Part shown: piece by piece, positions 1 to 64,000 of the stretch
Layout of the letters: each line of letters opens with the position of its first letter
Position numbering within the stretch: position 1 is the stretch's first letter
Source of the DNA: Dysidea avara
Lineage: Eukaryota; Porifera; Demospongiae; Dictyoceratida; Dysideidae
Assembly (NCBI RefSeq): GCF_963678975.1
Contig: NC_089279.1
Span: forward strand, 36,971,933 to 37,035,932
Reading direction: 5' to 3'
Length of the DNA: 64,000 nt
Program-made: the position numbers and the translations under genes
The notes under the pieces: model-generated
Told to the model about the DNA's origin: nothing
The model's input: the letters and a program-made list of their open reading frames with translations, nothing else
Databases searched by the model: none

Positions 1-570
1 ACTATTAACTATAATTTTTGGTAGCTTGAGATATTCGTACTATGGGTCATGTGTTTGATCATGTTTCTGTTCTACATTTTCACAAGCAACCTGAAAAATA
101 CAGTAACCAGTCAAATATGGATATGTACACATGTGATGTTTTGAACTTCAACAACTACACAAACTATGATTACAAAGATGACAAGTGATATGGTCTACTC
201 CTTTATATTGGGGAATCCCCAAATCCTAATTGGTCACATGATCTCTAGTTGCTACCCTGAGCAGATCTAGTTCATGTTCTAGTGATTTTATCATCTGGAT
301 CATGTGATCTGTATCATACTGTAACGTGAATCACATGATTATCATGTGATACAAGTAATGGACTAGCCATACCTTCTTTATCACACTCAGCAGGCCACAG
401 ACAAGTTGGAGTGGGTGGGGCTGTGTACCCTGCACACTATGGGATATAATATCATGACATGGTCAACATGTAGATGTATAGTTACCATGGGAATATTGTA
501 ATGAGACATCAACAAGTTGTTTACACTTGTCAACATCTTTCCCCACACTAAGTGTAGGTTATTGCACAAA

Positions 571-690
571 TCCAGGTATCTTCGCTATTTTAGAGACCTG
601 AGGAATGGCACAATAATCACCGAGGATGAAGCCCAAGGTGATTATGTGCCATTCCAAAGGTCTCTAAAATAGTGAAGATACCTGGATGAG
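571..690. repeat. Near-perfect hairpin (foldback element 1)
   Basis: The left arm beginning CCAGGTATCTTCGCTATTTT is mirrored by a right arm ending AGTGAAGATACCTGG, with GGATGAAGCC near the apex. It replaces a stretch present in block B (about 50449-50660), so it is a dated insertion or replacement within block A. No coding capacity. Confidence 0.85.
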
Positions 691-1339
691 CTGTAACTCT
701 TGTTAATAAGGTTGAGTTTATCATGTAAACTGTTGTCATCATGGCAACCACTGGCTGCTACTTCCACCAGATGATGTAATATCTACTAAGAACAATGGTT
801 ACTATGGTAACCTTATTGGATCACATGACCCACCTCAACATCACAGAATTTCTCTTTTAAGTCTAATAGTCAATGGTATGCTGATATGGCTTCATTGTAG
901 TGTCCTGTTTCTGTGCTAACCTGTACTAGGGGGTGGGGCTTGATCACATGAGCTCATTAACTACACCCACCAGCAAGTAGTTCTCCCATATTCTCCAATT
1001 GTCACAGTAACCCTTCACAGCCTCCAACAAACAGTGGAAAGCTTTCTCCCTATGATCAACATCAATATAATGTAGTAATTGGAGAATTCAGGTATTGTAT
1101 ACATGGTATTTGTAGAGGTATGTAATTTTCACTACCACTCACTTTCCATCATATTCGCAATTTTATTCTCACGAATTGCACTGCCTGCAGTGTATAGGGG
1201 TGCCTAATATTTTGACCATTTTCACAATCAAAATTTTACAAAAGATATTTCATTGATGAAACTCATGAAAATTACGTACCTCAAACAATACCATTTATGT
1301 GATATATACAACAAATTTAAAGATCACAAGTAGAAGGGA

Positions 1340-2800
1340 ATAGTAGGGATGACAACTAGTAGTGAAACAAGGGAGGTCACCTACACCTAAGATATACTAG
1401 TAGACAGTTAAAATGCTCAAAAGACACATTTGAACTTGATTCTACCCACCAAGGTGTTGTGAAGGTGTAGTGAGGATGGTTTGTGGTTACTGAGAAAATA
1501 CACACCTCCATGATCCCTAATATACAGTACATGATTACTAACTTTTCATTTCTCTTCAAATGAACTGCTGATAAGTTGTTCCAGGCCTCAGCATTCTGTG
1601 AAGATCATGTGATCATGACCTGCCACACCCACAATATTACCTTACATCACTATCCAACAAGACACACCTCCTAAATGCCTTCACTGCTAGATCATGATTG
1701 GCTAGTTTTAATGCCGCATGTCCCAGTGAGAACCACACCCCCTCCTAAACAAATCAATGATAGTCGCAATATACAAGTAATATAAATTTTAAGTTCAATT
1801 AGGGATCATTGAAGGTGAACAAGGAAGGTCTCCTACACCTGAAGATGACTACTCATGACTGAATTAGGGATTAAATGTTCACTAGTATATCTGCAGGTGT
1901 AGGAGACCTCCCTTGTATGTCTACTTTTTTCTAATCAAACTTAAAATTCCAAATTTTTCCTTATGCTTGTTACCTTTTTTGTAACATTATTATGACTGGT
2001 AAACCCACACATACCACATCAAAAGAAAGGATGGTGCCAGAGTTAGTGTTTTCGTCTGCACATACACCCCAGCTATCAATTACTGGCTCAAAGCTTTCAG
2101 CTAGGTTCAGCCTGATACATACCACTACAAACAAACAACAGTAGAAGCACCTCTGTAGCCAATCCAGTCACCACAGAAGAATACAGACAATTCACAAGCC
2201 TCAAATATCAATTACTGACTCAAAAAGTGATGACCACTACACTTTCAACCCATCACACAACATTACAAACAAACAACAGTGAACACCTCTGCAACCAATC
2301 CAGTCACCACAGACAATACAGATGATTCCTGTTTACAAATGTATCACACTACTGCGAATTGACACCTTGGGATGTCAGCATAAAGAAATGGGACACAAAG
2401 GAGGACAAAGGTAAGTCAAGTCCATAATGTGTGCATTGTATATATGTACTGTGGTATGTCAAGAGGCACATTTCAGGATGAAGTGACATCAAACAGTGAA
2501 TAAAATCAAGCCTGTAGCCTTACTAGCTATCAAGTTACACTTGCCTGAAGGAATAAGGCAGGCAGGCAGTTAGTCAGTAGAAAATTCCATTGAATATTTC
2601 TTTTTTTTTAAAAAATTGTAAATCTATTGGAAGCATTTAAGGTAATGCTGAAGGCACTTTTGGGCTTGTTATACCTAACCAATACTGGCAAGGTACAAGG
2701 ATGGTATTATGAAGCTGGTTTTAGGATAATTTTTTTGGCCAGAAAACCTCCAACCTCCATGATCCCTAATATACAGTACTACAGTACCGTATGATGACAA
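1340..2800. repeat. Inverted-repeat transposon copies inside TTC27 introns (block A)
   Basis: Two pieces flank the VWFSLG and NAEAWNNLS exons. Around 1340-1530 and 1796-2795 the sequence carries the ends GGGATC...and TGATCCCTAATATACAGTAC, and the body matches the better delineated element at 17193-18150 (body motifs TTATGACTGG and GGACACAAAGGAGGACA). The same copies sit at the equivalent places in blocks B and C. Short open frames here, including a 60-codon one on the minus strand at 1377-1559 that recurs at 51717-51899, cover the NAEAWNNLS exon and flanking repeat in a different frame and are not genes. Confidence 0.7.
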
Positions 2801-3299
2801 CACATCCACTAACTTGTAGAGATGATATCACTAATGACAACCGAAGACTCTCCACACACTCTTTATACTATCATCAGTATCCATAGTAACTGATAAACAT
2901 CACCATAGCAACATACCTTCTCCTTGTGCAAGTACAACATTCCTAATGAACACACTGTTATGTTGCCTTGACAACTGCCATGCCTTCTGATGACACACTT
3001 CTTCCTATTAAGGAGATCACATGATCATATCACCTTGTTACCTGGGTAACATAGGAGACACCATAGTAATGGAGTCTCTTTGATCTTCAGTTGTTCACAA
3101 AGAACACTTTCTGCCTATAGGGAGGAATTGTCACTATAGCAACCAACAATTTATCATGTAAACCTTTCGTAGTCTGCTAACATTCTGCAGACACATCACA
3201 AGTCCATCCCATAATTGTAGCCGCTCATAGATAAGCAAAGCATCAGTAAAACAACCCAACGACACCAGACAATTGACTAGATCACATGATCATAGCATA

Positions 3300-4130
3300 A
3301 TGACATAAAAAGTTAAAACTTTGAAAAGTAGACAAATTTAGTGTGCCAACTACCTGTTTCTGTAGTGCTGCTCTTCTGGTCCATCATATCTGATTTCCAC
3401 CATGTGACCTCCAGACAAGTCAACCTGACATCTTGTCCATAAATATTTGGAGTGGCTTTGTGAAATGTTGGTTCAAAAGGTCTTGAAATAAGCAGTGAAC
3501 ATGGATACCATTAGAGTGAGACACAATGACATGTTGGTAGCCAGATCCAACTACCACTTGCTCAATCCAGGCTAGTAAGATAGCAACAGATACTTTCACA
3601 TTGTCACCTAGAGCAACACACATAAGGATACACTCTAAACATTACACATACTCTGTTGTAAAGGTGACTTGACTGTCATGATATGGTGTACTGTAGTTGC
3701 TGAATTCAGCACAAACGCCAGACCAGGATTATCTATCTCATCGTAACAACACGGACAAGGTCCAAATTCAATCTATAAAATCAAGAAATATGACTCAACT
3801 ATGGAATCACATGTGTTAATGTCAAACAATGTTAATACATTGGATTGTCATGTTAAGTATTGCATTTACAACACAGAACACTCCTCAACACAACCAGTTA
3901 ATACTAAACTGACAATAATTCCCCATTGATTGGTAACTGAACTGAGCCCTGTTAACTATGTAACTTTATGACACATCTACTTAAAGAGTGAATAATGTGA
4001 TAAAGGAGAGTGTCCCACTGTTGAATAGCTTGTCTGGTACAAGATAGTTAACTTTAATCCCTCACTGTCAAATTTGTAGAGGCTCCAATTTTACTGCTTC
4101 TAAACTGCTACAATTTACACACCATACCAT
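3300..4130 (-). other. Unidentified exon-like segments between TTC27 and kelch fragments (copy A)
   Basis: Minus-strand stretches near 3780-3650 (starting after an AG acceptor; reads IEFGPCPCCYDEIDNPG) and 3623-3345 (ending at a GT donor after ...CTACAGAAACAG) look exon-like and are conserved in block C at 62360-62860. I do not recognise the protein. A one-base difference between the two copies (near 3375 versus 62435) changes which frame stays open, so at least one copy is broken. They may be decayed exons of the kelch gene or of a third gene captured in the duplication. Confidence 0.35.
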
Positions 4131-4339
4131 ATAATCCACATATCTACTTACTTGCTATAGAACAAGGAATTTGATTACTGAGTTGCTGTTTGTTGGTATG
4201 TTGAGAAGAATCTCGTCCTTGATAGTAGCTCACTGGTGAGGTTTGGTGTTGTAGAGTAATAATAGTCACTCCTACACAATCATGAGATGTAGACACACAA
4301 GGAGGATCAGTCCATTCATTGGATAGATGGTTATATTGT

Positions 4340-4640
4340 TTAGTGATAAGATATGTAAGTGGTACCATCGTTACCACCCACAGCATACAGGAAGCCATCA
4401 AGTACTGCTAGTACAAGACCACTACGACAAGATAACAGGTGACACACTTCAGTCCACTGGTCCATACTGGGATCACAACACTCTACAGAGTTGTAACGTG
4501 ATGTGCTGTTGCAACCTCCCACAACATATATCTTGCCACCTGTCACAGCTGCTCCAGGTACTTACGATGTCCTTACATTGGAACAATAGTTCTCCACTCT
4601 TCAATGGAGAGGTACTCCAATAGCAAACAAGTACCCTACA
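4340..4640 (-). pseudogene. Kelch-repeat protein fragment (copy A)
   Basis: The minus strand encodes two adjacent kelch blades: GAAVTGGKIYVVGG, then a YNSVE..DP..DQWTEV segment, then FLYAVGGNDG. These show the diagnostic kelch GG doublets and the spaced Y and W. A further blade end (EEWRTIVPM) lies just upstream but in another frame, with a stop in between, so the reading frame is broken. The same break is present in block C (63418-63720), so it predates the duplication. Kelch propellers normally have 5-7 blades; no BTB or BACK domain is visible nearby. Only a fragment remains. Confidence 0.75.
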
Positions 4641-5500
4641 ATGACACAAATAATATCTAGCTTAGCATTATTAGACATGCAAGCTACTCTAAGATTGATG
4701 TGTATATAGCAATTAATTGTGCAATAAATTCTTTTTAAACTGTAGTTTGCCAAATCTTTGCTATTGAATGAGACATTGCCTACTGAGATGAAGTAGGAAA
4801 ACATACCATGGCAGAGATGTTATGGTGACTTTATGAGTTCTAATGAATAATTCAGTAGTGAACGTATATTATCTATAGCATTGTTTAATTGTTAAGTGTG
4901 TTGTAGCCACTCACTATTTACTGACATGCTTGTGGATGGGAAGACAATGTGTTTAGTTACTCTTATCTGAATACTTTAAAGTTAACAACATCACATTAAT
5001 TTGTGCTGCATGTAGTTCCATGTATTGTGATGAATGTGAGTGGTGGTACTATTTACAGTATGTAAACAAGAAAGAGTGTAGCAGCCAGATAAAGATGCAA
5101 ACACAATAAGGGGTCATGTTGCACAACTGATGACACTTACGAAGTTCATTTTTAAGTTATTAGCTTTGCACAAGCAATATATGTATAATTCAGTTAGAAC
5201 ACTTACTAGCTACCATGCATGTTGTAATTGCTCTCCTTGCTTATTGTACCCAATTGTGTTGTAAACTGTCAGTTATCCACACTTATAATTGAGTATATAA
5301 GACCATCTGCATGCATCTGATAGCTATAAAGTAGCATACACAGTACCATTCATGTGAAGTTCTGCAGACAACGTGAGATCATGTACATAAGATTTAGGTA
5401 CATCAGTAAGACTATAGTGGGAAATACATGGACATGGCAAGGATAAAATGCATGTGTGTATTGATGAATAAATTTATAGTTATACAGCTAAGCAGATTAT
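4640..5500. other. No gene seen
   Basis: AT-rich sequence with scattered stops in all frames. The duplicated block is traceable to 4921. Nothing else recognised. Confidence 0.6.
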
Positions 5501-5509
5501 TAGTATAGC

Positions 5510-6615
5510 GGCACAACCAAAAAATCGTGCACCTTTTCATAAAGCCATGAAACTTTCCACACAAATAGTAGTCCTCATGACATGTATTTTTAGATATAGT
5601 GCCATCGCTGATTTGACCTTTGGTGACCTTTACGGCCATTTTTGTACAGAAAATTGATCATTTTTGTCTTTAACTCCCTGAGGCAGTTATTAACTTGGTA
5701 CCAAAATAAAGATCTTGTTGAACTAAACAACTTGGTTTTTATTTGAAGTCAATAAGTGAATTCATTCTTAAGTTATGAGTATTTTTATTAGTAGCACATT
5801 TTGATAAATTTAAGTATAATTATCTGCTCACAGGTAATTCACACCTCGAGGGCAGGTAAATTTATCATATTTTGCAGCTAGTAAAAAATAATAGATATAC
5901 GGGCACGATGTGGATGGAGTCTATGAAATTTATAAACCTGAAGGCTCGGGCTGTAGCACACGAGCAAAGCGAGGGCGCTACTAAGGGCCTGAGGGTTTAT
6001 AAATTTCATAGGCTCCACATTGTGCCTGTATAACTGCTTTAGACTCTATTTCACATTACACTCAGATTACTTACCTCATCCATGGCTGTTCCTGCTGTAG
6101 GCCCGGTAAAAGCGGCTGGTTTTCTTACGATAACTGATACTAGCACCATGGCAACTATGCATCCTCAAGTGACAAAATAATAGCGCTCGTTAAATCACTG
6201 TACGTGAACAATGCATAGCGATTGGATAAACCTAGATTTTGAGCATGTGTTATACTGTGCCTGAAGGCGTGGAGTATTTAGAAAACAAGGTGGAGTATAT
6301 GAGATTTATTACCCACCCAAAATAGTCTAAATAGAGTCTAAATGATCGTAACTTTGTAATGAAATCACCTATTGACTTCAAATAAAAACCAAGTTGTTTC
6401 TATCAGCAAGATCTTTTGTTTGGTATCATTTTTTAACATGTTAATTACTGCCTCAGGGAGTTAAAGACAAAAATGATCTATTTTCTGTACAAAAATGGCC
6501 GTAAAGGTCACCAAAGGTCAATTCAGCAATGGCACTATATCTAAAATTACATGTCATGAGGATTACTATTTATGTGGAAAGTTTCATGGTTTTGTGAAAA
6601 ACTACACAATATTGT
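5510..6615. mobile_element. Large foldback element with about 250-bp arms
   Basis: Left arm about 5510-5765 and right arm about 6365-6615 are reverse complements with few mismatches. Each arm encodes the same spurious peptide start, MAVKVTKGQ, reading outward from the centre, which is a consequence of the inverted repeat rather than a gene. A second hairpin (5895-6035) lies inside, and repeated TAGACTCTATTT / AAATAGAGTCTA motifs bracket the 6040-6340 spacer. The structure is a foldback or composite MITE. No transposase is seen. Confidence 0.8.
5890..6038. repeat. Near-perfect hairpin (foldback element 2)
   Basis: Arms GATGTGGATGGAGTCTATGA...and its mirror TCATAGGCTCCACATTGTGC enclose the apex ACGAGCAAAGCGAGGGCGCT. 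The apex and its flanks (GCTGTAGCA, CTACTAAGGGCC) are shared with the hairpin at 36577-36725, while the outer arms are different. Confidence 0.85.
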
Positions 6616-6744
6616 CAATTTTGGGGGCTATGCTGCTATACTATATTAGCTCTATGTTGTGTTCTAGTTTACTCAGCTAGAAATGCTTGTAAAGGTAGAC
6701 CATTGTAGCTAGGTGATCAGATGGCAAGGCTAGAAGACACTGAG

Positions 6745-6800
6745 AAAAGGCATAATACGCATACGGTACGTACCATACGCGTATGCCTATACCGTACGCG
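6745..6800. repeat. Short overlapping palindromes (CGTACGCGTATG cluster)
   Basis: CATACGGTACGTACCATACG, CGTATGCC and CCGTACGCGTATGGTACG are packed into under 60 bp, each nearly self-complementary. The CpG density is unusual for this AT-rich window. Function unknown; it could form alternative cruciforms or be a binding-site cluster. Confidence 0.6.
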
Positions 6801-6939
6801 TATGGTACGGAAAATCATATGGTACAAAATACACATATGGTATAGAACATGTACACACTGTGTGTATACACAACATTGTGAGCCATAGATGACATAGTGG
6901 AGATACACATTAAGTAATGTATTATTGGCAACACTGATG

Positions 6940-7230
6940 GTGGAAAATCGTTCTATTAGCAAGCCAGGTGAAGGATGAAGCTGTCATGCAGCAACTTTGT
7001 ACTCACTGTGAACTCACTGGCCCCTGGTACAGTATGTGTCAATAAATCAGTGGTGTGGCTTTGACACAGTGATCACAGTATACAATACTATACATACACA
7101 ACATACAGGAGATAGTTACACATTAGCTATTGTATATACAACACTTCATCTTATTGATCGTAGACTATTAGCAACAACAGTAGCTAAAGGTGGAAATGAT
7201 CAAGCCAGGTGAAGGATGAAGCACAGTAAA
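6940..7230 (+). repeat. Direct repeat of AGCCAGGTGAAGGATGAAGC
   Basis: The 20-mer AGCCAGGTGAAGGATGAAGC occurs near 6962 and again near 7204. The intervening sequence shows no gene. Confidence 0.5.
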
Positions 7231-9140
7231 ATGTACTACAAGTACAACATTGAAACATACTCTTTACCTTGTTGTTCATCAGCACATCAGCTGGTTGTTT
7301 ACGCTACAAATAAACAGTTACAAACAATAAAACATACTTTTAAAAAAAGGAGAAGAAACTGTTGTTTACGGGTAAGGTGGCCACTGGTTCTTCTCCGATC
7401 ACTCCATGGATGGTTGCTAATCTTCTCCTTCATGTGATCTAGAGTTCAGGATGTGCTTTGTACAGGGCGTTATATAGAATTACACATCCATTTCAATAAT
7501 CTGCACGAATAGGCATAATTATTATACATTTGTGGCTTCGTTCACAGGTGAATCTATCCCCAGTTAGTACAGGTCTCTAGGCCTCATAGTTTTTGAGAAC
7601 ATCAATTACCTACCATTTCCTCCTTATGATAGGAACAAAGAACTGTCTTGTGCTGTGTGTGCTCAGTAGATTGTTGTGTATATTACATTATTACTATTGG
7701 ACTACAATTAGAATATAGACTCTAGGGGGGTTCATATACTACTAGTTTGACTGCTGTAAAGTGTTCATTTGACCTTTTGCATTTCAGTTGTTGACATTAT
7801 TACTACAATTAATGTTAATAGAGGAAATCAGAAATGTACTGATATGTCTAAAACTTGTGTAAATGATTATCCTGACTGGTCCACCTTATCAGGGGCACAT
7901 CCTGGCAAGGGGAGAGAACACCCAAATCAAAATACAGGATAATTTTATTGTTTTATCAGCTACAACCGTTCTTCCGTATAGGAGAGGGAAAAAACACACA
8001 TACAGCAAAAATAAGCATAAAATACAGAGCTAAAACACAAAATAAATAAATAAATACAAAATAACGAACTAAAGTGTATCCAATACTGTAGGTGGTCAGG
8101 TAGAAAGTTCGGTATTACGTTAACGTATGCTTTACTTTACAGTAAGATTTTTAAAACATCATTAATGCATGTCAGTGGTCTAAATGGAGTGTACACTATA
8201 GTGATATTGTAAAGATCTTGTTGAGTACAGTAAAGTAACCAACTCAAGTTTGAATTCAAACACATGGAATTGTACAATTAGAGAGTTATTGACTGCTATA
8301 AATCCAATCGCTGTATTTAGTGCAAAGCAGTGCTTTAACAAGTCACCAAGTATCCAAGTTTTGTTATGGATCAACATGGCTCATAGCTGGGTTTGATTAT
8401 GTCTAACGAATACTGTCAAGCTGTTATGATGGATGGTCTTGGATAGGGCTGGAACGAAGCTTTGAATGTTTCATAGGTTTGGAGGATAAGTAAACTTCTT
8501 ATAAACTTATCTTTCAAAGCTTCGCAATGCACTCTTAGCCTACGAAAGAATTACCATAGTTGAAGCCTTGAAACACCTTATATAATTCATGTGTCATTTC
8601 AACCATTAGTTGGCATTTATCTATACATGACTATACATGATAGCTCACATGTGTACATGTACACTACTCATGTGAGCTGCTATCAGGTTGATAACTTTAT
8701 TCAACTTGTACATGTGATATGAACCATGTAACATAGATACTACACTAATAACACAGGATTGGAAGCTCTGTTCACACACTCAATATAATGTGTACATTCT
8801 GGGTACACACCCCTCGGATTGCCTTTCAGGACTACAAAAGGTTTAAAAGTAGTAGTCTGGTTATTTAAACATGTATTGTACTTTGCTAAAGGTTGTACAG
8901 AACCAAAGAGAGTGTCTAAAGGAGAAATATTAGTGAGAATTTTATACTATTCAAACTGGTTGTCTTGTATTTGGCAACTCAAAGAAATCACAGTAATGTA
9001 AGTCTTTGAAGACATAACAGCAACAAGACAATGTTATGCTACTTCTAAAAACCAGGCAATGATGCAGTTAATACTATCCCATAGTAACTAAATAGGTTAT
9101 TAAACAACCATATATAGCATTGAACTAGTATAAACCTTCC
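7230..9140. other. No gene seen; scattered repeat debris
   Basis: Only short frames full of stops. There is an A-rich stretch with AAATAAATAAATAAATA near 8040-8056, possibly the tail of an old retroposon, and an inverted pair GGAACGAAGCTTTGAA / TTTCAAAGCTTCGCA near 8450-8530 that looks like a MITE remnant. No conserved domain recognised. Confidence 0.5.
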
Positions 9141-9143
9141 CGG

Positions 9144-9474
9144 TAGTGATGACATGATATGAGAATTTTAATATCAAGATAATCACGATATCATGGGGCT
9201 TATATCATGATATAAGAAATATGTTAATGTTTTCACAGGACATGTTTCATTCAGTCAATTTATAACAATGATTTGACAAAGTTGACACTTGATTTTTATG
9301 CATCACCACATGTTACCAGAGAAATGTCCTCATATTTTGCAAATATCAAGTCACCTTTTACTAAATAATTTGTGTTTCATATCATAATATAGCCTTTTCT
9401 CTATTACACGTATTATTATCATGAAATGTTTCTATCACGATTATCACGATATACAATATATCATGGTATCACTA
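9144..9474. mobile_element. hAT-like MITE, ATATCATGATAT-rich
   Basis: The terminal inverted repeat begins TAGTGATGACATGATAT and the right end reads ATATCATGGTATCACTA. The interior is full of ATCACGATAT-type palindromes. The same style of element with a perfect 8-bp target duplication occurs at 58996-59364. No matching flanking duplication is visible at this copy. Confidence 0.65.
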
Positions 9475-9604
9475 CTGAAGACATTATGAATGCCTTTCAC
9501 AATGGGCTCTATGGGAGTAATACAACCGAAAAACAGTGTAGCTATCTGTCTCCGTAGGCTACCAGAAATAACAAATTCCTTTGAAGAGAAAGGAGGAATA
9601 TTCT

Positions 9605-12560
9605 GTACTTATGGAAGGGATGGTATATTTAGCGGAATGGCGGAAACAGTAGAATCATCATTTGCAGATTATGGACAGCCTTAGAACACCCACCTCCCGT
9701 TAGCTACTCACTGTAACATGTATAAATACAGCTACACAGAGCTCACCACAGGCTTTACAGGCTCACCGTGACTGATTACCACATTTTGGTGTTGAATGGT
9801 CAGGCTTAGTCTTGCGTAGGCATACTCTATTTTCTCGGGGTGGCGTTTACAGATTTTCAATTATAAGTGCCCCCCTTGATGGCGCTTCTAGTAACATGTG
9901 TCAAAATACGGGGTGTGAGGGTTGAGATATGACTACACTCTAAGAGTGTCACAGATGATGTTAAGCTGCAAGAAGACAGAAAATCGGTGCTACAAAGACC
10001 ACGAGCTTCAGTTATGGTGAGTTCTATGTAGCTGTATTTATATATGTTACAGTGAGTGGGTATTGGTAAAACCGGGAGGGGAGCGGGAGTGGGAGATTTC
10101 TTGGTAAAACCGGGACCGGGAGCTGGGAGATCATGTACACAATCACTACAAGCAACTGTTATTTTTGCACTAAAGATGGTTTATTGATGCAGAAGAGGAC
10201 TCATGCAAGTAGTCTCTCTTCCTTCCAAACATAAGATATTATAACAAGTGAAAAGTCTGCAAGTATAGCCTTAGAGCAACTAAAAAAAGATTGGGAATCA
10301 TGCTCCCAGAAAGTCACCCATACATCATTGTCTGCATTTTGTAGCTGTATGCTTCAAACTCCATGTGTGACTTTCATTGCTATACTAATCTTTGACCTGC
10401 TCCACTTCATGCTTTGCTACTTAATTGTTCTACTAAATCAAAATTTATCTTGGAAATAATTCTCATTTTGAGTTCTGTCCCGTGCATGCACAGTTCCTGA
10501 AGTGATGCATGCCGATGTGAACATTATATTCTATAAGTCCAATCCATTAATATTGTCAGACTCACTGTTGTCCTTCTCATGCTATGGCTCGTTCCACTGA
10601 CTTAATGATGGTAGCTATACTGTATTTAATGCATTTGCCTGGCAACTTCTTGTTCTTTATGAAATCCATCCTGAATGTGACCCAACTTGGAAAAGCAAAC
10701 AGTTAAAATGAGCAGTGAATAGCTACCATGGCACATAGTGAGCATCATTAAGAATTTGTAGCAAAGTTCACTATTTGTCACAGTATTCATTAGTTGTGAT
10801 TTTTAGGTACATCATCCTTTTTCAATTTGGTCAATATTTTCTCTTTTGTATAAATATAAGGCACTGAATATTTATCTATATCTTGTGTTAGATATTAACT
10901 TGATACCTTGAAGCATTCCAGAGATATGGCCAATGCATGTATATAGACAATGATACATGTTATTTATTTAAGAAAAAAAGGACGAAGAATGTAACTATCA
11001 GAAATCTCTTTTATATAATTATTAGATAGTACAGGAATGGAAATTTGTCCTCAAAATCATGGTCGCTACACCAAGCTAAGATAGATCATTTTCAGTCATC
11101 AGTGTTGCAGAGCAAGAATTGTCCACAATATACATGTAGTCATGTGTTAATAACATAATTGGAAGAAGTGATACCATAAAAGCAGCATTGAATGATTCAT
11201 TTACTTCAGACTCTCTTAATAAACATTTCAAAACTGTAGCAGTGATGTGTCACTTCATCACATCAATCTGCTAGCTGACAACTTTGCAATACCTGCTACT
11301 TCATGTGACACTAATCCATTCACTTTTGCTGAGATTTCTGAATCTTTAGTCCTCTCTCATCTGAACTCTATGGATCCTAGGAAGTCCACAGGTCCAGATG
11401 GCTCGTCTTAGGTTCCTGAAAGAGATAGACTGCTCCATTGGCTACCTTAAACTGTTAACGTTCATTGCAGAGTGGAGTTGTTCCTTCAGACAGGAAGTGC
11501 TCACATATACTCCAGTTCATAAAGGTGCATGGTGCTTTGAACAATCCTGGCAACTTCAGACCAATCTCTGTTGTGTCTGTTCTTGCTGTTTGTTTATTTC
11601 ATGTGTTTGTTCAGTCATTTTTATAATTTTCCTTAAGTTAATTGTTACATTTGTATACACGTATATTTGTATTGTGTGCATGTGTTAAGTTTTGTACTTG
11701 TTAGCTAGCTATGTTCATTAATTTTGTCTGCATTGTATGCTGTTCTGGCAAGGGAGAATGGTAGTTGCCAACTGTCAGAGACTCAGAGGGTAATTTATAA
11801 ATCAATCAATCAATCAAAACAGTCTGATAATTTAAGAAACTTTTATTGCTAACTCACAGAGAAAATTTCTTGCTGTAAAAACTCCAAATATTTATTGAAT
11901 TTATAAGCTAACTGTGAAAGTGCATGCACCGCCTGATCTAGCAACTGTCTACACAGCCAGAGCAACAATAACTTGGTAGAATAAAATCAGTGGAGCAGGT
12001 CAAATTAGAGTCTGGGTAAACTTATAGCAATGAAGGTCATACATGGAGTGAAGCATACAGCTACAAAAGGGAAGAAAATGATATGGGTGACATTCTGGGA
12101 GCATGATTCCCACCCAGCAAGATTTTTTTTAATTTGAAAGCACTAAGACTTTTCACCTTGTATATTAAAAAATACAACAACAAGCGACTGGCAGTCAGTG
12201 GCAGTTAAGAGACTGTTCTATAGAGTGGCCGGCTGACTGCTCTATTAGAGTATCTCGATCTTTTGTAAGTTCGTACTGATGATGATATCTCATGTTTTAA
12301 AGGAGGGGAGAGACTACTTGCATGAGTCCTCTTGTACATCAATAAACCATCTTTAGTGCAAAAATAACAGTTGCTTGTAGTGATTGTGTACGTGATCTCC
12401 CAGCTCCCGATCCTAGTTTTACCAAGAAATCTCCCGCTTTTACCAATACCCCAGTGAGTAGCTAACTGGTAGTGGGTGTTCTAAGACTGTCCATAATCTG
12501 TAAATGATGATTCTGCTGTTTCCGCCAATTCCGCCGTTCCGCTAAATATACTATCTCCTA
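9605..12560. mobile_element. Long inverted-repeat structure enclosing LINE debris
   Basis: About 9610-9715 is mirrored by about 12455-12560 (arms share GCAGATTATGGACAG-type sequence and TTAGCTACTCACT). About 10050-10250 is mirrored by about 12290-12440 (arms share AAGATGGTTTATTGATG and GATCTCCCAGCTCCC-type sequence). A 330-bp stretch at 9720-10045 interrupts the left arm only. The middle carries an old LINE fragment. This is either a large foldback element or two inverted copies of one element. Confidence 0.75.
11330..11820 (+). pseudogene. LINE reverse transcriptase fragment with tandem tail
   Basis: Read across frames, the plus strand gives LNSMDPRKSTGPDG, then FLKEI, then TPVHKG and NPGNFRPISVVSVLA, which are typical of the N-terminal fingers region of non-LTR reverse transcriptases. 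The frame is broken by several indels. The fragment is followed by a non-coding 3' region ending in ATCAATCAATCAATCA (about 11798-11818), the short tandem tail typical of CR1/L2/Jockey-type LINEs. It is a 5'-truncated dead insertion. Confidence 0.8.
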
Positions 12561-13385
12561 TTGGAACAAACATGAAGGACAGCCTCGAGGCTTTCCCTAA
12601 CCAATTCACACAAGAAAACACCAGACACACTATAAAACAGTTGAGAAGATACTTTTGTGCGTAATTTAATTGCAGTTTAAAGTGGTTTGTTAGAATTACA
12701 CTTCCTTAGCTGTGCATAGCAATGTAATACAAGAATTACGAAATACACAGTATTTACAAATCTAATTATCTAACTGAATTAATATAGCAGTAGCATAAAT
12801 ATAAACCAATTAAGCCTTCATTCTCACATACAGGCTCCTTTTAGCATAAGCTTCTTTGCTCATGTGGGTATGGAAAGACAAACAAATATACAAACATACA
12901 TACACACATACATACAAACACACACACATTTTAGGGAAAACAATTTCAGTAAACAAGGCACACACCCACAGCTGGCCTTTGGCTGGCTGTGGGCGTGTGC
13001 CTGGTTCAAAAACTAGCTAGTGACATTGTATTAAATTTCAGACAATATCAAATGGTTTGTGTTAAAGTTCAACATCTTATCCAGAGCTTTTCCAGTGATA
13101 ACCTGTTGTGTAGTCACTTAGTGAACCTGTTACGGGTATTTCTAACCATCCTTCTGACAGATGTCATAATTATGTTGAAATCTAAAGTCACTCAGTGTAG
13201 CTATTACAAATCTTGGTGTCATGTGGATCGACTTACAGCTCCTGGAATATGTGCCAATTACCATCTTGTGATAATAGATCATAGCAACCGAGATAGCAAC
13301 ACAACTGATGTATATGTTGCAACAACCAAATTAATTACTTCTGGAACAATACGGAGCTTCCAATATCTTGTTATTAGTACAGACA
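12560..13385. other. No supported gene; 135-codon open frame of unknown meaning
   Basis: An open frame on the plus strand at 12989-13396 has no recognisable domain, a composition rich in V, I, L and S typical of AT-rich chance frames, and runs into the arm of the foldback element at 13388. An ACACATACATACA microsatellite lies at about 12895-12930. I do not call a gene. Confidence 0.5.
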
Positions 13386-13387
13386 AG

Positions 13388-14165
13388 AGTATATAATAGA
13401 AACCAACAGTGTTGAACAGTGTATTAGCCTGTGATTAATGATTGTGTAACACGGATATTTCAGCAACTGTTCTTTATGTGAAATGGTAATTTGAAATGCG
13501 TACGTGGCAACAGGTCTTTGCCAATTTTCTGTGTTACTCAACCAAGTGTTCAACAGTTATTGTACAAGGAAAGTGTAGTATAAACAGCCAAGATAACTCC
13601 AGCTCGTTAAAACAATGATTGCACACACGAGCGTGTTGTCACGCCTTCAGGGATCCACTTGGCAGTGCCAGAACTTTAACATTTTCCATTTCTCCTCACC
13701 ATCACGCAAGGCGTGCTCACTACCAATAGTCCTGTAGAACCATCTGCAACCGGAATCAGGGTTTTGATCAACAAAAATATACCTTGATCACTTGATTTCA
13801 CCTTAAAAACAGCCTTGATTTCTTGATAATTTAGCACGTATTTTTGTAAATTCTCATTTTGTTTGCGAGCTAGCTTAATCACCACTTTCTAGGACGTCTT
13901 GATTGCTTGATTCAGTACTAATTTACCTCTTGGTCGCTTGATTTGATTTTGATCCCGGTCGCAGATGGTTCTACAGGACTATTGGCAGTGACTACCCCTT
14001 GATCATGTTTTCACTTAGTTTAGTGGCCGAATTGGGCTAAATATAGCAACCCTTAAATGGCAATATAAAAGAACAATTACTGAAATGTCCGTGTTACTTC
14101 ATGCAATCATTAATAATAGGGTAATACACCCATTCAACACTCTTGGTTTCTAATATGTACTCTTG
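13388..14165. mobile_element. Foldback element with about 100-bp arms and a nested MITE
   Basis: Left arm 13388-13485 (TTAATGATTG, GTAACACGG, TTTCAG) is mirrored by 14062-14165. Nested inside at about 13712-13997 is a second inverted pair sharing CCAATAGTCCTGTAGAACCA and ATCTGC. Two generations of insertion are visible. Confidence 0.75.
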
Positions 14166-14657
14166 GTACAGAGGTGTGAGGAATGTTTGCAACAAAACTG
14201 TAAAATGACAACCCAAAATGTGATCCAATTAACATGTGCCCAATTATGTCATCACAACTTTGACAGGTCATAATTTAAATGTATTGTTTCTCTCTGCATG
14301 CAGTAATGTGTACACATCACGTGATCTCACCTTGTTTATTTGTTGTACATTTTCATGGTAAGGTGAGTAGTCTCTTGGAGGACTTGTGATCCACTACTTC
14401 TAATCACCTGAAGGAAACAATCTTGGTAGGCCTACTTCTTCCTGTCTACCATTATCACCAATAATATCCGTAGATAACCGGTACATCATAATTGCTCTTA
14501 ATAACGCGCGTCATCCTACAGGCGCGAGTGGACCCAAATTCAAAAAGGAAGGAGCGCGGTGTGGTGAATCCGAAGGTGAATTAGTGTAGAGATGAGATCT
14601 GACAACGGAGGCGTTCACTACAGAAGAGGAACAGTTAGCTAAACAAGTTTTTCATAA

Positions 14658-14807
14658 CCAAAGTTGCTTGACCCACACGTCTTTGTATTCTACTTGTCAC
14701 GTGCACATCACATCAAAGTGTTCCCTAGGGCGGTAGCCAAGTACTGTCTGTCCAACCTGACCTTGACCGATGACTTTAGGAAGAGCCTGAACTTTATCAG
14801 TCAACAG
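14658..14807 (+). CDS. Possible single coding exon, unidentified
   Basis: A 50-codon open stretch ends exactly at a good donor (CAACAG then GTGAGT). The translation contains HVFVFYLSRAHH and TLTDDFRKSLNFISQQ, which has a protein-like rather than random composition. Upstream at 14500-14600 is a CpG-richer region with CGCGCG and GGCGCGAG that could be a promoter, and an ATG near 14592 in another frame. I do not recognise the family and found no following exon before the MITE at 14970. Low confidence. Confidence 0.3.
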
Positions 14808-14969
14808 GTGAGTATAGTGCATAAGAGGAAAATCAAGTGATCAAGGAGGTTATCAAATTAAATATATTAGGCTCAGTAATCAAGGTACCCTAACAACAAA
14901 TATTGGTGAAACTAATATTTGGCAATTTGCTATCAAATTGCAGTTGGCGAAAATTTAATTTGGTGAAAT

Positions 14970-15366
14970 AGAGGACTTGCAGCATGACGTAAATTATTGT
15001 AATTGCTAAGCAACCGTAACTGCCGGCCATGTTTCGGGACAGTGTTGTGACTTTCTCAGGGTTTGGTACAGGTTGTAATGAAGCGAATCAGTGTTGAGTT
15101 GTGTTGTAAATACCACCCAGTTCGTTATAAAAGGCGAATAAGTTAGAAATGGTGAGTAATGTATCGAAATTTAATTAGCCACCTATTTCACAAAGCCAGT
15201 GATAAGATCTTCTATTACGAAACCAGCCCTGCTTCCCAGTGCCACTATACCCAGCGCTTAGTGAATAAAATCTCTTTACCTTCATTCTGACTCAGTATGC
15301 GCCATAGAAAGTTGTCCCGAAACATGCCGCCTAGCAACCATTGCTTCACCTGTGCAAGTCCTCTAT
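14970..15366. mobile_element. MITE with about 70-bp terminal inverted repeats
   Basis: Ends AGAGGACTTGCA and TGCAAGTCCTCT; the arms continue through GCTAAGCAACC and TTTCGGGACA and mirror TGTCCCGAAACATGCC and GCCTAGCAACC. AT on both sides may be a 2-bp target duplication. No coding capacity. Confidence 0.8.
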
Positions 15367-15369
15367 GCT

Positions 15370-17190
15370 TTCACATAAATATTGGTGGTGCACGTAAGTG
15401 GTGTAAGGATGAAGTGTGCATGTTGTAGTGCACAATCCTTTTTGTGCTGAAATGCTATGGATTCAGTCACTGGATGCATCAGTCTGGTATAGTCACTTTC
15501 ATCATTGAACTGGGTCGGGATCTGACCCGGGTCCAATTTGTTTTGTGGACCATGTCCATTGATTAGGATCATTTGCTGTCTGTAAGCATACTCACCCATT
15601 TATCAATGGCAGTACATGAATTCATGCATGTTGCTATCTTCGAGCTTACGTGGAGCCACGCCTACTATTCGAGTGTACAAATTATAGTCTCCATAAGCCA
15701 CACCCCTTTTGCATGCATGGAACTACCAATAAGGTGTGTTTAAGTAGTATCCATGAAGTCACACTTGGTCTGTCAAAACCTGTTTCAACAAAAGCTTGGA
15801 CTCAAGCTATGAAAATAATATTGGTGAAATTTAAATTTGGCTGTTTAGTTACGATCGAATCACCAATTTGCCAAATTTAGTTCACTGCCAAATTTAATTG
15901 ATATATTAATGAAAATCTTAATCATGGCTACAGATCACTTACAGTAGAGACTACGGGTCATTCCATGTCAAACCCCATTTTGATTTTCTTGACATTTGGC
16001 ACCCTATAAAGAGCTCATTTCACTGGTCTCCCTTTAAGTTATGACCACTCAAATTTCTGTTAAAAATTTCATCTAGTTTACACTTCTTTAATAAAATGCT
16101 CATAACTTTGCTTGTGATTAACATAGCAACTTCTGGTTTGGATTTTTGAAATCTTATTAAATTGTCTTTCAGGTGACATGTAATTTATTATAATTACCGT
16201 ATACCAGGTTTTATAGCAAGACATTAATTAGTAATTTAGCCTTTGGGATCATTTGCTAAAATTAAATTTGTGAGAATTTTGGTACCATGATAACGTTAAC
16301 GTTACCACATGATTTTAATAAGATCACATGATGTTGAAAACTTCATCACTAAGCACTCTGGAAAGATACATTTGCCCAACCAAGGCTGTGTCCTGTAGTG
16401 TAGTTGAAGCAAAAAGTGTTGATAAGAAAAAGTAGACATGACTCGATCAGATGCTTCAAGCCATTGAGATTTATCCTGCAGGCTTGCTAGCAATGGCCCA
16501 GCTCTCTCTCTCTCTCTTAAAGCTTTCTCCCATCCCATACAGGCTAGTTAGCAATGGGTACAACTCAAGATACACATGAGATGTACAAGACAACAGACAA
16601 CAATGATGTAAAGGTTGTGTGTATGACTGTGTGACACAGTTCACTTTGTTCACTCTGCTAGTAGACAGTGTTGGTTGTTAGAAATATTACCACATCACTT
16701 TTTGCACGTATCTTAATTAACAGCAAGATTTTAATTTTAACAATGACCTTTTGTTGCTAAATTTTCTTCTATCATTTTAGATGCTATAATAACTCACTAT
16801 ACCATACCAAATGAAAAGGTCAAACCACAAAAATATGTCATTTATAATCTCAACTTTTTAAAATGTGTTCTTTAATTACTTTTATTCTTTGTTTACATGT
16901 TGGTCTAATGTTCTTCATTCATCACTGTGAGAGTTGGGATCACTAGTAGATCATGAGTTATAAGTGTTAATGTGTTGCCATGTCAGTACTACTGTTTGTA
17001 TGGTACAAGTGTGGGTATACCATATAAGCTGAAATTTGACATGGAACTTAAAATTAGCAATTTGGCGGATGCTTACATAATCGCCGTAAATATCACCATA
17101 TGTTTTGTTAGTGTTTCTAATATTTAACTGATCAAGGCCAATCAAGAAGCAAAGTGGTGTCAAGCTTGTTGAGTATCATACAGTACAGTA
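15370..17190. other. No gene seen; fragments of several repeats
   Basis: Contains TTTGGTGAAATTTAAATTTGG-type repeat debris (also at 14905-14970) near 15815-15900, and a GGGTCATTCCATGTCAAA motif at about 15955. There is a CT-rich tract near 16503. Open frames on the minus strand at 16302-16653 have no recognisable domain. Confidence 0.5.
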
Positions 17191-17192
17191 GT

Positions 17193-18155
17193 ACTGTATA
17201 TTAGGGATCATGCAGAACTAGACTTTTCCAGCCAAAAATATCACCCTAAAACCAGCTGCAATTTCCCTTCATGACAACTTGGCAGTATTGTTAGGCACAG
17301 CCAAGCCCAACAATAAGAAGTGTTATATCCCTACTGTGCTCAAGGTACCATAACAGAAATGCACAGTAGGGATATAACACTTCTTATTGTTTTACTGTGA
17401 TTTAATATCGTGCACTACTCCAACTTGTTTCAGTACTTTTTATCGATGTGCTATGGTCCCTAGTCTAGTCAATGTTTTGTGTATATTTGTTTGCTAACTT
17501 TTTTTTTGTAAATAATTATCATGACTGGTGGACCCACGCATACTGTATCTGAAATGGCGCTGCGCACCCCCAGCTATATCAATCATTGTCTGTGAAATGT
17601 GAGGTAGCCGTTGTCAGCTATGTTCAACCCATTACACAACATTTTGATTCAAGAACTGTTCGAAATGCACCTCTGCAATCAAAATAGGTACTATGAAAAA
17701 GACGGACGATTTCTATTACAAAGGGAAGCCATCAAATGCTACTGCCAAATCAACACTTTTTGCTGTCAGCAAAGATGAATGGGACACAAAGGAGGACACT
17801 GGTAAGTCCATGAAGAATGCATTGTACATACTGCGGTTTGCCAAAAGACACCTCTCAGGCCAAAGTGACATTGAAAAATCAAGTCCGTAGCCTTAGCCAT
17901 TGTTGAGTTGCGCTTGTCTGAAGTCATCCGTCAGTTACTCAGTCAGTCAGTCAGTCAGTAGAAAATTCCGTTAAACATATTATTTTAAATTCCATAGCAA
18001 CTTGTTGAAAGCATTTCGGGTCAATCTGAAAGCTTGTTTAGGCTCAGCTTGCCTAACCAATACTTCCTCATTGTCATCAGGGAAAATTGAGGTTGGTTTT
18101 TGGGTGATGTTATTTTGTGGGCCACGCCTACTCCTTTGTAGTCCCTACTATACAG
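17193..18155 (+). mobile_element. Non-autonomous DNA transposon, best-delineated copy of family R1
   Basis: The left end reads ATTAGGGATCATG, then CAGCC, ATCACCCTAAAACCAGC, then TTGGCAGTATTGTTAGGCA. The right end carries the degenerate mirror, ending TAGTCCCTACTATACAGTAC. The body (17510-17960) contains TTATGACTGG, GGACACAAAGGAGGACA and a (CAGT)n run at about 17937-17960. Body copies recur in blocks A, B and C and at 31600-31780 and 60740-60970. The 65-codon open frame at 17693-17890 lies in the body; no transposase signature is seen. Confidence 0.65.
17317..17386. repeat. Hairpin AAGAAGTGTTATATCCCTAC
   Basis: A perfect inverted repeat of about 25 nt per arm around CAAGGTACCATAACAGAAAT. A larger version with extended arms sits at 31330-31530, so this is a shortened or left-half copy of that palindromic element. 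Confidence 0.8.
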
Positions 18156-18164
18156 TACTATCAT

Positions 18165-18725
18165 ACTGTATGAAAAAGTAGTAAAACAAGAGATGAATGG
18201 GTATAGCTTGATGGGAAAGCCCCTACTTTGGCATTGAACAAAATTGTAGCTAATGTGCCAAAGTAGGGACTTTCCCACCGAGCCACCATAGACTCCAGTT
18301 ATTAGGCGTACATGGTTATTAAGCGCACATGGTAGACTTGTGCTAGACACCTGTTTGTTAAGCGCATATGGTTGAAATCGCCTCTGCCACCTCGTACTAC
18401 GTAGAATTATTGTCAAAATGAATCAGACATGTCACAGCACATCAATGCCTCACCAGGCCCGTGTCTAGTAGACACTGCCGTCTGTAATAACGATAGCTGT
18501 AGCTGCTACCTGGCTTCTAAGGATTTCCGTTTCCACGACTGAAGCAAACTATTAACTGGTGTTCAAATCACTTGAAAACTGTAGTGGATACAACTAATTC
18601 CCTCCTAGCAGAAACTCCTTACCGTAATTTATAAGCGCATGCGCCTAATAACCAGAGTCTACGGTATGCTATAATACCATCATTCATCTCTTGTTTCACT
18701 ACTTTTTATTGTGTAGGTCCCTACT
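18165..18725. mobile_element. Palindromic MITE interrupted by a nested MITE
   Basis: The outer element is the same family as 39501-39759 (AGTAGTGAAACAAGAG-like arms, GGGAAAGTCCCTAC core, and mirror TCATCTCTTGTTTCACTACT at the right). It is split at 18289-18661 by a second element whose ends are AGACTCCAGTTATTAGGCG and CGCCTAATAACCAGAGTCT. The right arm of the host resumes at about 18662. Confidence 0.8.
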
Positions 18726-19575
18726 TCATTTTTAAATACTAGTTTGTTTAGCGCAGGTAGTTACAGTGTAACTTGTGACTGTTCTATTAGAATATCACAC
18801 ATAACTGTTGTACGTATTAGAGTGGCTGTTCTATTAGAGTATCTCGAGTCAACCAAGGCGTGGCAGCTAGCTAGACCAATAAGGGTGAGATCATTTTGTT
18901 TACTGTTAAGTAAATAACTAGATTTTTAAAAGGTGTGGTCCCTGCACTCTATTGCTATTAGTCCACGCAGTTCTTTATTTGATGGGTGTGGTCACGGTAT
19001 CTTAATCGCGAAGTTGCAGATATATAGTTAGTGTACCTCTTGCAGTGCTGGGACCGAAGTGCTTCTGAAATCCAGCTCTGAAATAATTCTTTGGTGTCTA
19101 AATATGTTGCTGAAAGAAAGTGTTGATACAGAAAATAATCAACTCAATATGGTTTCATTGGATGAAGAAGACAAGCAGCCTGATTGAAGATACAAGAATC
19201 GACAAGGCACAGAGGACCTACACTCGTCAGAACCCCATAGACACATCCCACTGGTGAGTTTGTTATTGTGGTTTAAAATGGTGGCCGTGCGCTGCTTCGT
19301 TTGGCCTCTAAGCTTACGACTGTGGTCAGGCAGTGAGTGGAGTGAGTGAGGCAGACCAAATTTCAAGTTGTGGCGATTTGTTTAAAATTCTATATCTGGT
19401 CACTGGTAAGTGTTCTCTGTTTTTAATGCTGTATTTCATGTTAGATGGACTAATATTATTCTGTAAAGGTAATTTTGTCACGTAAGATGTCTCAAGGATG
19501 ATTTTAGAAGGCAGCATTTTAGGTGGTGCACATCATTTTTTGGGGGATCCCTACTTTAAACAGTACTACTGTACT
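18720..19575 (+). repeat. Dispersed repeat R2, copy 1 (also at 39720-40960)
   Basis: Shares long similarity with 39720-40960, from CTACTTCATTTTTAA through GTTACAGTGTAACTTGTGAC, the TGTTCTATTAGAGTATCTC motif, and TGGATGAAGAAGAC to the end GGGATCCCTACTTTAAACAG. Both copies keep a short open stretch reading [16 protein letters not shown] before stops, so R2 may once have carried coding sequence. The copy at 39720 has a foldback insertion that is absent here, which defines the empty site. Confidence 0.75.
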
Positions 19576-19900
19576 GTTTGATTAGTTATGTTGTAAATGT
19601 GTTATAGTGATGTGTTCCTTTATCAGATGATGTTGACAAAGATGAGTTAGAGGAATAGTTGTCAGTACTAATGGATCAAGAGTTTGATACCATCTTAGAG
19701 GATGGCAGTACCTTACAGGTTAGCTGTGTCATGTGATCGGTGGATACCTCTATATAAAGACCACTATGGGACCAATGGTTGTACTAATGTATGGAGCCAG
19801 ACCTGGTCCTAATTAGATTTCAGTGTATTTCATAGTAATTAATAATTACACTAATTCAGTTACAACATGAACTCTTGATGCTCTTACTCTATGATATCAC

Positions 19901-20651
19901 CAAGAGTTAATAATAGTAGGGAGGGAGAGTGTCTAACGCTCAATAGGCCTGTATAAAATGAGCGCGTAAGACAATCTGGCTTCTTAGCCAGACGTGTTGA
20001 TTGCATGAAGGGAGATGTGAAATGAGGCAAGCCGCAGAAGGACATTATCGATACTACTAGCTGTTCACGAATCAGTCTCATGAGCAACGTGCGAGGCAAC
20101 GTGTGCAATCAAACATGTCGATTTACGATGAACAGCCCTCGGTACTGGCCAAAATTGAAGCAGAAACAGTTCAATTTTGAGGAAAGCTGAGATGAAGCAC
20201 ACTCGGAAGCACAGGTAGAATTGCATCACGAATCTACCGTTCAGCCACGTCCCGAGGTAAGGCCCAAGAAGAAGCGTCGGTCAAGGAGTGATGAGCTGGA
20301 AGTAACCAAGAAGAAGTGTCAGACGAAAGCAATGGCAAGGAAAAGAAGCGGCGCCGATGAAACACAGCCTGAAGAATCCCAACCTAAGAAAAAGCGCCAG
20401 ATGAAAGTTATGAACGATTTCTCTCTGGTTCTTCCATCACTCACTGGAGTAGCCATCTTCGCATCACTGCTTTCTCACCAACTATCAATTTTGCAAGGCC
20501 ATACAAAATGTGACATAACGTGTTTATTGCGGTCATCAACACTATAGGAAATTACAAAGATATACGATAATAAGCGGGGTGCTTTACACGCTCATTTTAT
20601 ACAGGCCTATTGAGCGTTAGACACTCTCCCTCCCTACTATTATTAACTCTT
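19901..20651. mobile_element. 751-bp non-autonomous transposon with perfect 8-bp target duplication
   Basis: The element is flanked by GATATCAC (19893-19900 and 20652-20659). The terminal inverted repeats run about 65 bp: they start CAAGAGTTAATAATAGTAGG and continue with GAGAGTGTCTAACGCTCAAT and GGCCTGTATAAAATGAG. Start, GAGAGTGTC and GCCTGTA motifs match the ends of the 5.35-kb element at 23824, so this is a deletion derivative or cousin. Inside is a 108-codon plus-strand frame (20221-20547) very rich in K and R (KKKRRSRSDE, KKKRQMK), resembling a nuclear-localisation-like stretch; whether it is real coding sequence is unclear. Confidence 0.88.
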
Positions 20652-20659
20652 GATATCAC

Positions 20660-21288
20660 TTAATACCATCTTGTGTGTAATTGTATATACATCACCTTAT
20701 TAGGATGTTACACTGATTTTGTGTCGAGAATGATTAATAAAGTGAGGATCAGTACAAGTGGTGAGTAAGTGTGACATCCTATAACTAATGAGTAAGAATA
20801 GAGGCATCTTATGATGAGAGGTGGAGAAGACATGTTCTGGTTATTTTCTGCTTGTGGTGGCCTGAAGCCATTTGCTACTGCAGTATACAAGAAGCTGGCT
20901 ACCATGTTGGCTGACAAACGTTGACTGACAAGCATGATATTATAGATGAATAAAAATTTATAAAGGCCTTTTCACACTAATATTCATTGAATGCTGATCC
21001 AGCTGTGGTCATACTGAAAGTGGATCAAATGTGCATCAATCCATTTCACACTATGTGTGTAGTAACTGAATCCAATTCACTTTCATAATACACCCGATTA
21101 CCTAACGAAAAATATAATGTCAGAAAAGAGATACGTAATATAGTTTGTGTAGAGTTTGTGTTAGTAATGTATCCATTGACACAGTGAAGAAATCTATATG
21201 TCATGGATATGTATGAATGCATATGGCTTCCCACACAATATGTGTGTCATCTACAAATAAATTATTTCACACACTACATCATATACAT
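20660..21288. other. No gene seen
   Basis: AT-rich sequence with stops in all frames and repeated TTTCACACTA / CACACTATG motifs. Nothing recognised. Confidence 0.5.
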
Positions 21289-21535
21289 TAGTCCAGAGGA
21301 GATTGGTCACGTGTCATTCATCTCATGATCTCAAAGGAAGGGTTCAACTAATTCAATCTTCATACCTCTTAATATTAGACGAATTGTATATCCATACCAG
21401 AGCATCCCAGTTGTATTACAAGCCTTCTCAGCACAATGCGCCGCTTTCCTAGCTGCTAAACAAGCCTTAACACATAGAACAATGCTTGATTGCATAATTT
21501 CACGTCATAGGATTATGACGCATGACCAACCTCCT
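21289..21535. mobile_element. Probable MITE (CCAGAGGAGATTGGTCAC ends)
   Basis: The left end CAGAGGAGATTGGTCAC is mirrored by CATGACCAACCTCCTCTG at about 21518-21537. ATTAGT occurs immediately outside both ends and may be the target duplication. Confidence 0.6.
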
Positions 21536-21836
21536 CTGAGATTAGTCTGTGGACTATAGAGTAGCTGATCTGATGCACACACATCATTCACAACAACAAA
21601 GTCAGATATTGTGTAGTTGCAATGTCTACTGTAAACCATGGGATATCAACAGTATGATGTCATGTTGTTTACACAGTGTGGTCAAACAATTATGGATCTC
21701 TCAAATAGTTTTAATTTTTAACAAGATGACTCCATCCAACTTTAGGCTTTGCATGGAAAGGAAATATGGTTTATAGAAACTATATTCATAACAACAAATA
21801 ACCTCTGGTATCAGCGCTATCTATCACTTTGTTATG

Positions 21837-21926
21837 TGCTTGTAGCTATGGTTGCTTGTAGCTATGGTTGCTTGTAGCTATGGTTGCTTGTAGCTATGGT
21901 TGCTTGTAGCTATGGTTGCTTGTAGC
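21837..21926 (+). repeat. 16-bp tandem repeat, about 5.5 copies
   Basis: TGCTTGTAGCTATGGT repeats head to tail with no mismatches until the end of the array. Its perfection suggests recent expansion. Confidence 0.95.
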
Positions 21927-21929
21927 AAA

Positions 21930-22296
21930 TCACGATTGTGTGTTTACATGAAGAAGTAGACTATACTCACCACACAGAGATGCTATGTGTGATCTTCTAA
22001 ACTTAAGAAGTGCTGTTGAGTGCTTGATTAATGCTGCAAAGGAGCTCACACAGCAGAATTCTGTAATTTTATTGTTATATGGCTTCTTTAGTATACGAAG
22101 CTGCCGCCAATTATGTAATGGCGAATAGAACTTTACAATTTTTTGAGGTGTAGTGTAGTTGGCGATGTGTGGAATATGAGCTTAGGTCATGGACATGCAG
22201 AAGGACTCAGTAAACATGGCTATATAGTTTTTAGCACAAAAAGGTGGATAACTTTGCTGTACATGAGTGAAACAAAATAATATTAGTATATGTAAT
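21930..22296. other. No gene seen
   Basis: Short AT-rich spacer between the 16-bp repeat and the hairpin at 22297. Nothing recognised. Confidence 0.5.
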
Positions 22297-22445
22297 AGGA
22301 TGGATTGCTGTGGTATTCGGGATTAATAGTGCGAGCATTGTAAACAGGAAGGAGTAAAATAGTGCGAGGCGAAGCCGAGCACTATTTCCTTCCTGTTTAC
22401 AATGCGAGAACTATTAATCTCGAATACCACAGCCATCCGTCCTAT
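22297..22445. repeat. Near-perfect hairpin (foldback element 3)
   Basis: Arms GGATTGCTGTGGTATTCGGG...mirrored by CTCGAATACCACAGCCATCC, with the apex GTGCGAGGCGAAGCCGAGCA. The arm sequence is unlike the other hairpins, but the apex is of the same type. Confidence 0.88.
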
Positions 22446-22474
22446 TGCAAATTAATCCGACAACCATAGCAACT

Positions 22475-22600
22475 GTTACTAGGCAACAGAAATTCAAAAA
22501 TAACCACTGCAAAAGACCAATCACACTTAGCAACCGTTGCCTGGCAACCGTTGCTATGGTCTCAAAATTACTTTTACCTTAGCAACCGTTGCTAAGCAAC
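22475..22600. promoter_or_regulatory. Cluster of three X-box-like palindromes (candidate RFX sites)
   Basis: GTTACTAGGCAAC (22475-22487), GTTGCCTGGCAAC (22536-22548) and GTTGCTAAGCAAC (22588-22600) all fit the known RFX-family X-box pattern GTNRCC-N(0-3)-RGYAAC closely; half sites (TTAGCAACC) lie between them. No gene start is evident next to them, and the flanks are themselves an inverted repeat (TCCGACAAC / GTTGTCGAATCGGA), so they may be parts of a transposon rather than a working enhancer. Confidence 0.45.
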
Positions 22601-22689
22601 CGTATTGTATCATACCTTGGGGACTTCTATCACTATGGTAACAATAGTTGTCGAATCGGACATTTACTTCTAATATAAACACACCACAC

Positions 22690-22835
22690 TATTTTAGCCA
22701 ATCAAATTAGTATTATAGATTTTTGTCATGGGACCTTGACAAACAAGTGTAATACTAATTCTATTGGCTAATCGCTTGACGTATTTCAATATAATACGTC
22801 AAGCTGCTATTGAGATTATTATACAGTAACACATT
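22690..22835. repeat. Nested inverted repeats
   Basis: TTAGCCAATCAAATTAGTAT is mirrored by ATACTAATTCTATTGGCTAA, followed immediately by a TTGACGTAT / ATACGTCAA hairpin. Likely a small MITE. Confidence 0.7.
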
Positions 22836-22839
22836 CAGT

Positions 22840-23400
22840 TGTTGGATTATAAAAGTAATAATATGAAGATGAACAAACGGCGAACTTTAGTTTTGCCTCA
22901 AACATACGTACTGTTCACTTGATACTTACTAGTGGACCAATACTCATTGCCAATAACCACCAGAGGATTGTTTTGAGTTGGAGGATGCTTTCCAAGGTGG
23001 TTTTTAGGTATGTGTTCTATTAGAGTTTTTGCAAAAAAAACATGGGCGATCCCTATTATGAACCCACTATCGTATAGTCACATCTGGTTGAGATGTAGGC
23101 TTTGTTTCTCTGTTAAGGTCAGCTATTATGTGTTTGAGAGGACATTGTTCTTCTGTGTGTTGTCCTGTAATGGCTAGCATTGATCTAGCTTATTATGAGT
23201 AATGTTGATGCCCTAGAATAGTCTTGTGTTAACAGGTGTTGGTGTTATCCAAAGCACGTATCGACACAAGACTTACATGAAATTAAGCGCTCATCATCTA
23301 GCAATTCCAAGTTTGTTGTTACAAATCACTATGTGCTTTTGTTTGCTCTCTACATGCATTGAAGGTGTTGGTGTAGAGGAAAACTTTAGCTACATTCCTG
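22840..23400. other. No gene seen
   Basis: No conserved frame. A TGTTCTATTAGAGTTTTTGC motif (see findings) lies at about 23010. Confidence 0.5.
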
Positions 23401-23404
23401 TCAA

Positions 23405-23475
23405 TACCAGTTAAAGTGTTAGTGCATAGAACTGTTAACCCAGAGGTCCAGAGTTCAGTTCCTGCGGATGACAAC
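23405..23475 (+). tRNA. tRNA-like remnant, anticodon-loop CTGTTAA (Asn-like)
   Basis: AGTTAAAGTGTTAGTGC, then AACTGTTAACCCAGAGGTCC, then AGAGTTCAGTTCC resembles the D arm, a GTT anticodon loop and a T arm with internal promoter B-box. The acceptor stem does not pair convincingly. A second A-box-like stretch GCTCAGCTGGTAAAGTACC follows near 23705, with a T-run at about 23780. More likely tRNA-derived SINE heads than working tRNA genes. Confidence 0.3.
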
Positions 23476-24006
23476 TTTTTCTTCTCAGTGCCACCTTTTT
23501 ATGACACACTTTTTCATATGTCAGCTATTGACGATGCTTACTCGGCAATCTGTGCATGTATTGACATGCCAAATGTAACGCTTACCATCTGGCTATGTCC
23601 CAAAGTTTATTGCAAGCTTCTACATGCATTCCTTCATCCCCTACAGCACATTAAAGGCCATGATGTATTCAGCTGTATTCCATTGCTAACCACACGATAA
23701 ACAGCTCAGCTGGTAAAGTACCTTCCTGAAGTGTTGCGGTTACTGCTGCTGTGTAGGGCAAGTGCCCAGAGACAAAACTTTTTTTTTTCGTTTTATCTAT
23801 ACCTTTTTGGTGCTTACTTTTTCCAAGAATTCGCGATATAAAAAGAGAGGAGAGTGTCCTACTCTGGTATAGCCTGTACAATTGCGTAGTGTGAAGTGAT
23901 GATGCAATACTGGTTACCACTATTCAGGTGTTAATTGATCACCTGACTATTTCCAACTGAAGTCACAAAAATACTATCTCATCAGAGAAGTTCTAAAGTG
24001 CTTTAA

Positions 24007-25640
24007 ATGGAAGGCGTGGATATTGGTTTAGAAGAAATTGTTGTGGAAACATCACCAGACTTTGATGAGTCGCCCCACCATCCTCCGACAAAGGAAGTAC
24101 GACGACGAAAGGTTGTCACCAAGAAGGAATGGGAACATCTGGTGAAGGAAGTGCGCAACCTGCCATTAACTCCAATTACAACATATTGTCTGGATGTCAC
24201 GCGTTCGAAGTTAGTTTCACATGCAAACAAATCGCTCAAAGAATTTGCGTTATCTTTTGAGCCTTGAGATATATTGTTCATCGTAGGTTTCTTGAAGAAC
24301 ATGTTTGCCAATTTGTATGAACGCTGTGCTAAGAATAAGGACAAATTCATAGCATTTCAGTTCCAATGGCATCAATTAGGGCTGAGCGATACTACCGTTT
24401 TAGCGATATATCGCGATATTTTGAAAGTATCGATATCACGATGTTTTGTTCGTGATACCATGCCTGTACATTATTGTCATTAAAAATCCATTTGTTATGC
24501 TGTACTAGGCTCAAGAATCCTTGTAAGTCATAACCTGGTTACCCCTGCAGAGAGGTGTGAACACCATAATGTAACCTCAAAGCATGTTACAATAACTGTT
24601 ACTGTAAACAAGGATGATAATGGCTAGTTTGATGCCTTTAAAGACTTCCTGCAGGAAAACTGAGGAATACACTATGTAGCACCAGCTATGATTGACTTAT
24701 TTGTAAGTATCGTGAACTATTCAGTATTGTGAATAGTGGCTTTAGTATCGATCGTGATACTAAAATGGCAGTATCGCTCAGCCCTAGCATCAATACTGTA
24801 GCATTCTACTCGTGAAAGACACTACTGACCTTGCAAAGCTGAACTTAGACTCTGAAGACTCCACCTCTATTACTCGAGTTGAGACAAGACAGTAGTGGGT
24901 TAGCTTTATCGGGCAAGGAAGTTCAAACATGTAGTTGCCAAGATATTCACGTTGATATTCTCAATGGAAGTATACAACAAGCTTCTTAGTCACAGCAAGA
25001 GTTCATAATATATATAAATATTTAGTCACACAGTCACACATTTTTACAGAATCTGACTCAGTCTAATGCACATGCAATCCCCTCTACAACACATGCTGAC
25101 CCTGTAGATGTTTACTATAGGTTTGGAGGAGCAACACTGGCTAGCATGTTACATGGCCGTTACAAGGCAATGAAGCCAAACACAAGGAGAAAATATCTGA
25201 GGAGATCCACATTTTACAGGTATTAAATGCCAAGGATAAAGTTCCTATGTACTTACGGTACAGATTGTGGGTTTATGTACTTTCCCCGTGAACAATTGGT
25301 CCCATTTCTACAGGACGTGAATGTTGCAGTAAAATCAGTTTGTAATGAAAGTGGATTCAAAAAGTATAGACCTTCCCTTATACAGGAAACCACCAAGTTT
25401 ATTTATTAACAGCGGAACTAAGCTTAAAGAAAAGTTTTGTGAACTGTTGTGAAGCTGCTTTGACTTCTTAGATTGTTTCAAGCCATCTGCTTTGGATGAT
25501 GTGTTCTCCGAATTTGTGGCAAAACTTATGAACACCATAATCCAAGAATTCAAAGCTACCACTGCAATGAAGATAGGCGCCGCATCAGTGTCTGGACAAA
25601 ATTTACGAGACACCTTGTTGACACAGCATATAAACACTGA
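24007..25640 (+). pseudogene. Second gene of the 5.35-kb transposon, unknown function, interrupted
   Basis: A run of plus-strand exons starts with MEGVDIGLEEIVVETSPDFD and a basic stretch (EVRRRK). It continues after 24280 with a segment containing FANLYERCAKNKDKFIAF, is split by a 410-bp hAT MITE at 24377-24786, and resumes with LVKDTTDLAKL, DVYYRFGGATLASMLHGRYK (to a donor at about 25219), GFMYFPREQLVPFLQDVN and EFVAKLMNTIIQEFKATTAM. Stops and frame changes separate the parts. I do not recognise a domain. It converges tail to tail with the transposase-like gene, so it is probably an accessory protein of the element rather than a host gene. Confidence 0.65.
24377..24786. mobile_element. hAT-like MITE inserted in the transposon gene
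   Basis: Perfect 8-bp target duplication GCATCAAT (24369-24376 and 24787-24794). Terminal inverted repeat TAGGGCTGAGCGATACT with mirror AGTATCGCTCAGCCCTA. The interior has CGATATCACGAT palindromes. The insertion splits an open frame that otherwise reads through, so it is younger than the host element. Confidence 0.93.
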
Positions 25641-25720
25641 GAGTAAAACAAATTCATAGCTACTTTAATATTGACAATTAACTCTTGTCATAATGTAGAG
25701 AATATGAAATACAAAACTAA

Positions 25721-28700
25721 TTAATCAAGCCTTTTTTGCATTTTCCTTTCCAGGGTAATGTCACTCTCGCAGGTGTCAAGAGACAAACCTCTATACTCAC
25801 TGCCACTGTGATGGGCGGATATGGTCTGCTTGATCAACTGGGCTGCTCTTGAGATGGCGTAGTTGGCAGCATCCAGCTTGCCAGCAGTTGATCTCTTATA
25901 CTGAGATTCCAAAAGTATCCAAACTGATTTGGATACTTGTTCCAGTTTGGATACTTGTTTAAAAAGTAAACACAAATCCATAAACACAGATCCTGAGAAA
26001 TCCCAAGCTGTTAAAATAAGCATGAAAGTTAGCACTCTTCCCATATGTGTACCTTACTTTGCCAGGCAAGGAATTTGCTGGGCTGGGGTGGATTGGGCTT
26101 AGCTGATAATTTCAACATTAATCACTATATAGTTTTGATATAGGCTGTGGTGTACCTGCTTCAGTAAGGGAATGGTGCCACTTGAGGAAACAATCATACT
26201 CCTCCCTTGTAGACTTCAGAATATCACAGTTTGTGTCAGTCACATGATCATGGCTCAACAACACTTCCTCAAAAATTTTACTACATGCCTCCAGATATTT
26301 CAGGGTCAGTTCAACTTGTGGAGCATCTGCTGGAGGAGGTTGCTGATTCACGTAATGATACAGCTCTCCAAGTACTTGTTCTTGCTGCAAAAAATAGTGA
26401 GGCATTGTATGGTCGATTGTTTAATTTTGAGATGTTAACATCAGGCTTGTTGTAATCGTACTGGTACCATTGTGTCAGGTAATTACTGGTAAAAATTGTA
26501 ATTAAACAGGTAATTAATTACTAATCATTACCACATTTTGGGTAATTGTTATTGTAATGATTAAATTTGTTTAGTAATTACAACAAGCCTGGTTAACATA
26601 CACCCAGCTATAGTGAGATGTGTTCTGTTTCACCAGCATGATCTTGGCTGGTGCTACATTTAGCTTGATCCAAGAGTCTTGAATGATGTAGGCTTCACAC
26701 AGCTTGGGGATCATCCAGGCATTACCATTCCTTACACGTGCACATTCTCGTTCAAACATATCCACAATTGCCTGTCACCCAAAATGATTTGCATTGCGAG
26801 TAAAATTTCCTAGTCCCATTTTCCTGAGATGAATGCAGAGCATTGATCATATTTTTTAGCTAAATTTAAAGCATAAAATTAACACAATAGCAATATTTAA
26901 TACCTGATGACTTGGACAGATCAACCAATGAATTAGGTGTGGTCCACTGAATGGGTTGACGAAGTACGGCTTACTTGGTACTCATCACTAAAAGCTTGGT
27001 TGGTACGATGCGCCCCACTATAACCATGTGTGCTTTTCACCACAGTCAAGTTGGGTGCAGCCCTATCACATACTAGGAGGCTAGTGGCAAATCCATGTGC
27101 CTGTATTGAAGAATACTAAAGTAATACAGTAGATGAACATATCTAATATCATCTGAAAGAGATGGATAGTTTCAAACACACAGGCATGAATAGTCTAACG
27201 TTTCTGAGTTAGTGTAATAAGGTCCAACTATGTCATAGGAAGACGTTAAATCCCTCCACAAAAACTGCATTATATAAGCAGTTTGCTCTGCCGCCTTATC
27301 CTTGTCAAATATGTTTGTACACATCATGAAGTGATCCTCTGTAGTCATTGATAGCCCCACGATTGTTTGACTTCTGGAATTCCACATAAGCCACGATATG
27401 ACCTTTACCTCATCAAAATCAACACTCCATCAGCCATGGACACCAACTTTCCTGTAGCTTTACATGTTGAAGCTTCATAGGCTGCCAGGCTTCTAATGTA
27501 TGCTGCAAGAGCTGTTGGAAAAGAGAATATTTTATCACACACATGCAGTCATGCACCCACACCCACACCCACACACACATATATTGAGACACTCAATCTT
27601 TTACCGATTTGAATAGTAACTAAGCTCCATTGGTTACCACATTTCCTAGTACTACATTAAAACATATTTAGTTACAAAATAGCCAATTTATTTACAACAT
27701 ACTATTCTTCAATTGATCGGAGTAGAATTCATTTCGCTGCCTGTCTTTCCTCCAGATTTCCTTCAGAGAGTCTTCCACTCCAAAGCCACCAGCTTCCTTG
27801 TATACCTCTTCAAGTTGGTCCCCATGCTCATCCTCTAACACTGCAGTTATCTTGCACATGTCATCATGTTGAGTATCATCCATTGTTACGTCTAATTTAG
27901 AGTATTTAGACGGTGACTGTTTGTTCTTTGTTCTCTCCATCTGTGCATTTCTTTTCCTTGCTGCAGAACTTGCTGGTGATAAGTATTTGGTGGGATAATT
28001 AGCATTTGCTGCCTGGCGTCGAATTTTTTTCCTCGGCTAACTTGGGCTGACCTTTTCTTGTGATTCTCCAGAATTCTCAGAAGTTGTATGCAAGATGAAC
28101 ACAAAACTTCACTAGAGGCTTGTTCCATAAAAGTTGCATTCTTTGGAAGTTTATACCAACGTAAGCAACCAATAGAATCATCTCTCTGAAGTGGTGCCAC
28201 TGACATATTAACTTGCTTACAGTGGAAACGAACCACTAAGAGGTACTCATCATTATATTTGTCATAACTGATTCCGGGACAAAATACAAAGCCATTAGAT
28301 TGCAGTAGCCTCTTGCAGACCTGAGTGAATTCCTCATCACTTGTAATCACTCCATTGTCTACTGATACAAGGAGTCCTTGCAGATCATAATGATACCCGG
28401 CATATGTTGGCGTTAAAATAACTCTGACACGATGCACATACCCAGCAGGCGGGTGGTTATGAACTAACACATGTGTTATTTGAAATAGAGTAATTCCATC
28501 TGAAGCCATTAATAATGTTCCACTAAGTTCATAGTAATTTCTTGAAAACAGCTAAGAAGTGGCAAAGGTACAGGATCTTCATCAGTTTTGGTTTGTGCAA
28601 ACTGTAGCTGGGTGAGTAGAGGTAGAATTATTACACTCATTCTCCATTGACACTTGTACAGGCTCAAGGACAGGTTCAAATGGCAAAAATTCTGTCCACA

Positions 28701-28872
28701 TGTGTACCATTTCCTCGCCAACTTCCGCAGCGCTATCTGTGTCACTATCAACATGGCTTTCATTTAACACAGCAGACGACTTCAGAAATTTTATTGGTGT
28801 AGTTATAGGTGTAGTTGGCTCCATCACAGCAGGTTTAACTGACGAAGTAGACACTGAATAACCAGTTCGCAA
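25721..28872 (-). pseudogene. Transposase-like gene of the 5.35-kb element (P/THAP9-like, inferred)
   Basis: The minus strand encodes, in order: an acidic start (28872-28582); a long exon (28509 downward) containing CLRWYKLPKNAT, LCSSCIQLL and a K/R-rich tail; an acidic helix-rich part near 27900-27700; IFDEVKVISW then QTIVGLSMTTEDHF and LWRDLTSSYDIVGPYYT (27440-27180); MFERECARVRNGNAWMIPKL (26765-26700); LGELYHYVNQ (26380-26350); and a C-terminal YKRSTAGKLDAANYAISRAA (25890-25830). The DE followed by a glycine-hydrophobic strand and a terminal E-helix resembles RNase H-fold transposases of the P-element type, but no full catalytic triad could be shown. A frameshift lies in the A7 homopolymer at 28024-28030, and a hAT MITE sits in an intron at 26442. 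Dead copy. Confidence 0.65.
26442..26591. mobile_element. 150-bp hAT-like MITE in a transposase intron
   Basis: Perfect 8-bp target duplication GTTAACAT (26434-26441 and 26592-26599). Terminal inverted repeats CAGGCTTGTTGTAAT and ATTACAACAAGCCTG. The interior is TAATTA-rich. Confidence 0.93.
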
Positions 28873-29174
28873 TCGCTCTTAAGTTGGAATCGAGGTGGGA
28901 ATGGCCCATATCCATGGAGGAAGCATCACTTATGGTAAACAAATCACGGGTTTTCTTTGAAACGGGTCTCTTAGGTGTGCCTCCATATTCTCACTTCGAT
29001 ATTAGTCGCTAATTGATACAATTCTGCATGTGTCTGGGTTGTTATTGTCACCTCACGTGTTAAATCAACATAAGAGAAATAACGTAAATAAAAGGGAATG
29101 CTTCACACTACGCATTTGTACAGGCTATACCAGAGTAGGACACTCTCCTCTCTTTTTATATTATGAACTCTTGC

Positions 29175-29830
29175 GTTTTCTAACTCAACTTTTTCTCATA
29201 TTAAGTTCATATCATCGTAGTATTACTCCACACAATTAGCCATTAAGTGTGCACCTGTGTGTTAAATTAGTTGTGCTCAAACATTTGCTTGCAGTATAGC
29301 TACCGACAACAAATGTGTGTACTGTTTTAAATACTCTTTGTTGACCACATTATGTGCCTGGACAGTACCACATGATTTGCACATGTCTTACATGTGACCT
29401 GCTCAGTGAAAACCTGACTAGTTTGTATAATTCTGTACTGCATTGAAATACATTGGATAAAAATTGTGTACTACAAAAATAATTTTATACGCGTTTTAAT
29501 TGCTTCAGTAAACATTGAAACAAGGCTTGAATCAAGGTAACTGGTGACCAAAAGATTTGCCTGTTAATGGATGAGTAAGAATATCTTTTGTTTCATTTCA
29601 GTGACATGAAGCAAATGTGAGGCTTTTGTTTATGTTGTAGTAAAATATTATGTAACATGGCCATTTCTAAGTTTAAACAGCCTTTTAATGCATGTTTGTA
29701 TGTAGGGTAAAACTCGTACCTTGCTGAATGCCCCAAGTCATTGTGAAGACAAATGAGCCAAGTCCCATCTTCATAACTTGTTTCCTTTGTGAGTTATGAT
29801 CGATTAAAGAGCACCTGTGATTTACACCAG
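29175..29830. other. No gene seen
   Basis: Spacer between the transposon and the CNOT10 duplicate; AT-rich, no conserved frame. Confidence 0.5.
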
Positions 29831-29901
29831 CCTACGTCTGTGTGTCTGTAGTGTTTCTAGTGTTTCTGGATATGATTTCATCATTATGGATTATCTTACA
29901 G

Positions 29902-30975
29902 TTCAGAGCTCGACTAGCAATGCTACAGAAGAACCTCAAAGGCTGTAAGAAGGAGATTAAGAGTCTCTCAGTGATTGAGAATGCTGTTAGTAACTGTGAT
30001 GTTACTTGTTACTTAGTTACCTGATCACCTAGGTGACACATGTAGCCTTCCTCAAGGCCAACTATGAGTACTTACGAGGGAACTATCGTAAAAGTGTCAA
30101 GCTGTTAACCTCAGCTCCAAAGACACCATTACTGACTGACGCTGGTCAATGCCTTCCTTCACTATACTTCAACAATCTTGGTTGTCTACACTATCACATG
30201 GGCAAGTACAGTTTGGCATCTTACTACTTCAGTAAGGCTCTCTATGAGAATGATTCTGCCCTCAACGACTTCCCACCATTGGAGAAAGGTAGTTGTTGGT
30301 GGATGTGTCGTGTGTTGTCTGTCATGTGATCTGTTGTTATAGCAACACTGTCAGGACGTCCATTGGCAGTACTGGGGGTAAACTGTCGTCAAGTGTTGTT
30401 ATATAATCTCGGACTACAACAACTATATGCTGGTCAACCAACTGCTGCATTCACGTCTTTGTTGGAAGCAGTACAAGTGTTTCACATTAATCTACTGTTG
30501 TAGCTTCGGTTGGCTGAGACTTCAATAGCGGCTTACAATAAGGTTGTTGTAAACTGTTACCATGGTAATTGTTACAGTATCTGCAGGCACAGATGGACTA
30601 TGCAAAGCAACAGCGTTACCGTAGTGACACAATTCAACTGTAGTTGAAGCTGGTTTCCATCAGAAACTTGTTGTCATGCCGATGGAGATGGGTCATTTAT
30701 CATGTGACGGATCATCAGCAGCCATGCCAATCCCATCACTTGACTTTGCTAACATCTGTCTGCGTAATGCTCTCTACTTGCTACCTCCTGCTGCCACAAC
30801 AACCAATGAGACTATGGTATCGGTGTTGGCATGTCCACCACTCCATGATGATGCTGTGATGTCATTGAGGGCATCCATTCTGGCTAATGTGTCGTTACGT
30901 CAAAGTGACCCAGTGTCTTCACTACACTACAGTAAACAACTTTTGGCCATTCCTTCACTGTCATTTCCACTGTTG
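29902..30975 (+). pseudogene. CNOT10 partial duplicate (four exons, broken)
   Basis: Nearly identical to 35375-36560. Exons at about 29902-29985 ([13 protein letters not shown]), 30033-30288 ([16 protein letters not shown]), 30343-30542 and 30587-30975. The third exon has TTG-TAG in place of TTG-TGG (stop at 30501-30503; the intact copy reads LLWLRLAE). The fourth has lost one A near 30635 (frameshift) and three codons near 30888 compared with the intact copy. Similarity starts at a GT-rich intron at about 29835 and continues to about 31140 in intron sequence. It lacks all other exons and ends up between two transposon-rich blocks. Confidence 0.92.
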
Positions 30976-30984
30976 TAAGTGTCA

Positions 30985-31235
30985 TATTAACAAGATAGTT
31001 ATGAGCTATATATGTGTACCATAGTTAGTGGGCTATATAGTTGTTGTTACATGGACATGACTTTTAACAAGTTGTGAATGTATTAATCCAAATCTCACTT
31101 TGGTCAATTTTAACTCACCAATTGTAGTGAATATAGATATGAAAATTTCATTAAAGTTTGTGAATTTGTTATACTGTATTGTCTTCAATTGTGACTCGGT
31201 TGAATCCTGGCATTCTTCAAACAGACCCAGGGACT
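30985..31235. repeat. End of the CNOT10 duplication (intron sequence)
   Basis: 30976-31140 matches 36512-36575 plus 37112-37240 of the intact gene. The extra 536 bp at 36577-37111 in the intact gene is missing here, so this copy preserves the empty site for that insertion. Confidence 0.85.
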
Positions 31236-31239
31236 AAAC

Positions 31240-31545
31240 GGGACCAGATGTTTGTACAAGACTAGTCTTAATTCAAGACAATAACAAACAAGTACACAAA
31301 AAAAATTGGAATTTTTAACTAGAGTAGGGACCATAGCACATCGATGAAAAGTTCTGAAACAAGTTGGAGTAGTGCACAATGTTTAATCACAGTAAAACTA
31401 TAAGAAGTGTTATATATCCCTACTGTGCATTTCTGTTATGGTATCTTGAGCACAAAAGGGATATAACACTTCTTATTGTTTTAATATCATGCACTACTCC
31501 AGCTTGTTTCAGTACTTTTTATCAATGTGTTACCTACTCTAGTTG
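31240..31545. mobile_element. Palindromic MITE of the GTTATATCCCTACTGTGC family
   Basis: The arms (GTAGGGACCATAGCACATCG, GAAACAAGTTGGAGTAGTGC and AAGAAGTGTTATA) are mirrored across a short centre near 31440. The shorter hairpin at 17317-17386 plus its right flank to 17470 is the same family. Confidence 0.8.
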
Positions 31546-31589
31546 AAAATTCCAAAAAATTTTGTGTACTTGTTTGTTATCTTTTTTGT

Positions 31590-31790
31590 AAAATAAAATT
31601 ATTATGACTGGTGAACCCATGCATACCACATCAAAAGAAAGAAGTGGCACTGTGTGCCCCAGCTAGCAATCATCGTGTGAAAAGTGAAATATCCATTACA
31701 CTTCGTTGTCAGCTGTGTTCAACTCGTTACACAGCATTACGAATCAAGAGCTATTTGAAAAGCACCTCTGTAATCAAAGTAGCATTCACG
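31590..31790 (+). repeat. Body fragment of family R1
   Basis: TTATTATGACTGGTGAACCC through AAAAGCACCTCTGTAATCAA matches the body at 17515-17690 and its copies in blocks A-C. The 120-codon frame at 31611-31973 runs out of this repeat into unrelated sequence and is not treated as a gene. Confidence 0.7.
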
Positions 31791-31799
31791 AAAAATATG

Positions 31800-33500
31800 T
31801 ACAATTTAGAACTTGCACGTGCCAACCGCAAGCCATATGAGGGAAGGTTTCAGCAGTTACTGCTTAATGGGTGGCAAAAAATGGCTTATTTTAAGTGCTC
31901 CCAAACTAGACAGAGAAGCAGTCAATTAGTTTTGATGTTGGACATGACATTGCTTACTAATCTTGTACTGTGACTAAGGACACGGTGGATGTTATACTGT
32001 TAGCAATACAGGTGGCATAGCTAGCTTCCCCAACACATGACATTGTGCCAGTGTTCTCTCATAACCCACCTCGCACATTTGCTTGCTAATTATAAGTTTT
32101 GGGAAGGTTTATATTTGCACAGTCCTCATTTCTCACATACAAGATGCTTTTGTGCATAAGCCAATCACAGCCAGCCAAATGGGCATGTTGCCTGGTTTAC
32201 AAATCCATTGATGATTGAAATATTAAATAATGGTGAAAACCACCCAAGACAATTAAACAACAGAAGCCAGGAGCATTAAAAACAGTTGTATATCAACTAC
32301 AATACCTTAACATTATTGAAATTAACTTTGGAATGACTAAACCAACACATTCAATGACATATACACTGAATGCCAGTTATATACTATGCTGCTCAGTTTC
32401 TTATAATAACTATGACATGTCCTGTTTGGTTGTGAATCATCAAGTTGTAGCTGAGCACTGCAAAGTTGTTAATAATATTTTACACATCATGTTTGTGTGT
32501 GTGTGTGTTAGTCCTACTCTAGTGATCACCAGACCAGTATGGTACTCCTGCTCAATCAAGCTATCATCCTAGCTAGGGTGAGTGTGTGTCATTAACTGTC
32601 TAACATATCTAACTTCTACCTAACATGATCATACCCTAACTATCAAGCAGTAATACTGTTTAGTAGACCCCCCCCCCCCATAAAATGAACAATACCTGCC
32701 AAAAATGCTGTCATTCAAAGCCATCATAGAAACATCATATGATGTCATCTTAGCTCCTGACCTTTCATCTGACTTCTGCTTGCCTTTTACATGATTACCT
32801 ACTTCATATATATAGTCACTTTCCTTAGAGGAGCTTATTTAGAAACTTTAAAACCACTCACGCTACTGTAATACGGAGAAGATACCTGTGGCTGTGCTTA
32901 TAAAATGATCACATAGTGATGATGACCTTAAACAGTCAGAGCACAGCAACAACACCTTGTAGTGATGTCAGCTGCTCTTTGCTGTAGAAAATAAGGCATG
33001 ACAACCACACCCCCTACTGTATGTACAAGTGCTTCAGGTGCTGCTTGAAAATATTACCTTAATTGTATAGTTTAATCACATGATCCTCAATAGTCCCAAT
33101 ACAAAACCAGCAACTGGTGGTGATCACTGATGATCTCTAGATATCTTGGTTGTGCTTCATCTAAGGATTAAAATAATGTGTTTTGTTTTGTAAAGCACTT
33201 ACTTTTCTAGTTAAAACTGATGGAACAATATTTCATGCATAGCAATACTAGCACTAGCAAGGTATTTATATTCTAAACCAAACAATGATGTTACACTTTG
33301 TTACATCGTCCATACATTTTAGTTCATCTAGAAACCAATCAATTTTGCTTAATTCATTTTAACGGCGCTTAAACCGCTTCCACCCTCCTCTGCCTACTGT
33401 AAATCTCACTTGGAGATAAACAGCAAGATCGGGATACTCTAATAAAGCAGTTACAGCCACACAGCTATGCTATAACAAAGAAGTAGTGAAGTAGTGAAGT
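31800..33500. other. No gene seen
   Basis: Contains a C10 run at about 32670 and a short GT run near 32495. A GATACTCTAATAAAGCAG motif (minus-strand copy of the dispersed CTATTAGAGTATC motif) lies at about 33433-33450. No conserved frame. Confidence 0.5.
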
Positions 33501-33511
33501 ATGGTTTCAAC

Positions 33512-33642
33512 AATAAAAAGCAGTGAAACAAGACATATGAATGATGGTAGCTATTACAAACGCCAAAGATTTTCACACATAGCTGCTGCTATGTTGTAAC
33601 AGCTACCATCATTCATATCTCTTGCTTCACTACTTTTTATAC
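33512..33642. repeat. Palindromic MITE (AAAAAGCAGTGAAACAAGA arms)
   Basis: The arm AAAAAGCAGTGAAACAAGA then ATGAATGATGGTAGCT is mirrored by AGCTACCATCATTCAT then TTGCTTCACTACTTTTT. Related to 18165-18725 and 39501-39759. Confidence 0.8.
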
Positions 33643-33649
33643 ATTTGTG

Positions 33650-34105
33650 GCTGTGACTGCTATATTAGAAATCTCAATCTTACTGCTTATCTTGAGTGAG
33701 CTATACAATAGATTGGGAGTGGTTGTCATGTTCTGTAGGCCAAACTGTGGCTGGATCATTAAGGGGCGTAGTCATCATGCTCTATTGAGGTTACGGTATA
33801 GTCACGGGCAATCATTCAAAATTTTGAATGCCTATCGATACTTTTTGAGAAGCCCATAAAACCAGTCTAGCAGCATGAAAAGTTTAAAATGAAGGTAAAG
33901 CCCTTCATATTTAATGTTTTTATGTAGCTACAGTGTAGTTTGAGGCAGGTGGAACACTACAATTTGTTGTAGTAACACAAGTAAGCCAGCCCATACATCG
34001 CTCAGCTCCAGCTGTCACTACCATGTTTTTCCACTGCCAAATATAGCAAAAACTATAGGCTCTATTGGCATTTCTGGGGCATGGTGATACTGTATATTAA
34101 ATTTA
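33650..34105. other. No gene seen
   Basis: AT-rich sequence without a supported frame. Confidence 0.5.
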
Positions 34106-34108
34106 TTA

Positions 34109-34252
34109 GGTCCTGTGGAAGCGTTTTTGGCGTGTTTCTTCCCAGTGACAGAGATACAAACCTCAAAGCGCTTGTTTCACTAAAAAAAACTACTAAAAGT
34201 TCAATAAAACATCTGTACAACCAGTAACTTAAAAAACTGCTTCCACAGGACC
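34109..34252. mobile_element. 144-bp MITE flanked by TA (Tc1/mariner-type)
   Basis: Terminal inverted repeats GGTCCTGTGGAAGC and GCTTCCACAGGACC, with TA directly outside both ends (34107-34108 and 34253-34254). Confidence 0.85.
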
Positions 34253-34259
34253 TAGATAT

Positions 34260-35050
34260 TTTAGCTGTTGTTTAGTTATTTGTGTTGAAATTATAAGGAT
34301 TCAGTAATCTGTTTGTCTGGTTTTTGGGAAAACATCACTCTATTGTGGACCACACACCCAAGAAGAGTCATTGTTCTGTAGTAAAAACAAACAAACACAA
34401 TTAGCTGTATTGCTAACACAACAGAGTTGTTGAAATTATTTATCCCTGCTTGGTTTAAAGCAGGTTTTGTAATTTGTTCTGCCCACGCATTTTATACTAT
34501 TCTGTAACCTTAAGAGTGTGGCTGCCACCTTTGATTCCATGCCTTATCAATTGTGGATTTTAGAATGGCCACCCTGACATTTTGATTGTTACTGCCTTTT
34601 AACAATTTGGCTGTTTGGTATATATAGATAATACTTTTAAATCCCAAAAGCTGTTTGTTTTTAGAAAACAATATTACAATCTTGACTTGTTGAATGCTCT
34701 ATTAGGATAAGTGTGTTGTTGGAATATCTTGTATTGTGCTTGGCAAAAAACAAAAACTTTATAAATTTCACAATTTTTTAATAGTCTTTTCCATGTTGTA
34801 CTGATCTATTTTCCTTAATGGTTTACCAGGTAGTTGAATTGTGTACTGGTCAACCTGGTGTACAAGTAGTCTAGTGTAAACACTGGTCCATTTGTAGGTG
34901 TTGTTGTGTATGTATGAAATAGTGTTATTGTGTGTTAGTGTTAGTACATTGGTGTGGGGGGACCACATTTACTGTACGATACATTGTCATATCTCCTGAT
35001 GTGTGGTGACACACTAACACATGATAACACTTTAACTCATCCTACACCCT
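34260..35050. other. Upstream of the first visible CNOT10 exon; no exon recognised
   Basis: The first visible CNOT10 exon begins in the middle of the protein, so earlier exons should lie 5' of it. I searched 31-35 kb by eye for the conserved N-terminal TPR motifs and did not find them. Confidence 0.4.
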
Positions 35051-35055
35051 AATAG

Positions 35056-35333
35056 TTACATCAACACTGTCAAGCTGTTGAACTACTAGAGAAGGTATAT
35101 CAACATGTAGGGAGTACACAGGCTACAGCTGGCTCCCTACTAATGGAGCTATATCTCACCACTTATCAGCTGGACAAGGCTGTTATGATGGCTTCTGATG
35201 AGAAACTTGCTGATCAGGTGAGCAACCAACCCAACACACTAATAGTTAAATGCATTGTTTCCTCTTCTAGTTGAATGTTAACCAGTTACAGTTACACCAG
35301 GTGTGTGTACGTCTGTGTTTGTGTGTGTACGTC

Positions 35334-35378
<45 letters not shown>

Positions 35379-38201
35379 TGTTTCTAGCGTTTCTGGATAT
35401 GATTACATCATTATGGATTATCGTACAGTTCAGAGCTCGACTGGCAATGCTACAGAAGAACCTCAAAGGCTGCAAGAAGGAGATTAAGAGTCTCTCAGTG
35501 ATTGAGAATGCTGTTAGTAACTGTGATGTTACTTGTTACTTAGTTACCTGATCACCTAGGTGACACATGTAGCCTTCCTCAAGGCCAACTATGAGTACTT
35601 ACGAGGGAACTATCGTAAAAGTGTCAAGCTGTTAACCTCCGCTCCAAAGACACCATTACTGACTGACGCTGGTCAATGCCTTCCTTCACTATACTTCAAC
35701 AATCTTGGTTGTCTACACTATCACATGGGCAAGTACAGTTTGGCATCTTACTACTTCAGTAAGGCTCTCTATGAGAATGATTCTGCCCTCAACGACTTCC
35801 CACCATTGGAGAAAGGTAGTTGTTGGTGGATGTGTCGTGTGTTGTCTGTCATGTGATCTGTTGTTATAGCAACACTGTCAGGACGTCCATTGGCAGTACT
35901 GGGGGTAAACTGTCGTCAAGTGTTGTTATATAATCTCGGACTACAACAATTATATGCTGGTCAACCAACTGCTGCATTCACTTCTTTGTTGGAAGCAGTA
36001 CAAGTGTTTCACACTAATCCACTGTTGTGGCTTCGGTTGGCTGAGACTTCAATAGCGGCTTACAATAAGGTTGTTGTAAACTGTTACCATGGTAATTGTT
36101 ATAGTACCCGCAGGCACAGATGGACTATGCAAAGCAACAGCGTTACCATAGTGACACAATTCAAACTGTAGTTGAAGCTGGTTTCCATCAGAAACTTGTT
36201 GTCATGCCGATGGAGGTGGGTCATTTATCACGTGACGGATCATCAGCAGCCATGCCAACCCCATCACTTGACTTTGCTAACATCTGTCTGCGTAATGCTC
36301 TCTACTTGCTACCTCCTGCTGCCACAACAAACAATGAGACTATGGTATCGGCGTTGCCATGTCCACCACTCCATGGTGATGCTGTGATGTCATTAAGGGC
36401 ATCCATCCTGGCTAACAGTTCTTATGTGTCGTTACGTCAAGGTGACCCAGTGTCTTCACTACACTACAGTAAACAACTTTTGGCTATTCCTTCACTGTCA
36501 TTTCCACTGATGTAAGTGTCATATTAACAAGACAGTTATGAGCTATATATGTGTACCATAGTTAGTGGGCTATATAATAGTTAGACACCAAGACCAAGGG
36601 AACTAAGTGATGTAGTAACCCCTATGATCCGAGGCTGTAGCATCCTGAGCGTAGCTAGGGTGCTACTAAGGGCCAGAGGGGTTACTAAATTGCTTAGTTC
36701 CCGTTGGTCGCGGTGTCTAACTTATTTAGACTATGGTTTAAAGTACATACCTTTATAGCCAGAGTATTAGGGTGGGGTGAAAGAGCAATGCAGAACAGCA
36801 GAACGGTTTCTTCCTGAAGTCCTTACAGCACCCACAAAAATAATTACTCAACCGGTGACCAGAGTAATGGCTAGAGCTATGGTAGATACACCGCTTAGTC
36901 TACTATTAGTCCAGAAGTATTCGCAGAACATGGAGAAGAATTGTATTACAGTATTATCAAGTACTCCAATGTACCTTTCATGTTATAATTATTTTTCACG
37001 TACAAAATTGCCTGAGGGCAGGTTTCTAAATGAACACGTGTAGGTGACTAAATGAGCATGTCAGGTGACTAAGTGATCTAGTAACCCTCTAAATGAGCTG
37101 TACCATAGTCTAGTTGTTGTTACATGGACATAACATAACTTTTAACAAGTTGTGAATGTATTTTAGACAACCAATTCAGATCTCACTTTGGTCAATTTTA
37201 ACCCACCAATTGTAGTGAATATATGTGGATACAAAATTTCCACACTCATCCTCTGGTGGTTGGTTAATGGGTGATACTGAAGAGGAGGTTCATGTAGTTA
37301 GTAGTATCAGTTGGGGCTGTAGTGTTGGTATTGGCTTATTCTTGCAATATCGTCAATATTTATGTTATTCATATCATCCCCTATTAATGGGTCCGGGGAG
37401 AGGGTGTGAGACTTAGGTTGTTGAACGACTCACCAAATGAGGAGGAGCTAGTTTCAGTCTCGTATTTTGATATTCTATGATGAGTTTGTATATGAGTTTG
37501 TTGTGTGGGTATATCTGAGTGTGTATGTGTGTATAGGTGGGAGGGGGGAGGAAGAGAGAGACAAGGTGTTACAATGTGAATCAGATTAGCTGGCAGTGTC
37601 AATGGTCCACTGTCAGGGTTGATACTGTTGTTACTAGACATGAACATTCATTAAAGTGTGTGAATTTGTTTAGTGTTGTCTTGAATTATGGCCCAAGCTA
37701 GCTATGGCTAACTAGATAATATGATGTTTCTTTCATAATTGAATATCATAATATTATTAGGTTACTAGCTCACTTGTATGGTGCCGAGTGTTGTATATTA
37801 TTGGGGATGACTGGTGAAGCCATACAACACCTCACAATGGACCTACTGAACAATGACCATCCTGAGGGGACCACCCCTGGTTAGTGACCACCAGTATCAC
37901 TAGTAACTATGGTAATTGTTGTGTACTGGTAGCTGCTACTGGTGGTGGTGTAGATACTAGTCCCAACCATTGTAGAGCTAGTGTATTAATGAACATTGCT
38001 AGTGTGTGTTGTGTGAGGAAGGAGATGGAGAAGGCTAGGAAGGCTCTACTACAAGCTTGTGCTTGTCTACCATTGCCACAGAGGAACGGACCACTCCATG
38101 CTAAAGCTATCTTGTTATCTGCTTATATTGAACTACATACTGGTAAGTTTTCTGTCCGTGTGTGTGTTGTGTAATTCCAAGGTCTGATTAAATCACTAAA
38201 C

Positions 38202-38256
<55 letters not shown>

Positions 38257-38303
38257 TCCAAGGTCTGATTATATCACTAAACTTGTTTGTGTGTGTGTGT
38301 ATG

Positions 38304-38345
<42 letters not shown>

Positions 38346-41300
38346 GTAATTCCAAGGTCTGATTATATCACTAAACCTGTTGTATGTGTGTAGTATAGTC
38401 AGAGTTGGGGTCGTTACACTAAAAATGTAACTAGTTACATAGTATTCGTTACTTTTACATGATATTACTTACTGAAAAAAGTAACAAGTTACATATTACT
38501 GGCTACTCTGAAGGCTGTAACCAGTAATAATATTACATGTTACATTTGTTCATTACAAACTATAAAGTAAGTTCAACCTTCTAAATACAAGCTACTAGCC
38601 TACATGAGCGAGACATGTGTTTCTCTGGTGTAGTTCAGCCACAAATACATACTTTGTTGTTGTGTCTTAGCCTCAAGGGCACTCCCCAAGAGTCCCCATA
38701 CACTATCATTCTTTGTCCATATCTATAACGCTATCTCCAGTCTTGTCTGGTCCCAAAATGCAATCAATCATGTGCCTGGATACAATGCGCCTTAAAAGGA
38801 AGTAACGTGTATTTCCGGATGCAATATCTGTTACATATTACTCGCTACTTTGTCATATAATGCATTAGATTACTTGTCACTGTAAAGGTAATATTTGTAA
38901 CGCGGTACCCCCAACGCTGAGTATAGTACAGTGGAACCTGTGTATAATGGTCACCTTGGGACCAGATATATCTGGCCTTTATATACAGGTGGCTGTTATA
39001 GAGAAAACCTGTATAAGGTGGTCAGCAGCATTTTAGTGGCTATGGCCGTTATAAATGAGTGATTATTATTAAGAGGCTCGTGCCAACCGCAATGAAGTAA
39101 TATTTTAGTACAGAAAGGACAAGGTGAGCTTGTTATGAATGTTGGTTATAGCTATTGAATACGTTTAAGCAGTGAAGCCTGATAGATTATATAGTATTCA
39201 TTGAAAGGCAGGAAGAGTAATAATTGTGCATTAATTGAAAGGGTGCCGTGGTGCCAGACAGTTGGCTTAACAAGCCACCATAAAAGGTAGCAACCACTAT
39301 ATGAAGGAGAAAGTTATGTATACAGTGATTCATAGGCGAATTCTTGGTTGGCTGTTATACTCGTTAGACAGGTGACCGCTTAATGCAGACAACAGTGCAT
39401 ACATTTGTATGGGAAAATATTTGGGACCTCATGTCCATGGCCATTATGCAGAGGTGACCGCTTAATCCAGGTGACCGTAACACTGGTTCCACTGTACTAG
39501 TATTTTAAAAATTGTTAACGAAATAGGGATCTATGTAATAAAAAGTAGTGAAACAAGAGGTGAATGATGGTATTACAGCATAGCTCGGTGGGAAAGTCCC
39601 TACTTTGCCATTAAACAAAATTATAGCTAATGTGCCAAAGTAGGGATTTTCCCATGAGCTTTGCTGTAATACCATCATTCATCTCTTGTTTCACTACTTT
39701 TTATTACATAGATCCCTACTTCATTTTTAATTAACAATTTTTAATATACTAGTTTGTTTAGTTTTGATGTTATAGCACAGCTAGTTACAGTGTAACTTGT
39801 GACTATGGACTTTATTCACAATGACATCACAAGCACAAGATGGCCGCATTATTTGTGGTAATATTGTACAGGCACCTATGGAGAAATTCTTTTGATCGAT
39901 CATGTTTCAGCCAGGCAAGAAGATATCGAGCTCTAAGCAACAGATACGATTACAAGACAGTACAACAAATGATTTGTAATGTATTCCGGAAATTTTGAGA
40001 TAATTATCGCTTTTGTGCAATAGTTTTTGTTATTTTTATACCATACCTGTTGACTACTGGTCGGTATCTTGCTTCACGAGTGAAATATGATCGATCAAAA
40101 CAATTTCTCCATAGGCCCCTGTACAATAGTACCCCAAATAATGCGGCCATCTTGTTGTGAGTGACGTCATTGTGGATAAAGTCCATTGTATTAGAATTAT
40201 TATGCATGACTGTTGTATTATAGTGACTGTTCTATTAGAGTATCTCAAGTCAGCCAAGGGGTGTGTAGCTAGCTAGACCAATAAGGGGTGAGGTCATCTT
40301 GTTTACTGTTAAGTAAATAGCTAGATTGTTAAGAGGTGTGGTCTCTGCACTCCATCACTATTGATCTTTGTTTGATGGTGAACCTATCACGAATGAGATC
40401 CCATTTGCAAAGTTGCAGATAGCTAGCTAGTATACCACTTATAGTAGCGCTGGGACTGAAGTGCTTCTGAAATCCAGCTCTGAAATAATTCTGTGGCATC
40501 TAAATTTGCTGCTGAAAGATAGTGTTGATATGAAAAGTTAATGCGTCGTAATGGTTTTGTTGGATGAAGAAGACGAGCAGCCTGACTGAAGATAAAAGAA
40601 ACAACAAGGCACAGAGGGCCTACACTCGTCAGAACCCCAAAAGGCACATCCCACTGATGAGTTTGTTATTGTAGCGTAAAATGAGTGAGTGAGTAGAGTA
40701 AGTGAGTGAGTAGAGTGAGTGAGTAGAGTGAGTGAGTAAGGCAGACCAAATTTCAAGTTTTGATTTAAAAAAATTTAAAACTCCAATTAATGCTAAGTGT
40801 TTTCTTGTTTGTAATGCTGTATTTCACGTTAGATGGACTAGTATTCCATAAAGGTGATTTTTGTTGTGTAAGATGTCTCTAGGGTGATTATTGAAGGCGC
40901 ATATTAGGCAGCGCACGTTATTTTTAGGGGATCCCTACTTAAACAGTACTACTGTACTGTTTGATATCATCAGTATTTGTGTGTGCCCACACATATTTAG
41001 TGTGTCTTGTCTGTGTTTGTGTGTAGTAGTAGCAGTTGTGCGTGCATTCGTACATTCGTGCATGCATGATAGTGTAGTGTATAGTAGACACTGGTACACA
41101 CTAGTCTGGCGTAGCCAACCCCTGCGCATAGCGTGAGGGTCTGGTGACATCCGCATTTAGTACCTGTGCATATGGAATGCAATTAAATTTGAAAATACGT
41201 GTGAAACACGTGGACAGTTTCCAGTAACAAAGCACAACAGCTACTGTACTTGCACTTGAATAGCGTCTATTTCCTCTACAAACCCTTACATTTGTGCTGG

Positions 41301-41664
41301 TTGTGGAAAAGACATAAGAAGCTTGCCATAATCAATGGGTAAATCGGGAATAACGTCATAGAATGTTGTTTATTGGTCACTAAGCAATCTGATTGGACGC
41401 ACTAGTTTTTTGTAAGGCTGGCACAGGTACTGAATGCGGCTGTCACCAGACCCTCGCGCTATGCACGCGGATCGGCTACGCCAGACTAGGTTCACACATC
41501 AAGTAGTCACATACCTACACATTATCACAGGTAATGTTACTGGAGCAATTCAACTGTTAAGGAGACACCAAACTACTACACAGTACAACTTGCTCACTAA
41601 TGGCAGCAGCAGCCAACAGGACAAGAAGAGACTAGCCAATAACAACAGGCGTGTATTGTCATGA
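35056..41664 (+). CDS. CNOT10: CCR4-NOT transcription complex subunit 10 (N-terminal exons not seen)
   Basis: CNOT10 is a TPR scaffold subunit of the CCR4-NOT deadenylase, which in animals partners CNOT11 at the N-terminus of CNOT1 (family knowledge). Nine exons join in phase: 35056-35217, 35271-35300, 35429-35512, 35560-35815, 35870-36069, 36114-36511, 37761-37879, 37933-38142 and 41531-41664 (TGA). Telling segments are [64 protein letters not shown] and [11 protein letters not shown]; all line up in order with the known animal protein. Introns are 44-130 nt except two swollen by transposons (36512-37760; 38143-41530). The second intron is a (GT)n microsatellite. All splice phases agree and there are no stops, so this is the working copy; the copy at 29902 is broken. 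Confidence 0.93.
35301..35380 (+). repeat. (GT)n microsatellite inside a CNOT10 intron
   Basis: GTGTGTACGTCTGTGTTT blocks followed by about 15 GT units fill the 5' part of a 128-nt intron starting at the donor itself. The breakpoint of the upstream duplicate (29835) lies at the same place, suggesting that the microsatellite served as the recombination point. Confidence 0.9.
36577..36725. repeat. Near-perfect hairpin (foldback element 4) in a CNOT10 intron
   Basis: The arm TTAGACACCAAGACCAAGGG is mirrored near 36695-36723. The apex reads ATCCTGAGCGTAGCTAGGGT, flanked by GGCTGTAGC and GCTACTAAGGGCC, the same flanks as the hairpin at 5890-6038. Confidence 0.88.
36725..37111. mobile_element. Second half of the CNOT10 intron insertion, AGACTATGGT ends
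   Basis: Starts TTAGACTATGGT and ends ACCATAGTCTA. Together with the adjacent hairpin it forms the 536-bp block absent from the pseudogene copy, so the two parts may have inserted as one composite. The 88-codon frame at 36777-37043 has no recognisable domain. Confidence 0.65.
38171..38390 (+). repeat. About 85-bp tandem repeat with (GT)n, three copies
   Basis: AATTCCAAGGTCTGATTA then ATCACTAAAC and a (GT)n run is repeated three times with variable GT length. It lies just after the donor of CNOT10 exon 8. Confidence 0.9.
38400..38919. mobile_element. 520-bp hAT-like MITE (hAT-N1), perfect target duplication
   Basis: AGTATAGT flanks both ends (38392-38399; 38920-38927). The left end is CAGAGTTGGGGTCGTTAC and the right end CCCCCAACGCTG. 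The interior is rich in GTAAC and GTTAC. Related pieces are at 55545 and 56640. Confidence 0.93.
38929..39494. mobile_element. 566-bp MITE with CAGTGGAACC ends and TA target site (pogo/Tc1-like)
   Basis: Ends CAGTGGAACCTG and GGTTCCACTG, with TA outside each (38927-38928; 39495-39496). The left TA overlaps the right target duplication of the hAT MITE by one base, so the two elements are exactly abutted. Interior has GGTGACCGCTTAAT repeats. Confidence 0.9.
39501..39759. mobile_element. Palindromic MITE (TAGTGAAACAAGAG family, full copy)
   Basis: Arms of about 120 nt, including GGGATCTATGTAATAAAAAG, AGTAGTGAAACAAGAG, GAATGATGGTATTACAGC and AAAGTCCCTACTTTG, are mirrored almost perfectly about 39625. 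This is the clearest member of the family also at 18165 and 33512. Confidence 0.88.
39720..40960 (+). repeat. Dispersed repeat R2, copy 2, with foldback insertion
   Basis: Matches 18720-19575. A 382-bp foldback (39805-40186; ends ATGGACTTTAT and ATAAAGTCCAT, arms about 115 nt with GATGGCCGCATTATTTG) interrupts it after CTTGTGACT; the other R2 copy has the uninterrupted site. A short run of GAGTGAGTAG repeats is at about 40683-40740. Confidence 0.82.
41100..41490. mobile_element. MITE with about 68-bp terminal inverted repeats
   Basis: Left arm TAGTCTGGCGTAGCC, GCGTGAGGGTCTGGTGACA, TTTAGTACCTGTGC; right arm mirrors it at 41424-41490. GTACACAC on the left and GTTCACAC on the right could be an imperfect 8-bp target duplication. 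It lies 40 bp upstream of the last CNOT10 exon, so the splice branch region is close to the insertion. Confidence 0.85.
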
Positions 41665-41790
41665 CATTTTGTAATCTTTTAATGTGACATGTTATGATAA
41701 CCAAACACAACATACAACGTTATTAGCCATACAAGAAGGAGTGAAGGTTATGTTATAATATTGATGGTATAGTAGTGACTGTTGCTGCAG

Positions 41791-42085
41791 ATAGGGAGGG
41801 GTGTGGCTACCTCACTTGGAAGGGTCAAATGTAAGTCTAGTAGCACTACTATATTAGGTTGTTGACTTTAGAAGGGAATTTCCCACGATGTCACTGGTTG
41901 TATTAAATAGTATGAGGTTAGCTGGTATCAGGCTGAGAGGAGATGTCAGGAACAACAGAAAGAAGAAGAAACAGGTAAATATCTTGTTAAACTGTTAGTA
42001 ATACTGTGTAATGTTTTGTGGAGTACAGAGAAGTTCACTCATGAGGGGAGTGAAAGGACAAGACAACAAAGATGCCCTCGAATAG
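41791..42085 (+). CDS. Last three exons of an unidentified small basic protein
   Basis: Exons 41791-41830, 41872-41974 and 42029-42085 join in phase (introns 41 and 54 nt, GT-AG) and end at TAG. The product ends with GCGYLTWKGQIREFPTMSLV, LNSMRLAGIRLRGDVRNN, a K4 run, and GQDNKDALE. The consistent phases and protein-like composition support a real gene. I do not recognise it, and no upstream exon was found; a start inside the second exon (ATG at 41888) is also possible. It lies 127 bp after the CNOT10 stop on the same strand, so it might also be read-through or an alternative 3' end. Confidence 0.5.
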
Positions 42086-42099
42086 CTTTGTTCTTAATA

Positions 42100-42850
42100 G
42101 TCACTTGTGTTATCCAGCTGTCCAGCACTTGACAGTCAGTGCTGGGGGTGGTGGTAAGGGAATTCAATCTAGCCCCAGGGGAGGAGGGGGAAGGAGAACA
42201 GGCTGTAGATATTACAGTAGACATTGTAGAATAGATATTCAGATAATTATTCCTCACTGACATTTTAATGAAAATTTACATCACGTGTCACGGTGTTATC
42301 AGTTGATTGCTAAATCGCTCAAATAGAACAATCAGGCATTGTGAAATGAAACGAAAAACATCCCCTCGTGCGTAGACGCAATGAGAGTGGTTACGTTTAC
42401 AGTAATGCAGGATAGCTAATTTGCTTGCGATATAGCGCGCTGGGCGCGAGAAACGCACCTACTGCAAACAATTTCCCCCGAGGGAAAGGTGAACGTTATA
42501 TTAGAGTATTTTGGTACCTCGAGCGAAAAGACTAACAAGACATGAAAGACACTTTATACTTGACGAAACAGTAGTCGTTAGCTATAAATGTTCTATTAAA
42601 TGCACTGTAGCGGTAATTTAAAGCGGTAAATGTAACAGCCGTCAACTGGCAGCTGGTTTGTCAGTTGCTAGGAAATTTTGTAAAAGTTGCAGCTCTAGAA
42701 TAGTTAGTGTACTTAGAGCAGTACTGAGTGTAGGTAGTTTAGTATTAAGTGTAGTGAGTGATAGTGTAAATAGTTAGGTGTAGCTGAAAAGAGTCTGGCT
42801 CAGAGTTCTGCTTTTCCAGTGAGCTTTCTTTCTAGACTTAAAGAATTTAC
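42100..42850. other. No gene seen; small CpG-richer patch
   Basis: G-rich stretch at 42140-42200 (GGGGGTGGTGG, GGGGAGGAGGGGG) on the plus strand and GCGCGCTGGGCGCGAG at about 42434-42450. These could belong to a promoter region, but no transcription start can be placed. Confidence 0.35.
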
Positions 42851-42854
42851 AGCA

Positions 42855-43415
42855 TTTGGGTCTAGCTTTGTTGACTCTTAATAGCTTTAGTCTAGCTTTG
42901 TTGGCTTCTTTCATTTTTAAAGCTTTAGTCTAGCTTTGTTGGCTTCTTTCATTTTTAAAGCTTTTCTAGCTTTGTTGGCTTCTTTTATTTTAAAGCTTTG
43001 TTGGTTTCTTTTATTTTAAAGCTTTAGTCTAGCTTTGTTGGCTTCTTTCATTTTTAAAGTTTTAGTCTAGCTTTGTTGGCTTCTTTTATTTTAAAGCTAT
43101 AGTCTAGCTTTGTTGGCTTCTTTCATTTTTAAAGTTTTAGTCTAGCTTTGTTGGCTTCTTTCATTCTTAAAGCTTCCCTAGCTTTGTTGGCTTCTTTTAT
43201 TTTAAAGCTTTGTTGGTTTCTTTCATTTTTAAAGCTTTAGTTCAGCTTTGTTGGCTTCCTTCATTTTTAAAGCTTTAGTCTAGCTTTGTTGGCTTCTTTC
43301 ATTCTTAAAGCTTTAGTCTAACTTTGTTGGTTTCTTTTATTTTTAAAGCTTAAGTCTAGCTTTGTTGGCTTCTTTTATTTTTAAAGCTTTGGTCTAGTTT
43401 TGTTGGCTTCTTAAT
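42855..43415 (+). repeat. Minisatellite of about 37-bp units, roughly 14 copies
   Basis: Unit core TAGCTTTGTTGGCTTCTTT plus CATTTTTAAAGCTTTAGTC. Some units are shortened by loss of the CTTTAGTCTAG part. Pyrimidine-rich on the plus strand. No coding sense. Confidence 0.95.
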
Positions 43416-43419
43416 AGCT

Positions 43420-43710
43420 AATGGCTTACGTTTACAGAGAAGGTTTTAGCTAAGTTGAAAAATTGCTTGAAATTCTGAGCTAGACTTGTTGGCTGCTACA
43501 TTAGTAAAGAACTAGTAACATTTGTCATCTACCTGACTGTTAGCTGTAGTGTTGACATAGTAGTATAGCATTAGCTACTAGTGTTGTGATAGTAGTTGAG
43601 TAGTAGCTTCTAGCGTAGTCTAGTAGTTAGGTTATGTTGTGACTTGTTGTTGTTTATTGTGAAGTGGAGCAAGGACAACAAGTGAGTGAACTGTATAGCT
43701 AGTAGCTAAA
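43420..43710. other. TAGT-rich spacer, no gene
   Basis: Strong local enrichment of TAGTA / TAGT / GTAGT words (43540-43640), resembling a decayed short-period repeat. Confidence 0.5.
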
Positions 43711-43714
43711 CTAA

Positions 43715-43976
43715 CAGAGATGGGATAAAGCTTAACTGGAGGCTTACAGCAATATCTATAGTTAAATGGCTGAAATCAATTTACTTCTAATATTTTACGT
43801 ACTAACTGAGACAACAATTGAGTTAGCTACAAGAAGCTCTTCACTTATTAGTGCTCATAATGGCCATTGTGTAGCTATATAGAAAGAGGCTAAAACTGTC
43901 TACAGAGCTGTAGGAGGCCATTGTAATGATCAGTGTGTGTAGTTGAACCATTCCAAACTGCTTTACCCCATCTCTG
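43715..43976. mobile_element. 262-bp MITE with CAGAGATGGG ends (hAT-like)
   Basis: CAGAGATGGGATAAAGC on the left, GCTTTACCCCATCTCTG on the right. No clear target duplication. Confidence 0.75.
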
Positions 43977-43979
43977 AGT

Positions 43980-44530
43980 AGTTGTCACTGAGGGTAGCTA
44001 GTCTGGTCAAGGATGAAGTGTTGACTGTTTTTGGCTTTACGTTGAACAATGGCTCCAGCACAACTAGAATTGTAATTTGTAGCTTTCGCAGTTCAACTAT
44101 TGTTAGAAATAATTACGAGGATTATATAAATTTTGTTAGAAAGCCAAAATGTTGTAAATATTAACAGATTTTTATTACATTTGCAATCTATAATAGATTT
44201 ATAGAAATAGATTTCAATTATAGAAATCCTAAATATTGTAAATCTTAAAATTCCGACAGATTTCTAGAAATAGTATGTAAATCTACAAATATTGTAAATC
44301 TGTAAATATTCCGATAGATTTCATTTCTGTACTAATCTCTTCCACAAGTCCCAATTCTTGTCCAATGCTCAAATAATGTCAAATCTTAACATTTCATGAT
44401 GGACCCCTCAACGTTACCAATTAACATAGTTTTAATTAATTAATAAAATTTTTATCAAAATCAGAACAAAATGACACTTGCGGCCATTACAGTCATAAAA
44501 TAGTACAAAGTGAAAACTAAAGAAAAGTAG
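43980..44530. other. NLR 3' flank: AT-rich repeats
   Basis: AAATATTGTAAATC and AGATTTCTAGAAATAG words repeat loosely at 44150-44320. GACCCCTCAA at about 44402-44411 matches the end of the MITE at 47995-48484. The minus-strand 3' UTR and poly(A) site of the NLR gene should lie here, but I cannot place the signal. Confidence 0.4.
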
Positions 44531-44533
44531 CTA

Positions 44534-47348
44534 CTAACAGATAATGATCAGTTTTGTTTGACATCCTCTCCTTTGTCTGTTCTTGTTAATTACTTCTTGT
44601 AGTGATCTAATCCTCTTCTTAACATCTTCAGTGTAACCATCAGAGGGTAGCCATAGCCATTCTAATGTGTCGTTATTGTTGAGGGCTTGTAGTAGACGTT
44701 GAGCAGCTTCTCCACTGATGTTGTTGCCCGTCATCCACAGCTGGACTAGTGATGTATTGTTCTTCATTGTAGTGGCAATGACATCACAAGCTTCATCAGT
44801 GATGAGATTGATGTGAATGTAGAGCCCCTTCAGTTTGTTACCTTTTGATATTGCAGTGAATAGGGTAATGGCTGATGGTGATGATAAGCTGGTACTCCAC
44901 ATGTGCAGTGTCACTAGCCTAGAGGAGGGATGGGTCAACATGTTGTAGAGAGCAGGGTCCTCTCCGATGGTGTGGTTACGAGTAATATCCAACACTTCCA
45001 CTCTACAGTGTATGGTGAGGTCATTAATGGAGGAAGAGGAAGATCTGGTGAAGCCATTAAACCCCAAGTCGAGTTCTTTAATACTGACGTCAGATGACAT
45101 CAGATCACGGTGAAGGACACGACAGCCATGATCCTGGATATGGCAGGAAGACAAGTTAAGCTTCTTCCACTCCTTGTGGGGTGAGCAGGTAAGGAAGAGT
45201 GTAACACACTCAACATCATAAACGGTTAGGCTACTCTTCTCAAGATTGATTACTTTATCATCGAAAGTTTTTCCTTGTTGTATAGAAGTGTAAAAGGCTT
45301 CGTCGTTGGCCTCATAGAAGCAGCGAAATAGTCGAAGACACTTCAGTTGATCCTTCAAGTATGTTTCAGCGATGGTGATCGTGTCGTCCCCTCCAGAGAG
45401 AAATTGTTTAAAAGCAGATCGCTGTCCCTTGGTAAGCGAGGTGTACATTGCAAACATGTTTGAATGAATATCGCTCCAGAACTTCGCTTCGAGCACTCGC
45501 AGCTCTTCGTCTGGTGGAAGCTGAGTGATATGATAAGCGGACAAGAACTCCTGAATGGAGAAATGGACAAAGTTAAATGTCATGGTTTTCCCAGCGAGCC
45601 CGAAGTGCTGAACAGCCTGTAGTAGTCCGTATCCGTTCAGAGCTCCTTCGATAGCTTCGATGCCTGGACAAGCTGCTCTCATCTCCTCCAAGGTAAAGAT
45701 TAGCTTGTTGTTATTAAGACCCTCAAGCGATAGTTTTGATAACTGCTGAACTATTGTATTATAGGGCTGGGTGAGTTTGGCTAGATCAGTGATGGTGTTA
45801 TCAAGAGGTTGACCAGACTTGGCAAGATGTCGACAGATGGTAAGACAGATGAAGTAATTGTAGAGTTGTGTAGAATTGCTAGGAAGGGGAATTCCCTGTT
45901 TGTATAGATAAATCAAGATTACCATATTGAAGGGGATGAAACACAGGCCATTGATAGTCAGATTATCTTCGAGATATTCGGTGAGCTCTTTGACTGCTTG
46001 TGGTAATACTTGTTTTATGAAATTTATTCTTTCTGTTTCAGTGAAGCCTAAGATATCTACTCTAAGCGTTGCCTGTTTGCGGAGATTTTCTGAGGCGTGT
46101 GGACGAGATGACACGATCAAGCCACATTTGGGTAGTACGCGACGTTCAAGAATTTTTGAGATCAAGCTATTTTTCTGAAACTCTGCTGGAAATTCATCGT
46201 AGCCATCCAAAAGGAAGACAAGATCCTTGCCACCATTCTGAAAAAGGTAATCGTCACAAGCGTCAGTGATCTGTGATGCTCTTCTGTACCCTACACAGAA
46301 CAACTGGAGGAGGTCATGGACTGATGTAGTTTGCTGTACAATGGGATCACGCAGACAGACAAGGAGAACAAACTTGAACACTTTTAATATTTGTTTATCA
46401 CCCCACCGATATGCAATTTCTTTTAGTAAAACAGATTTGCCAATACCGGGAAGACCTTCAACTAAGATAAATTGTGGTTCATCGTTCTTTTCTAGTGGGG
46501 CTAGGATTTGTTCAACATCTTTAGTAACAGTACTAGTATCAAGGACCTCTTGTAATGGCTGATAGCTAGGATGACGTTTGGGGACTGGCTGACTACTAGC
46601 TAGTGAAGCAATGTCACCTGTTTGTGTCAGTTTAGTGATGGCCAAGGCTTGTTGTAAGTTGTGATGTCCTTCATAGTGAATCAGTACGACAGGTGTGAAA
46701 TTCTTTGGCTGGTCCGGTGGCCAAGTGTCATCGTCAATCCTGAACCGTGCTTGTACATTAAGTTGGCCCACCATGTTAGACAACATGGAGACTCCTATCA
46801 ACAACAACACATAAAATGGAGCACACAATAATGTGTCCACTCTACCTTGATCAGTAGCCGTTGACTTGTCCATGTCAGGTTTGGAGGTCACTATAGTTAG
46901 TGAAGACAACACAATAGCTAGTTAATACAATTGTTTACCTACACATGTTGTACACACACAATATAGCTAGTCACCTTTATCAGGAGCTTGATCACTGGAC
47001 ACTGCAGGTGACTCAATAACTTTAAACAACTTCTCCCAACTAGCAGAGGGGTCCACTTCAAGCCACTCCTCCAACACAGCATCACAACAAGGTCTTGCTT
47101 TATCACGATTATCATATTTTATGATGTCAAGTGTTGCACTGGTTAGACCCAGTAGTGTTCCTATCATTCTCCAGTGAACAGCATAATTGGGGGTAATATG
47201 GTTATGAAGATCCTTCAGTAGTGGAGTACTGGTAGCTGTAGTATGCAGAGTCCGTATACTACACTATATTTATTATCCGGATATTAATATACTTACCCTT
47301 CTCAGGTGTTTTAAACTGGTTTAGTCCTTCATGATCACTTCGATCCAT
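44534..47348 (-). CDS. NLR-type receptor: Death domain, NACHT, LRRs (complete)
   Basis: Four exons: 47348-47297, 47235-46975, 46890-46846, 46794-44534. All phases agree (introns 61, 84 and 51 nt) and the 2619 nt encode 872 aa. Residues about 22-92 form a Death-fold domain (LLGLTSATLDII, PCCDAVLEEWL, SWEKLFKVI). NACHT follows: Walker A GLPGIGKS near residues 233-240, Walker B VFLLDGYDEF, sensor SSRPHA and a winged-helix-like part with FVHFSIQEFLSAYH. The C-terminus has RI-type leucine-rich repeats (KKLNLSSCHI, IKELDLGF, LEWLWLPS). Such Death/CARD-NACHT-LRR proteins are intracellular pattern receptors, much expanded in demosponges. The third intron is 51 nt and in frame, so retention would add a 17-residue hydrophobic piece. 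No signal peptide. The ligand is unknown. Confidence 0.93.
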
Positions 47349-47359
47349 CTCCTGATTTA

Positions 47360-47820
47360 TTGCTGGGTATAAGGGGAGGTGATCTACCACAGATCGCAGT
47401 GTTCGTGATCAATAATAGTACTAGTCGTAAAAAACTTTGCAAAGCCACGCCCTCTTGAAAAAACAGGAAGTTGGGGTTTTCTTGTGTTATTATCACGTGC
47501 AATTCAAATTTGAATATATACTATACAGTTTCGCTGATCTACCATCCTACCTGAGGTGTCTGGTCTGTGAGTAGCTAACAAGAGATGAGCTGAAGAGAAA
47601 GATACCAACACGTGAGTCTGTAATGTTGCTCTAAAAATTTACACCGCCTTGCGCGCACACATACATGTAAGCTAGGGCAATGGAAATTAGCTTATTTCCG
47701 AGCTTATTTCACTCCAATCCGGCAAAAGATCTGGCCCACAAATTCTATCGACCAGTATATCATTAACTTCTACTGTTTACAAAGTAATGTAGCACAAGTC
47801 AGATTATGAATCACTTGAAC
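47360..47820. promoter_or_regulatory. Upstream region of the NLR gene
   Basis: No exon upstream of the ATG exon was recognised. A palindromic stretch GATCTACCACAGATCGC and GCGCGCAC are present, but no defined promoter motif can be called. Confidence 0.3.
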
Positions 47821-47829
47821 ATAACATTT

Positions 47830-49330
47830 AGTTCCCTGTCAGTTTGGCTTGAGGACAAAACATTCTTGTGAATCACAACTGTTCACTGTTACTGATGACT
47901 TTACCAAAGCATTAAATAACAAACTGCAAGATGTTGGTATATTAGATCTGTCCAAGGTATTTGATAAAGTTCCACGTAAAAGATAAGTTTGAATTGAGGG
48001 GTCATTCGCTTCTAGATATATCGTCGATGGTGGCTGGAAAAGTAGAAATTTATTTCACAAATGTAGAAATTTAATTTGAAATGTCCAACTTCAAACAACA
48101 GTTCTATCTATGCAATAGCTGAACTGTGAATCACTCAAACTAGCTGGGTATGTAATTGTACTCTGGTGAATCCTTTATAAGGTAAATTAGTTTAGTTTGT
48201 GTGCCAGCAGGCTTGTTATACCACACACCCGTTACAACCTGCCGAGTACACTGTGTACTGTTTGTGGAGTTATCAAGACTATATGAGGCATTTCTGCTGG
48301 CAAACCATTCAACCAGTTCCTTAACCAGCAAAAACCATTTTGTTCACTACTTTGACAGGAGTCAAAAGGTCAGAAATGTATTTGGAAAGGTGAAAATTTA
48401 TTTCAAAATGTGTAGAAATGCGGAAATTACATGCTCAGAGCTGAAATTTTGTCAATGAGATTTAGAGTGAAGGACCCCTCAAACTGAATCCTAGATGAGA
48501 TTTTGGGATGATTAGAGTGTTACTTGAGCAATTACTGTTGTCACTGATGGTTCCTCTTGTAAAGTCACATCAGGGGTATCAACCTGTAACACAAGGTTCC
48601 ATCTTGGGTCCTATCCTGTGTTTACTATAACATATCATAACTGAAGACACTGATACCCAGATGAAACTCTTCACAGACGATTGTTTGATATACAAAAAGT
48701 TATTCATTGACCACCAAACACTCCAACAGGGTCTAACAATATTGTCAAAAAATTGCTAATGGCTTTTAATGTTAGTAAAATAAATAAATTTTTAACCACA
48801 TAGCAAAAGTTTGTAATGAATGTTACCTCACTGACATCACTGAACAACACTTGTATCTCTTGGATTACATTAGACTGTCATGGAAACCACACAGTTTTAT
48901 TACAATGAAATCTTCAGCATTGTCCTAGACATCTTCGTGAGCTAACATAATATCAATTTGTGATACTCATAATAAAGTATTGTTCACCGATATGAGATCC
49001 TTATCACCAAACCCATATAAATCAAGTTGAGATGGTCCAGCATAGAGCTGGTAAACCCATGGAGAAGAAATCAATGTAACAGTGTCACACACATCCTTGA
49101 AAACTAACTTGCTAATGGTAAGACTGGTCTTACTAAAATACTACATGAGTTATTACCTTCCCATGAGATCATCTGTGTTGAGGACTTGATATTCACACAA
49201 CCTTCAACTAGCACCCTACAAAGAATTGATGTATACAAGTATTCCTTCCTACCAAGAACAGTACCAGATTGGAATAGGCTTGTTTGAGTCAAACAGTGTA
49301 GAAGTATTTACCGTAATTTGCTTTGTCTTT
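47830..49330 (+). pseudogene. Decayed LINE reverse transcriptase with nested MITE
   Basis: In pieces, the plus strand encodes CQFGLRTKHSCESQL, ILDLSKVFDKVP (RT motif A, with D), VVTDGSSCKVTSG, QGSILGPIL, LFTDDCLIY (catalytic DD pair) and, at 49190-49280, KYSFLPRTVPDWN, the typical end of the protein. Stops and frameshifts are frequent. A 490-bp MITE (47995-48484; ends TTGAGGGGTC and GACCCCTCAA) splits it after motif A. Confidence 0.85.
47995..48484. mobile_element. MITE with TTGAGGGGTC ends inside the LINE
   Basis: Left end TTGAGGGGTCATTC, right end GTGAAGGACCCCTCAA. Removing it joins the two LINE segments. A lone end of the same family is at about 44400. Confidence 0.75.
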
Positions 49331-49334
49331 ATGC

Positions 49335-49975
49335 AAAAAAAAATCGTGATGAAAATAGTTTCATATGATTTATATGAATGACTGCTCTATTAGAGTAGTT
49401 TGATCTTATGATGTAAATTCTAACTAGGTTCTGAATACACTGAACTATGACTAAACCAAGCACATGCAAGGTGTGTTGCTTAGCCGTAATCTGAACAGCT
49501 TACAGGTTGATCCACAACAAGTTCAGCCCAACTAGATGGTGCTAGCTATTTGCTCTCACGCTGGAATACTTTACACTAAATTTTTCTTTTGTTCACTGAT
49601 CAAGATTGTGGTAGTTGTGATGTCCAAGAGTACATGATAAAACTCCCTATTATTATCATCTACTCTTGGTCTAACTAATAAATGAAGTTCATTTATACTA
49701 ATATGTGATTTTGTGTGAAAAGTTTTCAAAACACATAAAATTTAACCTCAGTAGTAGCAGAGAAACATAAGGTGATCTGTGTAGTGTATGCATACGTGGT
49801 GTGGTGTGTGTGTGTGAGGGTCCATGTTATCAACCTCCTCATGGTTGCCCGGTAACATGCCACTCTGGTGGTGTGGCTAATGGCATTAGAAGCAGAAACC
49901 AGTTGTTTTTAAGCCAGAAAAACAGTATTTTTGAGTCAGTCATGAGTGAATCCATATAAATGCCATGGGATGCAT
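49335..49975. other. No gene seen
   Basis: Contains one CTGCTCTATTAGAGTAG motif (49382-49398) and a short GT run at about 49800-49815. Confidence 0.5.
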
Positions 49976-49979
49976 GTCC

Positions 49980-52900
49980 TTGGGTAGTGACCTAACTGGT
50001 CAAATATGGATATGTACACATCAACAACTACACAAACTATGATTACAAAGATGACAAGTGATACGTTCCATTCCTTTAGATTGGGGAATCCCCACCCTCT
50101 AATTGGTCACATAATCTCTAGTTGCTATCTTGAGCAGGTCTAGTTCATGTTCTAGCGATGTCATCATCTGGATCGTGTGATCTGTATCATACTGTAATGT
50201 GGATCACATGATCATCATGTGATACAGTAACAAACTAGCCATACCTTCCTTATCACACTCAGCACACCTTGCAGGGACAACCTAGCTGCAGACAAGTTGG
50301 AGTGGGTGGGGCTGTGTTCCCTGCACACTATGGGATATAATATCATGACATGGTCATCATGTACTTGTGTGGTTACCATGGGAATATTGTAATGATACAT
50401 CAACAATTTGTTTACACTTGTCAACATCTTTCTCCCACCCCACACTAAACTTCTTAATACTCCTCACAGCTTTTTGTAGCTCCATCACTACCTGTATATA
50501 TCATGTGTCTAACATCACCTCATATAATAATTACCTTCTCATAATTAGGACAATTAGCCTTGAGGTGCATGTGAGCACTCAACTGCCACACCTCCCCACT
50601 ACAGGTCACCTGATCAATAATGATGTCATTATCACATGATTAGATCATCACTGGATCACCTGAGCTGTAACTCTTGCTAATAATGTTGATACTTTATCAT
50701 GTAAACTGTTGTCGTCATAGCAACCACTGGTTGCTGCTTCCACCAGATGATGTAATATCTACTGAGAACATTAGTTACTATGGTAACCTTAATAGATCAC
50801 ATGATGCACCTCAACATCACAGAATTTCTCTTTCAAGTCTAATAGTCGATGGTATGCTGATATGGCTTCATTGTAGTGCCCTGTTTCTGTGCTAACCTGT
50901 ACTAGGGGTGGGGCTTGATCACATGAGCTCATTAACTACACCCACCAGCAAGTAATTCTCCCATATTCTCCAGTTGTCATAGCAACCCTTCACAGCCTCC
51001 AACAAACAGTGGAAAGCCTTCTCCCTATGATCAACATCAATATAATGTAGTAATTGGAGAATTCAGGTACAGTGATTTTTGCAACCACTCACTTTCCATC
51101 ATATTTTTAATGGGATGCTTAGATACCGCATAGGGGGAAAGTTTCGATGGGCAAAAGTTTTGTGGTAGAGGGAGAACAAACTTATTCACAGTAAAACTTT
51201 CGCGGTGGACAAAAGTATAACAGCGCCCACTCAAAGTGTTTAGCCGTGCACGTAAAAATGCATTTATCGATAAGTGGGCGTGGCTCAAGATGATTACTGG
51301 CACCTGACAATCGGTTAAAGTGGGTACATTGCATGTACACACAGTCACAGCAATGTACATGGTTTCATGCATGCCTTCAGACTGCGGCAACACACCTTAC
51401 TGAATGGGTGTGGCTCTGCATATGACTAGCTACAAACAGTGATGCACAATCCAAATAAGTGGGTGTGGCTCATGAAATAAGCTGGGCTGCTGTAGGACTT
51501 TCCACTTGGATTCTCATCAAAACTTTCCCCCTATATGGTATTCTAATATTTTTGACTATTTTCACAACTAAAATTTCATAAAAGATATCCCATTCACAAA
51601 ATTGGTGACATTCTATATACCTCAAACAATACCAAGTTGTGATATATACAACAAATGTAATGATGACAAGTAGAAGGGAATAGTAGGGATCACAACTAGT
51701 AGTGAAACAAGGGAGGTCACCTACACCTAAGATATACTAGTAGACAGTTAAAATGCTCAAAAGACACATTTGAACTTGATTCTACCCACCAAGATGTTGT
51801 GAAGGTGTAGTGAGGATGGTTTGTGGTTACTGAGAAAATACACACTTCCATGATCCCTAATATACAGTACATGATTACTAACTTTTCATTTCTCTTCAAA
51901 TGAACTGCTGATAAGTTGTTCCAGGCCTCAGCATTCTGTGGGGATCATGTGATCGTGACCTGACACACCCACAATATTATCTTACGTCACTATCCAACAA
52001 GACACACCTCCTAAATGCCTTCACTGCTAGATCGTGATTGGCTAGTTTTAATGCCGCATGTCCCAGTGAGAACCACACACCCTCCTAAACAAATCAATGA
52101 TATGTAGTTGATATTTAATCCCTACTTCAGTCTATACCCATGACTGAATTAGGAATTAAATGTTCACTAGTATATCTGCAGGTGTAGGCAACCATTGTTG
52201 TTTACCTACTTTTTTCAACGATCCCTAATCAAACTTAAAATTCCTAATTTTTCCTTATACTTGTTTGTTACATTAATATGACACACATACCAAATCAAAA
52301 GAAAGGATGTTCACCCCAGCTATCAATTACTGGCTCAAAGCTTTCAGCTAAGTTCAGCCCGATACATACCACTACAAACAAAGAACAGTAGAAGCACCTC
52401 TGCAACCAATCCAGTCACCGTGACACAGACAATTCACGAGCCCCAAATATCAATTACTGACTCAAAAAGTGATGACCATTACACTTTCAGTCCATCACAC
52501 AACATTACAAACAAACAACAGTGAGCACCTCTGCAATCAATCCAGTCACCACAGAAAATACAGATGATTCCTGTTAACAAATGTATCACGCTACCGTGAA
52601 TTGACACCTTGGGATTGTCAGCATAAAGAAATGGGACACAAAGGAGGACAAAAGTAAGTCAAGTCCATGATGTGTGCACTTTCACAACTCAGATCAAAGG
52701 AGCTGCCCGGGCTACATACAAAATGTAGTCAGGATACAACTGGGCAGTGATTATATAGACGTTGAGGTTGAAATCGATTGTAGGGATTAAACTCACGTGA
52801 TTAAGATGCACGAGTTGGATTTTGCTATGAAAACCACTCAGGCAGAGAGTTTTGTTATCCTTGGCATTCTACGGGTTGAAAAATGTTGGGCTAAGCTGAG

Positions 52901-53960
52901 CAAGAGCGCTATAACTTATTCAGCGATCGTTTATCCGCACGTTTTCGAATACAGAAATGTCCCCATCACGAAGCTACCACTCTGCATGGAGTAACCACTC
53001 TACAAGCAAGCTTACCTATCTAGGCCTTTAGTGAACTTTGTAATAGTTCCATAAACAATTCAATAGCACTAAATAAAACATTAAACTCATGTAACCAAAA
53101 TTCTCCGTGAATTCTCTAGGATATGTCTGTTTATTGTAACCAAACATAACCAGAATGTACTAGCTGCTGACCCATATCAAAAATGTTAGGTATGCATATA
53201 TAATACATCCAGTGGCTGCGCTCATACTGGCTTGGGTGATTGATCACCCTGTACAGGCTATCAGCCTGATAAGTGTTGCATTCAGGGTAATACTGAAGGC
53301 ACTTTTGGGCTTGGTTATACCTAACCAATACTGGCAAGGTGCCAGGATGGCATTGTGAAGCTGGTTTTAGGATAAGTTTTTAGGCCAGAAAAACCCCAAC
53401 CTCCATGATCCCTAATATACAGTACTACAGTACTGTATGATGACAACACATCTACTAACTTGTAGAGATGATATCGCTAACGACAACTGAAGACTCTCCA
53501 TACACTCTTTATACTATCATCAGTATCCATAGTAACTGATAAACATTACCATAGCAACATACCTTCTCCTTGTGCAAGTACAACATTCCTAATGAACGTT
53601 GAGCCCTACTGTTACGTTGCCTTGACAACTGCCATGCCTTCTGATAACAAACTTCTTCCTATTAATGACTACCATCAGAGATCACATGATCATCTTGTTA
53701 CCTGGGTAACATCACCAAGGAGACACCATAGTAATGGAGTCTCTTTTATCTTCAGTTGTTCACGAAGAACGCTTTCTGCCTATAGGGAGGAATTGTTACT
53801 ACAGTAACCAACAATTTACCATGTAAACCTTTCGTAGTCTGCCAACATTCTGCAGACACATCACAAGTCCATCCCATAATTGTAGCCGCTCATAGACAAG
53901 TAAAGCATCATTAGAACAACCCAACGACACCAAACAATTGGCTAGATCATGCTGGAGTGA
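49980..53960. repeat. Segmental duplication block B (intact TTC27 3' exons)
   Basis: Collinear with 60-3290. It lacks the hairpin found in block A at 571. It has its own replacement at about 52690-53275, in the R1 transposon region, where blocks A and C still carry the normal sequence. Confidence 0.9.
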
Positions 53961-56900
53961 GCTAAGATCACATGATCCATACAGTGGGTGTGGCTACTAC
54001 CTCAATGTTCCAGTGAGGAGAGAGAGGTAAACAATGAAATAGCCTCAGGCGATGTTTAGCCTGTGTGTAATATAACATACAGGTAAACAATGAAATAGCC
54101 TCAGGCAATGTTTAGCCTGTGTGTAATATAACATACAGGTAAACAATAGAATAGCCTCAGGCAATGTTTAGGCTGTGTGTAATATAACATACAGGTAAAC
54201 AATGAAATAGCCTCAGGCAATGTTTAGGCTGTGTGTAATATAACATACAGGTAAACAATGAAATAGCCTCAGGTGATGTTTAGCCTGTGTGTCATATAAC
54301 ATACAGGTAAACAATGAAATAGCCTCAGGTGATGTTTAGCCTGTGTGTCATATAACATGCAGGTAAACAATGAAATAGCCTCAGGCAATGTTTAGCCTGT
54401 GTGTAATATAACATACAGGTAAACAATGAAATAGCCTCAGGCAATGTTTAGCCTGTGTGTAATATAACATACAGGTAAACAATAGAATAGCCTCAGGTGA
54501 TGTTTAGCCTGTGTGTAATATAACATACAGGTAAACAATGAAATAGCCTCAGGCAATGTTTAGCCTGTGTGTCATACAACATACACAGTGTTGGAAGTAA
54601 CACGTTACTTATGTAACGCATTATGTATTATTACTTTTGTGGTAACTAAGTAGTATAACGAAATACGCTATAAAAACAGGTAATATAACTGAAGTTACTT
54701 TACTTACAAATGTAATGCGTTACCTAAGTAATATAGTTACTGTAACGAGTCTAATATTATGTAATATTATTACTACAAGTAACAAAGTTACTAATCTCAT
54801 TAGTAATCCACTGAGTAACACCTAGCCACAACGAAGTATTGAAGCCTACTGAATGAAGCTTATTTACCAGCTTCTTACTTATAACCAAGATTTGCACATT
54901 GTCCAACAACGCAATCATGTCACGTGATAAAGTGGTAGTTTCACACATGACAGCTTAAGGCTGTGGACACAAAGTAATATAATATGTAATATTATTATAG
55001 TTACTTTATTATATGGGTAATATGTCTAAATAGTTCAGTTGTAAATAACATGTAATATGTAACTAGTTACTTTTTAAAAGTAACTGTCCCAACACTGAAC
55101 ATACAAGTAAACAATGAAATAGCCTCAGGTAATGTTTGGCCTGTGTGTAATGTAACATACAGGTAAACAATGCAATAGCCTCAGGTAATGTTTGGCCTGT
55201 GTGTAATATAACATACAGGTAAACAATGCAATAGCCTCAGGCAATGTTTGGCCTGTGTGTAATATAACATACAGGTAAACAATGCAATAGCCTCAGGTAA
55301 TGTTTGGCCTGTGTGTAATATAACATACAGGTAAACAATGCAATAGCCTCAGGCAATGTTTGGCCTGTGTGTAATATAACATACAGGTAAACAATGCAAT
55401 AGCCTCAGGCAATGTTTGGCCTGTGTGTAATATAACATACAGGTAAACAATGAAATAGCCTCAGGCAATGTTTAGGCTGTGTGTAATATAACATACAGGT
55501 AAACAATGAAATAGCCTAAGGCAATGTGTAATATAACATACAGACAGAGTTGGGGGTAACGCATTACATATAACATTACTTTTACAGTAACGAGTAATAT
55601 AACGTGTTACATGACAAAGTAATGAGTAATATGTAACAGATATTACATACGAAAATTGTAACGAATGTAACATGTTACTTCCTTTTAAGGCGTATTGTAT
55701 CCAGGCACATGATTGATTGTATTCTTGGTCCAGACAAGACTGGAGATAGCGTTATAGGCATGGACAAAGAATGATAGTGTATGGGGAGTGCCCTTGAGGC
55801 TAAGATACAACAACAAAGTATGTATTTGTGGCTGAACTACACCAGAGAAAAACTTGTGTCACTTGTAGTTGTAGGCTGGTAACTTGTATTTAGAAGGTTG
55901 GACTTACTGTATAACAAGGGGGTGACACACAGGCACTCACTGTAGCAGGCCTGCCAACCTGGAAAGTAAAAAAATCTTGAGATTTCTGTACCTTTATTGT
56001 AGTATTGCAGTGTGTAGTAAAAAAAACTGGTAGATGCTATGCTGAGACCAAAAAAAAAAAGGTCTCAACTTTTTAAATTTGAAATCCGTGACATTCGTGC
56101 TATAAACCGTGACATTCTATCCAACGAAGGTTAGTGAAACCGTGAGAGTTAGCAGGCCTCAAAAACCGTGAGATTCGATCTACTGCTCTTGAGCAGGGTA
56201 GTGAAACCGTGAGACTCACGGTAAACCCGTGAGAGTTGGCAGGCCTGCTGTAGGTAGATCTGCAACAGTGGTCAAAATCTTGTATTGGAAATGGTGAATT
56301 TCACGAGGTGAGCACTGCTACCCACGCTATTCCCAGTTAATACCATACCTGCTGCATATACAATGAAGGAATTTGTCACTATGTACTAAACACGCATCAA
56401 CACTTATTGATGCTACATTGTTAACATAGATTCTAACCAATGAAATTGCAATTACAACTTTTTCACTGCTACCAATGAAATATGGGATAAATTTCACTGC
56501 TACTGTTGAGACTTTTGTATGGGCAGTGAAACAGGAAATAGTTCTGTTGCAAGTAATATGTAACTAGTTACTGTTAAATAACTGTCCCAACACTGCAGAG
56601 GCCAAACGTCACCTGAGGCTATTCCATTGTTTACCTGTATGCAGTGTTGGGGTCATTACACTAAAAATGTAACTAGTTACATGTTACTCGTTACTTTTAC
56701 GTGATGTAGCGTGCTACAGTTACACATTACTTACTGAAAAAAGTAACGAGTTACATATTACTGGCTACTCTGAGGGCTGTAACTAGTAATAATATTACAT
56801 GTTACATTTGTTCGTTACAAACTATAACAAGGGGGTGACACACAGGCACTCACTGTAGGTAGATCTGCAACCACGGTCAAAGTCATAAGTCAAAGGTCAA

Positions 56901-59900
56901 GGCCACTAAATTTGTGCCAAGTCAACGGTCAAGGGTGAAAATTCCAACCCACAATCGAAAAGTACTGAAATATCGTCGCTAGGTCACCAGTCAAAGATTG
57001 AAAAAGGCTCCTAGTCACAGGTCAAAGCGAAATTTCGGATCGGTCACACGTGGTATTTATCCCAAATTTCACTGCTACCCATGCTATTACTAGTACATAT
57101 TATATTACTTTGTGTCCGCAGCCTTAAGCTGTCACATGTGAAACTGCCACCTTATCACGTGACATGATTGCATTGTTGGACAATGTGCAAATCTTGGTTA
57201 TAAGTAAGAAGTTGGTGAATAAGCTTCATTCAGTAGGCTTCATTACTTCGTTGTGGCTAGGCGTTACTCAGTGGATTACTAACGAGATTAGTAACTTCGT
57301 TACTTGTAGTAATAATATTACATAATATTAGACTTGTTACAGTAACTATATTACTTAGGTAACGCATTACATTTTGTAAGTAAAGTAACTTGAGTTATAT
57401 TACCTGTTTTTATAGCGTATTTCGTTATAATACTTAATTACAACAAAAGTAATAAATGTTATGTAACGCGTTACCCCCAACACTGGGCCTCTGAGTAATA
57501 TAACATACAGGTAAACAATAGAATAGCCTCAGGTGATGTTTGACTTGTGTGTAATATAACATACAGGTAAACAATAGAATAGCCTCAGGTGATGTTTGAC
57601 TTGTGTGTAATATAACATACAGGTAATCAATGGAATAGCCTCAGGGGATGTTTGGCCTGTGTGTAATATAACATACAGGTAAACAATAGAATAGCCTCAG
57701 GGGATGTTTGGCCTGTGTGTAATATAACATACAGGTAATCAATGGAATAGCCTCAGGTAATGTTTGGCCTGTGTGTAATATAACATACAGGTAAACAATA
57801 GAATAGCCTCAGGGGATGTTTGGCCTGTGTGTAATATAACATACAGGTAATCAATGGAATAGCCTCAGGTAATGTTTGGCCTGTGTGTAATATAACATAC
57901 AGGTAAACAATGGAATAGCCTCAGGGGATGTTTGGCCTGTGTGTAATATAACATACAGGTAAACAATAGAATAGCCTCAGGGGATGTTTGGCCTGTGTGT
58001 AATATAACATACAGGTAATCAATGGAATAGCCTCAGGGGATGTTTGGCCTGTGTGTAATATAACATACAGGTGATTTAAGTAGTATTACACAACCAACAT
58101 AGTGACAATAACCTCTAGGGTGGGCTTTGGGGGCTGAACCCCCCCCCCCCCCCCCCCCCCCTTCACTTTTAGGCTTTACTTGATCAATATGCTGAGGATT
58201 ATAATGAAATTTTGTCTTAGCATAATTATCTGATCACTAATAATACAAATACTCATAAACCACTTTATAAACATCTTTCCAAGGTATTATCAGTGGATTT
58301 ATGGTAAAGTTTATGCAACAAGGACCCGGATCAGCATTGGAGGTGTACAAGATCGAGATACTCTAATAGAGCAGTCACCTAACTACTCTAATAGAACATT
58401 TAATGTAAGCATAATAGTTGGTTCTTGGTTTTCCAAATCTGCCTGCACCTATACATACAATGAAGTGCATTGGTCTGTTTAAAAGGCTTGTACATCTACT
58501 TGTGCAGTTATTACTGGTACCGGTATACTTAATTCAGGTACACAATTTCCATTGAAAATAGTCAAACTACTCTCAGATCCAATCTCGTATCATTCAAATT
58601 TCAAAATTTTCCAGTTTCGACATTATTATTCTATCATGCATGCGATTGTGAGAGGGTGCATCATGTACTTGGTTGTCTGAACCCTACCCAAACCTTTCCC
58701 TTAGCAAATGCTGCAGAGAGCCATATATATCTAAAGGCAGTATATAAATATCTACAGCAGAAATATACATTTTAGGTGGAAATGTCTCCAAATTGCTGTA
58801 TTTAGCATCTATTTTTCAAAAATTTCCTGGGGGCATGCCCCCAGACCCCCCTAGTTCCAGCATACTTCGCATGCTGGCAGGTGTACTTTGCACACCTCCA
58901 CCCCAAGAGATTAGTACCTTTATAAATCTAGATCCGCCTCTGTTATCATAAGTGACATGGTTAATTGCTAGTACAAAATGAAATTGGGTTCAGAGTAGTG
59001 ATGTGCAAAATGTGATATATCATGATAAAAAATTATATCATGATAAATTTTTTTATATCATGTGATATGATATAGAATCTTTATAATTATCGTGATATAA
59101 GCCATGGACTCTTGATTTTAGCTATAATTTTAGAAAAATGTACCCAAGATGTCATACTTTTTTTGATAAAAGAGCTTGCAATGTTGTATGCTAGTCATGT
59201 GCCATGTTGTATTGTACTTCTAGTACATCACTGCTACAAGTGTCATCAGTGTAAATACACTAGCTGAGTGATGAGTTGTATATCGTGATATATATATATA
59301 TCGTATCGTGATACATTCTGTGCAATAATCGTGATAGGAAAATATCCTATATCGTATACCACTAGTTCAGAGAAGCTAGTTGGGTGTTTAGTGTATATTG
59401 TGTCGAGGCAATAGTAATCTCAAGACACTGATACAGACACACCGACATACACACAGTCAAACAGACCTCTGGTTGCCGATCACTGAATGCTTTCATTAAC
59501 ACCTATTACATAATACAATTAAGAGATCACATGATCAGCCACACTCACTTCAAGTTGCATCATACAACGTTCCACTCTTCTACGGTTATTACTCTCTAAT
59601 TTACACCGCTGAGTCAGAGCAGCAACTAGCCCCGCCCAACAAAATGTCTGTCTTTGTTTCACTGCAACCTGCAGTTACAAGTGTAAGTCAGATATTCTAA
59701 TAGTTTCACTCACACTCAGATAAGCTTGTATTTCTTCAGATGTGATCTTGTGAGGAGGTGTGGTCTTGTATAGGTGTGTACTACATCATTATGACATCAT
59801 CAAGGGGGTGTGACCTAACTTGTGAGCTGGTCAGGTTTTTATGTATACATAATTATGGACAACTATCATAACCAGTTTAGCTAACACCACCCACCATTTT

Positions 59901-59947
59901 AGTAATTGAGACAGCAGAACAGATGTCACTTAGAGCAAACGTTGTTT
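50099..59947 (-). CDS. TTC27: Tetratricopeptide repeat protein 27 (C-terminal half; 5' exons not seen)
   Basis: Fifteen minus-strand exons join in phase: 59947-59895, 59764-59714, 59668-59549, 54060-54001, 53951-53829, 53779-53702, 53658-53563, 53513-53460, 52084-51986, 51935-51883, 51024-50946, 50896-50810, 50758-50660, 50609-50535, 50491-50377, then 50327-50245 and 50191-50099 (TAG), seventeen in all with the last two. Landmarks known from animal TTC27 appear in order: RRRVERCM, LFHCLPLSPHW, LLWCLLGDV, YQKAWQLSRQRNSRAQRS, GVWFSLGHA, NAEAWNNLS, WRIWENYLL, YNEAISAYHRLLDL, TCSGEVWQLSAH, SLQGVLSVIRK. TTC27 is a poorly characterised conserved TPR protein. Most introns are about 40-60 nt; the one at 54061-59548 is 5.5 kb and filled by an exon-derived minisatellite and MITEs. 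Unlike copies A and C, no stop or frameshift is seen. The N-terminal half is probably beyond 64000. Confidence 0.92.
52690..53275. other. Block-B-specific replacement in a TTC27 intron
   Basis: Sequence here has no counterpart in blocks A or C. A 65-codon plus-strand frame (52797-52994) has no recognisable domain. Confidence 0.5.
54020..54577 (-). repeat. Exon-derived 56-bp minisatellite, array 1 (about 10 units)
   Basis: On the minus strand each unit is a 20-nt stretch GTATGTTATATTACACACAG followed by 36 nt that read AKHCLRLFHCLP in the TTC27 frame. That is exactly the head of the TTC27 exon at 54060-54001 (AKHRLRLFHCLP then LSPHW) with its 3' splice site. The unit next to the exon is the working one. 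Units here differ mainly at CAGGCAA / CAGGTGA. Confidence 0.93.
54586..55097. mobile_element. 512-bp hAT-like MITE (hAT-N2) in the minisatellite
   Basis: Perfect target duplication AACATACA (54578-54585; 55098-55105), which is part of the repeat unit. Ends CAGTGTTGG and CCAACACTG. The interior is GTAAC/GTTAC-rich. Confidence 0.94.
55098..55544 (-). repeat. Exon-derived minisatellite, array 2 (about 8 units)
   Basis: Same 56-bp unit. Most units here have ATTGCATTG where array 1 has ATTTCATTG (minus strand), so array 2 has been homogenised separately. Confidence 0.92.
55545..56640. mobile_element. Composite of hAT-N1 pieces with a nested CAGGCCTGCCAAC MITE
   Basis: 55545-55918 is an inverted copy of the right half of hAT-N1 (compare 38560-38919). 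At 55946-56247 is a separate MITE with ends CAGGCCTGCCAAC and GTTGGCAGGCCTG, and CTGTAG just outside each end; the uninterrupted target is visible at 56845-56860. The interior of that MITE contains repeated CCGTGAGA. The rest reaches CTGTCCCAACACTG at about 56595. Confidence 0.8.
56595..56639 (+). repeat. Single minisatellite unit in inverted orientation
   Basis: GAGGCCAAACGTCACCTGAG then GCTATTCCATTGTTTACCTG on the plus strand is the minisatellite unit in the opposite orientation to arrays 1-3. It lies between two hAT ends. Confidence 0.85.
56641..57486. mobile_element. Chimeric hAT element (hAT-N1 left part joined to inverted hAT-N2)
   Basis: Begins CAGTGTTGGGGTC like hAT-N1 (56641-56825), continues through AAAGTCA/GGTCAAAGG-type repeats, and from about 57090 is the reverse complement of hAT-N2 (54586-55097), ending CCCCCAACACTG. 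The combination fits recombination between two inverted hAT copies. Confidence 0.75.
57487..58073 (-). repeat. Exon-derived minisatellite, array 3 (about 10 units)
   Basis: Same unit, with variants CAGGGGATG and GGTAATCAATGG. In the latter the exon-head frame (minus strand) gains CAT-TGA, a stop. Acceptor-like ACACAG is kept in every unit inspected. Confidence 0.92.
58138..58162 (+). repeat. Poly-C tract (about 23)
   Basis: ACC then an uninterrupted C run followed by TTCAC. Length may be affected by sequencing. Confidence 0.9.
58165..58985. other. No gene seen
   Basis: Contains two adjacent minus-strand copies of the TGTTCTATTAGAGTA motif (58351-58400). CTAGATCCGCCTCTG near 58930 looks like a repeat end. 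No supported exon. Confidence 0.5.
58996..59364. mobile_element. 369-bp hAT-like MITE with ATATCATGATAT palindromes
   Basis: Perfect 8-bp target duplication GTTCAGAG (58988-58995; 59365-59372). Ends TAGTGATGTG and TATACCACTA. Same type as 9144-9474 and 24377-24786. It sits in the large TTC27 intron. Confidence 0.92.
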
Positions 59948-59949
59948 CT

Positions 59950-61180
59950 GGAAAACAGCATAGTAAAACTGCTAGTCCCTGTGGGTGTGTACTGGTCCCT
60001 TGTGGGTGGGTGTGGTCTCTTGTGGGCGTGTGCAGTATCTTGTGGGTGTGTGTGTGTGCTGGGCAGTAGTCTGGCTGTGAGGCTGCTGTACACTCCATGA
60101 GACAACTTTTCTCATCTTCGGATGTTGTTTGGATGATGCATCAAATACATTCAACTGTTTGAATGGTCAGACAACATTGCGCAATACTGACACTATGTCC
60201 ATCATTATCTACCAATTTATACATTGGAGGTGAAACACTGCCACTATCAGAGAAGGGTACAACTCAGGGGGATCCCCTTGGCAATGCCCATCTATGCTTT
60301 GGGAGTTGTTCCTTTACTTAGACCCTTTTCATGTTTATTACACCATAGATACTATACTAATAACACCGGATTGGCCATGCTATTAACCAAGCAGGTTGTT
60401 CAAGTTTAGAAACGACAATGATAACGTTATGTTTTACCGAAGCATAACCAAACACATGTAACTCATGTTAGCTTCATGGTACAGAAAAGATATTCTTACT
60501 GTCCATGACATGGTAAGGTGAATCCATTGGAGTTTTCCTGCCATCTTGGCATTTCCTTTTGCACTCGGCCATCATGTGCATCAGGGGTTGTTGTTCCTCC
60601 TCTGGTCATCCCCGTAAGGGTCATATACCAACCTCAGTTGACCTAGCACTGGGGGAGGGATGCCTCAGGGTTGTCTAAGCCCCCTTACAGTTACAGCATG
60701 GTGGCCATTAGGGCCAGTTCTTCTATCCTTTAAAAATAAAGAAGAAGCGCCTCTGTAATCAATCCATTGTAGGGAAGCCACCACACAGCAAATCAACACC
60801 TTGGGCTGTCAACAAAAATAATTGAAAGTAAGTCCATACTGCGGTAAGCCAAAAGGAACCTGTCGGACTGAAGTGACATTAACAGTGAAAAAATCAAGCA
60901 CATAGCCTTAGTTGTTATTGTGTTATGTTTGTCTGAAGGCATTCAGTTAGTCAGTCAGTACAAAAAATCATTGAAAAATATATATTGTACTTTACGTGGG
61001 AGGATCAAAGCGATGCTGCGTATCATATTGTCCATACAGTACTAATCAGCTACATAACTGTACTGTATGAGTCATACAGTACAGTTATGCAGCTAATTGG
61101 GCAAATACAGTACAGTTATGTGGAGAATTTATTTAAGGAATGTTATGTAAACAACACACTGTAAATCGCTAAAATCTTTT
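59950..61180. other. Mostly gene-free; RT scrap and repeat debris
   Basis: The plus strand at about 60246-60330 encodes a degraded reverse transcriptase motif (EKGTTQGDP, then after a one-base insertion MPIYALGVVPLLRP). 60740-60970 is an R1 body fragment. An inverted pair TACAGTACAGTTATG / CATAACTGTACTGTATG lies at about 61045-61125. GTGGGTGTG repeats at 60000-60055. No TTC27 exon beyond 59947 was recognised. Confidence 0.5.
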
Positions 61181-61859
61181 GTAACATTAATATGACTGGT
61201 AAACCCACACATACCACATCAAAAGAAAGGATGGTGCCAGAGTTAGTGTTTTCGTCTGCACATGCACCCCAGTTATCAATTACTGGCTCAAAGCTTTCAG
61301 CTAAGTTCAGCCTGATACATACCACTACAAACAAAGAACAGTGAACACCTCTGCAACCAATCCAGTCACCACAGAAAATACAGATGATTCCTGTTTACAA
61401 ATGTATCACGCTACCGTGAATTGACACCTTGGGATGTCAGCATAAAGAAATGGGACACAAAGGAGGACAAAGGTAAGTCAAGTCCATGATGTGTGTATTG
61501 TACATACTGTGGTATACCAAGAGGCACGTTTCAGGATGAAGTGACATCAAACAAAGAATATAATCAAGCCTGTAGCCTTACTAGCTATCAAGTTACGCTT
61601 GCCTGAAGGAATCAGTCAAGGCAGTTATCAGTAGAAATTCCATTGAATATTCCTTTTTAAAAAAATTTGTAACAATCTATTGGAAACATTTAGGGTAATA
61701 CTGAAGGAACTTTTGGGCTTGGTTATACCTAACCAACACTGACAAGGTGCCAGGATGGTATTGTGAAGCTGGTTTTAGGATAATTTTAGGTCAGAAAACC
61801 CCAAACCTCCATGATCCCTAATATACAGTACTACAGTACCGTATGATGACAACACAGCC

Positions 61860-62350
61860 ACTAACTTGTAGAGATGATATCGCTAGTGACAACTGAAGAC
61901 TCTCCATACACTCTTTATACTATCATCAGTATCCATAGTAACCGATAAACATCACCATAGCAACACACCTTCTCCTTGTGCAAGTATAATATTCCTAATT
62001 AACGTTGAGCCCTACTGTTACGTTGCCTTGACAACTGCCATGCCTTCTGATAACAAACTTCTTCCTATTACTGACCACTATAGGAGATCATCATTTTGTT
62101 ACCTGGGTAGCATCACCAAGGAGACACCATAGTAACGGAGTCTCTTTTGTTTTCCGTTGTTCACAAAGAACGCTTTCTGCCTATAGGGAGGAATTGTTAC
62201 TACAGCAACTGACAATTTACCATGTAAACCTTTCATGGTCTGCCAACATTCTACAGACACATCACAAGTCCATCCCATAATTGTAGCCGCTCATAGATAA
62301 GCAAAGCATCATTAGAACAACCCAATGACACCAGACAATTGGCTAGATCA
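61860..62350 (-). pseudogene. TTC27 exons, third copy, broken
   Basis: Carries counterparts of the exons at 53513-53460, 53658-53563, 53779-53702 and 53951-53829. The YQKAWQLSRQRNSRAQR exon has TAA in place of TCA directly after that segment (stop at 61999-62001). The sequence containing the acceptor of the HDLANC exon (block B near 53951) is replaced by different sequence, as in block A. Confidence 0.85.
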
Positions 62351-62359
62351 CATGATCAT

Positions 62360-62870
62360 AGCATAATGACATAAAAAGTTAAAATTTTGAAAAGTAGACA
62401 AATTTAGTGTGCCAACTACCTGTTTCTGTAGTGCTGTCTTCTGGTCCATCATATCTGATTTCCACCATGTGACCTGTAGACAAGTCAGCCTGACATCTTG
62501 TCCATAAATATTTGGAGTGGCTTTGTGAAATGTTGGTTCAAAAGGTCTTGAAATAAGCAGTGAACATGGATATCATTAGAGTGAGACACTATGACGTGTT
62601 GGTAGCTGGATCCAACCACCACTTGCTCAATCCAGGCTAGAAAGATAGCAACAGATACTTTCACATTGTCACACTAGAGCAACACACGTAAGGATATACT
62701 CTAAACATTACACATACTCTGTTGTAAAGGTGACTTGACTGTAGCTAACCTCATGATACGGTGTACTGTAGTTGTTGGATTCAGCACAAATGCTAGTCCA
62801 GGATTATCTATCTCGTCGTAACAACACGGACAAGGTCCAAATTCAATCTATAAAATCAAGAAATATGACC
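62360..62870 (-). other. Unidentified exon-like segments (copy C)
   Basis: Counterpart of 3300-3790. Here the frame KSDMMDQKTALQKQ runs to the GT donor, while block A favours another frame because of a one-base difference. Product unknown. Confidence 0.3.
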
Positions 62871-63417
62871 CAACTATGGAATCACATGTGTTAATGTCAA
62901 ACAATGCTAATACATTGGATTGTCATGTTAAGTATTGCATTTACAACACAGAACACTCCTTAACACAACCAGTTAATACTAAACTGACAATAATTCCCCA
63001 TTGATTGGTAACTGAACTGATCCCTGTTAACCATGTAACTTTATGACACATCTACTTAAAGAGTGAATAATGTGATAAAGGAGAGTGTCCCACTGTTGAA
63101 TAGCTTGTCTGGTACAAGATAGTTAACTGATTTAATCCCTCACTGTCAAATTTGTAGAGACTCCAATTTTACAGCTTCTAAACTGCTACAATTTACACAC
63201 CATACCATATAATCCACATATCTACTTACTTGCTATAGAACAAGGAATTTGATTACTGAGTTGCTGTTTGCTGGTATGTTGAGAAGAATCTTGTCCTTGA
63301 TAGTAGCTCACTGGTGAGGTTTGGTGTTGTAGAGTAATAATAGTCACTCCTACACAATCATGAGATGTGGACATACAAGGAGGATCAGTCCATTCATTGG
63401 ATAGATGGTTATATTGT

Positions 63418-63720
63418 TCAGTGATAAGATATGTAAGTGCTACCATCATTACCACCCACAGCATACAGGAAGCCATCAAGTACTGCTAGTACAAGACCAC
63501 TACGACAAGATAATATGTGACACACTTCAGTCCACTGGTCCATACTGGGATCACAACACTCTACAGAGTTGTAACGTGATGTGCTGTTGCAACCTCCCAC
63601 AACATATATCTTGCCACCTGTCACAGCTGCTCCAGGTACTTACGATGTCCTTACATTGGAACAATAGTTCTCCACTCTTCAATGGAGAGGTACTCCAATA
63701 GCAAACAAGTACCCTACAAT
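63418..63720 (-). pseudogene. Kelch-repeat protein fragment (copy C)
   Basis: Matches 4340-4640 with the same two blades and the same internal frame break. Only a few substitutions separate it from copy A, so the kelch fragment was duplicated together with TTC27 exons fairly recently. Confidence 0.75.
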
Positions 63721-64000
63721 GACACAAATAATATCTAGCATTAGCATTATTAGACATGCAAGCTACTCTAAGATTGATGTGTATATAGCAATTAATTGTG
63801 CAATAAATTCTTTTTAAACTGTAGTTTGCCAAATCTTTGCTATTGAATGAGACATTGCCTACTGAGATGAAGTAGGAAAACATACCATGGCAGAGATGTT
63901 ATGGTGACTTTATGAGTTCTAATGAATAATTCAGTAGTGAACGTATATTATCTATAGCATTGTTTAATTGTTAAGTGTGTTGTAGCCACTCACTATTTAC

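Follow-up and report, generated by a model that had tools for sequence, protein, structure and literature searches.

How does an intron still find its exon when the exon's acceptor and the head of its coding sequence are repeated many times in front of it? This question is raised by TTC27, which encodes a protein-folding helper, in the genome of the sponge Dysidea avara. The locus was analysed in a stretch of 64,000 nucleotides, referred to here as the window. It offers a natural test of spliceosome choice among about two dozen near-identical acceptors in a row.

The repeat unit and its host gene

The first-pass annotation had described a unit made of a 20-nt acceptor region and 36 nt of a TTC27 exon head, and a unit scan bears this out. 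On the minus strand, each 56-bp unit consists of 20 nt of intron tail ending in ACACACAG, followed by the 36-nt head of exon E3 (Table 1). Searching the window with the exon's own unit returned 27 full minus-strand units with 0 to 6 mismatches; the best place in the one shuffled window used as a control had 25. The last of the 27 (54082–54027) is the acceptor and head of E3 itself, so that the terminal unit of the array contains the real splice site of the neighbouring exon, an acceptor. This leaves 26 full intronic units, with 1 to 6 mismatches to the exon unit. The array reported earlier is real, but its count of about 28 is reached only when partial units are added. Tandem Repeats Finder recovered three 56-bp arrays with 94–97% matches, namely the proximal, middle and distal blocks, and about 2.5 kb of the array span is inserted mobile-element-like DNA rather than units. 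The last 24 nt of the exon and its donor are missing from the units. A duplication of the whole exon is ruled out, as the 3' part of the exon is absent from the repeat.

Table 1. Features of the TTC27 locus and its array (window positions)
Feature	Position	Strand	Remark
TTC27 exons E5–E16 and stop codon	50099..53779	-	frame open
TTC27 exons E10 and E11	E10 51024–50946; E11 50896–50810	-	
TTC27 exon E4	53829..53951	-	E3–E4 intron of 49 nt
TTC27 exon E3 (AKHRLRLFHCLPLSPHWNIE)	54001..54060	-	nt 1–36 form the exonic part of the repeat unit
Proximal block	54025..54585	-	9 intronic units and the terminal unit (E3 acceptor/head)
Middle block	55098..55527	-	7 full intronic units and partial sequence
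Inverted unit copy (exonic part), one	56601..56636	+	between mobile-element-like ends
Inserted sequence splitting the array, termini CAGTGTTGGG...CCCAACACTG	56642..57485	.	boundaries approximate, by eye
Distal block	57486..58072	-	10 full intronic units and a partial one; mean 4.5/56 mismatches, most diverged from the exon
Left array edge	58069..58110	-	original intron with ACCT matching ACCT in the exon; putative birth breakpoints
TTC27 microexon E2 (36 nt, VLMKAFSDRQPE)	59467..59502	-	true exon before E3
TTC27 exon E1	59549..59668	-	
Further short TTC27 exon	end near 59714 (by eye), homology from 59779	-	just upstream of E1

E3 begins where the exonic part of the unit starts, as had been assumed. 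The D. avara RefSeq protein model has the E2|E3|E4 borders exactly as in the gene model, with no insert between E2 and E3, and another copy of the locus, copy C, shows zero mismatches to this protein across E1–E13. The E2–E3 junction is placed here as predicted, resting on the RefSeq gene model. The preceding donor, formerly put at 59549, had to be moved: the real donor lies at 59466, after microexon E2. Twelve of the 15 introns in the gene model measure 43–53 nt, the shortest being 43 nt. An Rfam scan of 49000–64000 gave no matches. A PDB sequence search listed 48 entries, those with names being TPR proteins, designed proteins or fusions and none being named TTC27, and a second protein search returned P0001 as its sole match.

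Origin of the array and its copies in the genome

The start of the exon, on which the first-pass annotation had made its reading depend, was followed into other species. The head of E3 is covered by 101 of 120 retrieved TTC27 homologues. The 12 unit codons are gap-free in 100 of these 101, and none of the 101 carries an insertion between the end of E2 and the end of the unit. Unit codon 4 specifies Arg in 99 of the covering homologues. The codon is kept by E3 in all three array-bearing copies of the locus and is encoded by 14/70 intronic units, none of them among the 26 in the window; sequence exchange with the array would put this near-invariant residue of the exon at risk. Judging from the alignment, the head of E3 is ancestral coding sequence, and the direction was therefore from exon to array.

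A genome search with an 82-nt exon-plus-unit query gave at least 79 matches, all on one contig (C8) and within the TTC27 cluster, which are divided between three arrays and one array-free exon fragment. Among those listed, only three cover the full query, one per copy, and none lies at an unrelated locus. The left flank of the array has at least three genome matches, located at the three array-bearing copies. The opposite history, in which a satellite landed next to the gene and its final unit became the exon head, is almost certainly wrong. The splitting of the array by mobile-element-like sequence would suit it, but it is already contradicted by an exon head that can be aligned across TTC27 homologues with its Arg nearly invariant. 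Together with the lack of unit copies elsewhere among the genome matches listed, the homologue alignment rules out an origin from satellite to exon.

The array most likely arose by slippage between an ACCT motif in the intron tail and another in the exon. This would have duplicated, in tandem and in place, a 56-bp stretch over the intron/exon border of E3; usual repeat turnover would then have enlarged the array, and insertions of mobile-element-like sequence would have split it. At least two later duplications of the whole locus presumably followed, while array length kept changing in each copy. One genome thus offers three paralogous arrays of different length: full intronic units number 25 in copy A, 26 in copy B and 19 in copy C, and copy C lies within C8:37075000–37092000. 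Proximal units differ from the exon by a mean of 0.71 (A), 2.33 (B) and 1.00 (C) mismatches, and distal units by 4.50–4.58. A single-unit ancestor was sought among the array-free partial copies, none of which shows one. Copy D is the sole E3-bearing copy without an array and is broken inside E3; three others, at window positions 62350 and 3284 and at L043:4886, start within E4. No intact array-free copy was found, and such an ancestor is therefore postulated.

A span of 150 kb on the same contig holds all the copies, and their long aligned pieces are about 94–99% alike, which could suggest that the three gene copies, or their array lengths, are mis-assembled haplotypes. This is very improbable, as the spacing between blocks and the order of units differ between copies A–C, the stretches of copies A–D contain no N, and the array itself is present three times. 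Upstream content differs as well: N-terminal exons were seen at copy C and not at the other copies, which suggests that the duplicate in the window is truncated at its 5' end. Between copies, short introns of equal length diverge by 0.5–0.6% (earlier gene model). Pairwise pN and pS are 0.0085 and 0.0176 for A–B, 0.0056 and 0.0071 for A–C, and 0.0122 and 0.0177 for B–C; these numbers are too few to demonstrate constraint on the gene copies.

Splice signals, coding outcome and comparable systems

Across the three copies, the intronic units end in ACCTGTATGT in register in 66/70 cases, and in one more the motif is shifted by a 1-nt insertion. The acceptor AG is in register in 63 of the 69 units counted, while in the other six, which read ACAAGT, it comes one base later. 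The acceptor of E3 is only fair, with 41 of the intron's 273 AG sites scoring above it. The unit donor CCT|GTATGT, regarded earlier as plausible, loses ground: it scores 1.78 with a matrix built from only 15 donors, under all 15 real TTC27 donors (3.52–8.16), although this exceeds 59% of 739 GT sites. Splicing of adjacent units would moreover leave a 20-nt intron, against 43 nt for the shortest intron of the model. Read-through from a decoy acceptor meets a premature stop in 69/70 units of copies A, B and C. The lone decoy with an open frame is the one nearest to E3 in copy C, which has an additional T, and thus 57 bp rather than 56, and would add 19 residues.

Most splicing would still go to the E3 acceptor, since no copy but the last continues into the remaining 24 nt of exon, a true donor and, downstream, an intron of 49 nt. 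The units would be mostly silent decoys, with acceptors the same or nearly the same as the real one and a weak donor, and their use would almost always lead to a premature stop. For these reasons, the array is probably a minisatellite born in place from the E3 border and tolerated as a splicing hazard, not a working device. Of the roles offered by the first-pass annotation, a "slow poison" fits this outcome better than a "source of isoforms", and for a splice buffer there is no evidence.

In the isoform role, splicing would include single 36-nt units as in-frame cassettes, each contributing a repeat of 12 residues. GTATGT follows nearly every unit, and inclusion of a single unit leaves the frame open in 50/70 units, so that the predicted frame-keeping holds in part. 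A precedent comes from the potato RdRp gene, where tandem duplication across an intron/exon border produced a working new intron supported by 106 RNA-seq reads (PMC4974935). There too, the duplicated piece comprises intron tail, acceptor and exon head, each copy having its own 3' splice signals. The potato case is one duplication with a spliced new intron, whereas TTC27 has 26 copies, weak donors, 20-nt spacers below the length of every intron in the model, and a protein model without an insert. With every real donor stronger and no insertion at the E2/E3 border in the 101 covering homologues, isoform production is hardly to be expected. Border duplication, a known route to new introns, can apparently also run away into a minisatellite and so into a long, hazardous intron.

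Tandem exon duplication is known from clusters of mutually exclusive exons, e.g., in Dscam. The TTC27 array resembles such clusters in that a single intron holds many tandem acceptors traceable to one exon. The units are nevertheless not whole exons, since they stop after 36 of its 60 nt and do not include its donor. Decoy exons, as in OGT, are reportedly linked to intron retention or detention and act as single regulated elements. They share with the TTC27 units non-productive intronic splice sites that could engage the spliceosome; the TTC27 array, in contrast, is a variable minisatellite known from sequence.

The VNTR in intron 18 of human ABCA7 is described as touching the exon border, with its first two bases being the real splice site of the exon (PMC5954066). 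Use of the site one unit further on alters the frame, array length varies, and skipping of exon 19 increases with VNTR length (PMC5954066). In both genes, a border array repeats a candidate splice site and the number of units varies, here between copies. ABCA7 repeats a donor, with no exon sequence mentioned in the unit's description, whereas the TTC27 unit joins an acceptor to 36 nt of coding exon. For ABCA7, an effect of length on splicing is reported, whereas the TTC27 array is known here from genomic sequence and a RefSeq protein model. The TTC27 array can be read as an acceptor-side mirror of the ABCA7 VNTR. In the literature searched on border minisatellites, outside which most subscription papers lie, no acceptor-side case was recognised by title or start of abstract.

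Acceptor constraint and possible use of the array

Selection on the unit acceptors was considered with two tests, neither of which was significant. Polymorphic columns did not differ between the acceptor part (7/22) and the exonic part (10/34; P = 1.0), and a one-sided diversity test gave P = 0.064. Among 66 units, the mismatch is 0.9% in the acceptor part versus 8.2% in the exonic part, and this greater uniformity could hint at selection on acceptors.

A regulatory role has been weighed in which the units act as a sink for the splicing machinery: as competitors of the true acceptor they would determine, by way of decoy use and decay of the message, how much TTC27 is made, perhaps in response to spliceosome supply. 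A yeast two-hybrid interaction between human TTC27 and the spliceosomal GTPase EFTUD2 has been reported (PMC13049181). This interaction, the presence of 26 acceptors that match or nearly match that of E3, and the premature stops after nearly all decoy read-throughs would suit such a role. It is nonetheless improbable, given that array size differs between copies, the window copy appears truncated and the constraint on acceptors is not significant.

Only slightly more credible, and still unlikely, is that splicing really draws on the array as competing acceptors and that selection has begun to tame it, as the in-frame decoy of copy C might suggest. If the array were in use, decoy use could couple TTC27 output to spliceosome quality via EFTUD2 binding.

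In copy C, the position nearest to the exon is held by an in-frame decoy, which sits oddly with full neutrality of the array.

Gene model and anatomy of the arrays

The best protein match of the gene on the minus strand of the window is 'tetratricopeptide repeat protein 27-like isoform X2 [Dysidea avara]' (P0001). The genome assembly searched comprises 550.8 Mb in 108 contigs and may differ from the chromosome-level D. avara genome reported as 575 Mb in 162 scaffolds (PMC12909245). The TTC27 gene model has 16 exons (E1 to E16) bounded by GT/AG, which together read open over 1350 nt in each of three array-bearing copies on contig C8, named A, B (the copy in the window, C8:36971933-37035932) and C. 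Twelve of its 15 introns measure 43–53 nt, and the remaining three 858, 1375 and 5406 nt, the last being the array intron. The first-pass annotation had missed the microexon E2, which lies directly upstream of this intron. P0001 joins E2, E3 and E4 without insertion; as it is a RefSeq model, these junctions are those of a gene model and not of reads. Over E1 to E13 it shows no mismatch to copy C, and differs from A in two residues and from B in seven. At its C-terminus, E13 passes into E15 in another frame with E14 apparently skipped, which may explain the label X2.

The 56-bp unit is a real feature and was well described in the first-pass annotation: 20 nt of intron, terminating ACACACAG, are followed by 36 nt matching codons 1–12 of E3. 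Tandem Repeats Finder, run as had been suggested there, identified three 56-bp arrays in the window. Scanning with the exon's own unit gave 27 full units, exclusively on the minus strand; the final one is E3 itself, which leaves 26 in the intron, and the proposed count of about 28 is reached only with partial units added. In one shuffled version of the window, no site had fewer than 25 mismatches to the exon unit. Inserted sequence bounded by CAGTGTTGGG-type termini separates the blocks, and sequence akin to one such end occurs at 13 places in the stretches of copies A to C and of a further degenerate copy, D. One unit copy beside such an insert is inverted, and its match is present in copies A and C too, which suggests an old inversion inside the array.

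Origin from the exon and turnover of units

A protein search found 179 TTC27 homologues, the best 120 of which were examined. Nineteen were left out because they filled fewer than 34 of the 38 positions, and 101, including P0001, were retained. Among the matches listed, the 12 unit codons are gap-free in 100 of 101 homologues, the fourth codon encodes Arg in 99, and no insertion between the end of E2 and the end of the unit codons was found in any of the 101. The first-pass annotation had made its reading depend on this segment in related species; it is present, without insertion, across the homologues covering it. Since the homologues align over the E3 head with its near-invariant Arg, the exon is old and gave rise to the array. 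At the left edge of the array the sequence is ...TTAAATCACCTGTATG, in the exon it is ...TTTACCTCTCTC, and ACCT is common to both. The two ACCT motifs would stand 56 bp from each other in an ancestor with a single unit and are the probable site of slippage, which would have produced the first unit duplication.

Related events have been described in other genes. In ABCA7, a VNTR whose first bases are the GT of the exon 18 donor shows a correlation between its length and exon 19 skipping (PMC5954066); it mirrors, on the donor side, the acceptor-side array in TTC27. A potato RdRp gene acquired an intron through a single duplication spanning an intron/exon border, as supported by RNA-seq (PMC4974935). 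This corresponds to the TTC27 event in single-copy form. No acceptor-side exon-head minisatellite was recognised in the literature searched, a scope outside which most subscription papers fall. For the TTC27 array, an unusually clean natural comparison is already at hand.

In A, B and C alike, proximal units are closest to the exon in sequence and distal units most diverged from it. Exact 56-bp identity to the exon unit is seen in 9/14 proximal intronic units of A, 0/9 of B and 3/5 of C (one unit with a 1-nt insertion excluded). The Arg codon CGC is retained in all three exons versus 14 of 70 intronic units, where codon 4 otherwise reads CCC (18), TGC (16), CAC (11), TAC (9), TCC (1) or CCA (1). 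TGC and CAC are the products expected from CpG decay of CGC. The codon counts indicate that the exon copy has been conserved and that drift has altered the intronic copies. Array-to-exon exchange would often harm an almost invariant Arg.

Computed splicing consequences

Joining E2 to an intronic unit acceptor (decoy) and reading on to E3 leads to a premature stop in 69 of 70 units (A 25/25, window 26/26, C 18/19), the later AG being taken as acceptor in six units with an AG one base later. The sole open read-through uses the copy C decoy nearest E3, the only unit of 70 with an indel, where one extra T yields a 19-residue insertion. Its position nearest E3, in the sole copy in which N-terminal exons were seen, is striking, although noted post hoc. 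The first-pass annotation expected unit inclusion to keep the frame; with a single unit spliced in, which needs the donor CCT-GTATGT, this holds in 50/70 units and fails in the remainder. The same donor had been called plausible, and its score of 1.78 exceeds that of 59% of the 739 GT sites across the gene region, but lies under all 15 real donors (3.52–8.16, scored leave-one-out). The E3 acceptor scores 4.73, with 41 of 273 intron AG sites higher and 18 equal. The matrices are rough because they were built from 14–15 sites. A TTTAC resembling a branch point is found 24 nt ahead of the E3 AG, in exon-derived sequence, and is common to unit junctions. The first unit has no match to YTNAY, a simple branch-point motif that may not be that of this sponge.

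The best-supported interpretation of the array is a tolerated hazard. E3 would be chosen over the decoys through exon/intron definition, as no unit shares its remaining 24 nt, its real donor or the short intron that follows. In the acceptor part of the unit, mismatches to the exon unit occur at a ninefold lower rate. Selection on unit acceptors was not significant by columns (P = 1.0 in 66 units; P = 0.40 in 69) or by diversity (one-sided, P = 0.064). The earlier proposals of a splice buffer, a source of isoforms or a slow poison are partly supported, as possibilities only. TTC27 is reported as a chaperone for eEF2 folding that binds EFTUD2 in yeast two-hybrid (PMC13049181), and this binding is the only basis for the idea of splicing feedback.

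Gene copies and other features of the locus

The exon-plus-unit query has at least 79 genome matches, those listed all being on C8 within the TTC27 cluster, and the left flank of the array at least three. The E3 sequence is identical across A, B and C. The N-terminal exons (residues 1–291) were observed at copy C only; they were not found in the sequence covered ahead of E1 in A (about 14 kb) and B (about 34 kb), bar two short, weak matches to residues 15–39 in the B stretch, at window 14400 (E = 0.005) and 6.6 kb past the window end (E = 0.033). The TTC27 copy in the window therefore probably represents a 5'-truncated duplicate whose C-terminal half is intact. Between copies, pN/pS is 0.48–0.80, a range that does not demonstrate constraint. 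A 267-residue part of the protein has 44 matches, all at C8 36.86–37.31 Mb and several as broken fragments.

Features of the TTC27 locus and of the window
Feature	Position	Strand	Description
Copy A	36929126		25 intronic units, blocks 10/1/14
Copy B	window		26 intronic units, blocks 10/7/9
Copy C	37079006		19 intronic units, blocks 12/1/6
Microexon E2	window 59502-59467	minus	directly upstream of array intron
Inverted unit copy	window 56601-56636	opposite to array	beside CAGTGTTGGG-ended insert 57485-56642
Partial TTC27	window 61687-62350	minus	degenerate, E4-E7, without E1-E3
Partial TTC27	window 226-3284	minus	degenerate, E4-E12 and parts of E14-E16, without E1-E3
Partial TTC27 (L043)	L043:1451-4886		E8-E16 98.9-100% identity, E4-E7 diverged (85-94%)
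Copy D	L027, about 5724-9976		degenerate, E3 from 11th base, no array, adjoins unrelated sequence
NLR-like ORF	window 44534-46912	minus	792 codons, NACHT and leucine-rich repeat matches
Second minisatellite	window 42878-43412		period 38 bp, about 15 copies
Kelch-like protein fragment	window about 63640-63400	minus	by-eye reading

The E4–E7 fragment of the window lies past the end of the similarity to copy C (window 61174), and a fragment resembling it was found in copy A. In the partial copy L043, the contrast between E8–E16 and E4–E7 suggests mosaic duplication or gene conversion.
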